A stretch of 64,000 nucleotides of DNA. Source: a virus. This document shows, piece by piece, positions 1-64,000 of this stretch (the stretch's first letter is position 1; every line of letters starts with the position of its first letter). The position numbers were made by a program, and so were the translations under genes. Location of the stretch: IMG/VR virus record IMGVR_UViG_3300031772_000023, positions 1-64,000 of that record; one strand, given 5' to 3'. Below the pieces are notes generated by a model that had not been told where the DNA came from, ran no database searches, and saw only the letters and a program-made list of their open reading frames with translations.

Positions 1-2
1 CT

Positions 3-89
3 TCACCTTATAACACAGAAACAAAAATTGTTGTAAGCGACTCTTCTTCAAGAAATATCGTCGTTGGTGACTCTCTAAGAGTAAAATAA
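3..89 (+). CDS. C-terminal end of an unknown gene cut by the window edge
   Basis: A frame is open from the window edge to a TAA and codes for 28 residues (SPYNTETKIVV...). The start lies outside the window. It converges on the next, leftward gene with 1 bp between the two stop codons, a tight packing that suggests a real gene end. The fragment is too short to assign a function. Confidence 0.4.
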   Translation, partial: SPYNTETKIVVSDSSSRNIVVGDSLRVK

Positions 90-90
90 G

Positions 91-447
91 CTACTTCAAG
101 CCTCCAAATATACTCTTCTTCCCAATCTCTCCCTTAATCCTTTCTGTAGGCATCGGTGACCGTATCAACTCAACAAAATTAAGTTCCATAAACACACATA
201 TCTTAGTTAATAGAGATATTCCGCAGTATTTAAGCCGTCTTTTACGGAGTAAGTAAACTGTCTGCCTAGAGCATCCACAACCCTTAGATACTATTGTGTC
301 GAACTGATTTCCAGAATTGAAGTCGGTAAAAGCAATTAGATTAAGATGCTCTGAAAATATGCTTAAAATTTCAGAATTTTGCTTATTTACCTCGATTTGA
401 AGATGTTGAGGTATGGTGGAGGGTCTTTTGATGTTATAATCCTTCAT
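91..447 (-). CDS. Small helix-turn-helix-like regulator
   Basis: 118 residues. The central part (about residues 40-95) reads like an XRE-type helix-turn-helix: a turn with GCGCSRQTVYLLRKR, then a helix ending in ...CVFMELNFVELI, which resembles the end of Cro/CI-type domains. No enzyme motif is seen. It is transcribed divergently from the gene at 532, and the space between them holds promoters and a palindrome, so the pair looks like a regulatory switch. A role in lysis-lysogeny or early/late control is inference. Confidence 0.6.
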   Translation of the reverse strand: MKDYNIKRPSTIPQHLQIEVNKQNSEILSIFSEHLNLIAFTDFNSGNQFDTIVSKGCGCSRQTVYLLRKRRLKYCGISLLTKICVFMELNFVELIRSPMPTERIKGEIGKKSIFGGLK

Positions 448-531
448 AACTAGCTACAAATATATTCATATATTTGATATTATTTACACAATAGCAACTT
501 TTACGTCACAAAAGTTGCATATATTTGATCG
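448..531. promoter_or_regulatory. Divergent promoter region with palindromic operator
   Basis: A rightward -7 box TATATTTG lies at 520-527, only 4 bp before the ATG at 532. A leftward copy (CAAATATA on the + strand) lies at 457-464 before the gene starting at 447. A perfect 9-bp inverted repeat, GCAACTTTT/AAAAGTTGC (494-502 and 510-518), sits directly upstream of the rightward -7 box, where an operator would block transcription. CATATATTTGAT is present twice (467-478, 518-529). Confidence 0.6.
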
Positions 532-732
532 ATGAAGGCTTTTTTGCATAAAATTGATGGTACAATCATTCCTAAAGCTTATCTTTCATTGTCTGAATTG
601 TGCAATAATGCTGAAATAAATTATTATTCAGCAGTAAAAGGAAAGAGGGTTTTTAATAATATTGAGATAGTAGAAATAATTATAATTAAACGAAACAAGC
701 GAGGTAAATCAGTACTATCAGATCGAAGTTAG
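532..732 (+). CDS. Small basic protein, possible DNA-binding partner
   Basis: 66 residues with a basic C-terminus (IIIKRNKRGKSV). The middle (SLSELCNNAEINYYSAVKGKR) could be a short helix-turn-helix, but this is weak. It starts 4 bp after a TATATTTG box, so its mRNA would be almost leaderless. It is divergent from the HTH gene at 91-447 and shares a palindrome with it. Function unknown. Confidence 0.5.
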   Translation: MKAFLHKIDGTIIPKAYLSLSELCNNAEINYYSAVKGKRVFNNIEIVEIIIIKRNKRGKSVLSDRS

Positions 733-1136
733 CTTAACGAAAATATTTGTTCTATAGTTTATATTATATTAAATTGTTTAGTTCAATGTGTAGGAATATG
801 TATGTTGCAAGCGTATAATCATATTATAATCAATTGCAATCAATTTGTGAGACTTTACTAGTGAATGGCAACATAGTACATATCTAAAATAATAATTGAT
901 TAAACTTAATATGTGTGATTGAAATTTTAGTTTAATTTATAAATAGTTTTGGTTATTGGATTCCAATTTAAGATTTAAAACGCTTGAATTTAGGCCACCC
1001 GGTTCTAGTTTTTCGTTTTCCCTTTAGCCAGACACCCCCGAGCTTTATAGGCGTAATCCCCACCACTAGCACCTACAGGCCTATTTTACCATACACCTAC
1101 ATTATACAATTTATAAATAATTAATGAATTATTCTT
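733..1136. other. Non-coding stretch with a GC-rich island
   Basis: No ORF of note on either strand. Most is AT-rich, but 990-1085 is clearly richer in G and C and is bounded by TAGGCC (991-996) and GGCCTA (1078-1083), which can pair. It lies beside two tRNA genes. It could be a structured RNA or a degraded tRNA-like gene; I could not fold it into a known class. Confidence 0.35.
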
Positions 1137-1211
1137 GGGTGATATATGAGAAACGAACTCATATCAACAACTTCACAGGCTGTCCGCTTGACCAATTAGC
1201 GTACTATCACC
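1137..1211 (-). tRNA. tRNA-His (GTG)
   Basis: The minus strand folds as a tRNA: acceptor GGTGATA with TATCACC plus discriminator C (usual for tRNA-His), a D-arm containing GGTC, anticodon stem ACAGC/GTTGT with loop CTGTGAA (anticodon GTG), and T-arm ATGAG-TTCGTTT-CTCAT. The 3' CCA is not encoded. It lies 8 bp downstream of tRNA-Gln in the same orientation, so the two are probably co-transcribed. Confidence 0.85.
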
Positions 1212-1219
1212 ATTTTAGA

Positions 1220-1300
1220 TGCCCCTCTTGGATTCGAACCAAGATAACCACAGTCAAAGTGTGGTGTACTGCCAGTTGTACTAAGTTGTACTAAAGGGCA
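1220..1300 (-). tRNA. tRNA-Gln (TTG) with a 10-bp duplication in the D-arm
   Basis: Minus-strand acceptor TGCCCTT pairs with AGGGGCA, anticodon arm CCACA-CTTTGAC-TGTGG gives anticodon TTG, and the T-arm is CTTGG-TTCGAAT-CCAAG. The gene is 81 nt because GTTGTACTAA (+ strand) occurs twice in tandem at 1275-1284 and 1285-1294, inside the D-arm; with one copy it would be a normal 71-nt tRNA. Whether the long form is functional is unclear. Confidence 0.8.
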
Positions 1301-1351
1301 ATAAATAACAACACATCTAAATCTTTTATTTAAAAATACTATCTTAGCCTT

Positions 1352-1522
1352 ATGGAGTCTGTTAAGATAGTTGTAAGTGGGAATGTCAATATAAGTTATT
1401 TGCTTATAGTGTGTGGGGCAGAGGAGATATTAAGGATAAAGGGTATTACAGATAATATTCCTGTGGATCAGGTAGTACCTGAGAGGATATATGTTATGAG
1501 TGCTAGGTATTCAGCTAACTAG
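1352..1522 (+). CDS. Small ORF, unknown
   Basis: 56 codons, ATG to TAG (MESVKIVVSGNVNIS...). The composition looks protein-like (hydrophobic strands, PVDQVVPERIYVM) and no ORF competes on the other strand. It lies between the tRNA genes and a leftward Lys-rich ORF and has no clear promoter. No family recognised. Confidence 0.4.
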   Translation: MESVKIVVSGNVNISYLLIVCGAEEILRIKGITDNIPVDQVVPERIYVMSARYSAN

Positions 1523-1530
1523 GTTTTAAA

Positions 1531-1638
1531 CTAGTTAATGTTAGATTTACTAGAGTTAAGGTTAGATGATAGCATTTTATTTTTCTTTGTAGATTTTACA
1601 GTTTTCTTTACAGTTTTCTTTGTGGTTTTCTTTTTCAT
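1531..1638 (-). CDS. Very small Lys-rich peptide
   Basis: 35 codons; the N-terminal half is KKKTTKKTVKKTVKSTKKNK, a histone H1-like low-complexity basic stretch with a TVKK repeat. It could bind nucleic acid. Such short lysine-rich ORFs also arise by chance in AT-rich DNA, so support is only moderate. Confidence 0.35.
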   Translation of the reverse strand: MKKKTTKKTVKKTVKSTKKNKMLSSNLNSSKSNIN

Positions 1639-1711
1639 TATGGTTAATAATTAATGGTTAATATGCAAATATAACTATTTCTGTTTATCTGTTGTTAAGA
1701 TATTTACGTTA

Positions 1712-1799
1712 TGCTCCATTTGTTTTTATTCCCTTTTATTTTTTTCATAATGTATAAAATCAAACTTCCCTTCGGGGCAACAATGGTCGCCCGTTAGGT
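1712..1799. other. Right half of a truncated attC-like site
   Basis: Ends in GTTAGGT (1793-1799), a match to the GTTRRRY core, after the TTCGGGGCAAC segment that also occurs in the right arms of other sites in the window (near 50466, 51926 and 53829). No complementary left arm is present, so one cassette or half site has probably been lost. Confidence 0.45.
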
Positions 1800-1836
1800 G
1801 CAATGCTAAGAGAACACATCAACGACTATTTTCCTA

Positions 1837-2115
1837 TCAGTCATTGCCAGTCATTGCCACTCTTTTACCATCAACTATTCCTGTCAATGGAACAAGGCTA
1901 ACTTTTACTGCATCGCTACATTTTGGCAAGTCTATGTAATACCTTGTGCTTCCTTTGTAATACTTTATCTTATGTGGTATTGGTGTATCATCCACATCAG
2001 TTGTAGTTATACAAGTATCGTCTGCCCAATCGGGTAAATCAAAAGTTAGCCTTTTAACCCTGCGAACAGAGAAAAATAGTCTAACATCAAATCCTAATAT
2101 TCTAAGTGTTTTCAT
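1837..2115 (-). CDS. Cassette ORF, unknown protein
   Basis: 92 residues; short strands and a DDTCITTTDVDDTPIP segment suggest a small all-beta protein, but no family is recognised. Its stop lies 38 bp from the GTTAGGT junction and its ATG 27 bp from the next attC, the usual geometry of cassettes in this phage. Confidence 0.55.
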   Translation of the reverse strand: MKTLRILGFDVRLFFSVRRVKRLTFDLPDWADDTCITTTDVDDTPIPHKIKYYKGSTRYYIDLPKCSDAVKVSLVPLTGIVDGKRVAMTGND

Positions 2116-2141
2116 CTTTCAAATTTTGTGAGAAGCACTGC

Positions 2142-2272
2142 ACCTAACAAGGTATTGCCAAAAGCAGGGCATTCTCGGTTAATTAATCATTTGTAATTCT
2201 ATTGGGCATTTGTGCAAGGTTGAAACTTTTGTTTTTCAAATCCCCGCCTTCGGCAATACCCAACCGTTCAAG
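2142..2272. other. attC-like site between left cassettes
   Basis: Left core ACCTAAC (2142-2148), right core GTTCAAG (2266-2272). Arms GGTATTGCC (2151-2159) and GGCAATACC (2252-2260) are perfectly complementary. Confidence 0.65.
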
Positions 2273-2528
2273 TTTTAAAATTGTCCAACCGCACCATATA
2301 ATCTGTCCAATTAAATGATTCGGGCAAAAAACCTTGCTCCTTAAACAATCGTATTTCAGAAAGCCAACACACTCCACCACGTTCTTCTCTACGTTCCATT
2401 GTTTGCGTTCCGTATGGGTTCATTTTTGTATAGGCTTCCCATATAAGCCTTGCACCTTCTTCGGTAATGTAGCCAATGCCATTTTTTTGCCCGACTACTT
2501 TTCTATCTAATAATATTCTGTATTCCAT
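2268..2528 (-). CDS. Cassette ORF, unknown protein
   Basis: 86 residues from the internal ATG (MEYRILLDRK...); a longer frame would start inside the attC at 2606 and translate its stem, which is less likely. The sequence looks globular, with ARLIWEAYTKMNPYG and WLSEIRLFKEQGF. The stop codon overlaps the right core of the neighbouring attC. Family not recognised. Confidence 0.55.
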   Translation of the reverse strand: MEYRILLDRKVVGQKNGIGYITEEGARLIWEAYTKMNPYGTQTMERREERGGVCWLSEIRLFKEQGFLPESFNWTDYMVRLDNFKT

Positions 2529-2549
2529 CGCTAAAATTTTAAAACCAAA

Positions 2550-2616
2550 ACATAACAGCAGATTGGCTTGCAATACTCGTTCCTCGTACTGCAAGCCAAT
2601 CTGCAAAACGTTGTAC
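2550..2616. other. Compact attC-like site with perfect 15-bp stem
   Basis: CATAAC core on the left, GTTGTAC (2610-2616) on the right; arms GCAGATTGGCTTGCA (2558-2572) and TGCAAGCCAATCTGC (2590-2604) pair perfectly. It lies between the phage HNH-like gene and the cassette ORF. Confidence 0.75.
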
Positions 2617-2645
2617 GCGAGTGGTTTGAAAAGGTTACAAGTATT

Positions 2646-3062
2646 TTAAATAGTTGGTAAATTATTATATTCCATTTTTAATATTTCTTTTAGGTCATAT
2701 ATCCATGCAGCTTCAGGGAATTCTTTAAGCAATCCTTCTTTATCGTTGCAATCATAAAGAACATGTATTCTTGGATTTACAAATAATACATTTTTTTCAT
2801 AAAATTCAAAACGATCATAACCTCCATGACTTAATACGTGCATATATGAATAGCTATTATTCATAGGAAATGGCTTTTCTGTAATCATACATAATCCACC
2901 GCATTTGTTAAATATATCTCTAAAGAACTCTCGTTTACCACTTGGAGAAGTAATGGTTTGTTTAATAGCAGTCTTCTTTATCCCTTTGTAAGGAGTCTTT
3001 ACGCGAGGTTCTGGCTTTGGTTGTGGGTTGAAGAAGTTCATTTTACTGTTTTGATTTTCCAT
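2646..3062 (-). CDS. Possible HNH-fold nuclease-like phage protein
   Basis: 138 residues. From about residue 52 the pattern CGGLCMITEKPFP, then a His-containing strand (YMHVLSHGGYDRF), then a segment with VNPRIHVLYD, resembles HNH or NinG-like nucleases that mark a metal-bound fold. Classical Zn-Cys pairs are incomplete, so activity is uncertain. The N-terminus is basic and Pro-rich. It is the first phage gene right of the left cassette cluster. Confidence 0.45.
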   Translation of the reverse strand: MENQNSKMNFFNPQPKPEPRVKTPYKGIKKTAIKQTITSPSGKREFFRDIFNKCGGLCMITEKPFPMNNSYSYMHVLSHGGYDRFEFYEKNVLFVNPRIHVLYDCNDKEGLLKEFPEAAWIYDLKEILKMEYNNLPTI

Positions 3063-3113
3063 TAAGTCAGAAATATGTTGCGTATTTGTTTTATTTATTA
3101 ATTGGTTTATATT

Positions 3114-3290
3114 TTAATCAAATATTTCTTCCCAACATTCAGGACATCTTCTTGATTCTGGCATTGATCCTTCCCATCCACACTTGCATTTAGTATTATT
3201 AGCATTATATATAGCCCATAACAAAAATAATAATGTAAAACAAAATGCAAATACTGAACCCAATACTAATACAAACATAAATTGAATCAT
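3114..3290 (-). CDS. Small membrane protein with zinc ribbon
   Basis: 58 residues: one membrane span at residues 4-27 (FVLVLGSVFAFCFTLLFLLW), then a short cytoplasmic tail with CKCGWEG...RRCPECW, a rubredoxin-like zinc ribbon. The gene ends 51 bp from the HNH-like gene's start. Related arrangements occur among small phage membrane proteins of unknown role. Confidence 0.6.
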   Translation of the reverse strand: MIQFMFVLVLGSVFAFCFTLLFLLWAIYNANNTKCKCGWEGSMPESRRCPECWEEIFD

Positions 3291-3291
3291 G

Positions 3292-3447
3292 TTATTTAGT
3301 TTTTTTTTCTTTTAATAATTCATTCACTACAAATTCTATTGATACGTTTATTTTGCTCTCTTTATATTCTGATTGTCTAGCTAATATCTTAGCTGTATTT
3401 TCTTTGTCAAAATTAATAGATGCGTAGATAGTTTCTTTTTGTGCCAT
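3292..3447 (-). CDS. Small protein, possibly ribbon-helix-helix
   Basis: 51 residues: a strand near the N-terminus (ETIYASINFDKENTAKI) followed by two likely helices (ILARQSEYKESK, SIEFVVNELLKE). The order strand-helix-helix fits a ribbon-helix-helix DNA-binding protein, but no diagnostic signature is seen. Its stop is 1 bp from the start of the next leftward gene, so the two form an operon. Confidence 0.45.
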   Translation of the reverse strand: MAQKETIYASINFDKENTAKILARQSEYKESKINVSIEFVVNELLKEKKTK

Positions 3448-3495
3448 AAGGCAAATGTACGATAATTATTGAATTATACAATTATTATATAAACA

Positions 3496-3524
3496 TTGTA
3501 CTGTTGATTAAATTATTATATTTG
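3496..3524 (+). promoter_or_regulatory. Bacteroidetes-type promoter, near-leaderless
   Basis: TTG (3496-3498), an 18-bp spacer, then TATATTTG (3517-3524). The ATG of the next gene follows 4 bp later, so the transcript would have almost no 5' leader. This probably drives the first genes of the rightward half. Confidence 0.65.
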
Positions 3525-3528
3525 CTTC

Positions 3529-3789
3529 ATGGAAAAAACGCCAACAAGTAAAATAAGGAAGATAATTATAGGGCAAGATACTAAGTCTGGGATGGCTTAT
3601 GACCTAGGGAGAAAATTTAATACTCCAAATGGATTATTGGAAGTTGTTCTTATAGAAGAAGATCAGGGATCGTATTATTTCTTTGGAAATGTCAGGTATA
3701 ACATCTGGGTACAGACAGAAGACACTAAAATAGTTAAAATATGGAAATATTTTGAGCGAATGCCAGTAACTATTGAATATGAAATTTAA
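3529..3789 (+). CDS. Unknown 86-residue protein
   Basis: Hydrophilic strands (GLLEVVLIEEDQGSYYFFGNVRYNIWVQTED) suggest a small beta-rich protein. First gene after the promoter at 3496-3524 and 6 bp upstream of the GroES-like gene, so the two are co-transcribed. No family recognised. Confidence 0.65.
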   Translation: MEKTPTSKIRKIIIGQDTKSGMAYDLGRKFNTPNGLLEVVLIEEDQGSYYFFGNVRYNIWVQTEDTKIVKIWKYFERMPVTIEYEI

Positions 3790-3795
3790 TTTAAT

Positions 3796-4668
3796 ATGAT
3801 AACATTTCTAAAAAATACTTATCTCATCTCAGCAGATGAAGATAAGCACACCAAGACAAAATCAGGGCTATTTATTGATACAACTTGGGATAAGTATAAG
3901 TGGGCTGTGCGAGAAGGAATAGTTGAATCCGTACCAAGAATAGTTGAAGCAAATCCATCTGGTACAACGAAAAAATACAACCCAGATATTGACATTCGCA
4001 TAGGAGATAAAGTACATTTTCATCATTTTGTTGTTCAAGATGATATGAGAATAAAAGTTGGTGATAAATCATTATTTAAGTGTCCAAGATTTCATATGTT
4101 TTGTGTGATAAAAAAGAAAAAAATAGTAATGTTGGATTCGTGGGTATTTGTTTCTCCTATACTTGAAAAAGAAGAGGATATTGTAAAGACTTTTGGAACA
4201 TTAAAATTATGGACAAAAGCAACTCCGGGGGAAATTCATTTAATGGGTACAGTTTCACATCTTTCAAACATGGCCAAGGCTCAGGGATTGTCAAAAGGAG
4301 ACACGATAATGTTTAAAAAAGATGCTGAATACCAAATGAATATTGAAGGTAAGGAATATTACAGAATGGATTTGGCTAATGTTATTGCTATTGTAAGAAA
4401 TGAAAAATTATATCCGCTTAGAGATGAAATAATCGTTCAAAATAATAGCATAAAAGAACACGTACGTCCATCTGGATTAATCATACCAATGAAGCCAGCA
4501 AGAGAACAAATAGAAAAAGTTGAGGCAGTAGGAATACAAGACGAAGAAAAACAATTTAAGGTGGGTAGTAAAATAATGTTTCATCATCACACAGGTTCAA
4601 AGGTGGAGTATAACAAACAAAAATATACGATACTCAGGCAGTTGGAGGTGATTGGAGCAATGATATAA
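3796..4668 (+). CDS. Protein with three tandem GroES/Cpn10-like domains
   Basis: 290 residues that divide into three similar units, each with the Cpn10 pattern 'L.d..lv...., sGl.....a.G.V..v, ..vGD.v.F, ...ilr..dv.aii': about 1-112 (NTYLIS, SGLFID, IRIGDKVHFHH), about 113-203 (GTVSHLS, LSKGDTIMFKK, DLANVIAIV) and about 204-290 (PLRDEIIV, SGLIIP, VGSKIMFHHH, QLEVIGAMI). The third unit is closest to GroES. Phage co-chaperonins such as T4 gp31 help fold capsid protein; that role here is inference. Normal GroES is a single ~95-residue domain. Confidence 0.6.
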   Translation: MITFLKNTYLISADEDKHTKTKSGLFIDTTWDKYKWAVREGIVESVPRIVEANPSGTTKKYNPDIDIRIGDKVHFHHFVVQDDMRIKVGDKSLFKCPRFHMFCVIKKKKIVMLDSWVFVSPILEKEEDIVKTFGTLKLWTKATPGEIHLMGTVSHLSNMAKAQGLSKGDTIMFKKDAEYQMNIEGKEYYRMDLANVIAIVRNEKLYPLRDEIIVQNNSIKEHVRPSGLIIPMKPAREQIEKVEAVGIQDEEKQFKVGSKIMFHHHTGSKVEYNKQKYTILRQLEVIGAMI

Positions 4669-4897
4669 TATCCACTTCAAAGGCCATAGATAATCCAACC
4701 AAACTTAATAGTGTTACATTTTGAGACTTACCAGTTTCTAAACTATAAATTACAGAAGCTGATATCCCACTTCTAATTACAACATCCAATATTTCCCAAT
4801 TTCTTTTCAATCGTTCTTCTTTTATTTTAATACCTATCGTATTTAATCTGCCAGATAATTTATACTGTGAGTCTTTGTGATTAAATATTTTATCCAT
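4634..4897 (-). CDS. XRE-family helix-turn-helix regulator
   Basis: 87 residues; residues 20-80 match an XRE domain: IGIKIKEERLKRNWEILDVVIRSGIS..VIYSLETGK.....LLSLVGLSMAFEVDI. It overlaps the 3' end of the GroES-like gene by 35 bp tail to tail and is divergent from the gene at 4960, so it may control that promoter. Confidence 0.75.
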   Translation of the reverse strand: MDKIFNHKDSQYKLSGRLNTIGIKIKEERLKRNWEILDVVIRSGISASVIYSLETGKSQNVTLLSLVGLSMAFEVDIISLLQSPPTA

Positions 4898-4931
4898 TTT
4901 TATAAAAAAAAGTTCATGTAAAAATAAGAAT

Positions 4932-4939
4932 TACCTTTG
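4932..4939 (+). promoter_or_regulatory. Promoter -7 box TACCTTTG
   Basis: TACCTTTG ends 20 bp before the ATG at 4960. No good -33 box (only TTC at 4913). Placed between the divergent XRE gene and the structural gene it serves. Confidence 0.5.
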
Positions 4940-4959
4940 TATTACAAACAATACAAATC

Positions 4960-5739
4960 ATGCCAACTAATAATACTTCATTCTCGGTTACGCAAACATC
5001 ATCAGGTGTTTCATTTGATATTAGTTCTGAAGATATAAATATAGTTATTGCAAGCGGAAGCGGAAGTAATATTTTTTACATGATAAACAGGGCTACATCA
5101 GCAAATGTCATAGTAGATGAAAGCCACGCTGCTGTAAGTGCGGCATCTGGAAATTTAATTCCGCTTACTAATACTGAAAATACTGCTACTTTTTACATGA
5201 ATCCCGATAAAATAGCAGAACTTATAGATAATGGAACTGGAACTAAGATATTATTTAATCTTGGAGATCAGACCACAGAAAGATATGTTGTTGATGAAAG
5301 CAGAGCGGTTATCAGGGCGTTAATAGCATCAAAAGGAGCGGTTCTCTCATCATTTAGGTATACTATCGGTGCGCCGGGAGTTGCTGGATGTGATTATAAC
5401 TTCACTTCTGTTGCCAATACTACCGAACAATCAATACAACTTGGAGGAACAACAATAATTGGAGCTAATGATGCCGTTGTATCAATGGTTGTTGTATGTA
5501 TTACCGGGATGAACGGAATTATAACAGGAATATTGGATGTAGGGATTACTTCTGGTTCAGCCGAATATATAAATTCAAATCCACTTCCTGTGCAGGGTGC
5601 TACAATGTCAGTAGGACAGGTTACATATCCTTTAACCACCGAATCATCAGTATACTTTAGCGTTACTCCTGATGCGAATTGGAGTACAATGACACAAGGT
5701 AAATGGAGTATAGAAGTTATCAGAGAAAACATATTATAA
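4960..5739 (+). CDS. Putative virion surface protein, paralogue of next gene
   Basis: 259 residues, rich in Ser, Thr and Gly, with no signal peptide. The first ~125 residues (FSVT...ISS..INIV.A.GSGS.I.Y........V....A..S........LT.T...A.FY.N...I...I..G.G..I....) align with the N-terminal half of the next gene. A C-terminal beta-rich domain (about 130-259) differs. Head decoration or fibre-like function is likely from composition and position before the terminase genes, but not proven. Confidence 0.55.
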   Translation: MPTNNTSFSVTQTSSGVSFDISSEDINIVIASGSGSNIFYMINRATSANVIVDESHAAVSAASGNLIPLTNTENTATFYMNPDKIAELIDNGTGTKILFNLGDQTTERYVVDESRAVIRALIASKGAVLSSFRYTIGAPGVAGCDYNFTSVANTTEQSIQLGGTTIIGANDAVVSMVVVCITGMNGIITGILDVGITSGSAEYINSNPLPVQGATMSVGQVTYPLTTESSVYFSVTPDANWSTMTQGKWSIEVIRENIL

Positions 5740-5759
5740 ACAATTAAAATAAATACACA

Positions 5760-6683
5760 ATGTCAGCAACATCAAATACATTTAGCGTAACAGACGCATC
5801 AACAGCAGCCACACAGGACATTAGTTCTATTAACATTGTAATGGTAACGGCAAATGGAAGTGGAAGTAAAATTTTGTATGCTAACACGGCAAATGCAACT
5901 CCTATGCAACTTATTGTAACTCAAACCCCTGCTTCCATATCCAGCTCATCTCAATATCTTATTGCATTAACTGATACGGCAACTTCAGCGGTGTTTTATG
6001 TAAATGTTGATAGAATTAATCCAGATATTATAGATAGTGGCTCTGGAAGCATCGTATACTACGATCAAGGTAATGCTGAGGCAGTTAAACTAACCGTAAA
6101 CGAATCAAGAACAGCTATTAGAACAGCTATCGCTTCGGTAGTATCTGGTGGTGGTGGTTCGGCTGGTGTAACTACACCAGTTGCAACAGTATCTATCGTT
6201 GAATATGGTGATGGTAGAGATTTTGTAACAGAACTTACGCTTACTGATTTTGTTGTAGGAGCATTAGCAGGAGCAGCAGCAGCTCTTGGAGTCGGTAATA
6301 TTGTAGCAGCTTATCCGGCAGGACAACATTTTGAACTTGTTGATTCTTTTTCAGCACTTTCATTAAAATGTGCTGGTACAGCAGTAGCAACTAAACTTGG
6401 TCTTGGCTCTGTTATCGCATCAGGAGCAGTATCAGTACTTAGTGGAACAGCTACTTTTCAAGATAGGATTGCTGGTATTACAGCAAATACATCTTCAACA
6501 GGAGGCACAGCAGTATCAACAGTAGCTTGTACAACAGCAGGGATAGGAACTGGAATCGCGCTGAATATTTCTTCTAGTGTTAAGAACATATTTTTGAATT
6601 GTTCCGGAACTTGGAATGCGAATAATGTTTCAAACCTTACGGCAAGTGGAGTTGTAATTTTGAAATGGACTAAGTTATCTTAA
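5760..6683 (+). CDS. Putative virion surface protein, paralogue of previous gene
   Basis: 307 residues. The N-terminal ~125 residues repeat the domain of the preceding gene. A Gly-rich linker (VVSGGGGSAG, about residue 130) joins a different C-terminal domain (VEYGDGRDFVTELTLTDF...) with Ala/Gly/Thr-rich strands. The pair arose by duplication of the N-terminal half followed by exchange of the C-terminal half. A terminator follows at once, so these two genes form a transcription unit. Confidence 0.55.
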   Translation: MSATSNTFSVTDASTAATQDISSINIVMVTANGSGSKILYANTANATPMQLIVTQTPASISSSSQYLIALTDTATSAVFYVNVDRINPDIIDSGSGSIVYYDQGNAEAVKLTVNESRTAIRTAIASVVSGGGGSAGVTTPVATVSIVEYGDGRDFVTELTLTDFVVGALAGAAAALGVGNIVAAYPAGQHFELVDSFSALSLKCAGTAVATKLGLGSVIASGAVSVLSGTATFQDRIAGITANTSSTGGTAVSTVACTTAGIGTGIALNISSSVKNIFLNCSGTWNANNVSNLTASGVVILKWTKLS

Positions 6684-6702
6684 GTAATTAATAAAACGAT
6701 AC

Positions 6703-6739
6703 AAAAAAGCCAAGCAGTAATGTTTGGCTTTTTTTGTTA
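6703..6739 (+). terminator. Rho-independent terminator
   Basis: AGCCAAGC / GTTTGGCT hairpin with a 6-nt loop, followed by TTTTTTT. It ends the unit from 4960 to 6683. Confidence 0.85.
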
Positions 6740-6747
6740 TATCTTTG
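6740..6747 (+). promoter_or_regulatory. Promoter -7 box TATCTTTG
   Basis: TATCTTTG directly after the terminator and 22 bp before the ATG at 6770; probably starts the terminase transcription unit. Confidence 0.55.
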
Positions 6748-6769
6748 TCTTAATTAAATTTAATTGATA

Positions 6770-6943
6770 ATGATTCCTTCCGAAAAACGTATTCCAAATA
6801 GTATTAATTATATAGGAGAAGGTGGATATAATTCATCAGGTCATATTTTTTGGGTAAGAGTAACATTAGGCATAAAACATGGATGGATATGGTATTGGAA
6901 TACCGAAGAGCAACAAGTTTTTGAAAAATATTTTAAAATATGA
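6770..6943 (+). CDS. Small unknown protein upstream of terminase genes
   Basis: 57 residues (MIPSEKRIPNSINYIGEGG...) with a Trp-rich C-terminal half (HGWIWYWNTEEQQVFEKYF). Its TGA overlaps the ATG of the next gene (ATGA), a sign of translational coupling. First gene of the packaging unit. Function unknown. Confidence 0.65.
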   Translation: MIPSEKRIPNSINYIGEGGYNSSGHIFWVRVTLGIKHGWIWYWNTEEQQVFEKYFKI

Positions 6944-7341
6944 AACGTCCTCAAATAAAAGATAAATCCGCACTAGCATATATTGAATATCTTGAAGATA
7001 GACTTCAACTATATGAAAAATCTCCATTTGTAAAATCATATTTAACAGTACTTGGTCAGATAAATGATTGGAATGACCAACTTACAATAAAGAAAATAGA
7101 AACGTCCGAAGGAGACAAATTTTTAGGGAAAATAAATTTGTTTGCCGATGCTAGTTCAAAGGAATTCGATAGAGTACATAAATATTTTACAGAAATGAAG
7201 CCATATTTTGAGCAATTAGCATATTTAAGGAAACAAATGACTACCGAAGAAAAAAATGAATTAACTAAAGAATTAAAGCCTCTTTCAGAAGATAGTGCTG
7301 AAAACTTTTTAATAAAAACAAATGCTACTTCCACAGTATAA
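6940..7341 (+). CDS. Putative small terminase subunit
   Basis: 133 residues, mostly helical and charged, with no diagnostic helix-turn-helix. The assignment rests on position: it is translationally coupled to the gene upstream and overlaps the start of the large terminase by 20 bp. Small terminase subunits bind pac or cos DNA and are poorly conserved. It could be an unrelated packaging accessory protein. Confidence 0.45.
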   Translation: MKRPQIKDKSALAYIEYLEDRLQLYEKSPFVKSYLTVLGQINDWNDQLTIKKIETSEGDKFLGKINLFADASSKEFDRVHKYFTEMKPYFEQLAYLRKQMTTEEKNELTKELKPLSEDSAENFLIKTNATSTV

Positions 7342-9487
7342 TAATTTCAATACTGAAAGGAAGGTTGGGGAACATACAATATTTTTGCCTAATCCTCCCA
7401 ACTTAAAAGATATTTTATACAAGGATTTGCCTAAAGAACAACAATTTTTCAGAAGAACATATTTACCTAATGATTGGGCAACTTTGCCAAGGGAGGATAA
7501 GAATAAATTCGCCAATGAACAATGGGATATAAGGGGTAGGGAAGGAGAAAAAGGCAAAGGATTATGGTTCTGGAACAATGGCAACTTAGAATGGATGTCT
7601 CCTAATCATTACTTCTACGGTAATTGGTGGAGGATAGGTAAAGTAAAAATTCCAAAAGAATATATATTAGACCCAAGAGATGCTTACTATCCATTCTTTA
7701 CAGATGCTGATAGAGATTGGCATTATTTGGCTGATGATTGTTATTATAATAGAAGTTGTGGAGGGTTGTTTACTATCGAATTTCGCAGAGGTGGAAAAAC
7801 TATGAGAGTTGGTGCTTATCAATACGAAAAGGTTTCCAAGACACATGATTCCAAGGGGGGAATACAATCAAGAGATGATACAGATAGCTATAACGTATTT
7901 GAGAAAATAATTTACGCATGGAGAAATTTACCTCCATTTTTTAAGCCAGTAGATACAGGAAATAATAATCCAATAACTGATTTAGTATTTGATGAGCCAA
8001 AGAAGATAAGCACTAAAAACTTACAAAAGACGTATTCGGATATTCTGCATAGTTGGATAGATTATGGGAATGCAAGCGAGGGGTATTATGATGGTAAAGA
8101 ACAAATAATAAATATTCAAGATGAGATAGGAAAAATAAATTCAAAGCGCGGAATAGATTTACTAGAAAGAATACGAGTTGTTGTGGAATGTTGTTTTATC
8201 ATGGGAGAAAAGGTAGGTATGGTATTAGGGACAACTACGGTGGAAGAGATGGAGAAAGCCGGAGGGAAACAAGCGAAAGATTTATGGACAAGATGCACTA
8301 CTTTAGATGAAGAGGCTAGTAGTTTAGGTAATATATTCCCAACAGGAAAAGCTCTTGACGAATTCGGTTTTACCCAGTCTAAAATGAAACGATATTTTAG
8401 ACCATCAAATTATGGTTATCTCGGGTTAGATATTGATGGAAAATGTTTAGTTGATAGATACGGATATTCTAATATTGAAAAAGCTACTGAGCATTTTTTA
8501 AAGAGAAGGGCTAGTAAAAAGGGAGCAGAGTTATCTTCTGAAAAAAGGAAGTTCCCATTAAAAATAGAAGACTGCTGGGTAAGTGATAGCAAAAAATCCG
8601 TATTTGATACTACTAGAATTGAACAACAAATAGAATACAATCAATCAATTCCAGTAAGTACACTTGTAAGAGGAAACTTTATGTGGAAGGATGGCATAAA
8701 GGATTCTACTGTTGATTGGAGTCCATCACCTGAAGGGAAGTGGCTAATAGCATGGCTACCTAAATTTGAAGATAGAAATAAATTTAATATTGTTTATGGC
8801 AAAAAAACTCCTGCAAATACTGATACGGGTTGTTTCGGGCTTGACCCTTATGATAATAAAATTACTGTTGATAATCGTAAGTCTGATGCGGCTAGTTATG
8901 GGTTCAGGAAATTCGACCCGATGAGTCCAAATGAATCTGGGATATTTATTTTAGAATATGTAAACAGGCCGAAATTGCCTGAGATTATGTGGGAGGATAT
9001 GATAATGCAAGCGGTATTTTTTGGATGGGAAATATTGATAGAAAATAACAAAATTGGCACAATTAACTATTTTAGGATGCGAGGATATTATGATTATTTG
9101 ATGGAAAGACCAGCAGAGACTAAAAACAATTCTAATTATGGCTCTACGAAGGAGCAGGAAAAAGGAATTGCACTTTCTGGGGAAGATGCCCGTATGGCAC
9201 TTATTTACGCCACAGAGAGCTATATAGCGTCAAATGTTGGACTTATAGAGAAGCAAGGAGAAAAACCATATATGGGGAAGTGTTATTTCGATAAATTACT
9301 TAATCAATGGCTTGATTTTGATTTTGATAAAAAATGGACTCAATTTGACTGTATGGTAGGTGCTGGACTAGCATTGCTTGGAGCAAGAAAGCATATTCCT
9401 AAGAAGATAGATTATGTACCCATTCAGTTATTCCAGAAATATAAAGCAAATGGTATGGGATATACAGCTATACATAATAAAAAATGA
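7322..9487 (+). CDS. terL: Terminase large subunit (packaging ATPase/nuclease)
   Basis: 721 residues. Walker A-like FRRGGKTMR at about 154-162, and a hydrophobic strand before VLGTTTVEEME as the likely motif III region after Walker B. The C-terminal half carries an RNase H-like nuclease pattern with Asp residues in GLDPYDNK and later WEDMIMQAVFFGWEILIENN. Cuts concatemeric DNA and drives it into the capsid through the portal. Length is typical of Bacteroidetes podoviruses. Unusually, a block of exported-protein genes separates it from the portal gene. Confidence 0.85.
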   Translation: MLLPQYNNFNTERKVGEHTIFLPNPPNLKDILYKDLPKEQQFFRRTYLPNDWATLPREDKNKFANEQWDIRGREGEKGKGLWFWNNGNLEWMSPNHYFYGNWWRIGKVKIPKEYILDPRDAYYPFFTDADRDWHYLADDCYYNRSCGGLFTIEFRRGGKTMRVGAYQYEKVSKTHDSKGGIQSRDDTDSYNVFEKIIYAWRNLPPFFKPVDTGNNNPITDLVFDEPKKISTKNLQKTYSDILHSWIDYGNASEGYYDGKEQIINIQDEIGKINSKRGIDLLERIRVVVECCFIMGEKVGMVLGTTTVEEMEKAGGKQAKDLWTRCTTLDEEASSLGNIFPTGKALDEFGFTQSKMKRYFRPSNYGYLGLDIDGKCLVDRYGYSNIEKATEHFLKRRASKKGAELSSEKRKFPLKIEDCWVSDSKKSVFDTTRIEQQIEYNQSIPVSTLVRGNFMWKDGIKDSTVDWSPSPEGKWLIAWLPKFEDRNKFNIVYGKKTPANTDTGCFGLDPYDNKITVDNRKSDAASYGFRKFDPMSPNESGIFILEYVNRPKLPEIMWEDMIMQAVFFGWEILIENNKIGTINYFRMRGYYDYLMERPAETKNNSNYGSTKEQEKGIALSGEDARMALIYATESYIASNVGLIEKQGEKPYMGKCYFDKLLNQWLDFDFDKKWTQFDCMVGAGLALLGARKHIPKKIDYVPIQLFQKYKANGMGYTAIHNKK

Positions 9488-9491
9488 TTAT

Positions 9492-9527
9492 ACGTAACCT
9501 TTCCAGAAACATTGCGTACAACTTGTA
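9492..9527. repeat. Repeat element after terL, left edge of exported-protein block
   Basis: ACGTAACCTTTC (9492-9503) recurs exactly at 12340-12351, bounding the block 9537-12323. The longer string GTAACCTTTCC...GCGTACAAC matches, in reverse complement, the right flank of the left cassette cluster (2610-2638). It may be a recombination target or scar. Confidence 0.5.
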
Positions 9528-9536
9528 AATACTAAA

Positions 9537-11105
9537 ATGAAAACACTAATTTTAATTTTATTAATTACAATATCATCAATTTGCTTGTCTAATAATATTG
9601 CTCTTCACAATATTGCAATAAATGGACAAAACACTGCATCAGATTATACGATGATTCAGTTTGATATTACATGGGACAACTCATGGAGAACATCAACCTA
9701 TGAAAGTAATTGGGATGCAGCATGGGTATTTGCAAAATGGAGAAAACAAGGGCAAACGACATGGAACCACGCAACGCTTAACACAAGTGGACATACTGCC
9801 CCATCAGGAGCTACTATTGACACACCTACCGACGATAAGGGCGTATTTATGTATAGAAGCGCAAATGGAATAGGCACAAATACGTGGAACAATGTTAAGT
9901 TACGTTGGAATTACGGAGTAGATGGGGTTGCTGATAATGACTTGGTTGAAGTTAAGTTGTACGCGATAGAAATGGTGTACATACCACAGAATGCTTTTTA
10001 TGTAGGAGATGGAAGCATAGGGGCTTCTGTATTGGGTCAATTTGAGAGCTGGAATACTAGCGTACCATTTCAGGTTACAAGTGAATCTGCGCCATCTGTA
10101 CTAGGAGGCGGTGGCATAGGTAGCATGGGCAATAATAACAGATCAGGGATGGATATATCTGGACTAGATGATTTTAATGATACAACTTCTCAAACATTAC
10201 CTGCTGCTTTTCCAAAAGGGTACAATGCCTTTTATATTATGAAATATGAAACAACCCAAGAGCAATATGTTGAATTTTTAAATACCTTAACATACATACA
10301 GCAAGCAAGACGGACTCAAAGCTCCCCAAGTGCTGTTGGTGGCACAAAAGCATTTAATGCAGGTTATCGCAACGGCATAGCTATAAAGATATCTGGAATA
10401 AGTACAAGTCAATCCGCCATTTATGGGTGTGACCTAAACGCAAACGGTACATTTAACGAAACTGATGACGGACAAAATGTTGCGTGTAATTGGATGCACT
10501 TTGCAGATTGCGAGGCATATATGGATTGGGCTGGATTGAGACCAATAACGGAATTGGAATATGAAAAATCATGTCGTGGTACTGTTGTTCCGGTTATTGG
10601 TGAATATGCTTGGGGAAACACAACTATAACAAGTGCTGTGGCTACAGGATGTACATCTGCTGGAACATCATTGGAAATACCTTCATCCGGTTCTAATTGT
10701 GCCTATGCAGGAACATATACAGTCGGTTTTGGGCCTTTGCGTGTTGGCAGCTTTGCCCAGTCAGCAACCAACAGACAGCAATCAGGAGGATCATATTACG
10801 GAGTAATGGATTTAACTGGCAATGTTAGGGAAATGGTAATAACAGTAGGAAATGCAACAGGGAGAGCATTTACAGGTATTAATGGTGACGGAGCTATAGC
10901 AGCAAATGGAGAAGCTAATGTCACTAACTGGCCCTCTGGCTTTATAGCTGATTTCTCTAACGCTGTTGGTGCTGGATATAGGGGCAACGATTGGGGAGAC
11001 CCATCTTCCACATACATGACGGTTAGTGGACGTAATGGAGCTGCTTATAATTATAAGTGGAGAGACCCTGATTACGGATTTAGAGGTGGAAGAACAGCAC
11101 AATAA
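9537..11105 (+). CDS. Exported FGE-sulfatase/C-type-lectin-fold protein
   Basis: 522 residues. Signal peptide at 1-18 (ILILLITISSICLSNN), a Trp-rich beta domain (about 20-140), then an FGE-sulfatase domain from about 145: EMVYIPQNAFYVGDG, MKYETTQEQYVEFLN, WMHFADCEAYMDWAGLRPI, ELEYEKSCRG, YGVMDLTGNVREMV and the final YGFRGGR. The fold is shared with formylglycine-generating enzymes and with variable proteins of diversity-generating retroelements, whose variable region is this C-terminus. No reverse transcriptase or template repeat is seen. Probably a surface-displayed ligand-binding protein. Confidence 0.75.
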   Translation: MKTLILILLITISSICLSNNIALHNIAINGQNTASDYTMIQFDITWDNSWRTSTYESNWDAAWVFAKWRKQGQTTWNHATLNTSGHTAPSGATIDTPTDDKGVFMYRSANGIGTNTWNNVKLRWNYGVDGVADNDLVEVKLYAIEMVYIPQNAFYVGDGSIGASVLGQFESWNTSVPFQVTSESAPSVLGGGGIGSMGNNNRSGMDISGLDDFNDTTSQTLPAAFPKGYNAFYIMKYETTQEQYVEFLNTLTYIQQARRTQSSPSAVGGTKAFNAGYRNGIAIKISGISTSQSAIYGCDLNANGTFNETDDGQNVACNWMHFADCEAYMDWAGLRPITELEYEKSCRGTVVPVIGEYAWGNTTITSAVATGCTSAGTSLEIPSSGSNCAYAGTYTVGFGPLRVGSFAQSATNRQQSGGSYYGVMDLTGNVREMVITVGNATGRAFTGINGDGAIAANGEANVTNWPSGFIADFSNAVGAGYRGNDWGDPSSTYMTVSGRNGAAYNYKWRDPDYGFRGGRTAQ

Positions 11106-11115
11106 ATAAAACACT

Positions 11116-11781
11116 ATGAAAAACATAAAAACAACATTATCTCTTATGATAATAACTACTATGGCTGTAGCGCAAAACAATTCTATATTTTCGGGAGGGT
11201 CTGCTGACGGATTTGCGATGGTGACAACTGGGCCTATTGATATTCCTCTACCAATAGAACTTGTATACTTTACGGCCAATAGATCAAACAATGTTGTAGA
11301 AACAACATGGGAGACTGCTTCTGAATTTAATAGCGATTATTTTTTAGTTCAGCGTTCAGCAGACGGAATAATATTTGAAGAATTACTTAGAGTAGAAGGC
11401 TCTGGAAATAGTAATACATCTAAAAAGTATTCTACTATAGATGAAATGCCTTTAATGGGAAGTAGTTTCTATAGATTGAAGCAAATTGATTTTAATGGTA
11501 ACTATGTATATTCAAAAACCGTAAATGTAATTTTTAAAAAAGAAGATTCTATAGTTATTATAAGTAAATATTTTATAGATTTAAATGGATTCACTCCAAT
11601 GGATAATTTAATTATTAAAACAATAGATATATCTGGAAAAGAATTATATTCAAACAATGTAACTACAGATAGTAATGGACATTACGCTTTAATTAATAAT
11701 AATGTTGCAGATGGATCGTATATAATATCAGTAATCTCCACTAGGGATATTAAGAATTATAAATTTATAATGTTTAATTAA
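11116..11781 (+). CDS. Secreted protein with T9SS-cargo-like C-terminal region
   Basis: 221 residues. Signal peptide at 1-19 (LSLMIITTMAVAQ). Residues about 45-140 (LPIELVYFTANRSNN.VETTWETASE.NSDYFLVQRS.DG..FEE...V.G.GNS...KYS..DE.PL.G.SFYRLKQ.DF.GNYVYSK) match the domain found before the sorting tail of many type IX secretion cargo proteins. The tail (IKTIDISGKELYS...DGSYIISVIS...KFIMFN) resembles a type A sorting domain but lacks the usual YPNP start. Very host-like for a phage gene; 10 bp after the FGE gene. Confidence 0.65.
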   Translation: MKNIKTTLSLMIITTMAVAQNNSIFSGGSADGFAMVTTGPIDIPLPIELVYFTANRSNNVVETTWETASEFNSDYFLVQRSADGIIFEELLRVEGSGNSNTSKKYSTIDEMPLMGSSFYRLKQIDFNGNYVYSKTVNVIFKKEDSIVIISKYFIDLNGFTPMDNLIIKTIDISGKELYSNNVTTDSNGHYALINNNVADGSYIISVISTRDIKNYKFIMFN

Positions 11782-11791
11782 ATATTTAATA

Positions 11792-12181
11792 ATGAACTAC
11801 CATCAAAATATAGATAAGTTATTAATAATATTAATCTTGCTGTCATTAGCTTATAGATGTTCAACTCCTATTGAAAGAACAACCTCTAGTAAAATAGCAG
11901 CTAAACCAACGTTAACACTTGCAAACTGCAACAAATATTACCCATGCGACAGCACAGTAATAGTCAAGGTACAAACCGATACTGTATTTGACATTATAAG
12001 ACTTAAATCAATGTCTTTTATAGACAAGTTCTCGGATGCTTATGATGGTAAAACAAAGTCTGATTACATGGGAATAACAGTAAGTATAAAAAACGGGAAG
12101 TTTACAGTAACGGCAACGCTTGATGCAAGGATCATGGTTATAAAACGTAAAACATCAACGATAACAATAAAAAGATTATAA
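11792..12181 (+). CDS. Putative lipoprotein
   Basis: 129 residues with an N-terminal hydrophobic span ending in LSLAYRC, a likely lipobox with Cys at about 23. The mature part holds two Cys in NCNKYYPCDST and beta strands. Same unit as the two exported proteins upstream (10-bp gap). Lipidation would place it in the host envelope. Function unknown; superinfection exclusion is one speculative role. Confidence 0.55.
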   Translation: MNYHQNIDKLLIILILLSLAYRCSTPIERTTSSKIAAKPTLTLANCNKYYPCDSTVIVKVQTDTVFDIIRLKSMSFIDKFSDAYDGKTKSDYMGITVSIKNGKFTVTATLDARIMVIKRKTSTITIKRL

Positions 12182-12182
12182 A

Positions 12183-12323
12183 ATGATTACAATATCAATT
12201 ATATCGCTAACAGTATTCCTAGCATTCACAACAGCTTATGAATGGTTTGAGTTCATCACAACATCAAGTAGTGAGCAAAATTTCATTAAATATCTTATTC
12301 GTAAATACCTCAACTATAAGTGA
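12183..12323 (+). CDS. Small membrane peptide
   Basis: 46 codons starting 1 bp after the previous stop. One N-terminal hydrophobic segment (ISIISLTVFLAFTTAYEWF), then a basic tail (KYLIRKYLNYK). Tight spacing with the lipoprotein gene supports it. Function unknown. Confidence 0.5.
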   Translation: MITISIISLTVFLAFTTAYEWFEFITTSSSEQNFIKYLIRKYLNYK

Positions 12324-12339
12324 ATTTTAAGTCGAATTA

Positions 12340-12377
12340 ACGTAACCTTTCTATTTATCTTTCGTTAAGATATGTAA
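12340..12377. repeat. Repeat element at right edge of exported-protein block
   Basis: ACGTAACCTTTC (12340-12351) is an exact copy of 9492-9503. The continuation CTATTTATCTTTCGTTAAG (12351-12369) resembles 1681-1699 at the left flank of the left cassette cluster. Probably the other border of an inserted block, or a shared recombination site. Confidence 0.45.
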
Positions 12378-12399
12378 ATCAATACTAAACTAAGACACA

Positions 12400-12867
12400 A
12401 TGAAAAACTCAATTTTAATTTCGGCTTTAATTGTAACATTTTTTTCATGCAAAAAAGAACCAATATCTATTGATTCTAATCCTGTAATAGCCAAAACTTG
12501 TTCGCCACTACCATTGCTGGAAGGGCAATGGAAGAGTGATTCTATAAGATTTGTGACAACATTACATGGAGTAGTTGATAATGATACAATAATGGCTTAC
12601 AATACTCCTAAGTCATTTATGAACCTGAATTTTTATTGTGACAACAATATAGCAACAATTAATGGAAGTACAGAAGCTGATATTATTGATCCAACAAAAT
12701 ATAGCGTATTTAATAATACTATTTATATAGGTAATAATGGAGATACTTCTCAGATGGATAAAGCGATAATAATTAGTTTAATAAATAATCATCTAATACT
12801 AAAAGGTAGTGTGTCGAATTCTGGAGATACATTAGTAGTATCTAGTTATTTATCTTTAAGGAAATAA
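12400..12867 (+). CDS. Putative lipocalin-like lipoprotein
   Basis: 155 residues. A short signal ends in the lipobox TFFSC (Cys at about 17), followed by KKEP, common in Bacteroidetes lipoproteins. The mature part (LLEGQWKSDSI, MNLNFYCDNNIATING, KYSVFNNTIYIG, INNHLILKGSV) has the strand pattern and N-terminal G.W of bacterial lipocalin-like domains. It lies just outside the repeat-bounded block. Envelope location inferred. Confidence 0.6.
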   Translation: MKNSILISALIVTFFSCKKEPISIDSNPVIAKTCSPLPLLEGQWKSDSIRFVTTLHGVVDNDTIMAYNTPKSFMNLNFYCDNNIATINGSTEADIIDPTKYSVFNNTIYIGNNGDTSQMDKAIIISLINNHLILKGSVSNSGDTLVVSSYLSLRK

Positions 12868-12878
12868 TAATTATAGCT

Positions 12879-12965
12879 ATGTATAATAAGGGAATTACAA
12901 TAGAATACATTGAATCCATTGCGAAGGATATTGATTTTAAGTTTCCTAAATATAAGTATTTATAA
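12879..12965 (+). CDS. Very small ORF
   Basis: 28 codons (MYNKGITIEYIESIAKD...), followed by the portal promoter. Amino-acid-like composition but no other support; may be chance. Confidence 0.25.
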   Translation: MYNKGITIEYIESIAKDIDFKFPKYKYL

Positions 12966-12973
12966 AATATTCC

Positions 12974-12981
12974 TACCTTTG
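12974..12981 (+). promoter_or_regulatory. Promoter -7 box TACCTTTG before the portal gene
   Basis: TACCTTTG lies 21 bp before the portal ATG (13003). No clear -33 box. Probably drives portal expression independently of the exported-protein block. Confidence 0.5.
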
Positions 12982-13002
12982 TAGAATTATAACAAATTCT
13001 CA

Positions 13003-15360
13003 ATGGCAGAATCTGACAAGGAAATTAAAGGATTCCCAAATCCATTAGCATCACCAAACGAAAAAGTAAAAAAATCATACGGTTTAGCCTATGCTAAAGC
13101 TATATGGGCAGCTTATATTGGAAAGCAAGACTGGTGGAATAATACTAAGCAGCGTGATATTATCAATAGGAAATATGCTGAAGGGCTTGAATCTATTGAT
13201 AAATATAAGGATCGTATGGATATGCAAGGAGATACGTCTTGGGTAAATTTAGATTTCAATCCTGTTACAAGAATAGCCAACTTAGTTGATAATGTTGTTG
13301 GGCGGCTTATGGCCCAAGAATATAAGATACAATGTAATCCTATTGATCCTGCTTCAAAAGTAAGACTTGATGATGAGATGGATATAATGTATACTAATAT
13401 GTATCTTAAACCATTAAGCGACCATATAGAAAAAGAAACTGGCATATCATTAGTTCCAAAGGATAAAAAAATTCCAGAATCTGACGATGAGGCAGAGTTA
13501 TTTTTTCAATTAAATTTAAAATTATCAGAATCTATTGCAATGGAAGAAGCGTTATCTGCTGTTTTATATAATGCAGATTTTGAAACTGTAAAAAGAAAAG
13601 TAATACGAGATGCAGTTGTTCTAAAAAAGATGGCAATAAAGATAGGATACGATGAAAATTATAATATCATTCCTGAATATGCTGATCCTGTAGATTTAAT
13701 TACTCCGTATTCAAAATACGAAGATTTTAAAAATGTTCCATATCAATCAAGGATAAATAAATATACCATAGGAGAACTTGCTCAAATGACAAATGAATTT
13801 GATGAAGATACTTTATGGAAAATAGCTAAAACTCAATCTGGTAAAAATAATAATCCTAGTTGGCAGTCAAATTGGGGTAATACGTATGAGGGATATTATT
13901 GGAGTAATCAGATGGCTGGTAGACCTTGGGATGATTTTAATATAAGTATTCTTGAATTTTATTTCTTATGTGCTGATACTAAAAAATACGTTAAAAAACA
14001 AACTACTGGAGATAGATTTTATTTTGATGAAAAAAAAAATCCAGATTATAAATTACCTACAGATACGGAAGAATCTAAAAAGAAAGAAATGCTTGAAAGA
14101 GCAGTTCAGTATATTTATGAAGGATTTTGGATAATTGGAACTGATTATATTTATGGCTATAAGAAATCAGAAAATATTCCAAGAGAAATACAAATGGGTG
14201 CTTATTCTCCAAAAGCACAATTGCCAATTATAATGATATATCCTGATATTTATGATATGCAAAATAAGTCTATAGTAGAAAGACTTATACCTCACGAAGA
14301 TCAGATAAATCTTATCCATCAAAAACAACAGCAATTACTTATTATGGCTGTTCCTCCCGGCCATGCTATTGACTTAGAGGGTATGGAAAACATATCTCAA
14401 GGCATGGGTAATGGTTCAACTGAGCCTATTGAGATAATGAAGATATACAAACAAACAGGAAGTTTTACATTTAGGAGTAAGGATAAGGCTGGGAATCCTA
14501 TTAATAGTTCTGTTATATCTCCACTTGCTAATGGTATAGGGAAAGACTTTGCTGTATTATTTGATGCGTATAATCAGGAGTTAAAGAAGATGAATGATGT
14601 TATAGGATTTAATTCTGCTACAGATGGAAGTACTCCCGATCCTAAAAGCCTTGTAGGAGTACAGAAGTTGTCCGTAAATGCTACCAATTCTGCATTACGA
14701 CCACTTAATATGCACTATCTTAAACTGATTGAAAGAGTAGCTAAAATGTTAACGTTAATGATACAGGATAGTATAGAGAATGAAAATAAAGCATTTATGA
14801 ATTTAATAGGAGTTCAAGCAACTAAGGTGCTTGAAATTGGTAAAAATGTACCATTTGTTGAATTTGGAATAAAAGTAGAATTATTGCCCGATGAAGAGGA
14901 AAGAGCGCAAATAAATCAAGATATTTCTATTGCACTTGCAAATAAACAAATAACAATGTCTGATGCTATTATGGTTAGACAAGCAGTAAGGCAAAATACA
15001 AAGTTAGCAGAACAGATGTTGGTTTTTAGAGAAAAAAAGAATTTAAAGGATAGTATGGATGAGGCGGCAAATAATGCTAAAATAAATGCAGATCAACAAT
15101 CTAAATCTGCACAGGATGCAGCTGCGGCAAATACTGAATCAGAAAAAGCTATTGAATTGTTGAGACAAGAAACGTTGAAACTAGAATATAAACTTAAATC
15201 TGATTTGTCTGCTCAGGAGCATAATCAAAGGATGCCAGAGATAGCATTGGCAAATTCAGGTAAAGTTGATGTGAGTCACAAAAATGGAGAGGCGCAAATA
15301 ATAAAAGCTGGAGTTGCTGCTCATGCTTCAATGAATAAACCTGATAAGGAAGCGGATTAA
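13003..15360 (+). CDS. Portal protein
   Basis: 785 residues. Assigned from length, position after terL and before scaffold/capsid, and portal-like features: an N-terminal acidic/aromatic part, a central body with many Trp/Tyr (GYYWSNQMAGRPWDDFNISILEF...), long helices around 440-640 (QKQQQLLIMAVPPG..., DAYNQELKKMNDVIGFN) and a helical C-terminal barrel region (640-785) rich in Gln, Ala and Lys. Forms the dodecameric ring through which DNA enters and leaves. Confidence 0.75.
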   Translation: MAESDKEIKGFPNPLASPNEKVKKSYGLAYAKAIWAAYIGKQDWWNNTKQRDIINRKYAEGLESIDKYKDRMDMQGDTSWVNLDFNPVTRIANLVDNVVGRLMAQEYKIQCNPIDPASKVRLDDEMDIMYTNMYLKPLSDHIEKETGISLVPKDKKIPESDDEAELFFQLNLKLSESIAMEEALSAVLYNADFETVKRKVIRDAVVLKKMAIKIGYDENYNIIPEYADPVDLITPYSKYEDFKNVPYQSRINKYTIGELAQMTNEFDEDTLWKIAKTQSGKNNNPSWQSNWGNTYEGYYWSNQMAGRPWDDFNISILEFYFLCADTKKYVKKQTTGDRFYFDEKKNPDYKLPTDTEESKKKEMLERAVQYIYEGFWIIGTDYIYGYKKSENIPREIQMGAYSPKAQLPIIMIYPDIYDMQNKSIVERLIPHEDQINLIHQKQQQLLIMAVPPGHAIDLEGMENISQGMGNGSTEPIEIMKIYKQTGSFTFRSKDKAGNPINSSVISPLANGIGKDFAVLFDAYNQELKKMNDVIGFNSATDGSTPDPKSLVGVQKLSVNATNSALRPLNMHYLKLIERVAKMLTLMIQDSIENENKAFMNLIGVQATKVLEIGKNVPFVEFGIKVELLPDEEERAQINQDISIALANKQITMSDAIMVRQAVRQNTKLAEQMLVFREKKNLKDSMDEAANNAKINADQQSKSAQDAAAANTESEKAIELLRQETLKLEYKLKSDLSAQEHNQRMPEIALANSGKVDVSHKNGEAQIIKAGVAAHASMNKPDKEAD

Positions 15361-15665
15361 ACTATTTTACTTCCCCATTTACCATAAGCCTCACTATACG
15401 CTTCGATAGTCTTTCCTTCTTTTGTTACAAACTTACGATCAGCTCCTTCGCCTTCTACTTTTATCGCGCCATTTTCAATAATAAAATATTCGTTCTGCAT
15501 CTCGTTTACTTCGCGCTTGAATATTCTAACCAATCCTTCATATTTATTTTTAAATTCTTTTATCTTACCTCTGTTAAAATATTGATGTGCTTCATTCATC
15601 TGTGATATTTGAATATCAATATTAATTACATCATGTTTTGTAAGATTGATAGATTCTTTTGTCAT
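15357..15665 (-). CDS. Leftward unknown protein in the virion region
   Basis: 102 residues. A long amphipathic helix (about 10-60) and a C-terminal strand region (YFIIENGAIKVEGEGADRKFVTKEGKTIE). It overlaps the portal stop tail to tail by 4 bp and starts a leftward island of small genes ending at 16543. No family recognised. Confidence 0.6.
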   Translation of the reverse strand: MTKESINLTKHDVINIDIQISQMNEAHQYFNRGKIKEFKNKYEGLVRIFKREVNEMQNEYFIIENGAIKVEGEGADRKFVTKEGKTIEAYSEAYGKWGSKIV

Positions 15666-15670
15666 AGTTG

Positions 15671-15757
15671 TTATTTAATATTGCTTAGTGCTTTTATATT
15701 ATTTTTTTTAGTGTTTTCTATTAGACCATCATAAGCAGATGTTTTTTGGGGGTACAT
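15671..15757 (-). CDS. Very small leftward ORF
   Basis: 28 codons (MYPQKTSAYDGLIENTKK...), stop 5 bp before the ATG of the leftward gene 15357-15665. The tight spacing is the only support. Confidence 0.25.
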   Translation of the reverse strand: MYPQKTSAYDGLIENTKKNNIKALSNIK

Positions 15758-15876
15758 GTTTTTTAATTCTGATACACTTAAATACCTTTAAATAGAACAT
15801 TAATAGTTTTTATTTTAGGATAATTGGAATATTGAGTTATAGTAAATATATTACCTGTTATAGGTAAATAAAAAAT

Positions 15877-16086
15877 TTACCCACACCTCATCGTTCTAAG
15901 TGTATTTACGTTTACGGCAAAGAAAATGGCATTCAAGATAATATTGAATAAGCCAAAGAACATTTTGCCTTCACACAGTTGATAAACTCCTATTGCAAAT
16001 AGGATTACTTGAAATGCCATTAAAATCGGTATTACTATTCCCCTCTGCTTGATAATCTCGTCTCCGAGCCTGCCAAAAACTATCAT
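15877..16086 (-). CDS. Small two-span membrane protein
   Basis: 69 residues with two hydrophobic segments (about 18-36 IVIPILMAFQVILFAIGVY and 42-62 FFGLFNIILNAIFFAVNV). Part of the leftward island. Could act in superinfection exclusion or as a small holin-like protein; no motif decides. Confidence 0.5.
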   Translation of the reverse strand: MIVFGRLGDEIIKQRGIVIPILMAFQVILFAIGVYQLCEGKMFFGLFNIILNAIFFAVNVNTLRTMRCG

Positions 16087-16121
16087 TTAACAATGTATTT
16101 GTCGTTATTCATTTACACATT

Positions 16122-16271
16122 TTATTTTTCGGGAAGTAAATGAACAACGCAAATACTTACCGTTTGTTGTAATCTTAAAAAAGAATCAATTCCAGAAGAA
16201 GCATCATGGATATAATCATCTTTCCCCGTGAATTCATACCATCCTAAATCTTGTAATTCCTGTTTTGTCAT
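16122..16271 (-). CDS. Small partner ORF coupled to an XRE regulator
   Basis: 49 codons (MTKQELQDLGWYEF...). Its ATG overlaps the TGA of the XRE gene (ATGA at 16268-16271), so translation is coupled. Likely helical. The layout (regulator first, small overlapping partner second) resembles toxin-antitoxin or repressor-antirepressor pairs, but nothing in the sequence proves this. Confidence 0.5.
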   Translation of the reverse strand: MTKQELQDLGWYEFTGKDDYIHDASSGIDSFLRLQQTVSICVVHLLPEK

Positions 16272-16543
16272 TTAACGAGTTCTGTTAGTGGTACATCAAG
16301 TGCTTTAGCAATTCTACCAAGAACATTTACTGTTATACCTATTTTTGATCTAAGTATATAGCTAACATGTCCTCTGTCTGATTTAATTGCGTAGGCTAAT
16401 TCAGATTGGTTCATTTTTTTTTTCAATAACAATGTATTAATATTTTCCACTATAATATCCATGTTTTGTTTTAAAAGTTTTGAGGCTTCATTTTTAGAAA
16501 TCTCAGGTGTATTATATCTTTCTTCTTTGTTTTTTTCTTTCAT
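16268..16543 (-). CDS. XRE-family helix-turn-helix regulator
   Basis: 91 residues with an XRE domain at 33-90: INTLLLKKKMNQSELAYAIKSDRGHVSYILRSKIGITVNVLGRIAKALDVPLTELVK. An N-terminal extension is charged. Divergent from the scaffold gene; the 120-bp intergenic region holds -7 boxes on both strands and a small palindrome (TGTGT..ACAC near 16590-16604), so it may regulate capsid genes or itself. Confidence 0.75.
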   Translation of the reverse strand: MKEKNKEERYNTPEISKNEASKLLKQNMDIIVENINTLLLKKKMNQSELAYAIKSDRGHVSYILRSKIGITVNVLGRIAKALDVPLTELVK

Positions 16544-16564
16544 ATATTATGAGTTTAATTAATA

Positions 16565-16572
16565 CAAAAATA
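16565..16572 (-). promoter_or_regulatory. Leftward promoter -7 box before the XRE gene
   Basis: CAAAAATA on the + strand is TATTTTTG on the minus strand, 21 bp before the XRE start (16543). No convincing -33 box. Confidence 0.45.
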
Positions 16573-16627
16573 CTAATATTAATTACATAGTGTGTTTTTA
16601 CACGACAAAAGTTATTGTAAACTAACC

Positions 16628-16635
16628 TATTTTTG
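16628..16635 (+). promoter_or_regulatory. Promoter -7 box TATTTTTG before the scaffold gene
   Basis: Lies 28 bp before the ATG at 16664. It also argues against the longer ORF that opens at 16592 upstream of the promoter. Confidence 0.5.
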
Positions 16636-16663
16636 TATAAATAACAATTTAATTCAATTTAAA

Positions 16664-17770
16664 ATGATAACAGAAGAACAAGCACTTAGAGAGCAGTTTG
16701 CTAAAACAGAATTTAAAGCAGATGCACCTACAGAGTTTCAAGCTGCTCCGATAGTTGAAAAGGAAAAAATAGAAAATAAAGCGAACCCGCCAATTGCGGA
16801 TAAGCTAGAAGATAAAGTTGTTCTTTCTAATACTGATAACAAATCAACTGCTGCACCGGAAGTAAAGGCAGAAGTCAAGGAGATTAAAGTTCCATCATTT
16901 GAAGAATCCATTACAGAGCGTAGTGGAGGAAAATACAAGGGATGGGATGAAATCGAAGCTAAACTTAATAAACCAGAGATTAAATTTGCTAATGAGCAAG
17001 TTCAAAAAATCAATGAATTTATTGAGAATGGTGGTAAAATTGATGAAAAATGGCTTTATTTCCAAAACACCGATTTTGACAAGATTACTGATTCGTTTGA
17101 ACTACTTTCCGAGGCCATGCGCTTAGAAGAGCCAGATATTACGGATGAGGAAATTGATTACAGAATCAAAACAGAATATAAGATAGACGAATGGTCTGAA
17201 GATGAAGAACCTACTGAGATCGAGAAAATAATGTCTATAAAGGCTGGCAGAGATGCTAAAAAAGCCAGAAAAGCATTAAACGATCATAAGTTAAAGACTT
17301 CATTTGCGCCCAATCAAAAATCTGAGGCTGATATTAAAAAAGAAGCCGAATTCAATGATTCTGCACAAAAAAATTGGGAAAAAGTAGTTGATGAAAGTGG
17401 TTTTGACAAATTATCTGTTAAAATTGATGAAAAAGAAGTGTTTGATGTTATTGTATCTGATGATGAGAGAAAATCTCTTAACGCAATGGTTAAACAAATG
17501 GGTAAAGATGGAATTAACAAGGTGCTGGTTCCTAAGTTTATTGGCCCAGATGGTAATATTGATGTGAAAAAACTCAGTAGTTACATATTTAAGGCAGAAA
17601 ACTATGATAATGCAGTAAAAGCAGCTCTTACTCAAGGAATAGCCAAAGGTTCTCATGCAATAGTAAAAGACATTAAAGTAACTAATTTTAATCCAGATTC
17701 TAAGACACAACAAGTCCAAAACCTAACGTTATCACAACAAGTAGGAAAACAAATCTTACAACACAAGTAA
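16664..17770 (+). CDS. Putative capsid scaffold protein
   Basis: 368 residues from MITEEQALREQF, chosen because it follows the -7 box and the A-rich TTCAATTTAAA leader that also precedes the gene at 19345; an upstream in-frame ATG at 16592 would precede the promoter. Very acidic and charged, Ala/Lys/Glu-rich and predicted largely helical, with Q-rich C-terminus (QQVGKQILQ). Directly upstream of the major capsid protein, the usual scaffold position. Confidence 0.6.
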   Translation: MITEEQALREQFAKTEFKADAPTEFQAAPIVEKEKIENKANPPIADKLEDKVVLSNTDNKSTAAPEVKAEVKEIKVPSFEESITERSGGKYKGWDEIEAKLNKPEIKFANEQVQKINEFIENGGKIDEKWLYFQNTDFDKITDSFELLSEAMRLEEPDITDEEIDYRIKTEYKIDEWSEDEEPTEIEKIMSIKAGRDAKKARKALNDHKLKTSFAPNQKSEADIKKEAEFNDSAQKNWEKVVDESGFDKLSVKIDEKEVFDVIVSDDERKSLNAMVKQMGKDGINKVLVPKFIGPDGNIDVKKLSSYIFKAENYDNAVKAALTQGIAKGSHAIVKDIKVTNFNPDSKTQQVQNLTLSQQVGKQILQHK

Positions 17771-17796
17771 TATAAATAGTTTAATAACTCAAAAAA

Positions 17797-19260
17797 ATGG
17801 CAAATATCCCAAGTGTGCTACAAGCACCAACAAATCATAACTGGATGACCTCTCAGTTTGTAATTACGTCTACAATAGATGCTGGTATTCTTGAACCAAG
17901 TGTTGATAAAACGCTAGTTCCTAAATATGGTAATCAAGATATGACAGGGTTTATGGAAATGCAAGGTTCTATGAATCCAGTAAATCAACTTCAATATTTA
18001 CACTTTGAAGAAGATTATTTGCATACAATCGTTAAGGTTTTGGGGCAAGGAGCAGCGGCAGCAAATGCCTCTGTTACATTTACTATTGCAACTTCCCCAG
18101 CGTATATTTATACCTATCCTACTTCTGCACAAGCTCCTTATATATCTGTAGGGCCATCAAGCACAGCAGTAACAACCAATCCTGTAATTGAAAATGATTT
18201 AATGCAATTCCCAAATGGAACACAAGGCAGAGTAACAGCAGTAACATCCACAACTTTTGATATTTCACCGATTGTTCTTGGAGAAAACATCCCTGCTACA
18301 ACTACGAATGTATCAGAACTTATCATTTATGGTAATTCTTGGGGTGAAGGAACGGATCAGCCGCTATCTTCAAATAGTCGTTTGCTTAAGTATACCAATA
18401 ACCTACAAATATTTAAAGACACTCATACTACTACTGGTAGTGCAATGGGTGAAAAACTTTGGGTAAAAGTTAATGGTATCAATGGAACTGCTGGTTATTT
18501 GTGGTATTTTAAAGGTCAACTTGATGCTAGAAAGAGACTTCAGAACAAGCGAGAGGTGACACTAATGATTGGTCAAAAAACGACCAATACAACATTAGCA
18601 AATCTTGCATCTCCTAATGAAAGTACCAATATCACCACAGAGGGTTTGATTCCATTTATCACAAACAATGGTAATATCACTACTTATTCGCTAATCAGCG
18701 GAATTTTGCTTTCTGACTTTGAAACAATGGTTGCAACACAACTTGACAAATTTGGAGGAGCTAAAGAAAATACATTATGGTGTGGAATTAATCTTTCTCA
18801 AGGTATTGATCGTTTTATGAGAGCTGAAATGAAAAATGGAGCTATTTCTTATGGTGCATTTGGTGGATCAAGAGAAAAAGCAATTTCTTTCAACTTTGCT
18901 TCTTTTGAACTTACCGGATATACTTTCCATAAGAAAACTTATGATGTATTTAACTACCCACAACTGCTAGGAGCGGCAGGACAAGGATATACTAATCTTG
19001 GACTTGTTATTCCAGCGGATAATGTAGTAACATCTCTTGGCCCTAATAAGACAAAAGAAACAGTTCCTTCACTTCGTATGAACTATCTTTCTCAAGAAGG
19101 TTCTGGTGGAACATATTCTCGTGAATGGAAAGAGTGGATGACAGGAGTTGGAGAAAACTTCGCTACTAATCAATCGGATAAGGTTGATTATAACATGTTG
19201 TCTCAAGTAGGACTGGAAGCGTTTGCTGGAAATCGTTATGTTAAAATAGTAGGAGCATAA
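17797..19260 (+). CDS. Major capsid protein
   Basis: 487 residues. Its N-terminal arm (VLQAPTNHNWMTSQF) and mixed alpha/beta body with an inserted Thr/Ser-rich domain (about 95-170) suit an HK97-fold capsid protein, and the C-terminus ends in a strand after a long loop (FAGNRYVKIVGA). It lies after the scaffold gene and is followed at once by a strong terminator, as expected for a highly expressed gene. The length matches crAss-like capsid proteins, but the fold is inferred. Confidence 0.7.
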   Translation: MANIPSVLQAPTNHNWMTSQFVITSTIDAGILEPSVDKTLVPKYGNQDMTGFMEMQGSMNPVNQLQYLHFEEDYLHTIVKVLGQGAAAANASVTFTIATSPAYIYTYPTSAQAPYISVGPSSTAVTTNPVIENDLMQFPNGTQGRVTAVTSTTFDISPIVLGENIPATTTNVSELIIYGNSWGEGTDQPLSSNSRLLKYTNNLQIFKDTHTTTGSAMGEKLWVKVNGINGTAGYLWYFKGQLDARKRLQNKREVTLMIGQKTTNTTLANLASPNESTNITTEGLIPFITNNGNITTYSLISGILLSDFETMVATQLDKFGGAKENTLWCGINLSQGIDRFMRAEMKNGAISYGAFGGSREKAISFNFASFELTGYTFHKKTYDVFNYPQLLGAAGQGYTNLGLVIPADNVVTSLGPNKTKETVPSLRMNYLSQEGSGGTYSREWKEWMTGVGENFATNQSDKVDYNMLSQVGLEAFAGNRYVKIVGA

Positions 19261-19272
19261 TAAAAACAGATA

Positions 19273-19305
19273 AAAGGGAGTGCAAATCGTACTCCCTTTA
19301 TTTTG
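19273..19305 (+). terminator. Rho-independent terminator after the capsid gene
   Basis: AAAGGGAGT / ACTCCCTTT hairpin with loop GCAAATCGT, followed by ATTTTG. Confidence 0.85.
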
Positions 19306-19344
19306 AAATTAAATTCAATATAAATAAATTAAATTCAATTAAAA

Positions 19345-20469
19345 ATGAACACACAAATTTTAGACACAGCGGAAAGAAAATATGGATCAATCGAAGATTG
19401 GAATCTTAAATCGAATAATTATTGGGATAAAAGATGGGTATTCGTATTAAAACATCACAATCCATCAGGATCAGTTGAAGGAAGAGGTTATCCGAATGTT
19501 TATTCTTATAAATTGGAAGATAGAATATTCGATAAAAATGCAAAAGATAAGGAGGGAAAACCAAAACCTATGAGTAGAATAATCAGAGTAGTTAATGGTG
19601 CTACATCTATATTTAAAGACGAACAAACAGAAGACGAGCAAAAACTAGAACCTATTAGAAAAGAATTTTCAAATAGAGGTGATTTAGTAGTTGAAGGAAC
19701 TGAAGGGCTAGTTCTTGATTATTTATTGAAGTGTAATAAGAATGAAACTAATCCAGAAAGAGATAAAAATGTTGTTCCTTTATTTGGACTACTTGATTTG
19801 AAACAAGGATTGAAGCAAGACATGGAAAAAGACAAGAGTGATGCAAAAGCTGCAAGTTGGTGTTATGATGCAGAATTTAAACATATAAAACGCTATGCTA
19901 GAGTTCTTGGAGTAGACATAACTAAAGACCCAGAAGAAGTTCGTATGACTATGAGACACTTAGCCAGACATGATTCAAAACGATTTAATGAAGGTCTTAA
20001 TAATGAATTAACACAACGCAAGTTCTATGTTTTAGAATCCTCTGAAAGAGGTTATATAAGAATTGATTTACAATCAAATTCTCTCTATTGGGATAACAAT
20101 AATTTGATTACAAATTCACCAGTTGGTAAACATCCGGTAGATCATTTTGTTGATTTAAGTAAATCAAATACGGATATGAATCTTGCATATCTTACTATTC
20201 AACGAAAAGTTGATGAGGAAGATAATTATGGAAAAGAACCTATTGCATCTGCTGTAGTCGCTGCTGATAGTTCAAGTACTACAATAGATGTAAATACTGA
20301 TTTAGAAAAACTTATTGATGTTGCTATTGGACTTGGTGTTATCCTTAATCAAAAACCTTGGTTCATATTTGCTGATAAAAAATACATGGGCAAGCATAAG
20401 TTTATTGATGCAATTAGTAAAGATGCTTTATTGAAACAGGCTATATTGGATGTTTGTACAAATAAGTAG
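19345..20469 (+). CDS. Unknown protein after the capsid gene
   Basis: 374 residues; soluble, charged, with several Trp near the N-terminus (WNLKSNNYWDKRWVFVLKHH) and a helical middle. Flanked by terminators on both sides, so it is an independent unit with high-level expression potential. Candidate virion or head-maturation protein by position only. Confidence 0.6.
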   Translation: MNTQILDTAERKYGSIEDWNLKSNNYWDKRWVFVLKHHNPSGSVEGRGYPNVYSYKLEDRIFDKNAKDKEGKPKPMSRIIRVVNGATSIFKDEQTEDEQKLEPIRKEFSNRGDLVVEGTEGLVLDYLLKCNKNETNPERDKNVVPLFGLLDLKQGLKQDMEKDKSDAKAASWCYDAEFKHIKRYARVLGVDITKDPEEVRMTMRHLARHDSKRFNEGLNNELTQRKFYVLESSERGYIRIDLQSNSLYWDNNNLITNSPVGKHPVDHFVDLSKSNTDMNLAYLTIQRKVDEEDNYGKEPIASAVVAADSSSTTIDVNTDLEKLIDVAIGLGVILNQKPWFIFADKKYMGKHKFIDAISKDALLKQAILDVCTNK

Positions 20470-20488
20470 ATCGTACTGATTTTTAATT

Positions 20489-20534
20489 TAAAGCCCATTA
20501 TAGTTAATAATAAGTTTTCTATAATGGGCTTTTG
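20489..20534 (+). terminator. Rho-independent terminator
   Basis: AAAGCCCATTATAG / CTATAATGGGCTTTT, a perfect 14-bp stem ending in a T-run. Ends the 19345-20469 unit. Confidence 0.9.
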
Positions 20535-20570
20535 TAATATACAAAAAAATATCTTTACAAATAAAATAAG

Positions 20571-22148
20571 ATGCCAACAATTATAACAACACCTACTTGG
20601 GTAACAACATTTGATCTTACTACTAATCCAAAAACATTTCTTTTTAGCGATCTTACTAATTATTCTTCAAACAGTATACCTCTTACTGGGGTTCGTGGTA
20701 ATTTTCAAATAACCTCGCCAAGTGGAGTTGTAATATGGAATAATACTACTTATGGTTCAGGGAGTGATATAGTAGCTAATATAAGTATAAGTAATGGTAC
20801 AATACCGTTACCCAATCTTTCAAATCAAGCACCTGAAAAAGGAGTATATACTGTTACATATACTGTTCGTATTATAGATGGAGTAAATCCTACTTATTAT
20901 ATAACGGGAACAGAAACGTATAATTTTATTTACGCTTCTCCTCTTGTGTGCATAATTCCACAAGTAGATTGTATAAGTCCGTTATTTACTGCTAGTGATA
21001 CAACTAACTATACAGTAAATTCAATAACTCCAACTATTACTAGGGATTTAGTATTACAATATCCTGCTAATAGTGGTCAATCGTCAATCATTAATTCAAC
21101 ATCAGCAACGATAACAACATCTAATGTATGGTCTGGATTAAATGTAGTTACTGTACAAAGTAGTTTAAGTTTTGCATATTCAAATTTTTCAATTTCAGAT
21201 TTGGTTATTGGAACTAAATCTATAAATGTTGATTGCGCTTTAACGTGTGAGTTATACTGTTGCCTTAAATCTTTGAATAATAGGATGGATGCTGTTAGTG
21301 GAATAAATAATATTTTATTCCAACAATTATCAGCTCAGTTTAGTTTAGTAATGTCAAAAGTTACACTTCTTTATGAAGCAGTATCTTGCGGTAAACAAGA
21401 AGATGCTAATTATTATATAAATCAAATAAAGATTATTGCTGACTGTAATGATTGTACTTGTACAGATGGCAACCCTTCTAGGGTTACTGGACTAGGTGGA
21501 TTAACAAATGTAAACGTAGTTGTTGATTCTGCTGGTGCGCCAATAACGGTAACTCCGGTAACTGTTTCTGGTGTTACAACATATACAGTAGCTTTCGACA
21601 GTGCATTGGTGACAAAAATAAATAACAGTTATAATACTGTTGTGGTTTGTACTGATGGAACTATAAATGTTCTTCCATCGGGTATTATTAGTGACGTTCA
21701 GACGTATAATATTGGAGCTAATTATGTGGTGGAGAATCGTATAGAATTTTTATGTAGAATACAATACTCTGTTCCGGGCGCACCTGTATGTACGATAACC
21801 GTATCAAGTACCTTAAATAGCGGAACTAATATAAGCTATCCTGCAAGTGTAGACAATACTACTATAGGACTTACATTTGGAAAGTTTCTTAACAATCTTT
21901 TTAATGTGTATGATTTTATGGTTTCTCCAGCTAACGATTATAAGGTAGATGTAGAAGCTGTTCTTATGGGATTGAATCCTTCTGTTAGTAATACTTATGA
22001 CGTACCAAAGCAATTGATTTGTGAAGTATTAAATAAAGCATCAGGATCATTTGACTTTAGATTTACAGATATAAACGGAATGCCACTAACAAACGATGCG
22101 ATGACATCAACAACAGATATAGTAGTAAACATTAAAATCTCAGAATAA
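20571..22148 (+). CDS. Virion protein with Ig-like regions and Cys clusters
   Basis: 525 residues. The N-terminal part (about 10-130) has Ig-like strand patterns (GVYTVTYTVRIIDG...TETYNFIYA). The middle carries Cys clusters, CALTCELYCCL and CNDCTC, around a helical segment (LNNRMDAVSGINNILFQQL), and the C-terminal part is again beta-rich. 1 bp separates it from the fibre gene. Likely a fibre-attachment or tail-collar component; exact role unknown. Confidence 0.55.
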   Translation: MPTIITTPTWVTTFDLTTNPKTFLFSDLTNYSSNSIPLTGVRGNFQITSPSGVVIWNNTTYGSGSDIVANISISNGTIPLPNLSNQAPEKGVYTVTYTVRIIDGVNPTYYITGTETYNFIYASPLVCIIPQVDCISPLFTASDTTNYTVNSITPTITRDLVLQYPANSGQSSIINSTSATITTSNVWSGLNVVTVQSSLSFAYSNFSISDLVIGTKSINVDCALTCELYCCLKSLNNRMDAVSGINNILFQQLSAQFSLVMSKVTLLYEAVSCGKQEDANYYINQIKIIADCNDCTCTDGNPSRVTGLGGLTNVNVVVDSAGAPITVTPVTVSGVTTYTVAFDSALVTKINNSYNTVVVCTDGTINVLPSGIISDVQTYNIGANYVVENRIEFLCRIQYSVPGAPVCTITVSSTLNSGTNISYPASVDNTTIGLTFGKFLNNLFNVYDFMVSPANDYKVDVEAVLMGLNPSVSNTYDVPKQLICEVLNKASGSFDFRFTDINGMPLTNDAMTSTTDIVVNIKISE

Positions 22149-22149
22149 A

Positions 22150-23934
22150 ATGGCAATGACATTGGCAACTTTAGGAAATGGTGCTGGGTTTGTATACATA
22201 ACCGCAGCGGATGGGGTATCTATAATTTCAAATATAGAAAACGACCCACAAGTACGACAAAGCGTACAGAAGTTTGTTAATACATCTGCATCTTTAATTG
22301 ATCCTACTTTAGAAACAGATGCTGATTATGGCTATAGGATTTTTGGAAATACAGGAGGAAGTGCAGGAACTTTAGTCGGAGCATCTGAGCTTACTAGATT
22401 TTTGGTAAATAGAGGTTCTCAAGCTGCTGCATATAAAAAATCAGTTACTATATCAACTGGAATTATTACGTTAAATAGAGTAGCTAATGATACAACATTG
22501 TATGTTTCTACTGAAGGTGGATTGGCAGATCAGTTAGACACTATAACCATGGCTGGTGTTGTGGATAATGATACTGTGACTATTGTTGGGGCTAATAGTG
22601 GAGGAGGAGGAATTATAACAGTTCCAGATGCAACAGGAAATATATTTCTGTCTAGCTCTACAAGTTTTACATCAGGAGTTAGAGGAGTTGCATTAGTTCT
22701 CAGATATTTTTCTGCTGCTACTGCTGGTTGGTATGAAGTATCAAGAAATGCCATATATCCTACTACTAATACTTCAAGATTAGCTGGCACATCTCAGCCA
22801 GTTCAGGGAGTAAACACTACTGCAATGGCAACTAGTGGTACTACTACTTATCAGCCCGGAGTTGATATAGGGTATCAGGTAATTACAGGTTCTCCGGTTC
22901 TTATTGGAAGTGTGGTATTTGCGACTGGCGGTAGTCCTATAGATGGAGATCAATTTACTGTTGATTATCGTGCTACTCCAACACTAGGAGGCAATACAGT
23001 TACAATATTTGGTATTACACTAACAACTGCACAAGCCAATCAAAAAGTTGTTGTAACAACAAAATATAGAACAGCAAATACAACATGGTACACAAGCATC
23101 TCTTCTAATACAAATGGTGTAGATTATGCTACGGGTACACAACTTGCTACAAAGCAAAATACTCTCCCTGCTTCTGGTGGTGATACTTTTGTTCTTCAGA
23201 AAACCATTTTAGGAGCGTTATCGTTTGTTCCTCAAGTAGCAAACAATGCTTGGGATTTATTAGGTAATTCTGGAACAACGGATATAACAAATTTTATTGG
23301 AACAACAGACAATATCCCACTTACGATAAAAGTAAATAATCAGAAGTCAGGAAGAATAGACAATACTCTTAATAATACATTTTTTGGTTATCAGGCTGGT
23401 GAAATTACTACTGGTTCGGATAATATTGCAATAGGAACGATTGCTTTAAAATTAAATATAGGAGGCAGTAATAATGTGGCTGTGGGTGGAGGATACAGCA
23501 ATACAACAGGAAGCTATAATACAGGAATTGGGCTTGGAAGCATATATTCCAATACAACAGGAAGCGATAATACTTCGATTGGAGCTTCTGCTTTATCTTC
23601 AAATATATCTGGAGATTTTAATACGGCATTAGGATATAGTGCCGATGTTGGGTCTGGAGCATTAACAAATGCAACTGCTATTGGTGCTAATGCTGTTGTA
23701 AATACTTCTAATTCAGTAGTCATAGGGTCTGGGTCTAGAGTTGGAATTGGTACATCATCTCCAAATGCTTCATCAATACTTGATTTAACATCAACTACTG
23801 GTGCGCTTCTTTTGCCAAGAATGACTACTGCTCAAAAAAACCTTTTAACTCCTACAAATGGGATGTTAGTTTATGATTCAACTCTAAATAAGTTTCAAGG
23901 ATATGAAAACGGAGCGTGGACATCGTTAATATAA
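22150..23934 (+). CDS. Tail fibre/spike with adhesin-head-like repeats
   Basis: 594 residues. N-terminal virion-binding region, beta-rich shaft, then about 405-540 a run of repeats of the type 'GS.N.aiG..al..n' (SDNIAIGTIAL, SNNVAVGGG, SYNTGIGLG, SDNTSIGASAL, DFNTALGYSA) as in trimeric YadA-like adhesin heads. The end (VGIGTSSPNASSILDLTS, LPRMTTAQKNLL, NGMLVYDSTLNKFQGYENGAW) is a common fibre C-terminal motif in Bacteroidetes phages. Probably binds the host surface. Confidence 0.75.
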   Translation: MAMTLATLGNGAGFVYITAADGVSIISNIENDPQVRQSVQKFVNTSASLIDPTLETDADYGYRIFGNTGGSAGTLVGASELTRFLVNRGSQAAAYKKSVTISTGIITLNRVANDTTLYVSTEGGLADQLDTITMAGVVDNDTVTIVGANSGGGGIITVPDATGNIFLSSSTSFTSGVRGVALVLRYFSAATAGWYEVSRNAIYPTTNTSRLAGTSQPVQGVNTTAMATSGTTTYQPGVDIGYQVITGSPVLIGSVVFATGGSPIDGDQFTVDYRATPTLGGNTVTIFGITLTTAQANQKVVVTTKYRTANTTWYTSISSNTNGVDYATGTQLATKQNTLPASGGDTFVLQKTILGALSFVPQVANNAWDLLGNSGTTDITNFIGTTDNIPLTIKVNNQKSGRIDNTLNNTFFGYQAGEITTGSDNIAIGTIALKLNIGGSNNVAVGGGYSNTTGSYNTGIGLGSIYSNTTGSDNTSIGASALSSNISGDFNTALGYSADVGSGALTNATAIGANAVVNTSNSVVIGSGSRVGIGTSSPNASSILDLTSTTGALLLPRMTTAQKNLLTPTNGMLVYDSTLNKFQGYENGAWTSLI

Positions 23935-23940
23935 TAATAC

Positions 23941-24588
23941 GTGAACATAAACGAAGCATATCTTTTTCTTAATTTTATTTCCAATAAAAATCAATCTGGA
24001 GAAGTTTCGCCATCTGAATTCAATCGAATGGCTACTCAGGCTCAATGGGAATATTTCTCTAAAGAATACGAGAAATGGCAGTTAACTCAATCTATTACCG
24101 ATGCTCTTAGTGTGTTTATAAAATCATTAGCTACAGCAGTATCTACTACTGGAAGATTGCCATATCCATCAGACTACGAACACGTAATTTCTACACGACA
24201 TTATTATGTAAAAAACGACAATACAGGAATAGAAGTACCTATAACAGAGGTTGACAATAATGAATATGGAGACTACCTGCAAAGCGAAATAGTTAATCCA
24301 ACGCTTAGATTTCCAATATGGACTGCATACTCTGATTATATGCAATTCAAGCCTAATAACGTAGGTCTTATAGCATTTGATTATTTTAAAAAGCCTCTTA
24401 ATCCTGTTTGGAGATTTACAATTATTAATAATAGGCCAGTGTATGATCCTACTACGAGCGTTGATTGGGAATTACCTCCTCAATGTCACAACAAATTGGT
24501 GTTTATGATGTGTTCTTATTTAGGAATTAATTTAAAAGAGGCGGATTTGGTTCAATATTCAGAGATGCAAAAACAAGAATTAGAATAA
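23941..24588 (+). CDS. Putative head-tail connector/tail protein (GTG start)
   Basis: 215 residues; GTG start 6 bp after the fibre stop, no ATG nearby. Mixed helices and strands with many aromatic residues (FPIWTAYSDYMQFKPNNVGLIAFDYFKKPLNPVWRF). Position just before two further small tail genes and the giant tail protein matches connector or ring proteins of short-tailed phages. Assignment by context. Confidence 0.5.
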   Translation: MNINEAYLFLNFISNKNQSGEVSPSEFNRMATQAQWEYFSKEYEKWQLTQSITDALSVFIKSLATAVSTTGRLPYPSDYEHVISTRHYYVKNDNTGIEVPITEVDNNEYGDYLQSEIVNPTLRFPIWTAYSDYMQFKPNNVGLIAFDYFKKPLNPVWRFTIINNRPVYDPTTSVDWELPPQCHNKLVFMMCSYLGINLKEADLVQYSEMQKQELE

Positions 24589-24589
24589 G

Positions 24590-25204
24590 ATGGAACATTA
24601 TAAAAATTTATCATTAGAAAATATTGAAGGTGAGATTTGGAAGGACATACCTGAATATGAAGGATATTATCAAGCCAGTACTTTTGGTAGGATAAAAAGA
24701 TTAAGTGGATATGTAAAATGTTTAGGTAATACACACAAGTCTCATATGGAGAGAATATTGATGCAGTCTTATAATAAAACTGGATATTTAAGTATAAGCT
24801 TATCTATGCTTGGTATTGCTAAATCAAGAAGAGTAAATAGGTTAATAGCTATTACTTTTATTATAAATCCAGAAAATAAACCAGCAGTTAATCATGTGAA
24901 TGGAATAAAAACTGATAATAGAGTTTCTGAATTAGAATGGGTTACTAATTCTGAAAACGAATTACATTCTTTTCGTGTTTTAGGTAAAAAAAGTCCTATG
25001 ATAGGAATGAGTGGAAATCTTAGTCCAGTATCTAAGTCAATAATACAAAAATCATTAAACGGTGGTTTTGTAAAAACATGGGAATGTATTTCAGTAGCAG
25101 CTAGATATTTTAATAAGAAAAATAGCGGACATATTAGAAATGCTTGTGCTGGCATAAAGAAAACTGCTTATGGTTATAAATGGGAATATAATAAAGTAGC
25201 ATAA
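24590..25204 (+). CDS. NUMOD4-HNH homing endonuclease
   Basis: 204 residues. NUMOD4 signature near the N-terminus (IEGEIWKDIPEYEGYYQASTFGRIKRL), then the HNH core (NRLIAITFI.NP..KPAVNHVNGIKTDNRVSELEWVT, with His/Asn pairs), then a NUMOD1-like C-terminus (SVAARYFNKKNSGHIRNACAG, AYGYKWEY). Free-standing homing endonuclease lying between two tail genes with 1-bp gaps, a typical invasion of a structural cluster. Self-spreading; not needed for virions. Confidence 0.85.
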   Translation: MEHYKNLSLENIEGEIWKDIPEYEGYYQASTFGRIKRLSGYVKCLGNTHKSHMERILMQSYNKTGYLSISLSMLGIAKSRRVNRLIAITFIINPENKPAVNHVNGIKTDNRVSELEWVTNSENELHSFRVLGKKSPMIGMSGNLSPVSKSIIQKSLNGGFVKTWECISVAARYFNKKNSGHIRNACAGIKKTAYGYKWEYNKVA

Positions 25205-25827
25205 TGCCAACCAAATTAAAACTCGCGCAACAGGCAAGAATGCTTCTCGGTAACCGCCCGAGTTTGCAGGAGATGATACTGGCAACAAACCAAGCCTACG
25301 CTTATGTAGTTCGTACTAATTGGTGGACAAATAGAAATCAAGGGGAATTAGATTCTATTAATGGTAATTTTATTTACGCTTTTGATGATAACGACATTTT
25401 ACTGGATGTAAAAAAAAATATTTACTATTCTGTTTTGCCGTCTTCTTTTTTAGGCAATATTCCACATGAACAAGGGTTACATCATGTTTCGTATATGGAA
25501 AGTTTAGACCAACCGTTTATAAGAATAAGTAATGGAATGTCAGCATTATTTCAGGGACTACAATCTTCAAACTTTGATGGGTATGAAACATTCTTTGTTG
25601 AAAATAATAAGATTTATTTGCCAGATATAGATGTTCATACTGTTTGTACATCAAAACTGTTGATAAAGCTGGTAGTAGCATTAGAGGGTCTGGATGAACA
25701 AGCTGAAATTTCAATTCCTCCAGATTTGCAATATGAAATTGTCAATCTTGCTATAAAAATGTACTCACAAGAACAAAACAAATCTGTTATTCAATCTGCA
25801 CCTGTAGAAGCTGGTAAAAAAACCTAA
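25204..25827 (+). CDS. Putative tail tube/ring protein
   Basis: 207 residues; its ATG overlaps the stop of the homing endonuclease gene. The N-terminus (LKLAQQARMLLGNRPSLQEMILATNQAYAYVVRTNWW) is helical. The region about 150-207 (ISIPPDLQYEIVNLAIKMYSQEQ) resembles the C-terminal helix of connector proteins. Context between the connector-like gene and the 1514-residue tail protein suggests tail assembly. Confidence 0.5.
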   Translation: MPTKLKLAQQARMLLGNRPSLQEMILATNQAYAYVVRTNWWTNRNQGELDSINGNFIYAFDDNDILLDVKKNIYYSVLPSSFLGNIPHEQGLHHVSYMESLDQPFIRISNGMSALFQGLQSSNFDGYETFFVENNKIYLPDIDVHTVCTSKLLIKLVVALEGLDEQAEISIPPDLQYEIVNLAIKMYSQEQNKSVIQSAPVEAGKKT

Positions 25828-25831
25828 GTAA

Positions 25832-26608
25832 ATGGTACAACATACATTAAATTCAATATGCAGGGAGTGGTTGATCGAGCGTGGAGAATCGAATATGAAC
25901 CGTTTAGCTAGAATCTATCAGATTGCCGTTAGTGGATTAAGGGAGTTGAACATGGACTCAGCAGGAGTACCATCAGTTGCTATATTAGAAGCAAATGCTA
26001 ACGACTCTATAAACTTACCAGTTGATTATATTAATTTCACGCGCATAGCTATTGTTGATTTTAATGGCAACCTACAGTCTTTAGGTCAAAATGATAACAT
26101 AGCATTGCCAAGGTGGTTTAATTCGTGTGGCGCGCTTGTAAAGCAGCAACCAACGCAAGGGTTAATATCTAATCAATCGCAACCATTTTTTAATGGATAT
26201 GAAGGATATTCGGATAATTATAGAAACGGAGAAGCAGTAGGTAGGATGTTTGGTGTAGGTGGTGGAAATAATGTTTATGGAGATTTTAGAATTGATAGAC
26301 AAAGAGGAACTATAGTATTTGGACATTTATTGACTAATATCAGCCAAGTAGTTTTAGAATACCTCTCAGACTTATCAGTAGTAGATGGGAAATACATGGT
26401 ACATCCATTTGTTATAGAATCAATAAAGAGATGGATAGCATGGAGAGATATTAATGATAATGATAAAAAGGGTCTTGGAGAAAAACAGATGTTGGAGCGA
26501 CAATTTTATAATGCAGAAAAACAATGTAGGAGAAGATTTCAATCTCATACAGTTCAAGATTGGATGCAAGCCCTAAGAACTTCCAATAAAGCAGCAGTTA
26601 AATTCTAA
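25832..26608 (+). CDS. Putative tail tubular/ring protein
   Basis: 258 residues. Features recall gp11/gp12-type tail tube or ring proteins: LARIYQIAVSGLRELNMD near the N-terminus, DYINFTRIAIVDFNG..., and a C-terminal helical part (FVIESIKRWIAWRDINDNDKKG...QFYNAEKQCRRRFQSHTVQDWMQALR). 3 bp before the next gene. No catalytic motif. Confidence 0.5.
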   Translation: MVQHTLNSICREWLIERGESNMNRLARIYQIAVSGLRELNMDSAGVPSVAILEANANDSINLPVDYINFTRIAIVDFNGNLQSLGQNDNIALPRWFNSCGALVKQQPTQGLISNQSQPFFNGYEGYSDNYRNGEAVGRMFGVGGGNNVYGDFRIDRQRGTIVFGHLLTNISQVVLEYLSDLSVVDGKYMVHPFVIESIKRWIAWRDINDNDKKGLGEKQMLERQFYNAEKQCRRRFQSHTVQDWMQALRTSNKAAVKF

Positions 26609-26611
26609 TAT

Positions 26612-29600
26612 ATGCCATTAGAGAAGCATATATTTACAACAGGTGTAGATCAAGATTCTGAAGATAGGATGGTTGCCCCTACTTCATGGCGTTATGCTTT
26701 GAATATAAGGTCTATGTCCTCTGATGGGCAAAATGAAGGGTTAATAACTAATGCAAAAGGCAATACATTAGTACAATTTAATCTTCCAAGTGGAATAAAT
26801 AAAGTAATAGGTTCTTATGAAGACAAAACACGAGGGAAAGTTTATTATGATGTGTACAATTCGTTTTCTAATCATTCTATTTTAGAATATACATCATCTA
26901 CAAATACAATAGTAACAGTAATACAAAGTCCTGTACTTAATTTTGATCCTAATTTTTTAATAACAGGGATTGATATAGTAGAGATAGATGAAAATACCCA
27001 TCTAAAATATTGGACTGACGATAATGAAGAGCCTAAGAAAATAAACATAGAAAAAGGCATATTACATTCTCAAGGTGATTTTATTAATGGCTATCCATCA
27101 CCATTTTTGAATGAATATATCTATAGAATAAAGCGACCAGATTTACATCCACCTGTTACTTCTTATCAAAGTGATCCTACAAGAAATGTCAATCTTTTAG
27201 AAGGACATCTTTATCAATTTGCTACCCAATATGTTTATGATGACCATGAGAGGTCAGCTAAATCACCTATATCAGTACCTCCATTAAATACTATTGTATG
27301 CGGTGGAACACCAGCCACTAATATTGATAACAATATCAAAATAACTTTTCAGACAGGAACAGGAATTGTTAATAAAATAATTGTACTGGCCAGAGATGGT
27401 AATTTGGGAGACTTTTTTCAAATAGCATTATTAGATAAATCAATTCTAAACATTCCAAGTAATTCTTCTTATTCATATAATTTCTATAATGATGAAGTGT
27501 ATAATTTTATAGATATTAATGAAAGCATAAAGTTATTTGATAATATACCACTAAAAGCAAAAGCAGAAGAATTAGTGGATGGTGTTAGGGGAGTATTTGG
27601 AAATATTTTAGAAGGAGAAGATAATGTAGATATAAATGCGAAGTTGTCTTTAACTATTTTAGGAGACCCATCCCCATCTACTTTATTTGGATGGAGTGGT
27701 AAAATAAACATAGGAAATTTATTTGTAAATACTGCGGCTTATCAATGGCAACAACCAATACATTCACTTGATGGAAATGAAGCTAATGCGGTATTCGGTG
27801 GTTTTGGGCCATCTGATATTGTTAATACTGTTGGAACTGGATTTGCTCAAACGATTCCATTAGGAGGATGGGTAGTTTATTTAGTCGGAACACCATATTA
27901 TACTATATCACAACAGACAAGTCCATCTAATGTTACATTTTGTGGAACAACTACTATATTTAATAGTGATACAGGAGGAAATAAAAGATCAGCTATACGT
28001 AATGCTATAGAATCATCAAGTCAAGATCAGGTATATAGTTTTTATGTATTTACTGGTGTTCCTCCGGGTAAATATATAATGAGAATTGCTTCTCATTTGA
28101 CAACACAAGCAGAGTTAGGTTCTGGGAATATAGATTGGCAAAGGTCTAGTACGAATACTCTTCTTGTTGGCGAATGGAATAATCACGAATGTCCAGTTGA
28201 AGTAACAACAAATGGAACTATTATAGCAGGTAATGTAACTACTACTAATGGTGGAGAGATAGGAAGATCACTAATAGTTGACTTAACAAACCCTAAATTA
28301 ATATCAACTTATACTAAAGCATCAGCAATAACAGGATATGTAACAGATAAAGACATTAGTCCTATTAGTCCGGGAACTGTATCATATTTAGCAGATACTA
28401 GAATAGAGTTAGCTAAAACAAATTTTAAATCATCAGGCCCTACGGGGTGGTCATTAAGTAGTAGCTGGAATGATATTATGGGTGTTTCTGGTTTTAATCA
28501 AGGCATAGCAATTAATATTCCTGTATTTGATTTTACAAATCATTGGACGTATTCAGATCATAATGGTTATATATACTTTAGCGCAGCGGCTGATAATTTT
28601 CATTTAGTTATACAAGATACTATTAGTGGAATATATGGATTAGATACTAATGATTTTAAATATGATGATCCTCCGACTGCTTTTATAAATCCTCCTCCAA
28701 ATGGTATGACTATGGGAATATTTAGAAGTGCTGATTCATCAGGTAATGTAGAAGCATATTCAAGAACATTATTTAATGGTAATGTACAATATAATGGAGT
28801 TGGGGTGTCTGGTATTTCAATTACAACAACTCAGGGTGGTAGTGCAAAAACAATTATAAATGGGCAGTTTGAATTACCAGTATATGTAGACACAAGAAGA
28901 AGTGGTTATTTATCAAGGGAGGGGACAGTTTTTTATAATGTTTCAGATAATTGTATCGCTACATTCTCTCCATCATCGGATTATTACAGTATAAGTATAT
29001 TAACTCCATCATCTCCACAATCTGTATTTGTAAGTCCCTATAATGGTACTTATGATTACATTAATAACACATTATTACTTCAAACGTGCAATATATTAGT
29101 TATACTAGGTGCTGGATCAACAGCTTCGTTTAAAAGAGGTAGTATAGAACAATTTGGAATAGTTTATTACGATCATGGTAATAGAAGTGGTCTTACTAAT
29201 ACAAATGATAATAATTATAATACTCTTAATCAAAAAGGGTTAAATGGAAGTAAATTAATTATACCTTTTTTTACTGAAATAGACCCAAATACATCTGCTA
29301 TTTATGGTGGAGCGCAACCAGTTATTTCATGGGAAATATTTAATCAACCCCCAATATGGGCTACACATTATCAATGGGTAAGGACACTTAATAGTGTACC
29401 AAATAGATATTTACAATTTACGGCAAAAGATGTTCAATATACAGATAATTCTAGGGCAGTTGTTACTTATACTCAGGCTACCTTAATTGCTATAAATATG
29501 CAAAATATAGCAAATTATGCTAATTTGCATGGAGACTCTGTTCTGAATTTTGGCTCAACTGCAACTGCTATAACATATTTACCAGCCGTAGGAGATAGAA

Positions 29601-31156
29601 TAAGATTTATAAAAGATGTTAATGGTATATTTTTTAATAAATATGTTGATTTAAAAATAGTATTTGTTGATCCTGCTGGGATAGCTTATGTTGACAATGA
29701 TTTTACACTTGGCGTGATTCACTCAGGATGCTTATTTGAAATATATACTCCTAAATTAAAATCTCCAACGCAAATTTATTATGAAATAGGAGAGTGTTAT
29801 GATATTGGAGACGCTGGACTGAGTACCAGATATCATAAAGGTCAGACAGGAGATCAAAGTTCTGTATTTGTTGCTAATCCTTTTGGTCAATTAGTGTCAA
29901 CCGTACCAGCAATAGGAACATTTTCAAGTGGAGATACTTATTGGAGATTACGTAATATTCCTTATGGAATAACATCACCTCCTGATCCGCTTCAATGCGC
30001 TCATATAAAATCGTGGTATATAGAGGATTCTAATTTTAGTGATTTTTACAAAAGTCAAGTTCAAAATATAGGTAGGCCAAACAAGGTAGATCGGGATTTT
30101 AAACAAATTAGAAGAAAGAGTACTATTTATTATACAGAAAAATTTATTCCAGAGACTCAAATAAATGGATTAAGTTCTGTTTATGATACTAGTTTCAAAA
30201 CGTACGAATCAAGATATGGAGGAATTCAGAAATTATTTAATTACAATCTAAGATTAGATTGCTATCAAGAATTAAAAGTTGGCACTATTCCTATTAATCA
30301 GATACAAATGCAAAGTACCGCTCCACAAGGAGCTGATGTTGTCGGAACAACCTCTAATGTTCTTAATCCGATTCAGTATTATCAAGGTGAATTTGGCATT
30401 GGCTTAAATCCGGAAAGTTTTGCTAACTACGCCAATTCTTGTTACTTTTTTGACTTAAAAAGAGGAGCAGTTTTAAGGAAGTCAAATGATGGAATATTTG
30501 CAATAAGTAACTATAAGAAAAATGATTATTTTACAGAATTATCCAATACAATCTTATCTAATGGTATTAGGCCAAATGTTTATGGAGTCTATGATTTTAG
30601 AATAGGAGAGTATATTATGGCATTTGAAACAAATTCAAACATCCCTGATGTTACGCTTTCATTTAGCGAAGACAAAAACTCGTGGAGTACTGATTACGAC
30701 TACCTCCCAGAAGGGCTTTGTACTAATGGAGTTGATTTTGTTGCTTTTAAGGATGGTAATTTATACCTAGATAATAACAATCCTGTCCATAATAACTTTT
30801 TTGGAGTTCAATATAATTCAGAAGTCTGGGTGGTAATTAATGGAGAACCTAGCAAGAATAAGGTATTGGCAGCAATAAGCTTAGAGTCTACTGATGTATG
30901 GGAGGCGTATGAGATATTAACTCCTAATGGTCAAAAATCAAATCTTATAGTTTCAGATTTTGCTATGAAACAAAATATGTGGTATGCGGCAGTTAAGAGG
31001 GATGAAAACACTCCTAATGTAATAAATCCTCTTATAGAAGGAGATGTATTGGTAGATACGACATTTTTAATAAAATTAAGGAACACATCAACATCGTTAG
31101 TTAAGTTATTTGCTGTTAATGCTTATTGGCAAGCACAGGAGAGAAGCAATAAATGA
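26612..31156 (+). CDS. Giant tail protein (tail stabilisation/muzzle-like)
   Basis: 1514 residues. The N-terminus reads as a tail-tube organiser (HIFTTGVDQDSEDRMVAPTSWRYALNIRSMSSDGQNEGLITNAKGN, a pattern seen at the start of large tail proteins of crAss-like phages), followed by many beta-rich Ser/Thr/Asn domains (about 60-1300) and a C-terminal part with Trp/Tyr-rich strands. No enzyme motif. By length and place it probably forms the distal tail tube or muzzle. Confidence 0.6.
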   Translation: MPLEKHIFTTGVDQDSEDRMVAPTSWRYALNIRSMSSDGQNEGLITNAKGNTLVQFNLPSGINKVIGSYEDKTRGKVYYDVYNSFSNHSILEYTSSTNTIVTVIQSPVLNFDPNFLITGIDIVEIDENTHLKYWTDDNEEPKKINIEKGILHSQGDFINGYPSPFLNEYIYRIKRPDLHPPVTSYQSDPTRNVNLLEGHLYQFATQYVYDDHERSAKSPISVPPLNTIVCGGTPATNIDNNIKITFQTGTGIVNKIIVLARDGNLGDFFQIALLDKSILNIPSNSSYSYNFYNDEVYNFIDINESIKLFDNIPLKAKAEELVDGVRGVFGNILEGEDNVDINAKLSLTILGDPSPSTLFGWSGKINIGNLFVNTAAYQWQQPIHSLDGNEANAVFGGFGPSDIVNTVGTGFAQTIPLGGWVVYLVGTPYYTISQQTSPSNVTFCGTTTIFNSDTGGNKRSAIRNAIESSSQDQVYSFYVFTGVPPGKYIMRIASHLTTQAELGSGNIDWQRSSTNTLLVGEWNNHECPVEVTTNGTIIAGNVTTTNGGEIGRSLIVDLTNPKLISTYTKASAITGYVTDKDISPISPGTVSYLADTRIELAKTNFKSSGPTGWSLSSSWNDIMGVSGFNQGIAINIPVFDFTNHWTYSDHNGYIYFSAAADNFHLVIQDTISGIYGLDTNDFKYDDPPTAFINPPPNGMTMGIFRSADSSGNVEAYSRTLFNGNVQYNGVGVSGISITTTQGGSAKTIINGQFELPVYVDTRRSGYLSREGTVFYNVSDNCIATFSPSSDYYSISILTPSSPQSVFVSPYNGTYDYINNTLLLQTCNILVILGAGSTASFKRGSIEQFGIVYYDHGNRSGLTNTNDNNYNTLNQKGLNGSKLIIPFFTEIDPNTSAIYGGAQPVISWEIFNQPPIWATHYQWVRTLNSVPNRYLQFTAKDVQYTDNSRAVVTYTQATLIAINMQNIANYANLHGDSVLNFGSTATAITYLPAVGDRIRFIKDVNGIFFNKYVDLKIVFVDPAGIAYVDNDFTLGVIHSGCLFEIYTPKLKSPTQIYYEIGECYDIGDAGLSTRYHKGQTGDQSSVFVANPFGQLVSTVPAIGTFSSGDTYWRLRNIPYGITSPPDPLQCAHIKSWYIEDSNFSDFYKSQVQNIGRPNKVDRDFKQIRRKSTIYYTEKFIPETQINGLSSVYDTSFKTYESRYGGIQKLFNYNLRLDCYQELKVGTIPINQIQMQSTAPQGADVVGTTSNVLNPIQYYQGEFGIGLNPESFANYANSCYFFDLKRGAVLRKSNDGIFAISNYKKNDYFTELSNTILSNGIRPNVYGVYDFRIGEYIMAFETNSNIPDVTLSFSEDKNSWSTDYDYLPEGLCTNGVDFVAFKDGNLYLDNNNPVHNNFFGVQYNSEVWVVINGEPSKNKVLAAISLESTDVWEAYEILTPNGQKSNLIVSDFAMKQNMWYAAVKRDENTPNVINPLIEGDVLVDTTFLIKLRNTSTSLVKLFAVNAYWQAQERSNK

Positions 31157-31167
31157 AATAAATAATG

Positions 31168-31175
31168 TATTTTTG
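31168..31175 (+). promoter_or_regulatory. Promoter -7 box TATTTTTG
   Basis: Lies 4 bp before the ATG at 31180, supporting that start over the in-frame ATG at 31165 and giving a near-leaderless mRNA. Confidence 0.5.
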
Positions 31176-31179
31176 TAAA

Positions 31180-31491
31180 ATGATAAATTTCATCATATTT
31201 TTATTTGCAACATCTGGATTTGTTTTTATTCTAAATAAATCTAGTTTGTTTAAGCCTATTAGAGAATTTATAACAAAAAAACATTATGAAAAACAAAGCA
31301 AAAATAAGATTTTAGGATTTTTGCACGATTTATTTTCTTGTTCTTTATGTATGGGATTTTGGGTATCAATTCCTATATTTTTAATTATTTATTCTGAAGA
31401 TAGCCTTAAAATAATGTTCCCATTAATGTTATCGGGGTCTATGGTATCATATTTAATCTCTTCGATAATAGAAATGATTAATAGAAAATGA
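31180..31491 (+). CDS. DUF1360-like small membrane protein
   Basis: 103 residues. An N-terminal membrane span, a cytoplasmic basic stretch, then LFSCSLCMGFWVSIPIFLII with a Cys pair as in DUF1360 membrane proteins, and a third span near the C-terminus. It overlaps the cupin gene by 4 bp. Function of the family in phages is not known to me. Confidence 0.6.
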   Translation: MINFIIFLFATSGFVFILNKSSLFKPIREFITKKHYEKQSKNKILGFLHDLFSCSLCMGFWVSIPIFLIIYSEDSLKIMFPLMLSGSMVSYLISSIIEMINRK

Positions 31492-32030
31492 TTATAGTAG
31501 AAGATAAAAAAAAGCAAATAAATGAAGTTGAAAGAAAAAACTTCAGGATTAATATTTATGCTTTAGAAAAGAAAATAATGGAACAAGCTGATGCTATGAT
31601 TGGGGATTCTGATATTACACCATTAAAGCATATTTTTACAGATGGCATTTATACGAGACAAATATTTATCCCAAAAGGAAAGGTGCTAACAGGAAAAATT
31701 CACCTACATGAACATCCGAATATGCTTATGGCTGGTAAAGTATTGGTGGCAACTGAAGATGGAGGTAGGGAAATATTAGAAGCTCCTGTATTAATGGCAT
31801 CTCCATCTGGAACAAAAAGAATGGTATATGCTATTGAAGATTGCATTTGGATAACAGTTCATGCTAATCCAACTAATACAACTGATCTTAAGGAACTTGA
31901 AGAAATTATAATAGCCCCGTCTTATAATTCCTATGAAAATTATATGATTGAAAATAAGGATTCTTTTAAGAAGAAAATAATGATTGACGAGAAATCGGTA
32001 TTTATGACCAATAATATACAAAACACATGA
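31488..32030 (+). CDS. Cupin-like protein
   Basis: 180 residues. The middle (about 55-125) has the cupin pattern: IFIPKGKVLTGKIHLHEHPNMLMAGKVLVATEDG..EILEAPVLMASPSGTKRMVYAIEDCIWITVH, with HLHEH as candidate metal ligands. N- and C-terminal parts are helical. Overlaps both neighbours by 4 bp. Could be a small structural jelly-roll or a metal-binding enzyme; substrate unknown. Confidence 0.6.
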   Translation: MIIVEDKKKQINEVERKNFRINIYALEKKIMEQADAMIGDSDITPLKHIFTDGIYTRQIFIPKGKVLTGKIHLHEHPNMLMAGKVLVATEDGGREILEAPVLMASPSGTKRMVYAIEDCIWITVHANPTNTTDLKELEEIIIAPSYNSYENYMIENKDSFKKKIMIDEKSVFMTNNIQNT

Positions 32031-32740
32031 CTTGGGTAGCAGCAGTATCAGCATCTGTAGCAGGGACAGCAGGGGCAATACAATATTATAAAGGACAAAA
32101 ATTAGCCAAGGCTAATAAACGTCCTAAATATGAAGTACCACAAGGTATAAAAGATAATTTATCTCAAGCACAACAAATGGCTCTTGAGGGATTACCTCCT
32201 GAACAAAAACAACAATATGTAGAAAACGTACAGAGACAGGAAAATGCTGGACTTAATGCTCTTGGAGATAGAAGTGCTGGATTAGCTGGAATAGCTACTT
32301 TGACACAACAAGGAAATGATGCTAATAAGAATTTATTGTCTATGGATTCTCAGGCTAGACAAACTAATCTAAATAACTTAATGGGGGCTAGATCAGAAGA
32401 GGCCGGATATTCAGATAAGCAGTTTCAATTAAATAAATTATTACCATTTCAACAAACAGCAGCTGCCGCAGAAGCATTGAAAGGAGCAGGATTACAAAAT
32501 ATTGCTGGTGGTATGAAATCAGCAGGACAAGCTATAGGAAATGCTAAAATGGCAAAAAGTAATGAATCTTCTAGTTCTTCTGTTGCTCAAGGGCAAGGAC
32601 TTAGTGCTAGTAATGCACAACAAACTCAGGGATTTGGTAATGCGCCACAAAGAACAGATACACTTAATCAATATCAAATAGCAAAATTATCTAATCCAAA
32701 TTTAAGCTATCTTGATTTTATTAAATCTCAAGGAGGATAA
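32027..32740 (+). CDS. Putative internal virion (ejection) protein
   Basis: 237 residues. N-terminal small hydrophobic Ala/Gly segment (MTWVAAVSASVAGTAGAIQYYKG), then a Gln/Ala/Gly-rich helical body (QAQQMALEGLPPEQKQQYVENVQRQ, LMGARSEEAGYSDKQFQLNKLLPFQQTAAAAEALKGAG) and a Ser/Gln-rich tail. This composition is typical of ejected internal proteins of podoviruses. First of three consecutive genes of this kind. Confidence 0.6.
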   Translation: MTWVAAVSASVAGTAGAIQYYKGQKLAKANKRPKYEVPQGIKDNLSQAQQMALEGLPPEQKQQYVENVQRQENAGLNALGDRSAGLAGIATLTQQGNDANKNLLSMDSQARQTNLNNLMGARSEEAGYSDKQFQLNKLLPFQQTAAAAEALKGAGLQNIAGGMKSAGQAIGNAKMAKSNESSSSSVAQGQGLSASNAQQTQGFGNAPQRTDTLNQYQIAKLSNPNLSYLDFIKSQGG

Positions 32741-34101
32741 TGGCAACAGATGCTTTAAATATTTCAACTGGTATAGGACAAGGGGATGCTCAGGTATTTG
32801 ATCTGTATGATCCAAGAAATGCCGAAAGAATAGCAGCTGCTAATGAGGATAAGAGAAATAAAGAAAATAAAAATATTGGACAAGTTTATGATGAGTTAGA
32901 TAAAATAAAGACATCAGGAATTTTTTATAAACATCAACCAATATTTGCTGAAAAACAAAAAGAATTGTATGATTATGCGAAATCAAATATTAAAGCATTA
33001 AAAAGTGGTGATGCTAAAGCAACAATAGATTTCAGAGAAAAGATAAATAAATTAGGTAATGATATAGCTATGTCAAAAGGAGTAGCAGATAGCTATGGAG
33101 ATGTAGCTAAAGAATATATTCGAAATCTATATAAATATCGTCCTGAAGTAAAAGATAAATTGAAGGATTTTCAGGGATATGACATAAAGACGGATCAGTT
33201 TGAAAATGTTGATCCTTCTATAATGAAACAACATACTGATTTATCAAAAAATTTCAATGAAACAATTCTTCCAAATTTAAAACAATCAATTCAAGAAGGT
33301 CAAAAAGCATTTAATATTGGTAATAAAGGACAAATAAGAACAGATGAATTTAAAAAACTTCCAGAAACAATCATAAGAAACAAAATTGATACATGGATTT
33401 CTGACCCAGTAATACACGAACAAGCTTATACTAATTATAAGCAAAATAATCCTGACAAAGAGCCTAGTCTTGATGATTTAAAGGATGACTTATATAAAAA
33501 ATATGGAGAATCTTATGTTAAAGATGAGCATAAAATAGGACTTACTCAAGGATTTAATCCTAAAGAAGGTAAGGATGAAACTAATAACTATACCATTACA
33601 CCTATTGATAAAAAAGTTACTCTTAATGATAAGACCCAAGAAGAAGACCCAACTTATACTCCTGTTGAAACTAATGTAAAGTCGTGGGAATTAAAGCAAA
33701 ATATACCTATTCAAAAGGAAATATCTGAAGTATATAATCCACAAACCTTTGAAAAGGAAACTCCGGTCGGAAGTCAGAAGTTTTCAATGTCGAGCATTGT
33801 CGAGCATGTAATTGATAAAAAAACAGGACAACCAGTAATGGTTTACGATCAAAATGTTATTGATAAGCATCCTGAGTTGTATGAGAAAAAGAAATTCGCA
33901 AGTGGAGTTATGGGAACTGGTAAAGAAGCTCATCCGGTATACATTCCATTTGATGTTGTGCAGCCAACTCTAAAGGAGAGAAAAATTAATCTCAATGGTG
34001 TAGATGAGTTAAATAAAACACCAAAAACAATTACATCAAAATCTAAAAGTGGTAAAGATATATTTTCAGAAGATGGTGGTAAAACATGGCAATATAAATA
34101 A
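32740..34101 (+). CDS. Putative internal virion cargo protein
   Basis: 453 residues; Lys/Glu/Asp-rich, mostly helical with long coiled segments (residues 20-220) and no transmembrane span. ATG overlaps the upstream stop. Placed between two ejection-like proteins, so probably packaged in the head or tail. Confidence 0.5.
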   Translation: MATDALNISTGIGQGDAQVFDLYDPRNAERIAAANEDKRNKENKNIGQVYDELDKIKTSGIFYKHQPIFAEKQKELYDYAKSNIKALKSGDAKATIDFREKINKLGNDIAMSKGVADSYGDVAKEYIRNLYKYRPEVKDKLKDFQGYDIKTDQFENVDPSIMKQHTDLSKNFNETILPNLKQSIQEGQKAFNIGNKGQIRTDEFKKLPETIIRNKIDTWISDPVIHEQAYTNYKQNNPDKEPSLDDLKDDLYKKYGESYVKDEHKIGLTQGFNPKEGKDETNNYTITPIDKKVTLNDKTQEEDPTYTPVETNVKSWELKQNIPIQKEISEVYNPQTFEKETPVGSQKFSMSSIVEHVIDKKTGQPVMVYDQNVIDKHPELYEKKKFASGVMGTGKEAHPVYIPFDVVQPTLKERKINLNGVDELNKTPKTITSKSKSGKDIFSEDGGKTWQYK

Positions 34102-37100
34102 TGGGAAACGGAACTAAGATAGTACCTAAAAGTGATTTACCTGAATCAATTAATGTTGTTCCTTCTGACGATTTACCCATAGCATTAAAAAAAAAAGACT
34201 CATCCGAATCATTACCGACTACTTCGCCAGAGCCATTAGCACCATCCGAAGAAACCGCGCCTACAACCGTTACTGGTGGGAATGAAATTTTAAAACCACA
34301 AGGAGGGTTAGAATATCAATTTCAGAAGACAGGTCAAGTAGGGAAAACTGAATTTCCAGAAACAGTTGAAGATGCTAAAAAAATAGGTAAAAAACCAACA
34401 TTTACTAATTATATAAATTCAACAGTTAAAAGTACTGGAGAATATATCGCTAATCATGCTACACAGGCCGTAGAAGGAGCTAAAGAGTTTGGACAAGGAA
34501 TAAAGCATGGAGGAGTAGAAGGTGCTTTAGATGTAATTAAAGGAGGAGCAGGAGCAGCATTTGGAGCAGCATCATTTACTCCTATTGGAGTTGGATTTAA
34601 TGTAGCAACAGAAGCATTAGTACCTGAATCTTGGAATAAATGGTTATTCGCTCCTGCAACTACATTAGCAGAAATTGCTGGATATAAACCTAAAGAAGGA
34701 ACATTAGGAGAAAAAGCACTATCAACCGCTGATATAGTTGTTTCTCTTTTAGCTATGCACAAAGCAGGTAAAATTGTTAAAGGAGCTACTTCAATAGAAG
34801 GAATTACACCAGAAGATATTAATAAAGCAGGGGTTGAATTAAAAAATGAAGATTCTGCATTATTACAAGAAAAACTCAAAAATCAAGAATCTCTTAATGC
34901 AAATGAATCCCAACAAGTAAAATCAGTTATTGATAATGCTACTCCTGAAGATTTAAAACAAGCACTTGATGAAAATAAGAATCTTAATCCACAACATCAT
35001 TTTGAAAATAAAGTAGTAAATGTTGTAGAAAAAGCAAAGGAAGATAAAAATGTAGTTAAAGATATTGCAAAGTTAGATGTTGATAAAGATACATTTAACA
35101 AGGTTGTTGATACTGCAATTCAAGGCGAACATTTAACAGAGGATCAAGCAACTGATTTGAAAAAATCATTCGATAATGTACAAAAAGCAAAAGAAACTAT
35201 ACCGGACGAACACAAGGAAAATCCAAAAGTAGTAAGTCTTATCACAGAAAAGAATGATTTACTAGAAAAGAAATCTAACACAGATAAGGTATTTCACGAA
35301 TCTATTGATAAACAAATAGAAACGATTGATGAAAAGATAAAAATAGAGTTGGGAATGCCCAAAGAGGAAAAAGTAGCTGCCAAGACAGAAACTACGATTC
35401 CTAAAGTTGAAGAAAAATCAATTCCTACTATAAAAACAGAACCTACACCAACCATAAGCAAAGAAGATTTCGTTAATAAACACGTAGATGAAATCGTTAA
35501 TTCTGGCGAATTAAGCGCATCCATCCCTTTAGAGAGATATAAAGAATATTTTCGTAACTATTACGATACAAAAAACGTAAACAAACTAACACCAATAGAC
35601 AATGGAACAGGAACTACCGTTGAAGGAACAAATAAAGGCGTTGAAAATAATCCTATCCAAAGCGGAGACGGAAGAGGACAAAACGTATTGCCAGATGCAA
35701 TTGGAGGAAGCGGAACAGAGATTAAAGGAGCAGAAGTAAATCCGAACAGTAAAGTATTATCAGAAGCGCATCCTAAAGAGAATATAGACTTTGCAAATGA
35801 ACTAATAGATGAAGGATGGTTTCATTCAACTGGTAATGTATATGAGCGTAGACCAGATTTAGGATTATCAACGGCAGAGGTAAATAAGGCAATCGCTGAT
35901 ATTAAGGCAGGGAAAAATACTGCTCCTGCAAAACATTTGATTGAAAAATTAAATGAAGTAAAAGATAAAGGCGAAATGCCAATGATACAAGGCAGCGGAG
36001 GCCAGATAGATAGGTTTGGAATGCCATTAGAAGAAACAAGACGATCTAACATTTCTATACCAAAAGAAATTACAGATGCACAGGCAAAAGAAGCAACAAA
36101 AACAAAAATATCCGAAACGATAGATAAAGAAGGAATCACTTTAGATAATATTGATGAATTTGCAAAAGAAAATGATTGGCTATATACACCAGAAGAAATA
36201 AAATCAATAAAAGATTATATCAATGAAACCAAAAACCAGACAGGAGGAGATTTACCTTCAAGCGTTGCAACTGAAAATAAAGGCGAAGAACTGGCACAAC
36301 CTGCAAAAGTTAAAGAACCCCCACTTGCAGAACCTCCAACGGGAGAAGAAAAAGTAGAACCTACAAACCCACTTCATAAGATTACTCACGCTGCTATTGA
36401 AGATAGAAGAAAAGAATCTGGACTACCACCTATTGAAAAATTACCAACAAATATTAAGCAAGATTTTATTGATGCAGCAAGAGAATTTGAAGGTAAGCAT
36501 AAGGATTTAGCGCAAAAAATAGCAAATAGCGATAAACCACTAGAAAGTAGAAAAGATGCTTATGTATTAGGATTAGGAAGAGTAGAATTAATTAAAGAAG
36601 CCACTAAAACAAGATTAGCTATTTCCGAAGCATTAAAATCTGGAGATATTAAGAATGCCGAAGAATTAAAAGGAGAATTAAAGATCATTACAGATAATCT
36701 CGATACAAACGAAAAGGCTATTAAACATGCCTCTTCTGAAGCTGGTAAAGCACTCCAATCATTTCAAACTGCATTTGCAGAAGATATGTCATTAGAGAAT
36801 ACGTTACTTACAGCAAGGGCGTATTCAAAGACAGGAGAACTTACGGAAAAACAGACAAAAGCCTTTACAGAAATAACGGCAAGGTTAGATGAAGCTCAAA
36901 AAAAACTAGACCAACACGAAGAGCGCATATCTAAAGCAGAAGCGCAAAAAGCCATTGATGATTTAGCTATTGAAGAGCGAATTAAAAAAGGTATTGATGA
37001 AGGTGTAGCTAAAAAGAAATTCACAATAAAAGCAAAAGCCGTAGCGGATGAATTCAGAAAATTAAAAACAAAACCACCTACATTTAAAGATGCTAATGGG

Positions 37101-39290
37101 AATGAAATAAAAGTATTTACTGCTGGAATAACGTGGAATGATATTATTGAAGTTGGGGCTAAAGGAATCGAGTTGGCCGGAGAAGGAGCTGATTTTGCAA
37201 CGGAGGCTATAAAAGCTATTAGAGATAAATACAAAGACGAAGATTGGTATACTAAACTTACCGATGAAAATAAATCCATATTAGAAAATCAAGTAACCAA
37301 ACATTTTGAATCAGTTAAACCAAAAGAAGAGGATGCTATAACAGGACTTGGTTCTGCTATAAAGGCAATGATTAGAGATGGCATTACAAAAGAATCTGAT
37401 ATTGTTGCAAAATTAAAAGAGAACAATCCTGAGATGACCGAAAGACAAATTAGAGATGAAATATCTGGGTATGGTAAATCAGTTAAATTAAATCAAGACC
37501 CTGTTGAAATAAAATATAGGGAAGTAAAACGAGTATCTGGACTTATCTCTAAACTTGAAGATATAGAATCAGGAATTTCTCCTATTAAAAAAGTTCAAGG
37601 ACAAGCAGAGCGCACACCTCAAGAAATTGATTTAAGGAATCAGATTAATGAATGGATGCAAAAATTAGGTATTGAAAAAGAAAAGAAAAGTGTTACGGAT
37701 GAAGAACGATGGAAAACAAATCTTGAGAGATATAAGTCAAGACTTAAAAATGAACTAAAGGAATTGCAGCGAAAAAGAGAGGCTAATATTTTTGAGAATA
37801 AAAAGCGTGAAATAACAAAACTTGATGAAGAAGGATTAGCACTAAAAAGAAAGGTAGATAAAGAGAAAGGAATAAGGACCAGAGAACTTGCAAAAATAGA
37901 ACAGCAAAACAGAACTCCATTTGAAAAGGTTAGTGAAGGAATAATTAAATTTATGAAGTTCGGGATATTGGCAGGATTACAAAAACCAATATTAAAATTA
38001 GGTATTGCAGGAGCAGCCAAAGGATATTTACAAACACCTGTTAATACATTAATTGCTGGTATATATTCACATACCCCATTCATACGAAATATTATGAATC
38101 AATCTCCAAGATGGAGGTCTAAAGGTGCATTAAAGGCATACACTAAGGGCATGGCTGAGGCGTGGAGTAAAAAAACCTTACAGGATATTATTAATCAAGC
38201 TAAAGGAGGAAAGCGATCTGACGAGATTAATTATCTAACGGATAAAGGCTATCTACCTCCTACTTTCTGGCAGATGTGGAATATAGAGCATAAGATATTA
38301 AAAACTCCACTTATGAATCAGGAGTTTAGGACATCTATGGAAAAGAACCTTGAATTTTTGCATGATAAAGGAGAGGATATATCCAAGCCTCACATTATAC
38401 AACTAGCCGCAAATGCTGCTACGTTAGATGCTAATAGGGCTGTATTTTTAGGTAAAAATCCATTAATAACAGCATATCAAACAGGGCTACGATCACTTGG
38501 GGCTAAAATGAAAGACGGTAGTAATGGAGGAAAGTTAATACAAAAAATGTTAGAAGGAGAAAATCTGATTGTTAGTGTTCCTACAAATTTTGCATTACAG
38601 GAATTAGCTAGTACTCCTATTGGATTTGCTCAAGCAATAGCTACTGAAGGATTTATGAAAAACTTGAAAAAAGGAGTTAATAGTCTTTCTCCTGAAGTAG
38701 CTGATAGGATATCTGGAAAATTAGTAAATGCTACATCTGGAACTATTGCGTTAGCTTTAGGGTATATGTATTATAGACATCATTTTGGAGGCAATGTGTA
38801 TGTTAAAGATAAAAGCCCTGCACCTATTAATGGAGATAAAATGAAAGAAGGAGAAATGAAAATAGCAGATTTAGATATACCTCCATATATGCAGCATTTT
38901 ATGACGGCTCAAATGATTCAATTTGGAGCAGGGATAGCAAGGATGGAAGATTATTACAACAAACTTGATAGAAAGGCTGCTAATAAAAAAGAAAATCATT
39001 TATTAAAATCTTCTTTAAAAGCTGCTGGGTCTACTATATCTAAAATACCTATGGTATCATCAGGGGTTTCTATTGGTAAAGCATTAACAGAAGATTATGC
39101 GGCGGATAAGTTAATTGAAAAAACTATAGATGCCATAATGGTTCTTCCCGGAAGCCTTGCAAAGAGAATGGATGAGAATACAAAAGGAGAAGTAGTTAAA
39201 AGAAAGCGAAAAACATTTACAGAGAAAATACAATATAATATTCCTGTTTGGAGACAGAAATTAAAAAAGATAGGAACTAAAGCACCATAA
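34101..39290 (+). CDS. Giant internal virion/ejection protein
   Basis: 1729 residues. About 110-220 has Gly/Ala-rich amphipathic segments (GAAFGAASFTPIGVGFNVA, TLAEIAGYKP) followed by very long charged coiled-coil regions (220-1270) and a C-terminal part with hydrophobic stretches (FMKFGILAGLQKPILKLGIAG, TSGTIALALGYMYYRHHFGG). Resembles large phage internal proteins that enter the host with DNA. No lysozyme or RNA polymerase motif (no DxDxD) seen. Largest gene in the window. Confidence 0.6.
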   Translation: MGNGTKIVPKSDLPESINVVPSDDLPIALKKKDSSESLPTTSPEPLAPSEETAPTTVTGGNEILKPQGGLEYQFQKTGQVGKTEFPETVEDAKKIGKKPTFTNYINSTVKSTGEYIANHATQAVEGAKEFGQGIKHGGVEGALDVIKGGAGAAFGAASFTPIGVGFNVATEALVPESWNKWLFAPATTLAEIAGYKPKEGTLGEKALSTADIVVSLLAMHKAGKIVKGATSIEGITPEDINKAGVELKNEDSALLQEKLKNQESLNANESQQVKSVIDNATPEDLKQALDENKNLNPQHHFENKVVNVVEKAKEDKNVVKDIAKLDVDKDTFNKVVDTAIQGEHLTEDQATDLKKSFDNVQKAKETIPDEHKENPKVVSLITEKNDLLEKKSNTDKVFHESIDKQIETIDEKIKIELGMPKEEKVAAKTETTIPKVEEKSIPTIKTEPTPTISKEDFVNKHVDEIVNSGELSASIPLERYKEYFRNYYDTKNVNKLTPIDNGTGTTVEGTNKGVENNPIQSGDGRGQNVLPDAIGGSGTEIKGAEVNPNSKVLSEAHPKENIDFANELIDEGWFHSTGNVYERRPDLGLSTAEVNKAIADIKAGKNTAPAKHLIEKLNEVKDKGEMPMIQGSGGQIDRFGMPLEETRRSNISIPKEITDAQAKEATKTKISETIDKEGITLDNIDEFAKENDWLYTPEEIKSIKDYINETKNQTGGDLPSSVATENKGEELAQPAKVKEPPLAEPPTGEEKVEPTNPLHKITHAAIEDRRKESGLPPIEKLPTNIKQDFIDAAREFEGKHKDLAQKIANSDKPLESRKDAYVLGLGRVELIKEATKTRLAISEALKSGDIKNAEELKGELKIITDNLDTNEKAIKHASSEAGKALQSFQTAFAEDMSLENTLLTARAYSKTGELTEKQTKAFTEITARLDEAQKKLDQHEERISKAEAQKAIDDLAIEERIKKGIDEGVAKKKFTIKAKAVADEFRKLKTKPPTFKDANGNEIKVFTAGITWNDIIEVGAKGIELAGEGADFATEAIKAIRDKYKDEDWYTKLTDENKSILENQVTKHFESVKPKEEDAITGLGSAIKAMIRDGITKESDIVAKLKENNPEMTERQIRDEISGYGKSVKLNQDPVEIKYREVKRVSGLISKLEDIESGISPIKKVQGQAERTPQEIDLRNQINEWMQKLGIEKEKKSVTDEERWKTNLERYKSRLKNELKELQRKREANIFENKKREITKLDEEGLALKRKVDKEKGIRTRELAKIEQQNRTPFEKVSEGIIKFMKFGILAGLQKPILKLGIAGAAKGYLQTPVNTLIAGIYSHTPFIRNIMNQSPRWRSKGALKAYTKGMAEAWSKKTLQDIINQAKGGKRSDEINYLTDKGYLPPTFWQMWNIEHKILKTPLMNQEFRTSMEKNLEFLHDKGEDISKPHIIQLAANAATLDANRAVFLGKNPLITAYQTGLRSLGAKMKDGSNGGKLIQKMLEGENLIVSVPTNFALQELASTPIGFAQAIATEGFMKNLKKGVNSLSPEVADRISGKLVNATSGTIALALGYMYYRHHFGGNVYVKDKSPAPINGDKMKEGEMKIADLDIPPYMQHFMTAQMIQFGAGIARMEDYYNKLDRKAANKKENHLLKSSLKAAGSTISKIPMVSSGVSIGKALTEDYAADKLIEKTIDAIMVLPGSLAKRMDENTKGEVVKRKRKTFTEKIQYNIPVWRQKLKKIGTKAP

Positions 39291-39306
39291 ATTAATCAAT
39301 AATAAC

Positions 39307-39314
39307 TAATTTTG
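39307..39314 (+). promoter_or_regulatory. Promoter -7 box TAATTTTG
   Basis: Lies 4 bp before the ATG at 39319, again near-leaderless. Confidence 0.45.
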
Positions 39315-39318
39315 TAAT

Positions 39319-40074
39319 ATGCCATTTTCCTCAAAAGCCCAGATGCGCAAGTTTTTTTCTCTTGAAAGACAAGGGAAATTAAAGAAAGGAACTGCCGAAA
39401 AATGGGCGCATGAAACACCAAACATAAAATCGTTACCTATGAGACTTAAGAAGAAATCAACCGTAAAAAAGAAAATGTCTAAATACGCAACCGGAGGTAG
39501 TGTTGGACAGGATAGTGGAAAAAAAGTTGTGGTTGGGTTTGCTAAAAAAGCTTACGACAATGTTGAGCCAACAACCGCTAAATACATGTATGACAATAAA
39601 GGAAATAAGTATCCTACTGATTCTGCCGTAGATAAAGAAGGCAAGGAAGTACCACTATACTCTCCTGCTTCTAAACCATCACCACGATTTAGTTCAAATA
39701 CTGTTACAGGAGCATTAAAGAAGAAATATGCTACAATATCCACTCCGCAAAAAAAGAAAGATGGAGGTGTGGTCAAAGGCGAGGGTACTGAAGAATCAGA
39801 TTCAAATGAAGCTGAAATTAAGGTTGGATCATTTGTTATTCCAGCAAAGATTAGGGAAAAACTTAAAATGTTGTTAAATTCTAAAGGTAAGGCTAATTTA
39901 AAACAGAAAGATGGATATAGTGTTGAATTAAGTAAAGGAGAAGAAGTAGTTGATCCAAATGATGCTGAAGAAATAAATGATGGAATGAAATCAGGTGGAA
40001 TTAAGAGAGGAATAGATATATTTGCTCCAAAGTCAAAGAAAAAGTTTAATAAAAAATATTTTACAAAAAAGTAA
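39319..40074 (+). CDS. Basic virion-associated protein
   Basis: 251 residues. N-terminus MPFSSKAQMRKFFSLERQGKL...AEKWAHET is a short motif frequent in phage head proteins. The rest is Lys/Gly/Ser-rich with acidic patches and a C-terminal basic end (KRGIDIFAPKSKKKFNKK). Follows the giant internal protein. May bind DNA or be a minor head protein. Confidence 0.5.
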   Translation: MPFSSKAQMRKFFSLERQGKLKKGTAEKWAHETPNIKSLPMRLKKKSTVKKKMSKYATGGSVGQDSGKKVVVGFAKKAYDNVEPTTAKYMYDNKGNKYPTDSAVDKEGKEVPLYSPASKPSPRFSSNTVTGALKKKYATISTPQKKKDGGVVKGEGTEESDSNEAEIKVGSFVIPAKIREKLKMLLNSKGKANLKQKDGYSVELSKGEEVVDPNDAEEINDGMKSGGIKRGIDIFAPKSKKKFNKKYFTKK

Positions 40075-40102
40075 TTAAAATATGAAAATAAAAATAAATA
40101 AT

Positions 40103-40110
40103 TAACTTTG
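40103..40110 (+). promoter_or_regulatory. Promoter -7 box TAACTTTG
   Basis: 16 bp before the ATG at 40127. Confidence 0.5.
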
Positions 40111-40126
40111 TAACAAATTAAGTATA

Positions 40127-40810
40127 ATGGCTAACAACAAAAATACAGTTACATACGCTGTTACATCAAAAGTTACAGTTCCAGCAAGTGTGACAAAACA
40201 AGGAACAATAAATAGTTTAGGTACTAATATCCAAGGAAGTGATACTTTAACATATAATACTCTTGTAGGGGCATTTACAATAGGGGCTAAAGTTATAGGA
40301 ACTACCAGTAAAGCGTATGGAACTATATATGCAGATAGTGGAACTGTATTAAAACTAACTGATATTAACGGAGTATTTGTAAACACAGAAGTTCTTACCG
40401 ATAATGCTACTGCTGTTACTGCTGCTGTTAATGGTGTTCCTACATATACTTTATTTACAAAACAATGTAAAGTGGGGGATTTTTTATACAATGCAGCACA
40501 AACAGAAATACATAAAATAGTTTATATTTCAAATGATTTAAGTATGCAAATACAAGAGGCATTTGGGTCTGTTTTAGCTAATCAGGCAGTTATTGTTGTG
40601 CCATTTATACCACATCCAAAAGAAATATCTGTAATTATTCCTACTGGTTCTGCTGCTGGATTAATTGATGGGGTTACTTGGCCAGTAAACACTCAATATA
40701 AAGCATCAAAATTGAATCAAAGTATGACATCTTCTGGAATTGGACAATTCGTTGATCCAATAATTATAGATGGAACAGGAACAACAATGATTGTTAATAT
40801 AAATTACTAA
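40127..40810 (+). CDS. Putative fibre/decoration protein
   Basis: 227 residues; beta-rich, Thr/Val/Ala-rich repeats (AVTSKVTVPASVTKQGTINS...). No signal peptide. 5 bp before a fibre-like gene, so likely a fibre base or trimeric decoration protein. Confidence 0.5.
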   Translation: MANNKNTVTYAVTSKVTVPASVTKQGTINSLGTNIQGSDTLTYNTLVGAFTIGAKVIGTTSKAYGTIYADSGTVLKLTDINGVFVNTEVLTDNATAVTAAVNGVPTYTLFTKQCKVGDFLYNAAQTEIHKIVYISNDLSMQIQEAFGSVLANQAVIVVPFIPHPKEISVIIPTGSAAGLIDGVTWPVNTQYKASKLNQSMTSSGIGQFVDPIIIDGTGTTMIVNINY

Positions 40811-40815
40811 AACAC

Positions 40816-42204
40816 ATGAAAAAGCTATTATTTCTTATTTTATTTCTCCCATTATTTGTTTTTGGACAACCAACATCAGGACAGATAGATGCTTGTAGTG
40901 GTAGTGCAACTGGACAAAATAGCTATTCTGTATCTATAACTTGTAATGGCTATCCAACAAGTCCAGCTGTAAGAGAAAAAATATGTGTAACATTTACTAT
41001 TACCAATACAGGAGCATCTACATTAAAAGTAAATAGCAGATCAGCAATAGGAATAACTTTAGGAGGAACAGCTTTAACATCTAGTGATATAGTAGCTAAT
41101 CAACCATATATAATGATATATGATGTGATAAATAATAAATGGACTTTACAAAAACCTTCTGGAAGTGGAGGGGTGGCAGTTAGTTCAGTTTCGGCAACTA
41201 GTCCATTATCTTCGAGTGGAGGAACAACACCAACTATTACTATAACCTCCCCGTTACCTGCGGTTAATGGTGGAACAAATTCAACATTAGGTTCATGGAA
41301 TATTGATGGTAACTCTAATGGTATTGAAAGATGGATAGGTACTTCATCTAATTTTGATTTCCCAATAAAAGCTAACAATACTACTATAATGAATATTGCA
41401 AAGGGTGGTCACGTAGGTATTGGTACTGGAACTGTTACTCCACTACAAGATTTAACAATTAATCCATTGACAAATGCTGGTGGATTTGCTATTATGGCTC
41501 AAAATGGAACAGACATTACAACACAAATACAACATAATAGTGGACAGACAGATGTATTTTCAATGTATGCAAATGCAAGTGCTACGGCTCTTATTCAATT
41601 AGTGGCTGGTACAGGAGGTACTTGTTATATAAATAATGCTGGAAAATTGGGGTTAGGTACAGATAGTCCTCTTGATGGATATACTATGACAATTGACGAT
41701 GCTGCTACTGGATGGGTTGAATATACTGGAAGCAATGGAGCATATCACTACATGAAAATGGAGTTGCTTGGAAGTGGTGTTGTAGCTATGCACAATGGAA
41801 GTGGAATAGTTGGATTGGCTTTAGGAACTAATGCAGTAAAAGATTTGCTTTATTTAGATAATATTACAAATTTTGTTGGAATTGGAACAACAATCCCTGC
41901 TTCAAATTTTGAAGTTGTTGGTAATGTAGCGATAGATGCTACTAAGACAGTAGTAAATGCCTCTACAAGTGGATCGGTAACTTATTCTCAACCACTATCA
42001 GGAACATCATGGAAAACAGTTGTAATACATTGTACAGCAGCTTTAGGAACTGCAAGTTATACTTATCCTGTAGCTTTTACAAATACACCATCTATTATAG
42101 CAACTTCTACCTTGGCAGCTGGAATAGTTACTACATTAACAACTACTTCAGTTACCGTAACTGGTGCAACAAGTACGGGAGACCTTTTATTAACCGGATA
42201 TTAA
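40816..42204 (+). CDS. Fibre-like protein with an apparent signal peptide
   Basis: 462 residues. Starts with MKKLLFLILFLPLFVFGQ, a standard signal peptide. Then Ser/Thr-rich strands, repeats of the fibre type (VGIGTGTVTPLQDLTINP, LGLGTDSPLDGYTMTIDD, VGIGTTIPASNFEVVGN), and a C-terminal domain (SVTYSQPLSGTSWKTVVIHC, TNTPSIIATSTLAAG, GDLLLTGY) found at phage fibre tips. A fibre would not normally be exported, so either it is exposed on the infected cell or the signal-like segment has another use. Confidence 0.65.
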   Translation: MKKLLFLILFLPLFVFGQPTSGQIDACSGSATGQNSYSVSITCNGYPTSPAVREKICVTFTITNTGASTLKVNSRSAIGITLGGTALTSSDIVANQPYIMIYDVINNKWTLQKPSGSGGVAVSSVSATSPLSSSGGTTPTITITSPLPAVNGGTNSTLGSWNIDGNSNGIERWIGTSSNFDFPIKANNTTIMNIAKGGHVGIGTGTVTPLQDLTINPLTNAGGFAIMAQNGTDITTQIQHNSGQTDVFSMYANASATALIQLVAGTGGTCYINNAGKLGLGTDSPLDGYTMTIDDAATGWVEYTGSNGAYHYMKMELLGSGVVAMHNGSGIVGLALGTNAVKDLLYLDNITNFVGIGTTIPASNFEVVGNVAIDATKTVVNASTSGSVTYSQPLSGTSWKTVVIHCTAALGTASYTYPVAFTNTPSIIATSTLAAGIVTTLTTTSVTVTGATSTGDLLLTGY

Positions 42205-42239
42205 ACATAAACATAAACATAAATAAAAACAAAACACAA

Positions 42240-42509
42240 ATGACATTCGTACAACCATTAATTACAGTAACCCCAACAATTATTCCACCACAACCAGTAG
42301 GAGTTCCCGGTTCTGTTCAACTTATTTGTTCAACAAATGGAGTTGCCCCATTCAACTTTTCAACTAATCTACATCCTCTTCCACTAGGATTTAGTCTTGG
42401 AGCGCATGGATTGCTTTCATGGGATGGCTCTCAATTAGTTGAAACACAATACATCATTGATTTGACAGTAATTGATAGTGATGGACGTATTGGGTTTAAG
42501 ATTTATTAA
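42240..42509 (+). CDS. Small Ig-like (putative Ig) domain protein
   Basis: 89 residues from MTFVQPLITVTPTII; an upstream frame overlaps the fibre gene. GVAPFNFSTNLHPLPLGFSLGAHGLLSWDGSQLVE..YIIDLTVIDSDGR matches the He_PIG/putative-Ig pattern of phage surface proteins. Probably a fibre accessory or decoration. Confidence 0.6.
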   Translation: MTFVQPLITVTPTIIPPQPVGVPGSVQLICSTNGVAPFNFSTNLHPLPLGFSLGAHGLLSWDGSQLVETQYIIDLTVIDSDGRIGFKIY

Positions 42510-42513
42510 ATAT

Positions 42514-42585
42514 AAGTGAATAGCCATATAAAGAAGATAAAAGACTTCTATGATAGCTATAAAGTAGTAATATGGCTATTCACTT
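42514..42585 (+). promoter_or_regulatory. Hairpin covering a GTG start codon
   Basis: AAGTGAATAGCCATAT (42514-42529) and ATATGGCTATTCACTT (42570-42585) form a perfect 16-bp inverted repeat with a 40-nt loop. The GTG start (42516) is inside the stem, so the mRNA can hide its own start codon. Suggests translational control of the lysis-region gene. Confidence 0.6.
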
Positions 42586-42806
42586 TATTTGGTGGAGGAT
42601 GGGGATATGACAGAATTTATAATTTTTGGAATATTCCAACAAGACTTGCGCAAGATGAAATAAGATTTATTGAAACAAGAAAAATGGATAGTATAAGGTT
42701 TCAAGATCACGTATTATATTCAGCGGCTTTAAGTGCTGAGATTAAAAATGAAATTAAAATTTTTAAGGATAGTTTAAAATCAACTAATAAATCAAAACGC
42801 AAATGA
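42516..42806 (+). CDS. Small membrane protein in the lysis region (GTG start)
   Basis: 96 residues with one membrane span (about 17-34, VVIWLFTLFGGGWGYDRI) and a charged helical C-terminal part. Start codon and first codons lie in a perfect hairpin. Overlaps the next gene (ATGA). Candidate lysis-control or holin-related protein by position. Confidence 0.55.
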   Translation: MNSHIKKIKDFYDSYKVVIWLFTLFGGGWGYDRIYNFWNIPTRLAQDEIRFIETRKMDSIRFQDHVLYSAALSAEIKNEIKIFKDSLKSTNKSKRK

Positions 42807-43057
42807 ATACTATAACTAATTTATGGAATTGGTTGGACGGTAAAAAGACAACCATAGGAGCTGTATTATTATTTTTGTCTACATTTCTATCAGAAGTTAT
42901 TGTAAGCAAATGGGGTGTAACAGCTGCTTGGATGACACCAAGTATTGAAACGCTTAATTGGTTAGGGATGGCTCTTACAGGACTTGGACTTGGACACAAG
43001 GCTTTAAAGCCAACTGTTAATCCCGATAAAGATAAATTTCCAGACGGAAAAGGATGA
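42803..43057 (+). CDS. Holin-like protein
   Basis: 84 residues with two hydrophobic segments (TTIGAVLLFLSTFLSEVIVS and LNWLGMALTGLGLGHKAL) separated by a short loop, and a charged C-terminal tail (NPDKDKFPDGKG). Size, topology and place before spanin-like genes fit a class II holin. No endolysin is recognised nearby. Confidence 0.5.
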   Translation: MNTITNLWNWLDGKKTTIGAVLLFLSTFLSEVIVSKWGVTAAWMTPSIETLNWLGMALTGLGLGHKALKPTVNPDKDKFPDGKG

Positions 43058-43428
43058 AAAGAGTATTAGAAATACTTAGTGTTTTAAGCACTATTTTATT
43101 TGTAGGAAATTACTCTTTGTGTGATTATTTTTACTTTAACGATCACGATAATTGGTGGAAATTGAAACAAAATATTTACAATGTGGATTTAATTTTAGAC
43201 AGAACGACATTGTTTTTGTTGATAATATTTTTTTGCAATTACCTTAAGCTAAGACGTTTAGCAGCATTGACTTTACTAGGTCTTCTTTTAAACTTATCTA
43301 ATATTATAGATAGATTGCTTTTTGATATAAATACATTTGAGAAAGACGATATAGTAATGATTATTTTAGCAATACTATTATCAAGTACATGTTATTTATC
43401 TTATGGCAGAAACAGATCAAATATATAA
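43054..43428 (+). CDS. Multi-span membrane protein
   Basis: 124 residues with about three to four membrane segments (LSVLSTILFVGN, TLFLLIIFFCNYL, LAALTLLGLLLNL, IVMIILAILLSS). Overlaps both neighbours, so part of the same lysis-region unit. Function unknown. Confidence 0.55.
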   Translation: MKRVLEILSVLSTILFVGNYSLCDYFYFNDHDNWWKLKQNIYNVDLILDRTTLFLLIIFFCNYLKLRRLAALTLLGLLLNLSNIIDRLLFDINTFEKDDIVMIILAILLSSTCYLSYGRNRSNI

Positions 43429-43681
43429 GCAATTAGAGGCATTATCTTCTGATTTAAAAAATCACATGAGTAAAAGCACATCTGATGCGAATGATATGAA
43501 GTTATCTCTACAGGAAATAAAACAGTATCAGGAATCAGATAGAAATCTTTTACATGAGCATGATGAGAAGCTTAAAGAATGGGATTCTATAAGAGATTTT
43601 GGTAAGGGAATATTTTTTATCGTTGGAGCATTGTGGTTAGGGATTACCGGATTTGTTTCTTGGGTATTTTCTAAACACTAA
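43403..43681 (+). CDS. Coiled-coil protein with C-terminal membrane anchor
   Basis: 92 residues: amphipathic helix (QLEALSSDLKNHMSKS...LSLQEIKQYQESDRNLLHEHDEKL), then one membrane span near the end (GIFFIVGALWLGITGFVSWVF). This tail-anchored form is common in phage lysis cassettes. Overlaps the upstream gene by 26 bp. Confidence 0.6.
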   Translation: MAETDQIYKQLEALSSDLKNHMSKSTSDANDMKLSLQEIKQYQESDRNLLHEHDEKLKEWDSIRDFGKGIFFIVGALWLGITGFVSWVFSKH

Positions 43682-43684
43682 GAA

Positions 43685-44341
43685 ATGAATAAATACATCT
43701 ACATTTCCATTGCAATTATTGTTATAGCATTAATATTATCCATAAAAATGTGTGGAGATGCTAATGCTAAATATGAAGATGCCAAGGACTATATAGAAAA
43801 CCTTAATGATAGCCTTATACATTTAAAGAACGGAGTAGTAAAGCAGACAGCTAATGAAGTTGATAAAAACCTACTAGAAACTATCGTAAAAGAGAATTCC
43901 GATCTTAAAAAGGCTTTATCCGATGCAAATATTAAGATAAAGAACGCAAAAACGATAACAAGGGTAATTACCAAAACAGAGATAGGTGATCCAATAACAA
44001 TACGGCTTACTGATAGCATCCCATGTCCAGCATTTAATCCGATTGATTTTAAGGCCGAAAATAACGATTACAGCATCTCAGGAAGCGTAAATAAGTCATC
44101 GGTCAGGATTAGTAAGATTTCGTTCCCTGATTCGTTATACGTCATTACAGCGTATAAAAAGCACGTATTTAAAAACAATGAGTACAATGTGCTTATAAAA
44201 CACTCAAATCCACTAATAAAGACAGTAGGAGCAATGAATCTTACTGTTACCGATAAGAAGAGGTTTTGGGATATAGGATGGTTTAAGATTGGAGTAGGAT
44301 TTGTGGCTGGAAGTTTTTTAACTTATGAGATAACGAAATAG
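43685..44341 (+). CDS. Spanin-like (Rz-type) membrane protein
   Basis: 218 residues: N-terminal span (YIYISIAIIVIALILSI), a coiled coil (about 35-95), a beta-rich part, and a C-terminal hydrophobic segment (KIGVGFVAGSFLTYEIT). Two membrane anchors around a periplasmic region fit a unimolecular spanin-like protein. Last gene of the rightward half. Confidence 0.55.
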   Translation: MNKYIYISIAIIVIALILSIKMCGDANAKYEDAKDYIENLNDSLIHLKNGVVKQTANEVDKNLLETIVKENSDLKKALSDANIKIKNAKTITRVITKTEIGDPITIRLTDSIPCPAFNPIDFKAENNDYSISGSVNKSSVRISKISFPDSLYVITAYKKHVFKNNEYNVLIKHSNPLIKTVGAMNLTVTDKKRFWDIGWFKIGVGFVAGSFLTYEITK

Positions 44342-44348
44342 TTTATCA

Positions 44349-44465
44349 TCACCCACACTTCCCTATCATCATGACTATTGTAACTAATAGAAATTTTATT
44401 ATGACAAAAATCATGGGAATATAAAATATGCTTTTCTTCTTTTTCTTCTTTTTATTCTTTTTCAT
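44349..44465 (-). CDS. Tiny basic membrane peptide
   Basis: 38 codons: KKNKKKKKKKS followed by one membrane span (IFYIPMIFVIIKFLLVTIVMMIG). Tail to tail with the spanin-like gene. The Lys run could arise by chance in AT-rich DNA, but the span after it is clear. Confidence 0.35.
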   Translation of the reverse strand: MKKNKKKKKKKSIFYIPMIFVIIKFLLVTIVMMIGKCG

Positions 44466-44653
44466 AGTATATTCCTAATCTCATACAAAGAGAAGGAAAC
44501 ATACTGAATAAGTTAGGGTATAAATAGTGTCGAAATTGACATTAGAGGATGAGAAGTATATTTTTTATAAACAAAACATTTCCTGTTCAAAAATATCAAC
44601 ATGGACAGGATTATTCATATTTGTGTTTGATTATTAGTTAGTTATACTGTTGG

Positions 44654-44669
44654 AATACATATACATGTT
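44654..44669. other. attI-like site, copy 1
   Basis: AATACATATACATGTT, identical to the right 16 bp of the sites at 48682 and 63634, followed by TAGCAG and a cassette. No hairpin, as expected for attI. Confidence 0.65.
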
Positions 44670-45149
44670 AGCAGAAATGGCTACGACCCTACTAACAAGG
44701 ATAACCATCGTGTAAGTTATCTTTCTTGTCTGTATAAAAAGAACCCGAAACACTGTGCATTGAACTATCACAAGTAATTTCTTCCCAAATTGTAACACCT
44801 AAATCTTCAATCTTTCTTTCTGTACGTTTTAAAAATTCATTAGCTAACTCTTCACTTTCAAATCCTTCGTTGTTTGGGCATCTGTAAATACGACCTAACA
44901 CTTCGCCTGATTGGTGCAAAGCAAGATAACCCCAAGCACCTCCGTCTTGTAAATCACTTCCGCAAATTGGACATTCCATTGTATAAAATTTAAAATTAAT
45001 ACCCTTGTAAATTAACCGCCACTTCTGCTAACAAGGGTTTGTAGCAATAGGGGCAGAAGGAACTAAATTGAGCCTTAGTACTTCTATTAGGCTGCGGTGC
45101 TATATTGAACAGTAGTGCTATAAATCCCCACTGCTACAAGCCCCAAACG
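44669..45149. mobile_element. Single cassette at attI-like copy 1
   Basis: From the GTT of the attI-like site to the GTTAGGT core of the attC at 45026-45155. Contains one leftward ORF (44692-44979). Inserted in an intergenic place at the end of the leftward early genes. Confidence 0.65.
44692..44979 (-). CDS. Cassette ORF: small zinc-ribbon protein
   Basis: 95 residues. N-terminal CPICGSDL and a second Cys (RCPN, about residue 35) form a zinc ribbon around a GAWGYLALH strand; then a helix (ESEELANEFLKRTERKIEDL). Stop TAG overlaps CTAAC, 23 bp from the attI-like site; start lies 46 bp from the attC. Function unknown. Confidence 0.6.
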   Translation of the reverse strand: MECPICGSDLQDGGAWGYLALHQSGEVLGRIYRCPNNEGFESEELANEFLKRTERKIEDLGVTIWEEITCDSSMHSVSGSFYTDKKDNLHDGYPC

Positions 45150-45155
45150 TTAGGT
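45026..45155. other. attC-like site of the copy-1 cassette
   Basis: TGCTAAC (45026-45032) and GTTAGGT (45149-45155); arms include GGTTTGTAGCAATAGGGG and CCCCACTGCTACAAGCC. Long variable loop. Confidence 0.75.
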
Positions 45156-45173
45156 GCAATTTAATATTTTAAA

Positions 45174-45575
45174 TTAATAAAATTTTTCTACTTCTTTTCT
45201 TATCAAATCCGGGGAACTACTCATATCATTAGAAATAATATCAATAGTTATATTATACCATTTTTCAAAAGTTTCTGCACTCATTTTATCGAAAGATAAT
45301 GATTGTGGAAAATAATAGTGAAGCCCATCTTTACCTTCGAATTCATCATAATAACCACATCTTATTGTAAGTATTTTTCTATAGATTTCTAGCGTAGCAT
45401 ATTTATCTTGATTTTCAAATCCAATATTAAGTAGTGCGAATCCTTTTCTATGAAACTGTACATTTCTGGCTATGGTTGCTTTTACTTCAGCACCTACTTT
45501 TATCTTATTAGATTGATCTATACTTTCTGAATCAACAGGAGCATAATGACCAGATTTTAGTTTAGTAAGAAACAT
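45174..45575 (-). CDS. DUF1367-like phage protein
   Basis: 133 residues. Pattern of DUF1367: LTKLKSGHYAPVDSES..., KVGAEVKATIARNVQFHRKGFALLNIGFEN, YRKILTIRCGYYDEF, SLSFDKMSAETFEKWYNITIDII. This family accompanies phage recombination and replication genes; its biochemical role is unclear. 1 bp from the gene upstream. Confidence 0.7.
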   Translation of the reverse strand: MFLTKLKSGHYAPVDSESIDQSNKIKVGAEVKATIARNVQFHRKGFALLNIGFENQDKYATLEIYRKILTIRCGYYDEFEGKDGLHYYFPQSLSFDKMSAETFEKWYNITIDIISNDMSSSPDLIRKEVEKFY

Positions 45576-45947
45576 TTATAATTTATAAAAACTAGGTTCG
45601 AAATGTCCATTTCCTTTTTCATCTTCTACCCAATGATGTGATTCCCATTTTTTTCTCTTATTGTGTTCTTCTTGGTAAAGCAACTGTCTTTTTTTATGAA
45701 TGGAAATATATTCTTTATTTGACTTATCAGATTTTACTTTTTCATTTAATTCCTCCTCCTCCTTATTCTTTACCCATAACTCTACATCAACAATCGTTTT
45801 TCCTATTGCCCATGAATACATTTCATAATCGGTTACATATTCTATTTTACCGTTAAATACTTGAAAGCAACACCAACTTTCAAACGCTTCGATGCGATAC
45901 TCTTCAGAATAGCATTGCACTAAAGATGGTATTTTGGTTATTGTCAT
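45576..45947 (-). CDS. Unknown early protein
   Basis: 123 residues; N-terminal strands with CCFQVFNGKIEYVTDYEMYSWAIGKTIVDVELWV, then a Lys/Glu-rich helix and a His/Trp-rich end (WESHHWVEDEKGNGHFEPSFY). Immediately upstream of the DUF1367-like gene. No family recognised. Confidence 0.55.
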   Translation of the reverse strand: MTITKIPSLVQCYSEEYRIEAFESWCCFQVFNGKIEYVTDYEMYSWAIGKTIVDVELWVKNKEEEELNEKVKSDKSNKEYISIHKKRQLLYQEEHNKRKKWESHHWVEDEKGNGHFEPSFYKL

Positions 45948-45954
45948 TTTAATT

Positions 45955-45990
45955 TAAAATAAACCGGAAGGTTTTTTACTCCCTCCGGTT
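45955..45990 (-). terminator. Possible leftward terminator
   Basis: On the minus strand AACCGGAGGG..CCTTCCGGTT forms a stem followed by TATTTT. Lies downstream of the SSB-like gene, although the T-run is imperfect. Confidence 0.5.
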
Positions 45991-46131
45991 CTCAGTTAGC
46001 GACACCATCCAAGCTATCCACTACTTTTTTTTCATATACCGTGTAAATAGCGTGTCAGTATAAGTATGCCCTTTGGTTTATAGGTGTCTAGTGGTTTTCT
46101 TTAATTATATAACTAATTAATTATCAATAAG

Positions 46132-46746
46132 TTAAAATGGTAAATCTGAATGACTATCTTGATTAACTTCTGCTTCTTGTGGATTAAAAAATGCTTTATA
46201 TTCCTTAGATTCAATTATTTTTTTTCTTAACCATTCCGGCAATGCGCTGAATTTTTTATCATCAAAAGTTTCTAAGGAAAATTCAAAATTAGGATTTATC
46301 TGTGGTGGACATATTACACCTTTGGGAAGACCGGATATTGATGCAATCGTAGCGTATTCTTTTCCACTTGATTTTGATTTTGAATATACAATATTAAGCA
46401 TACAAGGGACACTCAATAGATTTGTTACATCAAATGCTTTTATTTCATCGGCAGTAAATGCCTTGCCGCGCCAACTATATAAATCTTTCGATAGATTTGA
46501 TTTTTCATACATTGATAATGTATATTCCTTTGAGACAGAATAAGGCTCTTCTCCTTTTTCTGGATTAAAAACTTTTTTTTCAGTTGGAAGCTCCCATGTT
46601 ATTCTTACCTTGTTTAGGCCCTTAGTCTCTCCCTTAATTATTTCTTTAACAGTTCCGATATGAACCATTGAATAACATCTTGCAATGTGATTTCCTGCTG
46701 GTGGTAAGTCAGCTATTTTACCTTCGTTTGTTGCTGTGATTGACAT
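46132..46746 (-). CDS. Single-stranded DNA-binding-like protein
   Basis: 204 residues. OB-like strands at the N-terminus (GNHIARCYSMVHIGTVKEII, LNKVRITWELPTEKK, VSKEYTLSMYEKSNL) and the C-terminal tip DSHSDLPF, an acidic tail with Pro-Phe typical of SSB proteins that recruits partners. Belongs to the phage SSB-like proteins seen near recombination genes. First of the recombination group with RusA-like and recombinase genes. Confidence 0.65.
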   Translation of the reverse strand: MSITATNEGKIADLPPAGNHIARCYSMVHIGTVKEIIKGETKGLNKVRITWELPTEKKVFNPEKGEEPYSVSKEYTLSMYEKSNLSKDLYSWRGKAFTADEIKAFDVTNLLSVPCMLNIVYSKSKSSGKEYATIASISGLPKGVICPPQINPNFEFSLETFDDKKFSALPEWLRKKIIESKEYKAFFNPQEAEVNQDSHSDLPF

Positions 46747-46785
46747 TGTTTTTTTTGTTTAATTGTTTATATATTGGTTTATTTA

Positions 46786-46968
46786 TTATTTTCTAATAAG
46801 CGGCCATTCTATCCCTTTTTCTTTAGCACAAATTTCACAGGCTTGGTGATAGTTGCAATCACATTTAAATCCAAACAGATTCATAATATCATCTACTGTT
46901 CTTTCTGGGAATTCTGAATTCCTAGCTAAAATCTTTATTACTTCAACTCTTTTTTCTTGGCGTGTCAT
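46786..46968 (-). CDS. Small Cys-rich protein
   Basis: 60 residues from MTRQEKRVEVIK; the internal ATG follows an A-rich leader, so it is preferred over the ATG at 47001. The C-terminal CDCNYHQACEICAKEKG has four Cys and a His, a likely zinc site. Unknown role. Confidence 0.5.
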   Translation of the reverse strand: MTRQEKRVEVIKILARNSEFPERTVDDIMNLFGFKCDCNYHQACEICAKEKGIEWPLIRK

Positions 46969-47123
46969 ATTGTTTATATTAATTTTACAGCCCTGTTGCA
47001 TCTTCTTTCGTATCCTTCGTCAATTAGGGTGTAGTTTATTGGTGATTCTTTTATAAGTTAGTTGTTTTTCTCCACGTAGGAGTTCCATAATTCTTGATTT
47101 TTCATTTTGACCATATTAAAATT

Positions 47124-47240
47124 TTAGTTATATCTTCCTATGCATATTTCATCTATAGTTCTCTTTGCTTCTTTTCTCTTGGCAAATCCAATTGGTATAG
47201 CGATTGATAGGAGAAATACGATTGTGATTAGTGTGTCCAT
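47124..47240 (-). CDS. Tiny membrane peptide
   Basis: 38 codons (MDTLITIVFLLSIAIPIGFAKRKEAKR...), one membrane span and a basic tail, in the same direction as its neighbours. Only modest support. Confidence 0.4.
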   Translation of the reverse strand: MDTLITIVFLLSIAIPIGFAKRKEAKRTIDEICIGRYN

Positions 47241-47293
47241 AGTTATTTTTTTGTTATAGGTTTTGATATTGATACGTGAGAAATTTTAAAAGG

Positions 47294-47800
47294 TTACAAT
47301 ATTTTTTTAATTATTATTTCAACTCTCTGATTTTTTCTTCTACACTTAAACTGCTCAGGTGGAATTGATTTAATAAATTCTGGACTATCTCCGGAAATTA
47401 TACCCAAAGTAGAGAAACAGTCATAAAGTACTTTTCTTTTACTTGGCAAGTTATCTTCTGTATCAGAAAGTTGCGACACGAATGACTTGAACGAAATCGA
47501 AACTATATCTTTAAATTTAGGAGGATTTAAAGCCGTTAATCTCCACATCATTGCTTTTTTTCTCTTTAATCTATTAGTCCAATGCTCAGACATTAATCCA
47601 TTTCTTCCATTAAGCCCCGGTATAAGCCCAGCAAGTGTTATTTTAACCCAACCTTCACCTATCTCTATTGTATCGCTTACGGTGGTCTCGCTGAGTGAAC
47701 TACGGCCTAGTTTTACGGCCCTAGGAACAGATATAGGCTTTATAATAGCTTTTCGTCCGTATTTGGCTTGATATTCGGAAGCGGACATTTGTTCGGTCAT
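47294..47800 (-). CDS. RusA-like Holliday junction resolvase
   Basis: 168 residues. Residues about 50-168 match RusA: LAGLIPGLNGRNGLMSEHWTNRLKRKK, then DTEDNLPSKRKVLYDCFSTLGIISGDSPEFI (acidic metal-binding residues in D.EDN and GDS, plus basic Lys), and a final RVEIIIKK strand. Would cut Holliday junctions during recombination. 10 bp downstream of the recombinase gene, so both are in one unit. Confidence 0.7.
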   Translation of the reverse strand: MTEQMSASEYQAKYGRKAIIKPISVPRAVKLGRSSLSETTVSDTIEIGEGWVKITLAGLIPGLNGRNGLMSEHWTNRLKRKKAMMWRLTALNPPKFKDIVSISFKSFVSQLSDTEDNLPSKRKVLYDCFSTLGIISGDSPEFIKSIPPEQFKCRRKNQRVEIIIKKIL

Positions 47801-47810
47801 TATGTTGATT

Positions 47811-48650
47811 TTAAAAGTTTATATTGTTTATTGGAGACTGTATTTTTGAAATTAAGTTGTGTGAGATATGAGTATAGATTTCAGTCGTTCTTACGTCTGA
47901 ATGACCAGCTAGTCTTTTTATAAGTAAAATATCTGTACCCATTTCTACCATGTGTGTGAAAGTGCAATGACGGATAAGGTGTGTATAAACTCTTTTAGAA
48001 AGTCCTGCCGATTTAGCGAGTTGTTTTATTACCTCGCCAACTGATCTTGCCGAATATTGCAAATCATTTTGTCCATTAAAAACATAAATAACGGATTTGT
48101 ATTCTCTGTAATATTTTTCGAGCAATGGGATAACGTTAGGATTCAATCCTACCTGCCTGTCCTTTTTACCCTTTGCTTGAATAATATTTATTATCATCCT
48201 ACTTCTATCAATATGTGACCATTTTAAATTTATTATCTCAGATACACGAAGGCCGCATGAATATAGTAAAGCAAAAATAGTTTTGTGTTTCAGATTCTCA
48301 CATACATTAAACATTCTCTGTATTTCCTCTTGAGATAAAACTATTGGCAGCTTTTTAGATTTCCTCGGACGCTCTATATATTTGAATTTCTCAATTCCAA
48401 CATGAGCGACCTTTTCATAATAAATCTTTATTGCCGAATGATAACCGGAATGGGTTGATGGTTCTTGAAATTGACCAAGGAATTGAATTATCATTTCGTG
48501 ATTAATTCTATCGGGATGAGTAACTTCTTTCCTTTCAAAGTGCGCAAGGAATCCAGTAAAGTTACTACAATAATTACTTACTGATCTAGGAGAGTATTTT
48601 CTAAACTCCATATACTTTCTGAGTTGATTGGTATGCTCTGAAATATTCAT
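47811..48650 (-). CDS. Xer-type tyrosine recombinase (integron-like integrase candidate)
   Basis: 279 residues. SAM-like N-terminal core-binding domain (about 1-95) and a catalytic domain with the full set: R135 (SCGLRVSE), K160 (AKGKKDR), H224 and R227 (THLIRH), H250 (AGHSD) and Y259 (EIYTH). The segment between about 165 and 220 is short and lacks the extra IntI-specific region of integron integrases. The start lies 32 bp from the attI-like site at 48682, and the gene is transcribed away from it, exactly the intI-attI layout. It could also serve phage integration. Confidence 0.8.
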   Translation of the reverse strand: MNISEHTNQLRKYMEFRKYSPRSVSNYCSNFTGFLAHFERKEVTHPDRINHEMIIQFLGQFQEPSTHSGYHSAIKIYYEKVAHVGIEKFKYIERPRKSKKLPIVLSQEEIQRMFNVCENLKHKTIFALLYSCGLRVSEIINLKWSHIDRSRMIINIIQAKGKKDRQVGLNPNVIPLLEKYYREYKSVIYVFNGQNDLQYSARSVGEVIKQLAKSAGLSKRVYTHLIRHCTFTHMVEMGTDILLIKRLAGHSDVRTTEIYTHISHNLISKIQSPINNINF

Positions 48651-48681
48651 TTGATTACTGTTTAATTATTAGATAGTTACA

Positions 48682-48705
48682 TAATATGTAATACATATAC
48701 ATGTT
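48682..48705. other. attI-like site next to the recombinase gene, copy 2
   Basis: GTAATACATATACATGTT preceded by TAATAT; contains the 15-bp palindrome ATATGTAATACATAT (48684-48698), plausible recombinase-binding arms. Identical over 24 bp to 63634-63657. The cassette array begins at the terminal GTT. Confidence 0.75.
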
Positions 48706-48717
48706 CTACGCAATTGT

Positions 48718-48996
48718 TCAAGGGGCAACAGCCACAGCCGTTTTACTATTCTGTATTTCTTCATGCTTTTCAAGTTCCTCTTTGAAATTGTGCATTGCAG
48801 AAATCATACAAGTTAATCCCCCTTCGTAGTTTGCAATCCATTCTTCCCAACCATACGAGCGTTTAATATCGTGCATCTTACCTCTCGTTCTATCTATCTC
48901 ACATCTGAGTTCTTCAATTAATTCACTCATCGGTTTATCCATTTCATCTGCACTTTTGTAGTAAATTGGATTTTGGTCTTTGTTTTTTCTTTCCAT
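48718..48996 (-). CDS. Cassette 1 ORF: helical unknown protein
   Basis: 92 residues, mostly helical (PMSELIEELRCEIDRTRGKMHDI, ISAMHNFKEELEKHEEI). Its last residues (VAVAP) are encoded by the GGGGCAACAGCC motif that lies just inside several cassette borders. First cassette after attI. Unknown. Confidence 0.6.
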   Translation of the reverse strand: MERKNKDQNPIYYKSADEMDKPMSELIEELRCEIDRTRGKMHDIKRSYGWEEWIANYEGGLTCMISAMHNFKEELEKHEEIQNSKTAVAVAP

Positions 48997-49049
48997 TGTG
49001 TTTTATTTTTTAGTTATTAATTTCTTACAGCCGCCCCTTGAACAACTGA

Positions 49050-49139
49050 CGTAGAACAAGCGGGTTTAATTCCATTGTCAAAATCATTTCATCGTTGCGG
49101 GATATTTTGCCAACGAAATAAACCCGCAGGACGTTATAT
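49050..49139. other. attC-like site 1
   Basis: CGTAGAAC left core, GTTATAT right core (49133-49139); stem GCGGGTTT/AAACCCGC. Confidence 0.6.
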
Positions 49140-49164
49140 TCAATTCGTTTTTTCAATTTAAAAA

Positions 49165-49542
49165 TTAAGAGGTTGCTTCGTTGTGGCAACTGCAATCACA
49201 TATACTTTTTGGAAACTCTCCGCAATCGCAATTTTCGCAAGTTCTCCATTTGGGTAATTTTTTTGTGCCTTTAATAAACTTCTGCCATTCATAATTATTT
49301 TTTGGTTCATAGTTCCATGCTTTTCTCAATTCATCTTCGGTGAAAAGTGTTTTGTTTTCGGTAATGATGCGATTGAGCATATCAATTTTGTCCTCATAGT
49401 ATTTTGCCCTGCCATTATCATCTTCAAATTGTAGTGCAAATTCATTCATCGCATCTAAAACTTCTTTCGTGAAGTATTCTGTATTGCCACTTACATTTTT
49501 GAACGGACAATGTTTCTCTAAAATTTCTTTTGCTGTTTTCAT
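49165..49542 (-). CDS. Cassette 2 ORF: protein with Cys-rich tail
   Basis: 125 residues. Helical body (DAMNEFALQFEDDNGRAKYYEDKIDMLNRII) and a C-terminal zinc-like cluster CENCDCGEFPKSICDCSCH. Unknown role. Confidence 0.6.
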   Translation of the reverse strand: MKTAKEILEKHCPFKNVSGNTEYFTKEVLDAMNEFALQFEDDNGRAKYYEDKIDMLNRIITENKTLFTEDELRKAWNYEPKNNYEWQKFIKGTKKLPKWRTCENCDCGEFPKSICDCSCHNEATS

Positions 49543-49597
49543 TTTGATTGTAGTTTATATTGTGAAAGTATTTTTAAATTGAAAAAACGAACTGGAA

Positions 49598-49666
49598 TAT
49601 AACAAGGGATTAAAAGAAATTGGCTGAAAAAAGAAGCCAACTTCTTTAATCCCCGATGCGTTGTGC
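49598..49666. other. attC-like site 2
   Basis: TATAAC and GTTGTGC (49660-49666); arms GGGATTAAAAGAA and TTCTTTAATCCCC plus inner TTGGCT/AGCCAA. Strong, compact. Confidence 0.75.
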
Positions 49667-49712
49667 GCAATTTTTTGTGTATTAAAATGGGCAACAGCCA
49701 CAGCCTGCATAC

Positions 49713-50330
49713 TTAAAATAGTTTTACCTGCATTGTTCGTTCTTTAAAATTTTTCATTGCATCATCATAATATCCTTTGTCAATTTCACACGCCACCAAA
49801 TCAAATTCTTTATAGTGGCAAGCAATGGCAATGTTTCCGCTTCCCAAATGTGTATCGAGTATTTTGTTTCCCTGCTCTGCATATTCCTTTAGCAAAAATT
49901 CATATACTCTTATTGGCTTTTGGCATGGATGAACTTTGCCTCTGTAATCTCCTTTTGCCAATGGGTCACGCTTGTAAATTTTTGCGCATCTATCAAATGA
50001 AGTCCATGCCATTTCACATTCGGCATAAGTTCTATTTTTGAAACCTTCGCCTTTATCCCAAATCACAAAGCATCTTGTCGGTGGCAATCCAAAATAATTT
50101 CCACCCCATATAATTTGATTTTTGCTAACTCTAAATAGTTCATCAAAATATGCTTTGTCTGGGATTGCCTTATCCCAATCCTTCTTTTCAAAATTATTGA
50201 AGCCTTTATATCCAACATTGCCACCATCCATTCCAATTCCATAAGGCGGGTCAACTATTGCCAAATCAAAATGCTGGTCAGGATATTCTGCCATTAACTT
50301 CATGCAGTCTATGTTTCTAATATCAATCAT
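49713..50330 (-). CDS. Cassette 3 ORF: DNA (N4/N6) methyltransferase
   Basis: 205 residues from MIDIRNIDCMKLM; a longer frame would translate the attC. Motif IV FDLAIVDPPYGIG near residue 22, then the target region, then KVHPCQKPIRVYEFLLKEYAEQGNKILDTHLGSGNIAIAC (motifs X-I, with HLGSGN as SAM-binding) and EIDKGYYDDAMK. DPPY before the SAM motif makes it a beta-class enzyme. May protect phage DNA from restriction; specificity unknown. Confidence 0.85.
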   Translation of the reverse strand: MIDIRNIDCMKLMAEYPDQHFDLAIVDPPYGIGMDGGNVGYKGFNNFEKKDWDKAIPDKAYFDELFRVSKNQIIWGGNYFGLPPTRCFVIWDKGEGFKNRTYAECEMAWTSFDRCAKIYKRDPLAKGDYRGKVHPCQKPIRVYEFLLKEYAEQGNKILDTHLGSGNIAIACHYKEFDLVACEIDKGYYDDAMKNFKERTMQVKLF

Positions 50331-50377
50331 AACAGCCGCCCATTTTAATACACAAAAAACTGTAAAGGCTAAAGCCC

Positions 50378-50495
50378 GCACAACATAGGGTTTGCACTAA
50401 TTTTCCTTCAACTTTTTTATTCTGTTTCATTTGTTTCAGTCAAACCGTTTGAGGCAAACGCCCTTCGGGTAGTCAAACCCTTGAACTTAAATGCA
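50378..50495. other. attC-like site 3 (degenerate right core)
   Basis: GCACAAC left; GGGTTTG/CAAACCC arms (50388-50394, 50474-50480); right end TTGAACTTAAATGC lacks a clear GTT. Contains the CCCTTCGGGTA loop segment. Confidence 0.5.
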
Positions 50496-50762
50496 ATAGC
50501 TACGACCCCGCTCCGTAAGTTCAACTTTGCCATTTTTGCGTTCAACCAATTTATAATCCTCAAGTTTGTATATTGTTGCCCAACTAATGTTTTTCATAGC
50601 ATTATTTGAGTAAAAACATATTGCGTTAATGCCAGATAGATAGTATATAATCTCGTTAGCTTGTAAAGTTGATATTACTTCCTTTTGAGCTTTAGATAAT
50701 TTAACCGCTACTGCATTTAACACGGGTTTGGCAAAAAAGCCGTTTTGGTCTTCGTTTGACAT
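50487..50762 (-). CDS. Cassette 4 ORF: winged-helix-like protein
   Basis: 91 residues. The C-terminal part (ISWATIYKLEDYKLVERKNGKVELTERGRSYCI) looks like the wing of a winged helix; the middle is helical. Possibly DNA-binding. The first residues are near an unusually GC-rich attC. Confidence 0.55.
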   Translation of the reverse strand: MSNEDQNGFFAKPVLNAVAVKLSKAQKEVISTLQANEIIYYLSGINAICFYSNNAMKNISWATIYKLEDYKLVERKNGKVELTERGRSYCI

Positions 50763-50853
50763 ATTGTTCTAATTTTTAAGTTTTGTAATTCTATTTGACT
50801 TTTCGTTTCGGCTTCTTCGCCAAGCCCGCAACCGTTGCACCGCAAGGCGGTGC

Positions 50854-50970
50854 AACTAAGTCCGCGTACCGCGTGCCGCCCTGCGGGCAACATCCCGTTT
50901 GATGCCAGCGCCGGGCATTGATGTGAAGCCACATCTGCCCGCGCCCGCACAAACGCGGACAGTTGGGCGC
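50854..50970. other. attC-like site 4 (GC-rich)
   Basis: ACTAAG left; GTCCGCG (50860-50866)/CGCGGAC (50954-50960); right core GTTGGGC (50962-50968) matches GTTRRRY. Preceded by a perfect GC-rich hairpin GTTGCACCGC/GCGGTGCAAC (50834-50856). Base composition is unlike the surrounding phage. Confidence 0.7.
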
Positions 50971-50983
50971 AATTTGTATTTGT

Positions 50984-51190
50984 TCAAAGGGGGCTAACAG
51001 CCAACGACACCTCATGGTCTATATAGTTATACATTTTCATTTTAAATTTCTCTTTCCCTCCCAATAATTTTATACTGCTTTTTTTAACCCACAAAAAAGA
51101 TAATGGAATTGCTTTGTCCTTTATCGGCTTTCTTCCTGCACCTTTTCGTGCGCCCCCTCGTTTTGATTTTTTCATGTTCTCTGTCCGCAT
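50984..51190 (-). CDS. Cassette 5 ORF: small basic protein
   Basis: 68 residues; N-terminus KKSKRGGARKGAGRKPIKDK is the common GG.RKGAGRK motif of phage small terminase-like and DNA-binding proteins. A start at the internal ATG (51175) is equally possible. May bind DNA. Confidence 0.55.
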   Translation of the reverse strand: MRTENMKKSKRGGARKGAGRKPIKDKAIPLSFLWVKKSSIKLLGGKEKFKMKMYNYIDHEVSLAVSPL

Positions 51191-51212
51191 TGAAGCGCAC
51201 GGCTGAACCGCA

Positions 51213-51254
51213 GAGAAACCGTCCTACTGACTTAGCAGAACAGCAGGATTACGC
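51213..51254. other. attC-like site 5 (compact, degenerate)
   Basis: AGAAACC left, GTCCTACTG (51221-51229)/CAGCAGGAT (51241-51249), right core ATTACGC. Weak; supported by its place between ORFs and by the stop codon in the core. Confidence 0.4.
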
Positions 51255-51677
51255 TTCAACTGAATTATTCTTTTTCAGTAATTCTACAAGCTCCTCCATT
51301 GAATTTTTAAGCCGACTAATTTCATCTTTCAAATCGTCAATGATTGGCTCTTTATAAACATGGTATTTATTATAATTTGACCAGCCGATTGAATAAAGAA
51401 GTGACTGAATTTTGTAGGTGCTTCCCATGATTTTGCATTTATCTACATGAGAATAGTCGAGTTTATTCGGGTCTCTTTCTTCTTCTGGAGTACCATACTG
51501 ATAATCCTTACCAAATTCAATCTGTTCAATAATAATATCATCCAAATCATCATTGGTTTCAATTATAAAAGAGGAATTATAATCCTCAATAAATAATGAT
51601 TCACCTGTTTCAGTGATGACTCTGAATCCACATTCGTGTGGATGTTTTTTCCATGAAATAATCTTTTTTGTTTTCAT
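51249..51677 (-). CDS. Cassette 6 ORF: unknown protein with C-terminal coiled coil
   Basis: 142 residues from MKTKKIISWKKHP. Beta-rich first half (GFRVITETGESLFIEDYNSSFII), acidic middle, and a C-terminal coiled coil (LKDEISRLKNSMEELVELLKKN). Its TAA is inside the attC core. Unknown. Confidence 0.55.
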   Translation of the reverse strand: MKTKKIISWKKHPHECGFRVITETGESLFIEDYNSSFIIETNDDLDDIIIEQIEFGKDYQYGTPEEERDPNKLDYSHVDKCKIMGSTYKIQSLLYSIGWSNYNKYHVYKEPIIDDLKDEISRLKNSMEELVELLKKNNSVEA

Positions 51678-51834
51678 TGTGCTAAGTTTTAATTGTTGAT
51701 GTTTTGATTTGTAACGTAAAGATAAGTATTTAATTTGAATTGGCAATAGGTTTAATCAAATATATTTTCAATACAAGAATAGTGCCAAAACAGCCGCCCC
51801 CTTTGAACAAATACAAACTGCAAGGGCTAAAGCC

Positions 51835-51953
51835 CGCCCAACATAGGATTTGCAGTAATTGGTCATTTCCTTTTTTATTTTTTTCATATTGATAAATGCC
51901 CAACCAAAACGAGGCGTTTTGCCCTTCGGGTACTCAAACCCTCACCATTATCC
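51835..51953. other. attC-like site 6
   Basis: GCCCAAC left; AGGATTTG/CAAACCCT arms; right core ATTATCC. Shares sequence with site 3 (GGCTAAAGCCCGC, CCTTCGGGTA), so the two are related. Confidence 0.55.
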
Positions 51954-52301
51954 GCAAGCGTTCAAAGGGGCAACAGCCTCCCAGCCAATCCCATTCGCCA
52001 TTTCTTCTTTCAACATTTTCTGTAATGCAGGTAATATTTTCTCCGCAAATCTGTTACAAGCTGTTTCGCATTTTTTGCCATACAAAATGTAAGCCATTCC
52101 TGTGTACATTTTAGTTCCGAAGTAACCAATATTTAAACCGATTAGAAAATCTCGGAAATCTTTATCTCCGTAACTTCTCCAAGCAAAGGAAAGGTTTCCC
52201 CAATCCGTAACCGATGCGAACATTCCATCTGATGTTAGAACTATTTGTCCTAACCATTCTCCATTGTCGCCTTTCAGCGAGTAACTTTTTGATTGTACCA
52301 T
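51948..52301 (-). CDS. Cassette 7 ORF: unknown conserved-looking protein
   Basis: 117 residues: SYSLKGDNGEWLGQIVLTSDGMFASVTDWGNLSFAWRS reads like a small beta domain, followed by helices (CETACNRFAEKILPALQKMLKEE). I recall similar small proteins from mobile elements but cannot name the family. Stop TAA supplied by the attC core. Confidence 0.6.
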   Translation of the reverse strand: MVQSKSYSLKGDNGEWLGQIVLTSDGMFASVTDWGNLSFAWRSYGDKDFRDFLIGLNIGYFGTKMYTGMAYILYGKKCETACNRFAEKILPALQKMLKEEMANGIGWEAVAPLNACG

Positions 52302-52308
52302 TTTGTTT

Positions 52309-52503
52309 TTATGTTTTAGTTATTGTTTCAAGTTTCTTACAGCCGCCCCTTTGAACGCCAGACGGATAACATCGGATATAGTCAAGTAAAATTTCCTTCT
52401 CATAGTTGCTATTGATAAATTTTCCCTGCCCATATCCGTCAGCGTTAGCAGACATTGTAATTATTAAAAAAACAAAAGCCACCGCACTCTTTAAATTTTT
52501 CAA
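52309..52503 (-). CDS. Doubtful ORF with a signal-like N-terminus running through an attC
   Basis: 64 codons: the first 20 residues (SAVAFVFLIITMSANA) look like a signal peptide, but the rest is translated attC stem. It shares a cassette with the methyltransferase at 52518. May be a real gene fused by recombination to the attC, or chance. Confidence 0.3.
   Translation of the reverse strand: MKNLKSAVAFVFLIITMSANADGYGQGKFINSNYEKEILLDYIRCYPSGVQRGGCKKLETITKT
52363..52450. other. attC-like site 7
   Basis: CGGATAAC left; CGGATAT (52373-52379)/ATATCCG (52432-52438); GTTAGCA right core (52444-52450). Confidence 0.7.
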
Positions 52504-52517
52504 ATTTATAAAATGTT

Positions 52518-53063
52518 TTATTTCGTAATCGTTTCAAACACTATCTTCTTTGGTAAAATATCCTTCGTAACATACACACTTGAAAACGGAGGGTTCAAAC
52601 TCGGTTTTTGGTCTGCATAGCTTTTAAAGTAGCTTATCCGTTTATTAAAATACATTATTTCAAATTCGTTATCCTTAAACATATTAAATCGTTTTTGGCT
52701 TTCAAACAATCCAACTACTCCAACAAGCATCGCAAATGGTTTTCCAAGTTCAAATAGTTTTTGGAATACTTCTGCTTTAATTGAGTAGGGCGGATTTGAA
52801 ATAATGTAATCAAAGTTCACAAGAAATTCAGTTGTAAAAAAATCTCTACCATCTGAAATATGTGAGCAAATAGCATCGTGTCCTTGTTCTCTAAGCATTT
52901 TTACAAAGTTACTTTCTTCCGTATCAAACGGACACCACACAATACTTTTTGGCTTCAAGTATTTCATAAGCGGTTCTATTGCATATCTTGGTGTATAAAA
53001 TTCATCATTCGGATTTATTTCTCCGTTCATTTCTGCTTTGTTTGTAATCTCGTCCAGTTTCAT
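52518..53063 (-). CDS. Cassette 8 ORF: methyltransferase-like protein (NPPYS)
   Basis: 181 residues. After ...FYTPRYAIEPLMKYLK, motif IV is NFDYIISNPPYSIKAEVFQKLFELGKPFAMLVG; the end (SYADQKPSLNPPFSSVYVTKDILPKKIVFE) is typical of phage adenine-specific DNA methylases. The SAM-binding loop is poor (WCPFDTEESNFV), as in several phage homologues. Confidence 0.75.
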   Translation of the reverse strand: MKLDEITNKAEMNGEINPNDEFYTPRYAIEPLMKYLKPKSIVWCPFDTEESNFVKMLREQGHDAICSHISDGRDFFTTEFLVNFDYIISNPPYSIKAEVFQKLFELGKPFAMLVGVVGLFESQKRFNMFKDNEFEIMYFNKRISYFKSYADQKPSLNPPFSSVYVTKDILPKKIVFETITK

Positions 53064-53156
53064 ATTTCTTAGTTTAAATTAAGAGCCGACACACACCTTC
53101 CCTTTTTGTTTTTTTAATAATTACAACGAGCCTACGCTCAAAATCCCACCGCACTC

Positions 53157-53223
53157 TGCTAACACTGGGTTTAACGTCAGTTTGCGAAAAGCAAACCGAA
53201 CGTAAACCCAGATACCGTTATGC
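53157..53223. other. attC-like site 8 (long stem)
   Basis: TGCTAAC and GTTATGC (53217-53223); arms TGGGTTTAACGT..GTTTGC and GCAAAC..ACGT.AACCCA. One of the best examples. Confidence 0.85.
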
Positions 53224-53442
53224 GTAATTATTCAGCAACGCCACTACCTTAACCGCCATTTCTCTATCACCCCAAAAGCCCTCACACACTCTACGGTCAC
53301 ACCATAAATCTAAATGTGTTCGTGGCTTATCGTGTTCACCAATTTCATAGTATCTAACCTTCCCTCTAACCACTTCTCTGAACACATAACTGCGCATAAC
53401 AGGAAGATTAGAAGAAATTTCTTTTTTGTTTTCAGTTTCCAT
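53218..53442 (-). CDS. Cassette 9 ORF: small protein, start inside attC loop
   Basis: 74 residues. Its ATG lies in the loop of attC site 9, so the first ~15 residues (KKEISSNLPVM) are encoded by the attC arm; the TAA is the core of site 8. The body (SYVFREVVRGKVRYYEIGEHDKPRTHLDLWCDRRVCEGFWGDREMAVKVVALL) seems globular. Unknown. Confidence 0.55.
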   Translation of the reverse strand: METENKKEISSNLPVMRSYVFREVVRGKVRYYEIGEHDKPRTHLDLWCDRRVCEGFWGDREMAVKVVALLNNYA

Positions 53443-53534
53443 ATTGAGTTTTGTTTTTAATTATTAGCATTTCGTTTTCAATCAAAGTTTGCGGAGACAA
53501 AAAAGAAACTTCTCTAATCTCCGATGCGTTACCC
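53394..53534. other. attC-like site 9 (about 26-bp arms)
   Basis: CGCATAAC and GTTACCC (53528-53534). Arms GGAAGATTAGAAGAAATTTC and GAAACTTCTCTAATCTCC, extended by CTTTTTTGT/ACAAAAAAG. Confidence 0.8.
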
Positions 53535-53559
53535 AAAATAAAAGTGGGCAATTAGCATC

Positions 53560-53709
53560 CTACTTTGAAAATGCTTTTATATATTGTTTAATCGTTGCCT
53601 TTTTAAATCCTCGTCTCATTAATTGGCTAACGATTACACCATTTGTTTTTCCGTCTCCGAGCAAGTATCTTACTTGCCATTGGAGGTCTCGCTTTTCTTC
53701 GTTTGTCAT
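53560..53709 (-). CDS. Cassette 10 ORF: small helical protein
   Basis: 49 codons (MTNEEKRDLQWQVRYLLGDG...RRGFKKATIKQYIKAFSK). Two to three helices, the last basic, could be a minimal helix-turn-helix. Placed exactly between attC sites 9 and 10. Confidence 0.55.
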   Translation of the reverse strand: MTNEEKRDLQWQVRYLLGDGKTNGVIVSQLMRRGFKKATIKQYIKAFSK

Positions 53710-53754
53710 AATATTTATTTTAAAAGTTAATTTTCGTTTTGCCCACTTTTACTT

Positions 53755-53856
53755 CGGGTAACATAGTTTTGTGTGCCAGTTGGCTTCACCATTTTATTTT
53801 CTTCAATTTGTTTCATCCAACCGTTCCCTTCGGGCAACAAAACTTGTCCGTTATCG
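53755..53856. other. attC-like site 10
   Basis: GGGTAAC and GTTATCG (53850-53856); AGTTTTGT/ACAAAACT arms; loop with CCTTCGGGCAAC. Confidence 0.7.
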
Positions 53857-53870
53857 GTCAGCACTACATT

Positions 53871-54122
53871 TCATTGAAAAGATAATGATTCTAACTCCCA
53901 CTTAGCGGACTTATGCGAAAAAACTAATGCTGTACCCCATCCTGCATGTGGGACTAAAACATCATAACTAATATACTTCCAATTTTCAAAGTATGTTTGT
54001 AAAAACACTACATACCCATCAATTTCTATTGGTATCCAAGCAAACTTCTTTGCTTTACATACTTGTCCAATAAAATAATTTTCTTTAACAAGTATCTTTT
54101 TTTCTCTTTTTTTAAACTTCAT
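53871..54122 (-). CDS. Cassette 11 ORF: small unknown protein
   Basis: 83 residues, basic N-terminus then beta-rich (WIPIEIDGYVVFLQTYFENWKYISYDVLVPHAGWGTALVFSHKSAKWELESL). No family recognised. Confidence 0.55.
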   Translation of the reverse strand: MKFKKREKKILVKENYFIGQVCKAKKFAWIPIEIDGYVVFLQTYFENWKYISYDVLVPHAGWGTALVFSHKSAKWELESLSFQ

Positions 54123-54178
54123 AAAACATTAATTTTTGACGTTAGCAATAACTCCTCTATAATTTTACCCGTGCCGAA

Positions 54179-54314
54179 CCGATAACAAGGGGTTTTGTGC
54201 TATTGCGGCTTGACGTTCTTAATTTCAACATTTGTTTTTCAATCGGGCTGCATCTGTGGTTTGAACTGCGGTAATTCTATTTCCGCAACAGACACAAAGC
54301 CCTGTTCGTTATAA
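54179..54314. other. attC-like site 11
   Basis: CCGATAAC and GTTATAA (54308-54314); GGTTTTGTGC with CACAAAGCC, inner TTGCGG/CCGCAA. Related to sites 13 and 15. Confidence 0.75.
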
Positions 54315-54334
54315 AACATTGCCATTCCAGTTCA

Positions 54335-54505
54335 TCAATGAAAGTGGGTGCATCTATAACATTCAACATTTCTATTTTCACATTCCCTATGCCAAAAGGA
54401 ATGGCAACGCTTTATAACAGGAAGATTTGAAGAAATTTTATTTACTTCCTTATCTGCTTTTTTAGGCGTTTTTGCTTTAACTTTCTTTACTGCTTTTTTC
54501 ATCAT
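54335..54505 (-). CDS. Cassette 12 ORF: Lys-rich N-terminus, attC-encoded body
   Basis: 56 codons: KKAVKKVKAKTPKKADK then the attC arm (NKISSNLPVIKR) and a Cys/His-rich end. Start codon lies in the attC loop. A second frame (...IEMLNVIDAPTFIDELEW) is also open, so the real product of this cassette is unsure. Confidence 0.35.
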   Translation of the reverse strand: MMKKAVKKVKAKTPKKADKEVNKISSNLPVIKRCHSFWHRECENRNVECYRCTHFH

Positions 54506-54557
54506 TTGTGCTTTTAAGTCGTAAATAAAACATTCTCAAATCTCCGATGCGTTAGTG
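54412..54557. other. attC-like site 12
   Basis: TTATAAC and GTTAGTG (54551-54557); arms GGAAGATTTGA...TTTTATTTAC and GTAAATAAAA...TCAAATCTCC. Closely related to site 9. Confidence 0.75.
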
Positions 54558-54564
54558 GCAAGTG

Positions 54565-54750
54565 CTACATTTCGTCTTCGTAAAAACATTTGCCTTTAGT
54601 GCTAAAATATTCTTTTGCCCACTCTTTACCTTTCCCGTTCAATAATGCTTCTACAAAATCAGCTATGATATTTGCACCGTCACAATGTCCATCTGGACCA
54701 TCGTTAATCATTATGTCGCTAATAATATTTTCAATTTGTTCTTTGTTCAT
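54565..54750 (-). CDS. Cassette 13 ORF: small acidic protein
   Basis: 61 residues, acidic, helical (QIENIISDIMINDG, ANIIADFVEALLNGKGKEWAKEYF). Unknown. Confidence 0.6.
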   Translation of the reverse strand: MNKEQIENIISDIMINDGPDGHCDGANIIADFVEALLNGKGKEWAKEYFSTKGKCFYEDEM

Positions 54751-54774
54751 TTTTCGTTTAATTTACCGCACCAG

Positions 54775-54878
54775 CCACTAACAGTGGTTTTGTGCTATTA
54801 TTTTGGCTATAAAATTTATCTTTAAAGGTAAGTGTCTGCAAGCCAAAATAACAGACACAAAGCCACGAAACGTTGTAG
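54775..54878. other. attC-like site 13
   Basis: CCACTAAC and GTTGTAG (54872-54878); arms GTGGTTTTGTGCTATTATTT and its near-complement ending GACACAAAGCCAC. Very strong. Confidence 0.85.
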
Positions 54879-54885
54879 GCAATGG

Positions 54886-55152
54886 CTAAGAGTGTTCAAT
54901 CATTGCCTGTGCTATAAAAATTGTTTCCTCTCCCTTATGCACAAATTGTTGATTAGGTATTACTTTCATCACATAGCCACTTGTGTATTCAAGCACCGTG
55001 TCTGTTTCACTATCATAGTCGGCAACAATTTTATCCGACCACTCAAATAGCACTTGCACAGGCAAATTAACTATTCGGATGTCGCCACTGCCTACAACAT
55101 TGTGTTGCTGCAATTGTGGCAATTCCCACTTAAATTCATCTTTGTTTTTCAT
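54886..55152 (-). CDS. Cassette 14 ORF: small beta-rich protein, start inside attC loop
   Basis: 88 residues from MKNKDEFKWELPQ; this ATG is in the attC loop, and the longer frame to 55257 would translate the whole attC and enter the next cassette. IRIVNLPVQVLFEWSDKIVADYDSETDTVLEYTSGYVMKVIPNQQ looks all-beta. Unknown. Confidence 0.55.
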   Translation of the reverse strand: MKNKDEFKWELPQLQQHNVVGSGDIRIVNLPVQVLFEWSDKIVADYDSETDTVLEYTSGYVMKVIPNQQFVHKGEETIFIAQAMIEHS

Positions 55153-55225
55153 ATCAAGTTTTTGTTTGTTATTCAACTTTTGTCTTTCAAATGCCACAAC
55201 TGACAGCAACACCTTACCGTTATAC
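55092..55225. other. attC-like site 14
   Basis: CTACAAC and GTTATAC (55219-55225); GTGTTGCTG/CAGCAACAC outer arms and TTGTGGC/GCCACAA inner arms. Confidence 0.75.
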
Positions 55226-55244
55226 GCAAGGCTACCATTCATTT

Positions 55245-55736
55245 TCATATTGAGCATTTCGGTAAGGTTTTAAAGATTGTATCACCCTCCCATCCACGCT
55301 TCATTTCTAAAATACAGGTTTGAACTCTGCTTCCTTTGAAAGTGCTTCGTGGCAAATGTGTAATTGATTTTAGCCCCCATTCCATAATATCCTTTGTCCT
55401 TTTCTCTCCGTTTATAATTGCCAAATAAGGCATCAGAGCAATTATATTATCCGTCATATCCATACACTTGTAAAGGATATCATACCCTTGCTTCATTGGG
55501 CTAAATGGTGGGTTCATCACTATCCATTCAAATTGGCTTTCCACCATTTTATTAAAATCATTTGGCACAATCACTTTTCCGTATTGCTCTAATGCCTTTA
55601 CAAGTTTTCCTTTGCCAGCAGTGGGCTCTAAAATCAAACCTGTATTTCCAATAAGAAATGAAGCCATATACTCACACACATTTTCGGGTGTTTGAAAATT
55701 ATCGCCCCAATCTTTAAAATCTTTTTCTTCTTCCAT
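55245..55736 (-). CDS. Cassette 15 ORF: methyltransferase-like protein (NPPF)
   Basis: 163 residues. Motif I ILEPTAGKGKLVKAL (SAM binding), then VPNDFNK, motif IV FEWIVMNPPFSPMKQGYDILYKCMDM and a catalytic-domain end (STFKGSRVQTCILEMKRGW). Gamma-like order, N6-adenine methyltransferase fold. Short for a DNA methylase; may methylate DNA or act without a target domain. Confidence 0.75.
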   Translation of the reverse strand: MEEEKDFKDWGDNFQTPENVCEYMASFLIGNTGLILEPTAGKGKLVKALEQYGKVIVPNDFNKMVESQFEWIVMNPPFSPMKQGYDILYKCMDMTDNIIALMPYLAIINGEKRTKDIMEWGLKSITHLPRSTFKGSRVQTCILEMKRGWEGDTIFKTLPKCSI

Positions 55737-55766
55737 ATCAATATTTTCTCTTAATTAACCGCCCAG

Positions 55767-55864
55767 CGTATAACACGGTATTTGTGCTATTTTGCCATTG
55801 GGCTTTATCTATAATTTGAACATTTGTGCAAGGCAAAACAGACACAAATACCCATCCGTTAGTT
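55767..55864. other. attC-like site 15
   Basis: GCGTATAAC and GTTAGTT (55858-55864); GGTATTTGTGCTATTTTGCC pairs with GGCAAAAC..ACACAAATACC. Confidence 0.85.
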
Positions 55865-55889
55865 ACCTGCAAGTGCTACGATACTGCTA

Positions 55890-56615
55890 CTATTGAACAT
55901 TTGTGGGAGAAAATTTAAAAAGTTTTTCCACGCTCTTAAAATTATTCTGTTTACTTAACGTGTTACTTAATTCCATCTCCCAAACACATTCAAAGTCAAT
56001 AGGTGCGTTATATTCACTCACAAATACTGTGCGTCCTTCTTTTGATTTATCCCTACACCATTCCCAAAATTCAATATGGTCTATTCCGTTTTTGTATTTT
56101 ATAGTCCCTTCGTATGGTGGGTCGCAATAAATGATTGAGTTTGGTGGTATTTCTAAATTCTTATAATCAGATTGAACAAAATGAACTGATATTAAATTAG
56201 GTATTTGCTTTATCAAACCACGTCTTGCTTCATCTTGATGATTAGGTAATTTTCCGTTTTTTAATCTTTTTGATTCTTGATAGTCACTCAAATAACCACC
56301 AAACCATTTCCCTCCATAGCTACAACATATTCCTGCCCATACAGTCATTTTACTATCTCTATCTTGGTTTTGTTTAATATATTCATATTCATCCCTACTT
56401 ATTCTTAATGGTGGTGTCCATCCATCTTGCAATGCTTTATAAAATTCAATTAAATGTTTGTTATAATCAGAAGCAAGTCTTAAACCTTCAACTTTATCGG
56501 TGATGTTTGCTCCACCAACAAAAGGCTCAACAAACCATTGATTAGGTTTTCTATCATTTAGTATTATTGGTAAAATGTGTTTTGCAATTCTACTTTTATT
56601 TCCTGTATATCTCAT
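55890..56615 (-). CDS. Cassette 16 ORF: Dam-like (D12 class) adenine methyltransferase
   Basis: 241 residues. N-terminal MRYTGNKSRIAKHILP and FVEPFVGGANI (SAM-binding motif I), target-recognition region 90-165, then SIIYCDPPYEGTIKYKNGIDH (motif IV DPPY) and VFVSEYNAP. Full length for the D12/Dam family. Likely the most typical DNA modification enzyme of the array; GATC specificity cannot be read here. Confidence 0.85.
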   Translation of the reverse strand: MRYTGNKSRIAKHILPIILNDRKPNQWFVEPFVGGANITDKVEGLRLASDYNKHLIEFYKALQDGWTPPLRISRDEYEYIKQNQDRDSKMTVWAGICCSYGGKWFGGYLSDYQESKRLKNGKLPNHQDEARRGLIKQIPNLISVHFVQSDYKNLEIPPNSIIYCDPPYEGTIKYKNGIDHIEFWEWCRDKSKEGRTVFVSEYNAPIDFECVWEMELSNTLSKQNNFKSVEKLFKFSPTNVQ

Positions 56616-56683
56616 ACTCTAAAACTTTTTTAATTTTCTATTCGTTTTCAAATCAAAATCCTGCTAAATTAACCGCACCAGCA

Positions 56684-56754
56684 GGTAACAGCACCCTTAA
56701 CGCAAGTGGGCTGAAAAAAGAAGCCCACCAGCGTAAGGCTGCAATCCGTTATAG
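56684..56754. other. attC-like site 16
   Basis: GGTAAC and GTTATAG (56748-56754); arms GCACCCTTAACGC / GCGTAAGGCTGC and inner TGGGCT/AGCCCA. Confidence 0.8.
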
Positions 56755-57012
56755 GAAATTTATGGATTTTAGGTATTTCTCAACACCTTCCTTTATTCCT
56801 AAACTTTGGTTGTGTATTCCTTCACATTCCATTGATTGACAAAAATCCATAAACATTCCTATAACATCGGGTTTATGAAATTTTTTAACCTCACTTTCTG
56901 CAAACTCCGAGAGTAGGTCTTCTAATCTAAAGTAGTTTTCAGGTGCGGTTTCATCAGCAACATTTGCACCTACATAAATCTTTTTGCTTCTTAAAAATTC
57001 TCTTGTATTCAT
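56749..57012 (-). CDS. Cassette 17 ORF: small unknown protein
   Basis: 87 residues, mostly helical (NYFRLEDLLSEFAESEVKKF, GIKEGVEKYLKSINF). ATG lies in the loop of attC 17; TAA is in the core of attC 16. Unknown. Confidence 0.55.
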   Translation of the reverse strand: MNTREFLRSKKIYVGANVADETAPENYFRLEDLLSEFAESEVKKFHKPDVIGMFMDFCQSMECEGIHNQSLGIKEGVEKYLKSINFL

Positions 57013-57065
57013 TTTGTTATATTTAAACGGTTAAAAAACTATCATAAACCCGAATCACGTTATGC
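56858..57065. other. attC-like site 17 (long loop)
   Basis: CCTATAAC and GTTATGC (57059-57065); perfect arms CGGGTTTATGA (56868-56878)/TCATAAACCCG (57042-57052). The ~160-nt loop includes the N-terminal half of the ORF. Confidence 0.7.
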
Positions 57066-57069
57066 GTAA

Positions 57070-57360
57070 TTAAAAGAACTCGTTAATCATAGCATCTACT
57101 GTTGGCTTTAAGAACCTGAAATACTCTCTTTTGTGTTCAGCAATATCTTCTTCATTTATCCCAAACCAAAAGATAATTGGCAAAGGAATTTCAAACTCTT
57201 TTGATATTGTTTCTAATACGCTAATGTTTGGAGTTTTTGCTCCAGTTTCAATTTGTGATAAGTATGTTTGAGTTATACCTATCAATTTTGCAAACTCCGA
57301 CTGATTTAATTGCGGTGTTCGCTCTTTTCTAATGTTTCTAATTGCTATTCCTACATTCAT
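57070..57360 (-). CDS. Cassette 18 ORF: XRE-family regulator
   Basis: 96 residues. XRE domain at 1-60: IRNIRKERTPQLNQSEFAKLIGITQTYLSQIETGAKTPNISVLETISKEFEIPLPIIF. Has its own well-formed promoter. Could control this cassette, neighbouring cassettes or host genes. Confidence 0.8.
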   Translation of the reverse strand: MNVGIAIRNIRKERTPQLNQSEFAKLIGITQTYLSQIETGAKTPNISVLETISKEFEIPLPIIFWFGINEEDIAEHKREYFRFLKPTVDAMINEFF

Positions 57361-57381
57361 AATTTTATGTTATTTATTAAG

Positions 57382-57412
57382 CAAAGGTAATAATTATTTC
57401 TGACAAAACAAA
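57382..57412 (-). promoter_or_regulatory. Bacteroidetes-type promoter inside cassette 18
   Basis: Minus strand TTTG (57409-57412), 19-bp spacer, TACCTTTG (57382-57389), ideal for the Bacteroidetes housekeeping sigma factor; 21 bp before the XRE start. Shows that at least one cassette carries its own promoter. Confidence 0.75.
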
Positions 57413-57431
57413 TTTATCTTAAAAATATTAA

Positions 57432-57845
57432 CTACGCATAATAGCAGAAATAAAAAATTTGCTCATAGCGTTCTGTGCTTCGGTTCAACATACGCCACGC
57501 CAATCCTATCAAACAGGTCTTTTTCCTCACGCACTTCATAGCTTTTGCCATTCTGCATAAGGTAGCCACCTTCGCTTTTTGCCATTGGTTCACTATCTCC
57601 GCTATGCCATCCTGAAAAAGACCAGCTTGATAGGGCTTTGGAATTGCTACTATCTCAATGTCCTTTACTTCGCTTTTCTCCCTGCGTATGCTTCCTGCAA
57701 TCTCACATCTTATGCAATGTGGTTGTAGCAATTCCAACACACGCACCGCTATCGAATGGGCTTCATCGTAAGCAAATTTTTTACTATCCGCTAACACACC
57801 ATTGGAAGTAATGGCGGTCTTTTCGGTATCATTTTGCTTTTTCAT
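57432..57845 (-). pseudogene. Cassette 19: decayed PolX-like nucleotidyltransferase gene
   Basis: 137 codons. Residues 24-90 (YDEAHSIAVRVLELLQPH..RCEIAGSIRREKSEVKDIEIVAIPK) match the palm start of DNA polymerase X/beta-type nucleotidyltransferases (GSIRR, then acidic motif). After NQWQKAK the frame is wrong: the other frame continues GGYLMQNGKSYEVREEKDLFDRIGVAYVEPKHR, the typical PolX end of the palm/thumb. So a frameshift plus loss of the central palm, including part of the catalytic site. Stop runs into the neighbouring attC. Confidence 0.65.
57436..57476. other. attC-like site 18 (compact)
   Basis: GCATAAT left, AGCA(G)AAAT / ATTTGCT arms with one bulged base, right core GTTCTGT (57470-57476). 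Small but in the expected place. Confidence 0.45.
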
Positions 57846-57916
57846 ATTATTTATCTTTTAGTTGTTAATCAAAATTATCTTTTCTATTCCGCCACTACTC
57901 CAATGGTCGGTTAGCC
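57788..57916. other. attC-like site 19
   Basis: CCGCTAAC and GTTAGCC (57910-57916); arms ACCATTGGAAGTAATGGCGG and CCGCCACTACTCCAATGGT. Confidence 0.85.
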
Positions 57917-58138
57917 GCCATTTAAAAGACGCTTTATCGTTCTATAATCTTCAACCTCTTTATGTAATGCTTTTAATCCTTCAATTTGCATTTCTAAGTC
58001 TTGTTTTACCACTTCGTTTGTTTGTCTAACCAGTTCTTTTTGTAAGTCTGCTGCAATCCGTAACAATAAACGGCTGCTAACAACACCTAAACAAGATGGC
58101 TGGTTTTCGTTTTCTAATGAAGTTTTGTCTGTATTCAT
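57911..58138 (-). CDS. Cassette 20 ORF: small helical protein
   Basis: 75 residues; helical from about 25 (RLLLRIAADLQKELVRQTNEVVKQDLEMQIEGLKALHKEVEDYRTI). ATG lies in the loop of attC 20; the TAA is the core of attC 19. Unknown. Confidence 0.55.
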   Translation of the reverse strand: MNTDKTSLENENQPSCLGVVSSRLLLRIAADLQKELVRQTNEVVKQDLEMQIEGLKALHKEVEDYRTIKRLLNGG

Positions 58139-58205
58139 AATTTTGTGATTTTAATTAAGTTTTGTGGTGGAATACGCCACCTCGTTTAGCTGCAAAATGT
58201 TAGCA
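58075..58205. other. attC-like site 20
   Basis: TGCTAAC and GTTAGCA (58199-58205); CTAAACAAGATGGC (58087-58100) pairs with GCCACCTCGTTTAG (58176-58189). Confidence 0.75.
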
Positions 58206-58211
58206 CCAATA

Positions 58212-58397
58212 CTACTTTAGTGCTTCGTCCAATCTTCCGAGAACAACTAACAATGTTTTGCGTTTAATATCGCATTTCATTGCAGCTTCAAAATCCTCTG
58301 CTTTTTTATAGTCTTCAATGTGGTTGTATAGTTGCTCTATTCGATTAACCATATCCATTCTCATTCTTTCAATGTTTTCTCTTAATGTTTCTTTCAT
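58212..58397 (-). CDS. Cassette 21 ORF: small coiled-coil protein
   Basis: 61 residues, one long charged helix pair (LRENIERMRMDMVNRIEQLYNHIEDYKKAEDFEAAMKCDIKRKTLLVVLGRLDEAL), like small UVR/coiled-coil proteins. Last cassette of the array. Unknown. Confidence 0.6.
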   Translation of the reverse strand: MKETLRENIERMRMDMVNRIEQLYNHIEDYKKAEDFEAAMKCDIKRKTLLVVLGRLDEALK

Positions 58398-58431
58398 CGT
58401 TTTTAATTTTATCGTTAATAATCCGTACTGG

Positions 58432-58488
58432 TGCTAACAGCGTATAAAAGCCATTGAAAAAACGGCTCTTATACGCCAACCGTTCCAG
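58432..58488. other. attC-like site 21 (right end of the array)
   Basis: TGCTAAC and GTTCCAG (58482-58488); GCGTATAAAAGCC (58440-58452)/GGCTCTTATACGC (58464-58476). Confidence 0.85.
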
Positions 58489-58526
58489 TAAATCTGTTTT
58501 TGATAGTTAACTTAGTTTTCATAGTA

Positions 58527-58727
58527 TTAATTTTTATAAAAATATTTAGTGATCTTACGCATATCTTTTGAAAAGGTTACGCTAAATCCATTTTTAATAT
58601 CTAATTTCCAGTTTATGATTATTTTTATTGCCTCCTTTTGATGTTCGTTTATGTAATGCCATTCTCCCATATTCATTTTAATGAGTTCCTGAAGCAAACC
58701 GTTTTTATAATCTGAAGATATATTCAT
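58527..58727 (-). CDS. Small phage protein downstream of dnaB
   Basis: 66 residues, overlaps the dnaB stop by 4 bp (ATGA), so translationally coupled. Helical (NGLLQELIKMN, HQKEAIKIIINWKLDI). First phage gene right of the cassette array. Unknown; replication accessory by context. Confidence 0.6.
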   Translation of the reverse strand: MNISSDYKNGLLQELIKMNMGEWHYINEHQKEAIKIIINWKLDIKNGFSVTFSKDMRKITKYFYKN

Positions 58728-60124
58728 TTATAATGGTTTTCTGTTATGTTCCTATCGTAAAATATTGTCATAGATTTATTGCAACCATAAAAAACACTTC
58801 CAGTATCACCATTTCGATGTTTCTCTATTATCAATTCCCCTTCACCTACAAGTGATCTTCCATCTTCGCTAGTAATTCCGTCTTTATGAGGATAATAAAT
58901 AAAAATTACAATATCGGCATCTTGCTCGATCGCGCCTGATTCTCGAAGATCAGAAAGTTTTGGCCTCATACTTCCCCCCCTCTTTTCTACATCTCGCGAA
59001 AACTGAGATAGTGCAATTATGCAAACATTAAATTCTTTTGCAATTGATTTTAAGTTTTTGGAAATATACGCTACTTCGTTTTCTCTATTATTAATAGTCT
59101 TTTCGTTAGGAACAGTCATTAATTGCAAATAATCAACGCCAACTAAAACAACTTTATGATCTCTAACTAATCTTTTAATGCGCTTTCTCAATTCAAATAT
59201 TGAAAGAGATGGAGTATCATCAAGGTATATTGGCAATTTAGCTAATTCTATTTCCTTGGATTTTAAGTGTTCTAGTTGATAATGCTGCAGGTCTCCATCA
59301 CGATAATTATAAGAATTTACAGCTGTTTCTCCCAATATGGCCCTATCTGTAATGTTAATATTTTCCATTTCTAAAGAAAATAAAGCGGACGGCTTACCTA
59401 ACCTAGCAGCACTTTTAATAAAATGTATAACCAGCGCAGACTTACCTCTTCCGGGTCGAGCTGCTAATATTACCAATGTTTTCTTCTTCCACCCACCAGT
59501 AAATTTATCCAAATCTGTTAGTCCAGTTGGAATCCCAATCACTCTACCATGTTTAAATGCCTCTATTCGCTCAGAAAGGGCTATTGCGGAGGCGTTCAGC
59601 GATTCAGCAAATGTTTGTATTGTTTTTGCTGTAGAGTTGTCTATTTCGCTTAAAAAGCGGCTGGAACTATTAATCAATTCAAATACATCGGTAGTATCGT
59701 CATAAGCCTTTTGTACAGTTTCGGTTGCAATTCTTATTATTTCTCGTTTGTAGTACTTTTCTAAAATGATTCTGCAATGCACTTGAATATTAGATGCTGA
59801 AGCTATGTTATTAGTTAGTTTTGTGACATAATGCGCTCCTCCAGCTATATCTAAAGTTCCCAATTTTAGTAATTCTTGCGTTGTAGTTAAAATGTCAATA
59901 GAATCACCCCTATTTTTTTGCTTCAAACTAAATATTGCCTTGCAGATTTCCTGATGCGCTTCTTTGTAGAAAGCATCTGGTTTTATTATCTCCAGTGCAT
60001 TTTCCAAACCTTCTTTGTCCAACATCATTGCTCCAAGAACTGCTTCTTCAATATCTAAAGCCTGTGGAGGAATTTTACCAAGTTCAATAAGTTGCTGAGG
60101 TGTTATATTTTGTTTGTATTTCAT
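58724..60124 (-). CDS. dnaB: Replicative DNA helicase (DnaB family)
   Basis: 466 residues. N-terminal DnaB domain (PPQALDIEEAVLGAMMLDKEGLENALEII...FYKEAHQEI), linker, then the RecA-like ATPase: Walker A ARPGRGKSAL, DdaB-like Walker B VVLVGVDYLQLM, H4 motif IIALSQFSRDVEKRGG..P.LSDLRESGAIEQDADIVIFI and the final arginine-finger area KHRNGDTGSVFYG. Full length. Unwinds DNA at the phage fork; needs a loader, likely the initiator at 60893. Confidence 0.9.
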   Translation of the reverse strand: MKYKQNITPQQLIELGKIPPQALDIEEAVLGAMMLDKEGLENALEIIKPDAFYKEAHQEICKAIFSLKQKNRGDSIDILTTTQELLKLGTLDIAGGAHYVTKLTNNIASASNIQVHCRIILEKYYKREIIRIATETVQKAYDDTTDVFELINSSSRFLSEIDNSTAKTIQTFAESLNASAIALSERIEAFKHGRVIGIPTGLTDLDKFTGGWKKKTLVILAARPGRGKSALVIHFIKSAARLGKPSALFSLEMENINITDRAILGETAVNSYNYRDGDLQHYQLEHLKSKEIELAKLPIYLDDTPSLSIFELRKRIKRLVRDHKVVLVGVDYLQLMTVPNEKTINNRENEVAYISKNLKSIAKEFNVCIIALSQFSRDVEKRGGSMRPKLSDLRESGAIEQDADIVIFIYYPHKDGITSEDGRSLVGEGELIIEKHRNGDTGSVFYGCNKSMTIFYDRNITENHYK

Positions 60125-60281
60125 TTAAAAAGGGGTTTTATTTGTTTCTGAAATTGACCTATTAGCCGATTCTTCATTTTTAAGTACTTGATATAAAGCG
60201 TTACATATTTGAGAATTATATGATACTCCATATCTTTTCTTTTCTTCCATCCATTTACTGAAATCAGAATGTATTCTAATG

Positions 60282-60686
60282 TTAGCGGTAATACTGCGAC
60301 ATCGCTTCGTAGAAAGTTTTTGCCATATTTTCAAATTCTGCCAAATCAATGTTTTTGCTTACACACATATCAATTCTATCTTCACCTAAAACCATACACT
60401 CATACATTATTCCTATTCTGTTTGCGTATGGGTCACGGTCTGCGTACTTTCTAAAATCATAAAACAATATGCCTATTTGATAAATTTTATCTTCACCATT
60501 TTTTAAAGTTTTCCAATAACAGAAATCCTCGTTTTTATGATTTTGAACGTATCTTCTATATCCTATTTCTTTTAGTTTAGTTTCCGTTTCAGATAACCAT
60601 TCATCCCAAGAAGTACTACCGCTAACATCCGCTATAAGTAATGGCGGTTGAAGTGGTAAATCAATGTTTGTGCTTTTTATTGTCAT
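60282..60686 (-). CDS. Lone-cassette ORF, unknown protein
   Basis: 134 residues from MTIKSTNIDLPL (ATG in the attC loop after an A-rich leader; an upstream ATG at 60725 is possible). Mixed fold: DWLSE-type helix near 30 (WDEWLSETETKLKEIGYRRYVQ), strands (DFCYWKTL, YQIGILFYDFRKY, RIGIMYECMVLGEDRIDMCVSK) and a last helix (LAEFENMAKTFYEAMSQYY). TAA from the attC/junction core. Unknown. Confidence 0.65.
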   Translation of the reverse strand: MTIKSTNIDLPLQPPLLIADVSGSTSWDEWLSETETKLKEIGYRRYVQNHKNEDFCYWKTLKNGEDKIYQIGILFYDFRKYADRDPYANRIGIMYECMVLGEDRIDMCVSKNIDLAEFENMAKTFYEAMSQYYR

Positions 60687-60750
60687 TTGTACTGAATTTA
60701 AAGTGAGTAGTTCTAAATCCGCCACTACTCATAGCGGAGTACCGTTAGCG
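60619..60750. other. attC-like site of the lone cassette
   Basis: CCGCTAAC (60619-60626) and GTTAGCG (60744-60750); TCCGCTATAAGTAATGGCGG pairs with CCGCCACTACTCATAGCGGA at 18 of 20 positions. Confidence 0.85.
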
Positions 60751-60892
60751 GTCATTTTTAGACAGCCTCAAATTTGTAAATGCTATTTTTTGTTCTGAAT
60801 GTATTTTCGTCAATTATTTCTGTTACAGTGCTGGTTCTAAAACACTTGTCTTCACTTAAATATGTTATTGGTTAATTTATTAATTTAAAATA

Positions 60893-61612
60893 TTATTTCT
60901 TTCCCCATTCAGCAGAAAGAGTAAATGGTTTTGTTTCTTCTTTTGTTAATGCTTCGTATTTAGCTTTCCAGTTTTCTTGTTCCCACGGAAATAATTTTGT
61001 GTTTTCATCACGTTCTACAAAAGATTTAAAAGAATGTGTAATTTGTTTTGACTTTTCTTTGAATAGTTTATAATATTTAAAAGCCTCGTTGAACTCATCA
61101 AGCCGCGCGGAATCTTGAATTTCTCCAATGAAGTTATTTATGCTTCGCCATTGGTTGTAGTATTTGGAGTTTTCAAATCCAAAGTATAGTTTTATGGAAT
61201 CAAAAGTTACTGGATCGAACAAACATTTAACATGTTGTTTATTTATAACACTATCACTTACACTAACACTAACACTAACAGCTTCGTTTGCTTCGTCTTG
61301 CTTCGATAATGAAGCATTTGCTTCGTCTTGCTTCATTTTGCTTCGTCTTGCTTCTCCGCTTTTTAATCCTCCTAAATGACCTGATTTTGAACGTTCTACC
61401 TTTGTATTTTCCCAATTTATCAAATCTCTTTTTAAACTTTGCTTAATAGGCTCAAAAGCAATTTGAGTCAATTTGTCCGGCGGTTCTGGGTTTAGATCAT
61501 TAATATAACGTAAGTAGTGTTTAATCAACCTTCCGGCCTCAGCATCGTCCAGAGCTTCAAATGTGTGTATTATATCAACATAAAGTATTACAGACTTTTT
61601 ATTCTCCGCCAT
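60893..61612 (-). CDS. DUF6291/DnaD-like replication initiator
   Basis: 239 residues. N-terminal 1-75 (KKSVILYVDIIHTFEALDDAEAGRLIKHYLRYINDLNPEPPDKLTQIAFEPIKQSLKRDL) matches the DUF6291 start; then GHLGGLKSGEARR, a low-complexity linker with KQDEAN repeats and VSVSVSVSDSV, and a C-terminal helical domain (WRSINNFIGEI...EFNEAFKYYKLFKEKS, KSFVERDENTKLFPWE). Such proteins bind the phage origin and load helicase. The linker DNA carries iterons. Confidence 0.7.
   Translation of the reverse strand: MAENKKSVILYVDIIHTFEALDDAEAGRLIKHYLRYINDLNPEPPDKLTQIAFEPIKQSLKRDLINWENTKVERSKSGHLGGLKSGEARRSKMKQDEANASLSKQDEANEAVSVSVSVSDSVINKQHVKCLFDPVTFDSIKLYFGFENSKYYNQWRSINNFIGEIQDSARLDEFNEAFKYYKLFKEKSKQITHSFKSFVERDENTKLFPWEQENWKAKYEALTKEETKPFTLSAEWGKK
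61255..61354. repeat. Iterons inside the initiator gene, candidate replication origin
   Basis: Three perfect copies of TTTGCTTCGTCTTGCTTC (61287-61304, 61317-61334, 61337-61354), preceded by CACTAA repeats (61258-61279). They encode the linker of the initiator. Phages of the lambda O type place their origin inside the initiator gene in this way. Confidence 0.6.
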
Positions 61613-61965
61613 TATATTTTTTATTTAAAAAATAATTATCAACATCTTTTCTTTCGATGTGCTTACAAACAAGGTCTATAATTTTCTGGGTTCTTCCAAC
61701 AGCGTTCTTCGTGATTAATCATTGCGTGATTTCTTTTCAATTCCTTTTTTCAGAAATCACACTTATAAATAGTTATATTATATAGTACTTTCATATATAA
61801 AGTGCCTCTTCGGGTCGGGGCGGCTTGCGGTTAGCGGCTTAAGCAACTGAGAGCGCATCCCCTTCCCTAAAGGACTTTTATCTTAAATATTTTTTTGTTG
61901 AATCATTTGCTTAAGCCTTAATTAATGGACAAATATACTAATTACTTTAACACTACAACTTTATT
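61613..61965. other. Non-coding stretch with a long-range inverted repeat
   Basis: No convincing ORF. Perfect 11-bp repeat GGCTTAAGCAA (61836-61846)/TTGCTTAAGCC (61907-61917) around a 60-nt loop, next to a GC-rich patch with CTCTTCGGGTCGGGGCGG and GTTAGCGGC. It could be a small RNA, a leader of the operon to the left, or a decayed attC. Confidence 0.4.
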
Positions 61966-62307
61966 TTAAATATTTACAGGTAATTTAATTCCTAATTTTT
62001 TACACATTTCAATACCTTCGTTAATAGCATTAGGAAATTTATTTAATCTTTCTTTTGCCTTTAATATTGTGTTTTTTTTACTCGAATTATTTACCAATCT
62101 CATTCCTGTTTCTAAGTGAGAAACATTGTAGCCTATAATTTTACCCTGTATAGTTTCCTCTTCCTCCTTAAAAATAAAACATGGAATATTATTAATTGTT
62201 ACTGGATGACCTTCAACTTCCTTAAATATTATCTCTCTTTTGATAGCCATTTCAGATAATAATTCTTGGGGAATAGGAGAATTAAATGTAGTAATTTTAT
62301 ATTTCAT
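61966..62307 (-). CDS. Unknown early protein
   Basis: 113 residues, strands in the first half (PVTINNIPCFIFKEEEETIQGKIIGYNVSHLETGMRLV) and a helical end (LKAKERLNKFPNAINEGIEMCKKLGI). In one unit with the next gene (4-bp gap). No family. Confidence 0.6.
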   Translation of the reverse strand: MKYKITTFNSPIPQELLSEMAIKREIIFKEVEGHPVTINNIPCFIFKEEEETIQGKIIGYNVSHLETGMRLVNNSSKKNTILKAKERLNKFPNAINEGIEMCKKLGIKLPVNI

Positions 62308-62311
62308 ATAT

Positions 62312-62872
62312 TTATTTTAAATATTTATCATAATCAATTTTTTCATTCCAACAAATAATCTGACCAGAGAAGGGATGAGGATATTTAAACCAATCCAACA
62401 TATCAGTACTAGATAGTCCATCATTTTTAGCTATTTCAGCAAAAAATTCATTATCCGGTAAATCAATACTAGTAATTATTTTTTGCTTACCAGTATTATT
62501 TTTTATAAATATATTTCCCTGAAATATGCTGAAATCCCACAGCTTTTTGATTTGTGTATCTGGGGCAAAAGTTATTTGTTTGCTATGATAAGCACCTTTT
62601 CTTCCTGACTTAAGATTAATATTATCACCCCAAACTCTAGGAGAGAAAAAATCTCCAACTTTCCATTTGTTGCCATTTCTTATAGTAGTATACTTTGTCT
62701 GGTCATTATGTCTGTGGTCGATGAAATTTAAAGATTCTATTGGAAGTTCATCCGTAAAAATACTTGGAACTGCATCTTTTCCTTCCCAAATCTTTTCCAC
62801 AAAATAAGTAGGTTCTTTTTTTCGAGAATGATATGATGGATATGTTCTTGAGAATGAAATTACTTTTGACAT
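62312..62872 (-). CDS. ASCH-like early protein
   Basis: 186 residues from MSKVISFSRTYPSYHSRK; the longer frame overlaps the neighbouring gene more. YFVEKIW, YTTIRNGNKWKVGDFFSPRVWGD...SKQITFAPDTQIKKLWDFSIF has the strand pattern and Gly-Asp turn of ASCH/PUA-like RNA-binding domains seen in phages. Ligand unknown. Confidence 0.6.
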   Translation of the reverse strand: MSKVISFSRTYPSYHSRKKEPTYFVEKIWEGKDAVPSIFTDELPIESLNFIDHRHNDQTKYTTIRNGNKWKVGDFFSPRVWGDNINLKSGRKGAYHSKQITFAPDTQIKKLWDFSIFQGNIFIKNNTGKQKIITSIDLPDNEFFAEIAKNDGLSSTDMLDWFKYPHPFSGQIICWNEKIDYDKYLK

Positions 62873-63156
62873 ATTATAGATTTTCTTAATGAATAAAGCC
62901 ACGCATCAAAGTTGGCTTCTTCTTTAATATCTCTCTTTAATCTACTTTCTACATACTGCCTTGGGCTTATATCATCAGGCTTGTGTGTGAAAAAATCAAA
63001 TTCGAGATAATATACCTCTTGTCCATTAACTGTGTCAAATATAAATACTCGTTCTCCGTCTAAGAAATCACGTATTTTGTCAGACAATTCCCAGTCTTTA
63101 TCTTTTCTTGCATATTCTCGGAGTTGTATTAACTGATCTATTGGAGTGATTTTCAT
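62860..63156 (-). CDS. Unknown early protein
   Basis: 98 residues: N-terminal helix pair (DQLIQLREYARKDKDWELSDKIRDFLDG), a strand pair (RVFIFDTVNGQEVYYLEFDFF) and a C-terminal helix. The first part resembles short cysteinyl-tRNA synthetase-like DALR helices (ARKDKDWELSDKIRD). Overlaps the next gene by 13 bp. Unknown. Confidence 0.6.
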   Translation of the reverse strand: MKITPIDQLIQLREYARKDKDWELSDKIRDFLDGERVFIFDTVNGQEVYYLEFDFFTHKPDDISPRQYVESRLKRDIKEEANFDAWLYSLRKSIICQK

Positions 63157-63542
63157 TAATTAATTGATTTACCTAGCACAAACATTTCTACAAAATATAT
63201 ATCGTTGTATTGATTCCTTTTTAAAATGTCAATTTCTTTTTGAACAGAGTCTATTATAAGTTTATAATCAATGTATGACTCCAGTCCCCTTTCCGCGAAA
63301 GATAAGAAAGCTTCTATTTTCTTCCTAGTTGAAATAATATTGGTGTGTCTCCTAAGTTTGAATTCTTGGGCTAATTTCTGCTGGGAAATGCTTATATTTT
63401 TCTCGCATAAGAACATGGAGATATGTTTGTGCTTTATAATTAGCCCGACTCTTTTATTTGACTCGAATTCCGAAGCAGTCGCGCCCATTGCTTTGGCGAC
63501 CATCTTTTTAATGTCAAGTGGCGTGACTTTGTTTGTTTTCAT
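63156..63542 (-). CDS. DnaA domain IV-like DNA-binding protein
   Basis: 128 residues. Residues 10-70 (IKKMVAKAMGATASEFESNKRVGLIIKHKHISMFLCEKNISISQQKLAQEFKLRRHTNIISTRKKI) match the C-terminal DnaA domain: basic helix-turn-helix, and a RHTNIISTRKKI end that recalls the DnaA RDHTTV...KI signature. No ATPase part. It could recruit or compete with host DnaA at DnaA boxes. Confidence 0.6.
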   Translation of the reverse strand: MKTNKVTPLDIKKMVAKAMGATASEFESNKRVGLIIKHKHISMFLCEKNISISQQKLAQEFKLRRHTNIISTRKKIEAFLSFAERGLESYIDYKLIIDSVQKEIDILKRNQYNDIYFVEMFVLGKSIN

Positions 63543-63633
63543 AGTTAAAGATTTATATTGGTTATATTCCTGTTAAATATTTGTTACATGAACAGGAATA
63601 TTAACATTAACTCGCATATTTACAACTACTTAC

Positions 63634-63657
63634 TAATATGTAATACATATACATGTT
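63634..63657. other. attI-like site, copy 3
   Basis: Identical over 24 bp to the site at 48682-48705 (GTAATACATATACATGTT after TAATAT). Followed by AGCC and a cassette running off the window. Confidence 0.75.
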
Positions 63658-63665
63658 AGCCACAA

Positions 63666-63887
63666 TTATAGTGGAAGATACACACCATTTTTTACATTAA
63701 AATCGAAATCGTGTTTATCTATACTCAAATAAAATTCCTTTTTACCGCTAATCTTATTAGCTTTCTTTTTACACCACAACACAATAATAAAATCATCAAC
63801 AACACCTCTGACTTCACACGAATCTATGTTGTTAATGTTGTTTTCATTGAAATACTTTTTGAATTTTAATCCTACTTTTAATTCCAT
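63666..63887 (-). CDS. Cassette ORF at attI-like copy 3, unknown
   Basis: 73 residues, small beta protein-like (SCEVRGVVDDFIIVLWCKKKANKISGKKEFYLSIDKHDFDF). Stop lies 9 bp from the attI-like site; start 39 bp from an attC. Same layout as the other cassettes. Confidence 0.6.
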   Translation of the reverse strand: MELKVGLKFKKYFNENNINNIDSCEVRGVVDDFIIVLWCKKKANKISGKKEFYLSIDKHDFDFNVKNGVYLPL

Positions 63888-63925
63888 TTTATTTTCGTTT
63901 TAAATTGTTAATAATCAAATAACTG

Positions 63926-64000
63926 TGGCTAACAGCGTATATAAGAAATGGCACATAAACATTCGTGCTTAATTTTAACATTCTACAAGTGCCACTTCTC
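63926..64000. other. attC-like site cut by the window edge
   Basis: TGGCTAAC left core, arms AGAAATGGCAC (63944-63954) and GTGCCACTTCT (63989-63999); the right core GTTR lies outside the window. Shows that a third cassette array continues to the right. Confidence 0.7.

Follow-up and report, generated by a model that had tools for sequence, protein, structure and literature searches.

Can a bacteriophage carry an integron with a recombinase of its own, and how far does such a system resemble the bacterial one? The question is raised by the window analyzed here, the first 64,000 nt of the IMG/VR virus record IMGVR_UViG_3300031772_000023 (linear, 67,984 bp, possibly incomplete). A preliminary description, made from the sequence alone, had noted a recombinase gene, an attI-like site and a cassette array, and this observation was confirmed (Table 1). 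It had also read the locus as a phage-borne integron that captures and shuffles genes by site-specific recombination; our analysis supports this reading, with the activity of the recombinase being inferred. Most likely the locus is an integron encoded by the phage itself and belonging to a phage-adapted lineage; it is probably functional, although catalysis is inferred and no recombination was measured. Phage portal and virion genes are present in the record, and the relatives of the portal are those of Cellulophaga and Flavobacterium phages.

Table 1. Features of the integron-like locus and of related cassettes elsewhere in the window.
Feature	Position	Strand	attC	Gene or other content
Tyrosine recombinase, integron-type integrase without IntI-specific segment	47811..48650	-		279 aa; Pfam, NCBIfam and PDB matches
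attI-like site	48686..48705	-		AAC core 48705-48703 and conserved box ATGTATATGTATTACAT; 43 non-redundant loci
Cassette 1	48703..49139	-	49051-49139	ORF 48718-48996; core 7/7 and extended terminal match
Cassette 2	49133..49666	-	49597-49666, also covariance-model match	ORF 49165-49542
Cassette 3	49660..50492	-	~50378-50492, left core mutated to AAG	N6/N4 DNA methyltransferase, ATG at 50327
Cassette 4	50486..50840	-	50715-50840	ORF 50487-50762, start within attC loop
Cassette 5, gene-less	50834..50968	-	~50850-50968	23 bp between end cores, plus attC
Cassette 6	50962..51953	-	~51836-51953, left core AAT	ORFs 51249-51701 and 50984-51190
Cassette 7	51947..52450	-	52364-52450	ORF 51948-52301
Cassette 8	52444..53223	-	53157-53223, covariance-model match	EcoRI-type DNA methyltransferase 52518-53063
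Cassette 9	53217..53534	-	53394-53534	ORF 53218-53442, start within attC loop
Cassette 10	53528..53856	-	53756-53856	ORF 53560-53709
Cassette 11	53850..54314	-	54180-54314	ORF 53871-54122
Cassette 12	54308..54557	-	54412-54557	ORF 54335-54505, start within attC loop
Cassette 13	54551..54878	-	54776-54878	ORF 54565-54750
Cassette 14	54872..55225	-	55092-55225	ORF 54886-55145, start within attC loop
Cassette 15	55219..55868	-	55768-55868	DNA methyltransferase-like ORF 55245-55736
Cassette 16	55862..56754	-	56683-56754	Dam/D12-type DNA methyltransferase 55890-56615
Cassette 17	56748..57065	-	56859-57065, long loop	ORF 56749-57012, start within attC loop
Cassette 18	57059..57470	-	~57436-57470, weak, right core ATT	HTH regulator 57070-57360
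Cassette 19, recombinase-proximal end decayed	57432..57916	-	57789-57916	ORF 57432-57845
Cassette 20	57910..58205	-	58075-58205	ORF 57911-58138, start within attC loop
Cassette 21, distal array end	58199..58488	-	58432-58488	ORF 58212-58397
Solitary cassette outside array	60281..60746	-	60626-60746	Gene; end cores match, 10/10
Solitary cassette outside array, reaching ~64016 in the record	63655..64000	-	63933-64016	End cores match, 10/10
Two more cassettes	1793..2616	-	2148-2268; 2550-2616	Matching end (first); end partly decayed (second)

The recombinase

The gene had been described as a complete tyrosine recombinase, which held: its ORF is intact (Pfam Phage_integrase, 3e-35) and residues R135, K160, H224, R227, H250 and Y259 are invariant in a 13-row alignment. 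The IntI-specific segment of ~42 residues is absent, the Lys box and the HxxR box being 64 residues apart compared with 105-106 in five IntI. The TIGR02249 score of 162.7 bits falls below the cut-off of 265, and the recombinase is placed outside the IntI clade in a separate one, the phage recombinases forming a supported clade of their own. Its best score in the family library is XerA-like. A structure model (pLDDT 82, pTM 0.59) gave XerA (5hxy) as the top match and Vibrio IntI as the second, with TM-scores of 0.5-0.57 that add little to the alignment. Membership of the IntI family with the additional domain (I2) was thus not met. That domain is the basis of IntI recognition, by software as well as by researchers, and is thought to enable single-strand cassette recombination (PMC7790495, PMC9024848); its I2 helix, specific to IntI, is held to permit recombination of single strands (PMC7790495). 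The lack of this helix counts against the integron reading.

The attI-like site and the phage lineage

The short attI-like site, reported earlier at 48682-48705, held and was placed at 48686-48705. It lies 55 nt upstream of the recombinase start codon, and its family consensus is TAAC followed by TACTATATGTA. The same phage-specific box was identified in 43 non-redundant loci with differing cassettes, mostly 52-56 nt upstream of the start codon. Related phages with an identical attI have different first cassettes joined exactly at the box, attI chaining into the first cassette; an attI adjoining the integrase gene and serving as the joining point of the first cassette is therefore met. Relatives of the recombinase are encoded on ~80 viral contigs, and sequence comparison shows that many phages inherit the recombinase as a set with its attI and array.

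Cassettes could instead be moved in trans by an IntI of the host, a possibility known for attC clusters that lack an integrase, the adjoining recombinase being an ordinary lysogeny integrase. In favor of this, IntI1 recognizes attC clusters of virulent phages (PMC9892861), and IntI genes above the curated cut-off were found in 105 of 395 Bacteroidota genomes. However, dozens of phages have conserved the array along with the recombinase and an attI box at a near-fixed distance from it, and different cassettes are joined exactly at that box, leaving this explanation very unlikely.

The close relatives all come from metagenome contigs; among cultured phages, Polaribacter phage Leef_1 has a divergent copy (L159). 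A phage related by its portal (L024, 74% identical, 74.7 kb) has neither the recombinase nor a DnaB relative and so offers no empty site; the DnaB of the window matched few relatives. The cultured phages Freya and Ingeline showed no clear array when examined, and Polaribacter phage P12002L, published as carrying attC sites, has candidate hairpins and no annotated integrase. The search that yielded these arrays also recovered a class 1 integron with attI1, in line with the integron reading.

The cassette array

The array comprises 21 hairpin sites (49051 to 58488) and 21 cassettes. The number and extent of the hairpins had been stated correctly, with three cores mutated (AAG after cassette 4, AAT after cassette 7 and ATT in cassette 18). 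The accompanying claim of 21 single ORFs held only in part, as cassette 5 is gene-less, cassette 6 has two ORFs, and cassette 19 combines a decayed end with an ORF that starts within the attC loop and appears frameshifted. A hairpin scan at a score of at least 13 detected 17 sites in the array, whereas neither of two shuffles gave any, the control region 31000-42700 gave 0 and 5000-16700 gave 1; the scanner was designed after the array sites had been seen. Of the 20 cassettes that could be tested, 19 have a start core exactly complementary to their own end core, all four variable bases included, while other start/end pairings match in 1.6% (0 of 20,000 permutations). Two integron criteria are thus fulfilled: attC sites in an array, each with hairpin arms and cores of the form RYYYAAC...GTTRRRY, and complementarity of start and end core within a cassette.

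A covariance model built solely from sites of other phages retrieved four array sites (E 0.0001-0.016) and, outside the array, another at 2550-2616, matches that favor the integron reading. The model has a four-base loop and consequently misses long-loop sites; it did not convincingly find classical or chromosomal attC sites. An Rfam search gave no match.

The cassette unit consists of an attC hairpin and the gene downstream of it, therefore the genes are backwards in integron terms and run toward attI and the recombinase. Gene direction from attI toward attC, with a Pc promoter on the integrase side, is accordingly not met. Many start codons are located within the attC loop; among relatives, 59 of 138 sites have a start codon in the attC, compared with 12 of 138 in the other reading direction. 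The opposite unit, with the hairpin assigned to the upstream gene, was considered first and rejected because the half-site ends up at the wrong end, genes are cut from their own start codons, and the cassettes common to two sister contigs (L062 and L064) contradict it.

It is the recombinase-coding strand that usually forms the more stable hairpin (113 vs. 24 sites, p=5e-15), and G.T wobbles are distributed 246 vs. 21 by strand. Chromosomal arrays show the same bias although their genes run oppositely, so it tracks the recombinase and not transcription. Extra bases are not consistently on one hairpin arm in the relatives (gaps 61 vs. 91 by arm), whereas classical attC has its extra-helical bases on a single arm (L'').

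An Xer-like alternative would have the recombinase move cassettes by double-strand recombination at 7-bp cores, with the hairpins serving translation or transcript folding. The missing I2 helix, the start codons in hairpin loops and the XerA-like library score speak for it. Against it stand the strand bias just described, chromosomal relatives whose hairpins are the same but mostly contain no start codon, and array boundaries that are one-sided as in integrons, with a half-site at attI and a full hairpin at the far end. We regard it as unlikely. XerA, XerC and XerD, with which the recombinase shares its domain make-up and best fold match, work on dif sites in chromosome resolution and have no cassette array.

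Natural variants

Related phages with different cassettes beside the same recombinase were found, again favoring the integron reading: eight contigs have identical recombinase genes and different arrays. From attI onward, contigs L061 and L062 share 99.99% identity over 6.86 kb, and just upstream of it they are unrelated. L062 and L064 have four cassettes (331, 287, 339 and 311 bp) in common at 100% identity with their order changed, and all the ends of these fall at the AAC core. Identical cassettes reordered with every break at this core indicate that cassettes move in nature. Sequence comparison thus shows cassettes to be units bounded at the AAC core and differently ordered in sister phages; their standing as mobile units rests on such natural variants alone.

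Such differences might also arise at repeated hairpins through misassembly or homologous recombination, and attC sites do have partial similarity to each other. Nevertheless, the breaks between arrays fall precisely on TAAC where dissimilar hairpins meet, and each arrangement is present in three contigs from different data sets. Either origin is very unlikely.

Comparison with known integrons

Like bacterial integrons (IntI, attI, attC; e.g., class 1 and Vibrio chromosomal), the phage system has a divergent integrase beside attI, a cassette array, RYYYAAC/GTTRRRY cores, complementarity of a cassette's own ends, hairpin attC sites and cassette reordering. It differs in the lack of the IntI-specific segment, the genes reversed in the cassette, the start codon often in attC, the phage location and a terminal complementarity of up to about 25 bp. 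The unusual design proposed earlier is strengthened by three points that were absent from that proposal, namely the segment-less integrase, the reversed genes and the start codons in the attC loop.

Phage integrons and CALINs were known before (Qi et al., 2023; PMC9892861); their integrase, where there was one, was a bacterial IntI. The attC-type sites of that study likewise lie in phage genomes, that of a Bacteroidota phage among them, and methyltransferase cargo occurs there too, whereas here the recombinase and attI belong to the phage lineage itself. Phages with integrons are therefore not new; the phage-adapted lineage with its own recombinase is. No account of it was retrieved from the open-licence literature searched, which leaves out most subscription journals and all preprints.

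Bacteroidota chromosomes also bear segment-less recombinases (270-280 aa) beside attC-type arrays with the same hairpin strand bias (L114/L132, L130/L133, L202, L164, L167, L170). These differ in another attI sequence, few start codons in attC and separate clades, and genes point away from the integrase in most of the chromosomal loci whose array is clear but toward it in nearly all phage loci. Recent, accidental uptake of a chromosomal integron by a phage could be suggested by the arrays beside related recombinases on these chromosomes. This is very unlikely given the distinct clade of the phage recombinases, the reversed gene direction and the phage-specific attI box.

Proposed mechanism and significance

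The recombinase would use its own attI and the attC hairpins to insert, excise and reorder cassettes of one gene each. That the recombinase of the window itself moves cassettes is inferred, as is a folded single-stranded attC substrate despite the missing IntI-specific segment, for which the strand bias in hairpin stability is only indirect evidence; phage replication would supply the single strands. The hairpin loop often provides the start codon. A bolder reading is a separate integron class, present in Bacteroidota as well as their phages, with an integrase that needs no I2 helix to recombine attC folded as a single strand. In phages this class would be turned round, with the attC hairpin doubling as a translation start for the gene of its cassette, and would provide a shared pool of exchangeable counter-defence genes. 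Taken jointly, these claims have only a slight balance in their favor.

Mobile arrays beside a domain-less enzyme, if true, would mean that the extra domain of IntI is not required, and that integrons of Bacteroidota and their phages have largely escaped notice. IntegronFinder 2.0 added only one newly found complete Bacteroidetes integron, in Salinibacter ruber (PMC9024848). Furthermore, an "integrase" annotation in such phages is no proof of lysogeny.

As inferred from sequence comparison, the whole phage group likely collects and trades genes, several being DNA methyltransferases. The cargo of the window, in which an HTH regulator accompanies four DNA methyltransferase-like genes, suggests counter-defence against restriction, and a phage gene-capture platform with several methyltransferases is a direct route to study the shuffling of viral counter-defence genes. 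Transcription of the cassettes presumably comes from the phage early-gene side and not from an integrase-side promoter. Upstream of the HTH regulator in cassette 18 there is a Bacteroidota-like promoter motif, TAnnTTTG.

Cassette Array and Cassette Movement

The preliminary description had claimed a complete tyrosine recombinase gene and an array of 21 cassettes. Both claims held, as the ORF is intact and matches Phage_integrase, and 21 cassettes were counted on manual reading of the array. Within the array, 17 hairpin sites with AAC...GTT cores reached a score of at least 13, against 0, 0, 0, and 1 in controls of shuffled sequence and other window sequence. Complementarity of a cassette's own ends is the hallmark of integron cassettes. 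Here, in 19 of the 20 cassettes having both ends, the four variable bases of the start core are all complementary to those of the cassette's own end core, compared with 1.6% of other start/end pairings (core matches: 79 observed vs. a maximum of 52 in 20,000 permutations), and the complementarity extends past the core, reaching about 25 bases in the best cassettes. An attC-type covariance model, trained on sites of other phages only, matched four sites with short loops within the array, plus one elsewhere in the sequence. The cassettes lying outside the array could be either insertions at secondary sites or remains. One cassette is gene-less, with only 23 bases separating its end cores. In cassettes 3, 6, and 8, an additional small hairpin, consisting of GGGCTTTAGCCC or a different GC-rich insert, follows shortly after the start-region core and is absent from the matching end.

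Comparison of natural variants shows that cassettes move. The recombinase genes of the related contigs L060-L067 are identical. L061 and L062 share 99.99% identity across 6.86 kb from attI onward, while the sequences immediately upstream are unrelated. L062 and L064 have four cassettes in common (331, 287, 339, and 311 bases; 100% identity), each ending at the AAC core, in a different order; one of them adjoins attI in L062 and the hairpin of another cassette in L064. Misassembly is disfavored, since each arrangement recurs in three contigs from separate data sets. Moreover, an identical attI sequence is adjoined by four different cassettes.

The attI Site and the Recombinase

Searching first with the recombinase and afterwards with an alignment of 13 rows yielded about 80 viral contigs, the longest of 349 kb, along with three from metagenome-assembled genomes. 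A box upstream of the recombinase start (consensus TAAC|TACTATATGTA) was found in 43 non-redundant loci, in most of them 52-56 bases from the start, and the start of the first cassette is complementary to the bases preceding the AAC of this box. Null windows from the opposite strand had lower scores overall, but their best scores overlapped with those of the real windows, an overlap that the palindromic form of the sites partly explains. Three relatives lie on contigs of 208, 349, and 213 kb (L097, L098, and L044, respectively), so very large phages may carry the system as well. In L009/L031 (G008), the recombinase frame reads through one TAG codon, which could indicate either a pseudogene or a TAG-reassigning phage. 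Polaribacter phage Leef_1 (L159; MT732473.1) has at 427-1971 a gene annotated as integrase, next to which lie attC-type cassettes and an attI-like half-site. A temperate life style had been deduced from that gene (PMC8776804); as a cultured phage, Leef_1 is usable for experiments.

The lysine and HxxR boxes are 64 residues apart in the window recombinase, as in its short chromosomal relatives, whereas five bacterial integron integrases (IntI) have 105-106 residues there, including the LPxALxRKYPNA segment. The integron-integrase model gave 162.7 bits, under its cut-off of 265 bits. Phage recombinases form one supported clade separate from IntI and Xer, and the short chromosomal recombinases fall into other clades, although the tree was built by a quick method with some long branches and its deep order is unsure. 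The extra domain is held to distinguish IntI (PMC9024848) and to have enabled single-strand recombination (PMC7790495). Either it is dispensable or the window enzyme acts on double strands; neither catalysis nor substrate has been shown.

Strand bias bears indirectly on the substrate. Among phage relatives, 113 sites form the more stable hairpin on the recombinase-coding strand and 24 on the other (p = 5e-15), owing to G.T wobbles, which lie on the former strand (246 vs. 21). Chromosomal arrays present a like bias (23 vs. 8 sites; 64 vs. 6 wobbles), though their genes mostly run in the opposite direction. The bias therefore tracks the recombinase and not the transcript, which, as indirect evidence only, points to a folded DNA strand as the substrate.

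Cassette Orientation and Comparison with Known Integrons

The units common to L062 and L064 run from a hairpin's AAC to the next AAC, so a cassette comprises a hairpin and the gene downstream. The attI end carries only a half-site and the far end of the array a full hairpin. From the recombinase outward the layout (attI, then cassettes) is that of a textbook integron, but the phage cassette genes point backwards: they face the recombinase in nearly all phage loci, but among the chromosomal Bacteroidota loci whose array is clear, most have them pointing away from it. Of 138 phage sites, 59 have an ORF that begins within the hairpin and continues across the core, against 12 in the opposite direction; chromosomal arrays, in the same reading direction as the 59, give 5/32. 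Leef1_37 of phage Leef_1 also starts within a hairpin.

Qi et al. (2023; PMC9892861) have already described phages with integrons and with attC clusters; their complete phage integrons had bacterial IntI, others lacked an integrase, and IntI1 recombined 5/6 tested sites. The present lineage differs in having its own segment-less integrase and attI. Within the literature searched, this lineage is new, as are the backward orientation of genes whose start codons lie in attC and the finding, by direct comparison, that cassette order differs between sister phages. The proposal of a phage-borne integron is supported: by sequence comparison, the system works like an integron, yet it fails two tested defining features (IntI domain and gene direction), and catalysis has not been shown. 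In eight chromosomal Bacteroidota contigs (L132, L133, L202, L164, L167, L168, L170, and L178), attC-type arrays adjoin recombinases of 270-280 aa without the IntI-specific segment, with genes mostly in the textbook direction; IntI-based searches would overlook such integrons.

Genomic Context and Cargo

The virus record is 67,984 bases long, of which the window covers 1-64000. Its portal and virion proteins match phage families. The portal relatives (28-31% identity) belong to Cellulophaga phages phi38:1 and Calle and to Flavobacterium elemo phages, from which we infer that the host is likely a Bacteroidota bacterium. The array lies within a block of minus-strand early genes, between a helicase and a resolvase.

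Positions of features in and around the array
Feature	Position	Strand or location	Remark
tRNA-His, GTG anticodon	1137-1210	minus strand	single gene
Two further cassettes	1793-2616	outside main array	matching end in one, partly decayed end in the other
RusA-like resolvase	47294-47800		flanks array
Gene-less cassette, between end cores	50834-50856		
HTH cassette	57070-57440		
DnaB-type helicase	58724-60124		flanks array
Solitary cassette	60281-60746	outside main array	matching ends
Solitary cassette	about 63655-64016	outside main array	matching ends

Concerning cargo, cassettes 3, 8, 15, and 16 encode DNA methyltransferase-like proteins and cassette 18 an HTH regulator, while most of the remaining ones encode small proteins without an informative match. 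The inferred benefit would probably be counter-defence against restriction. The HTH cassette, unlike its neighbors, has an apparent Bacteroidota-type promoter motif of its own (TAnnTTTG).
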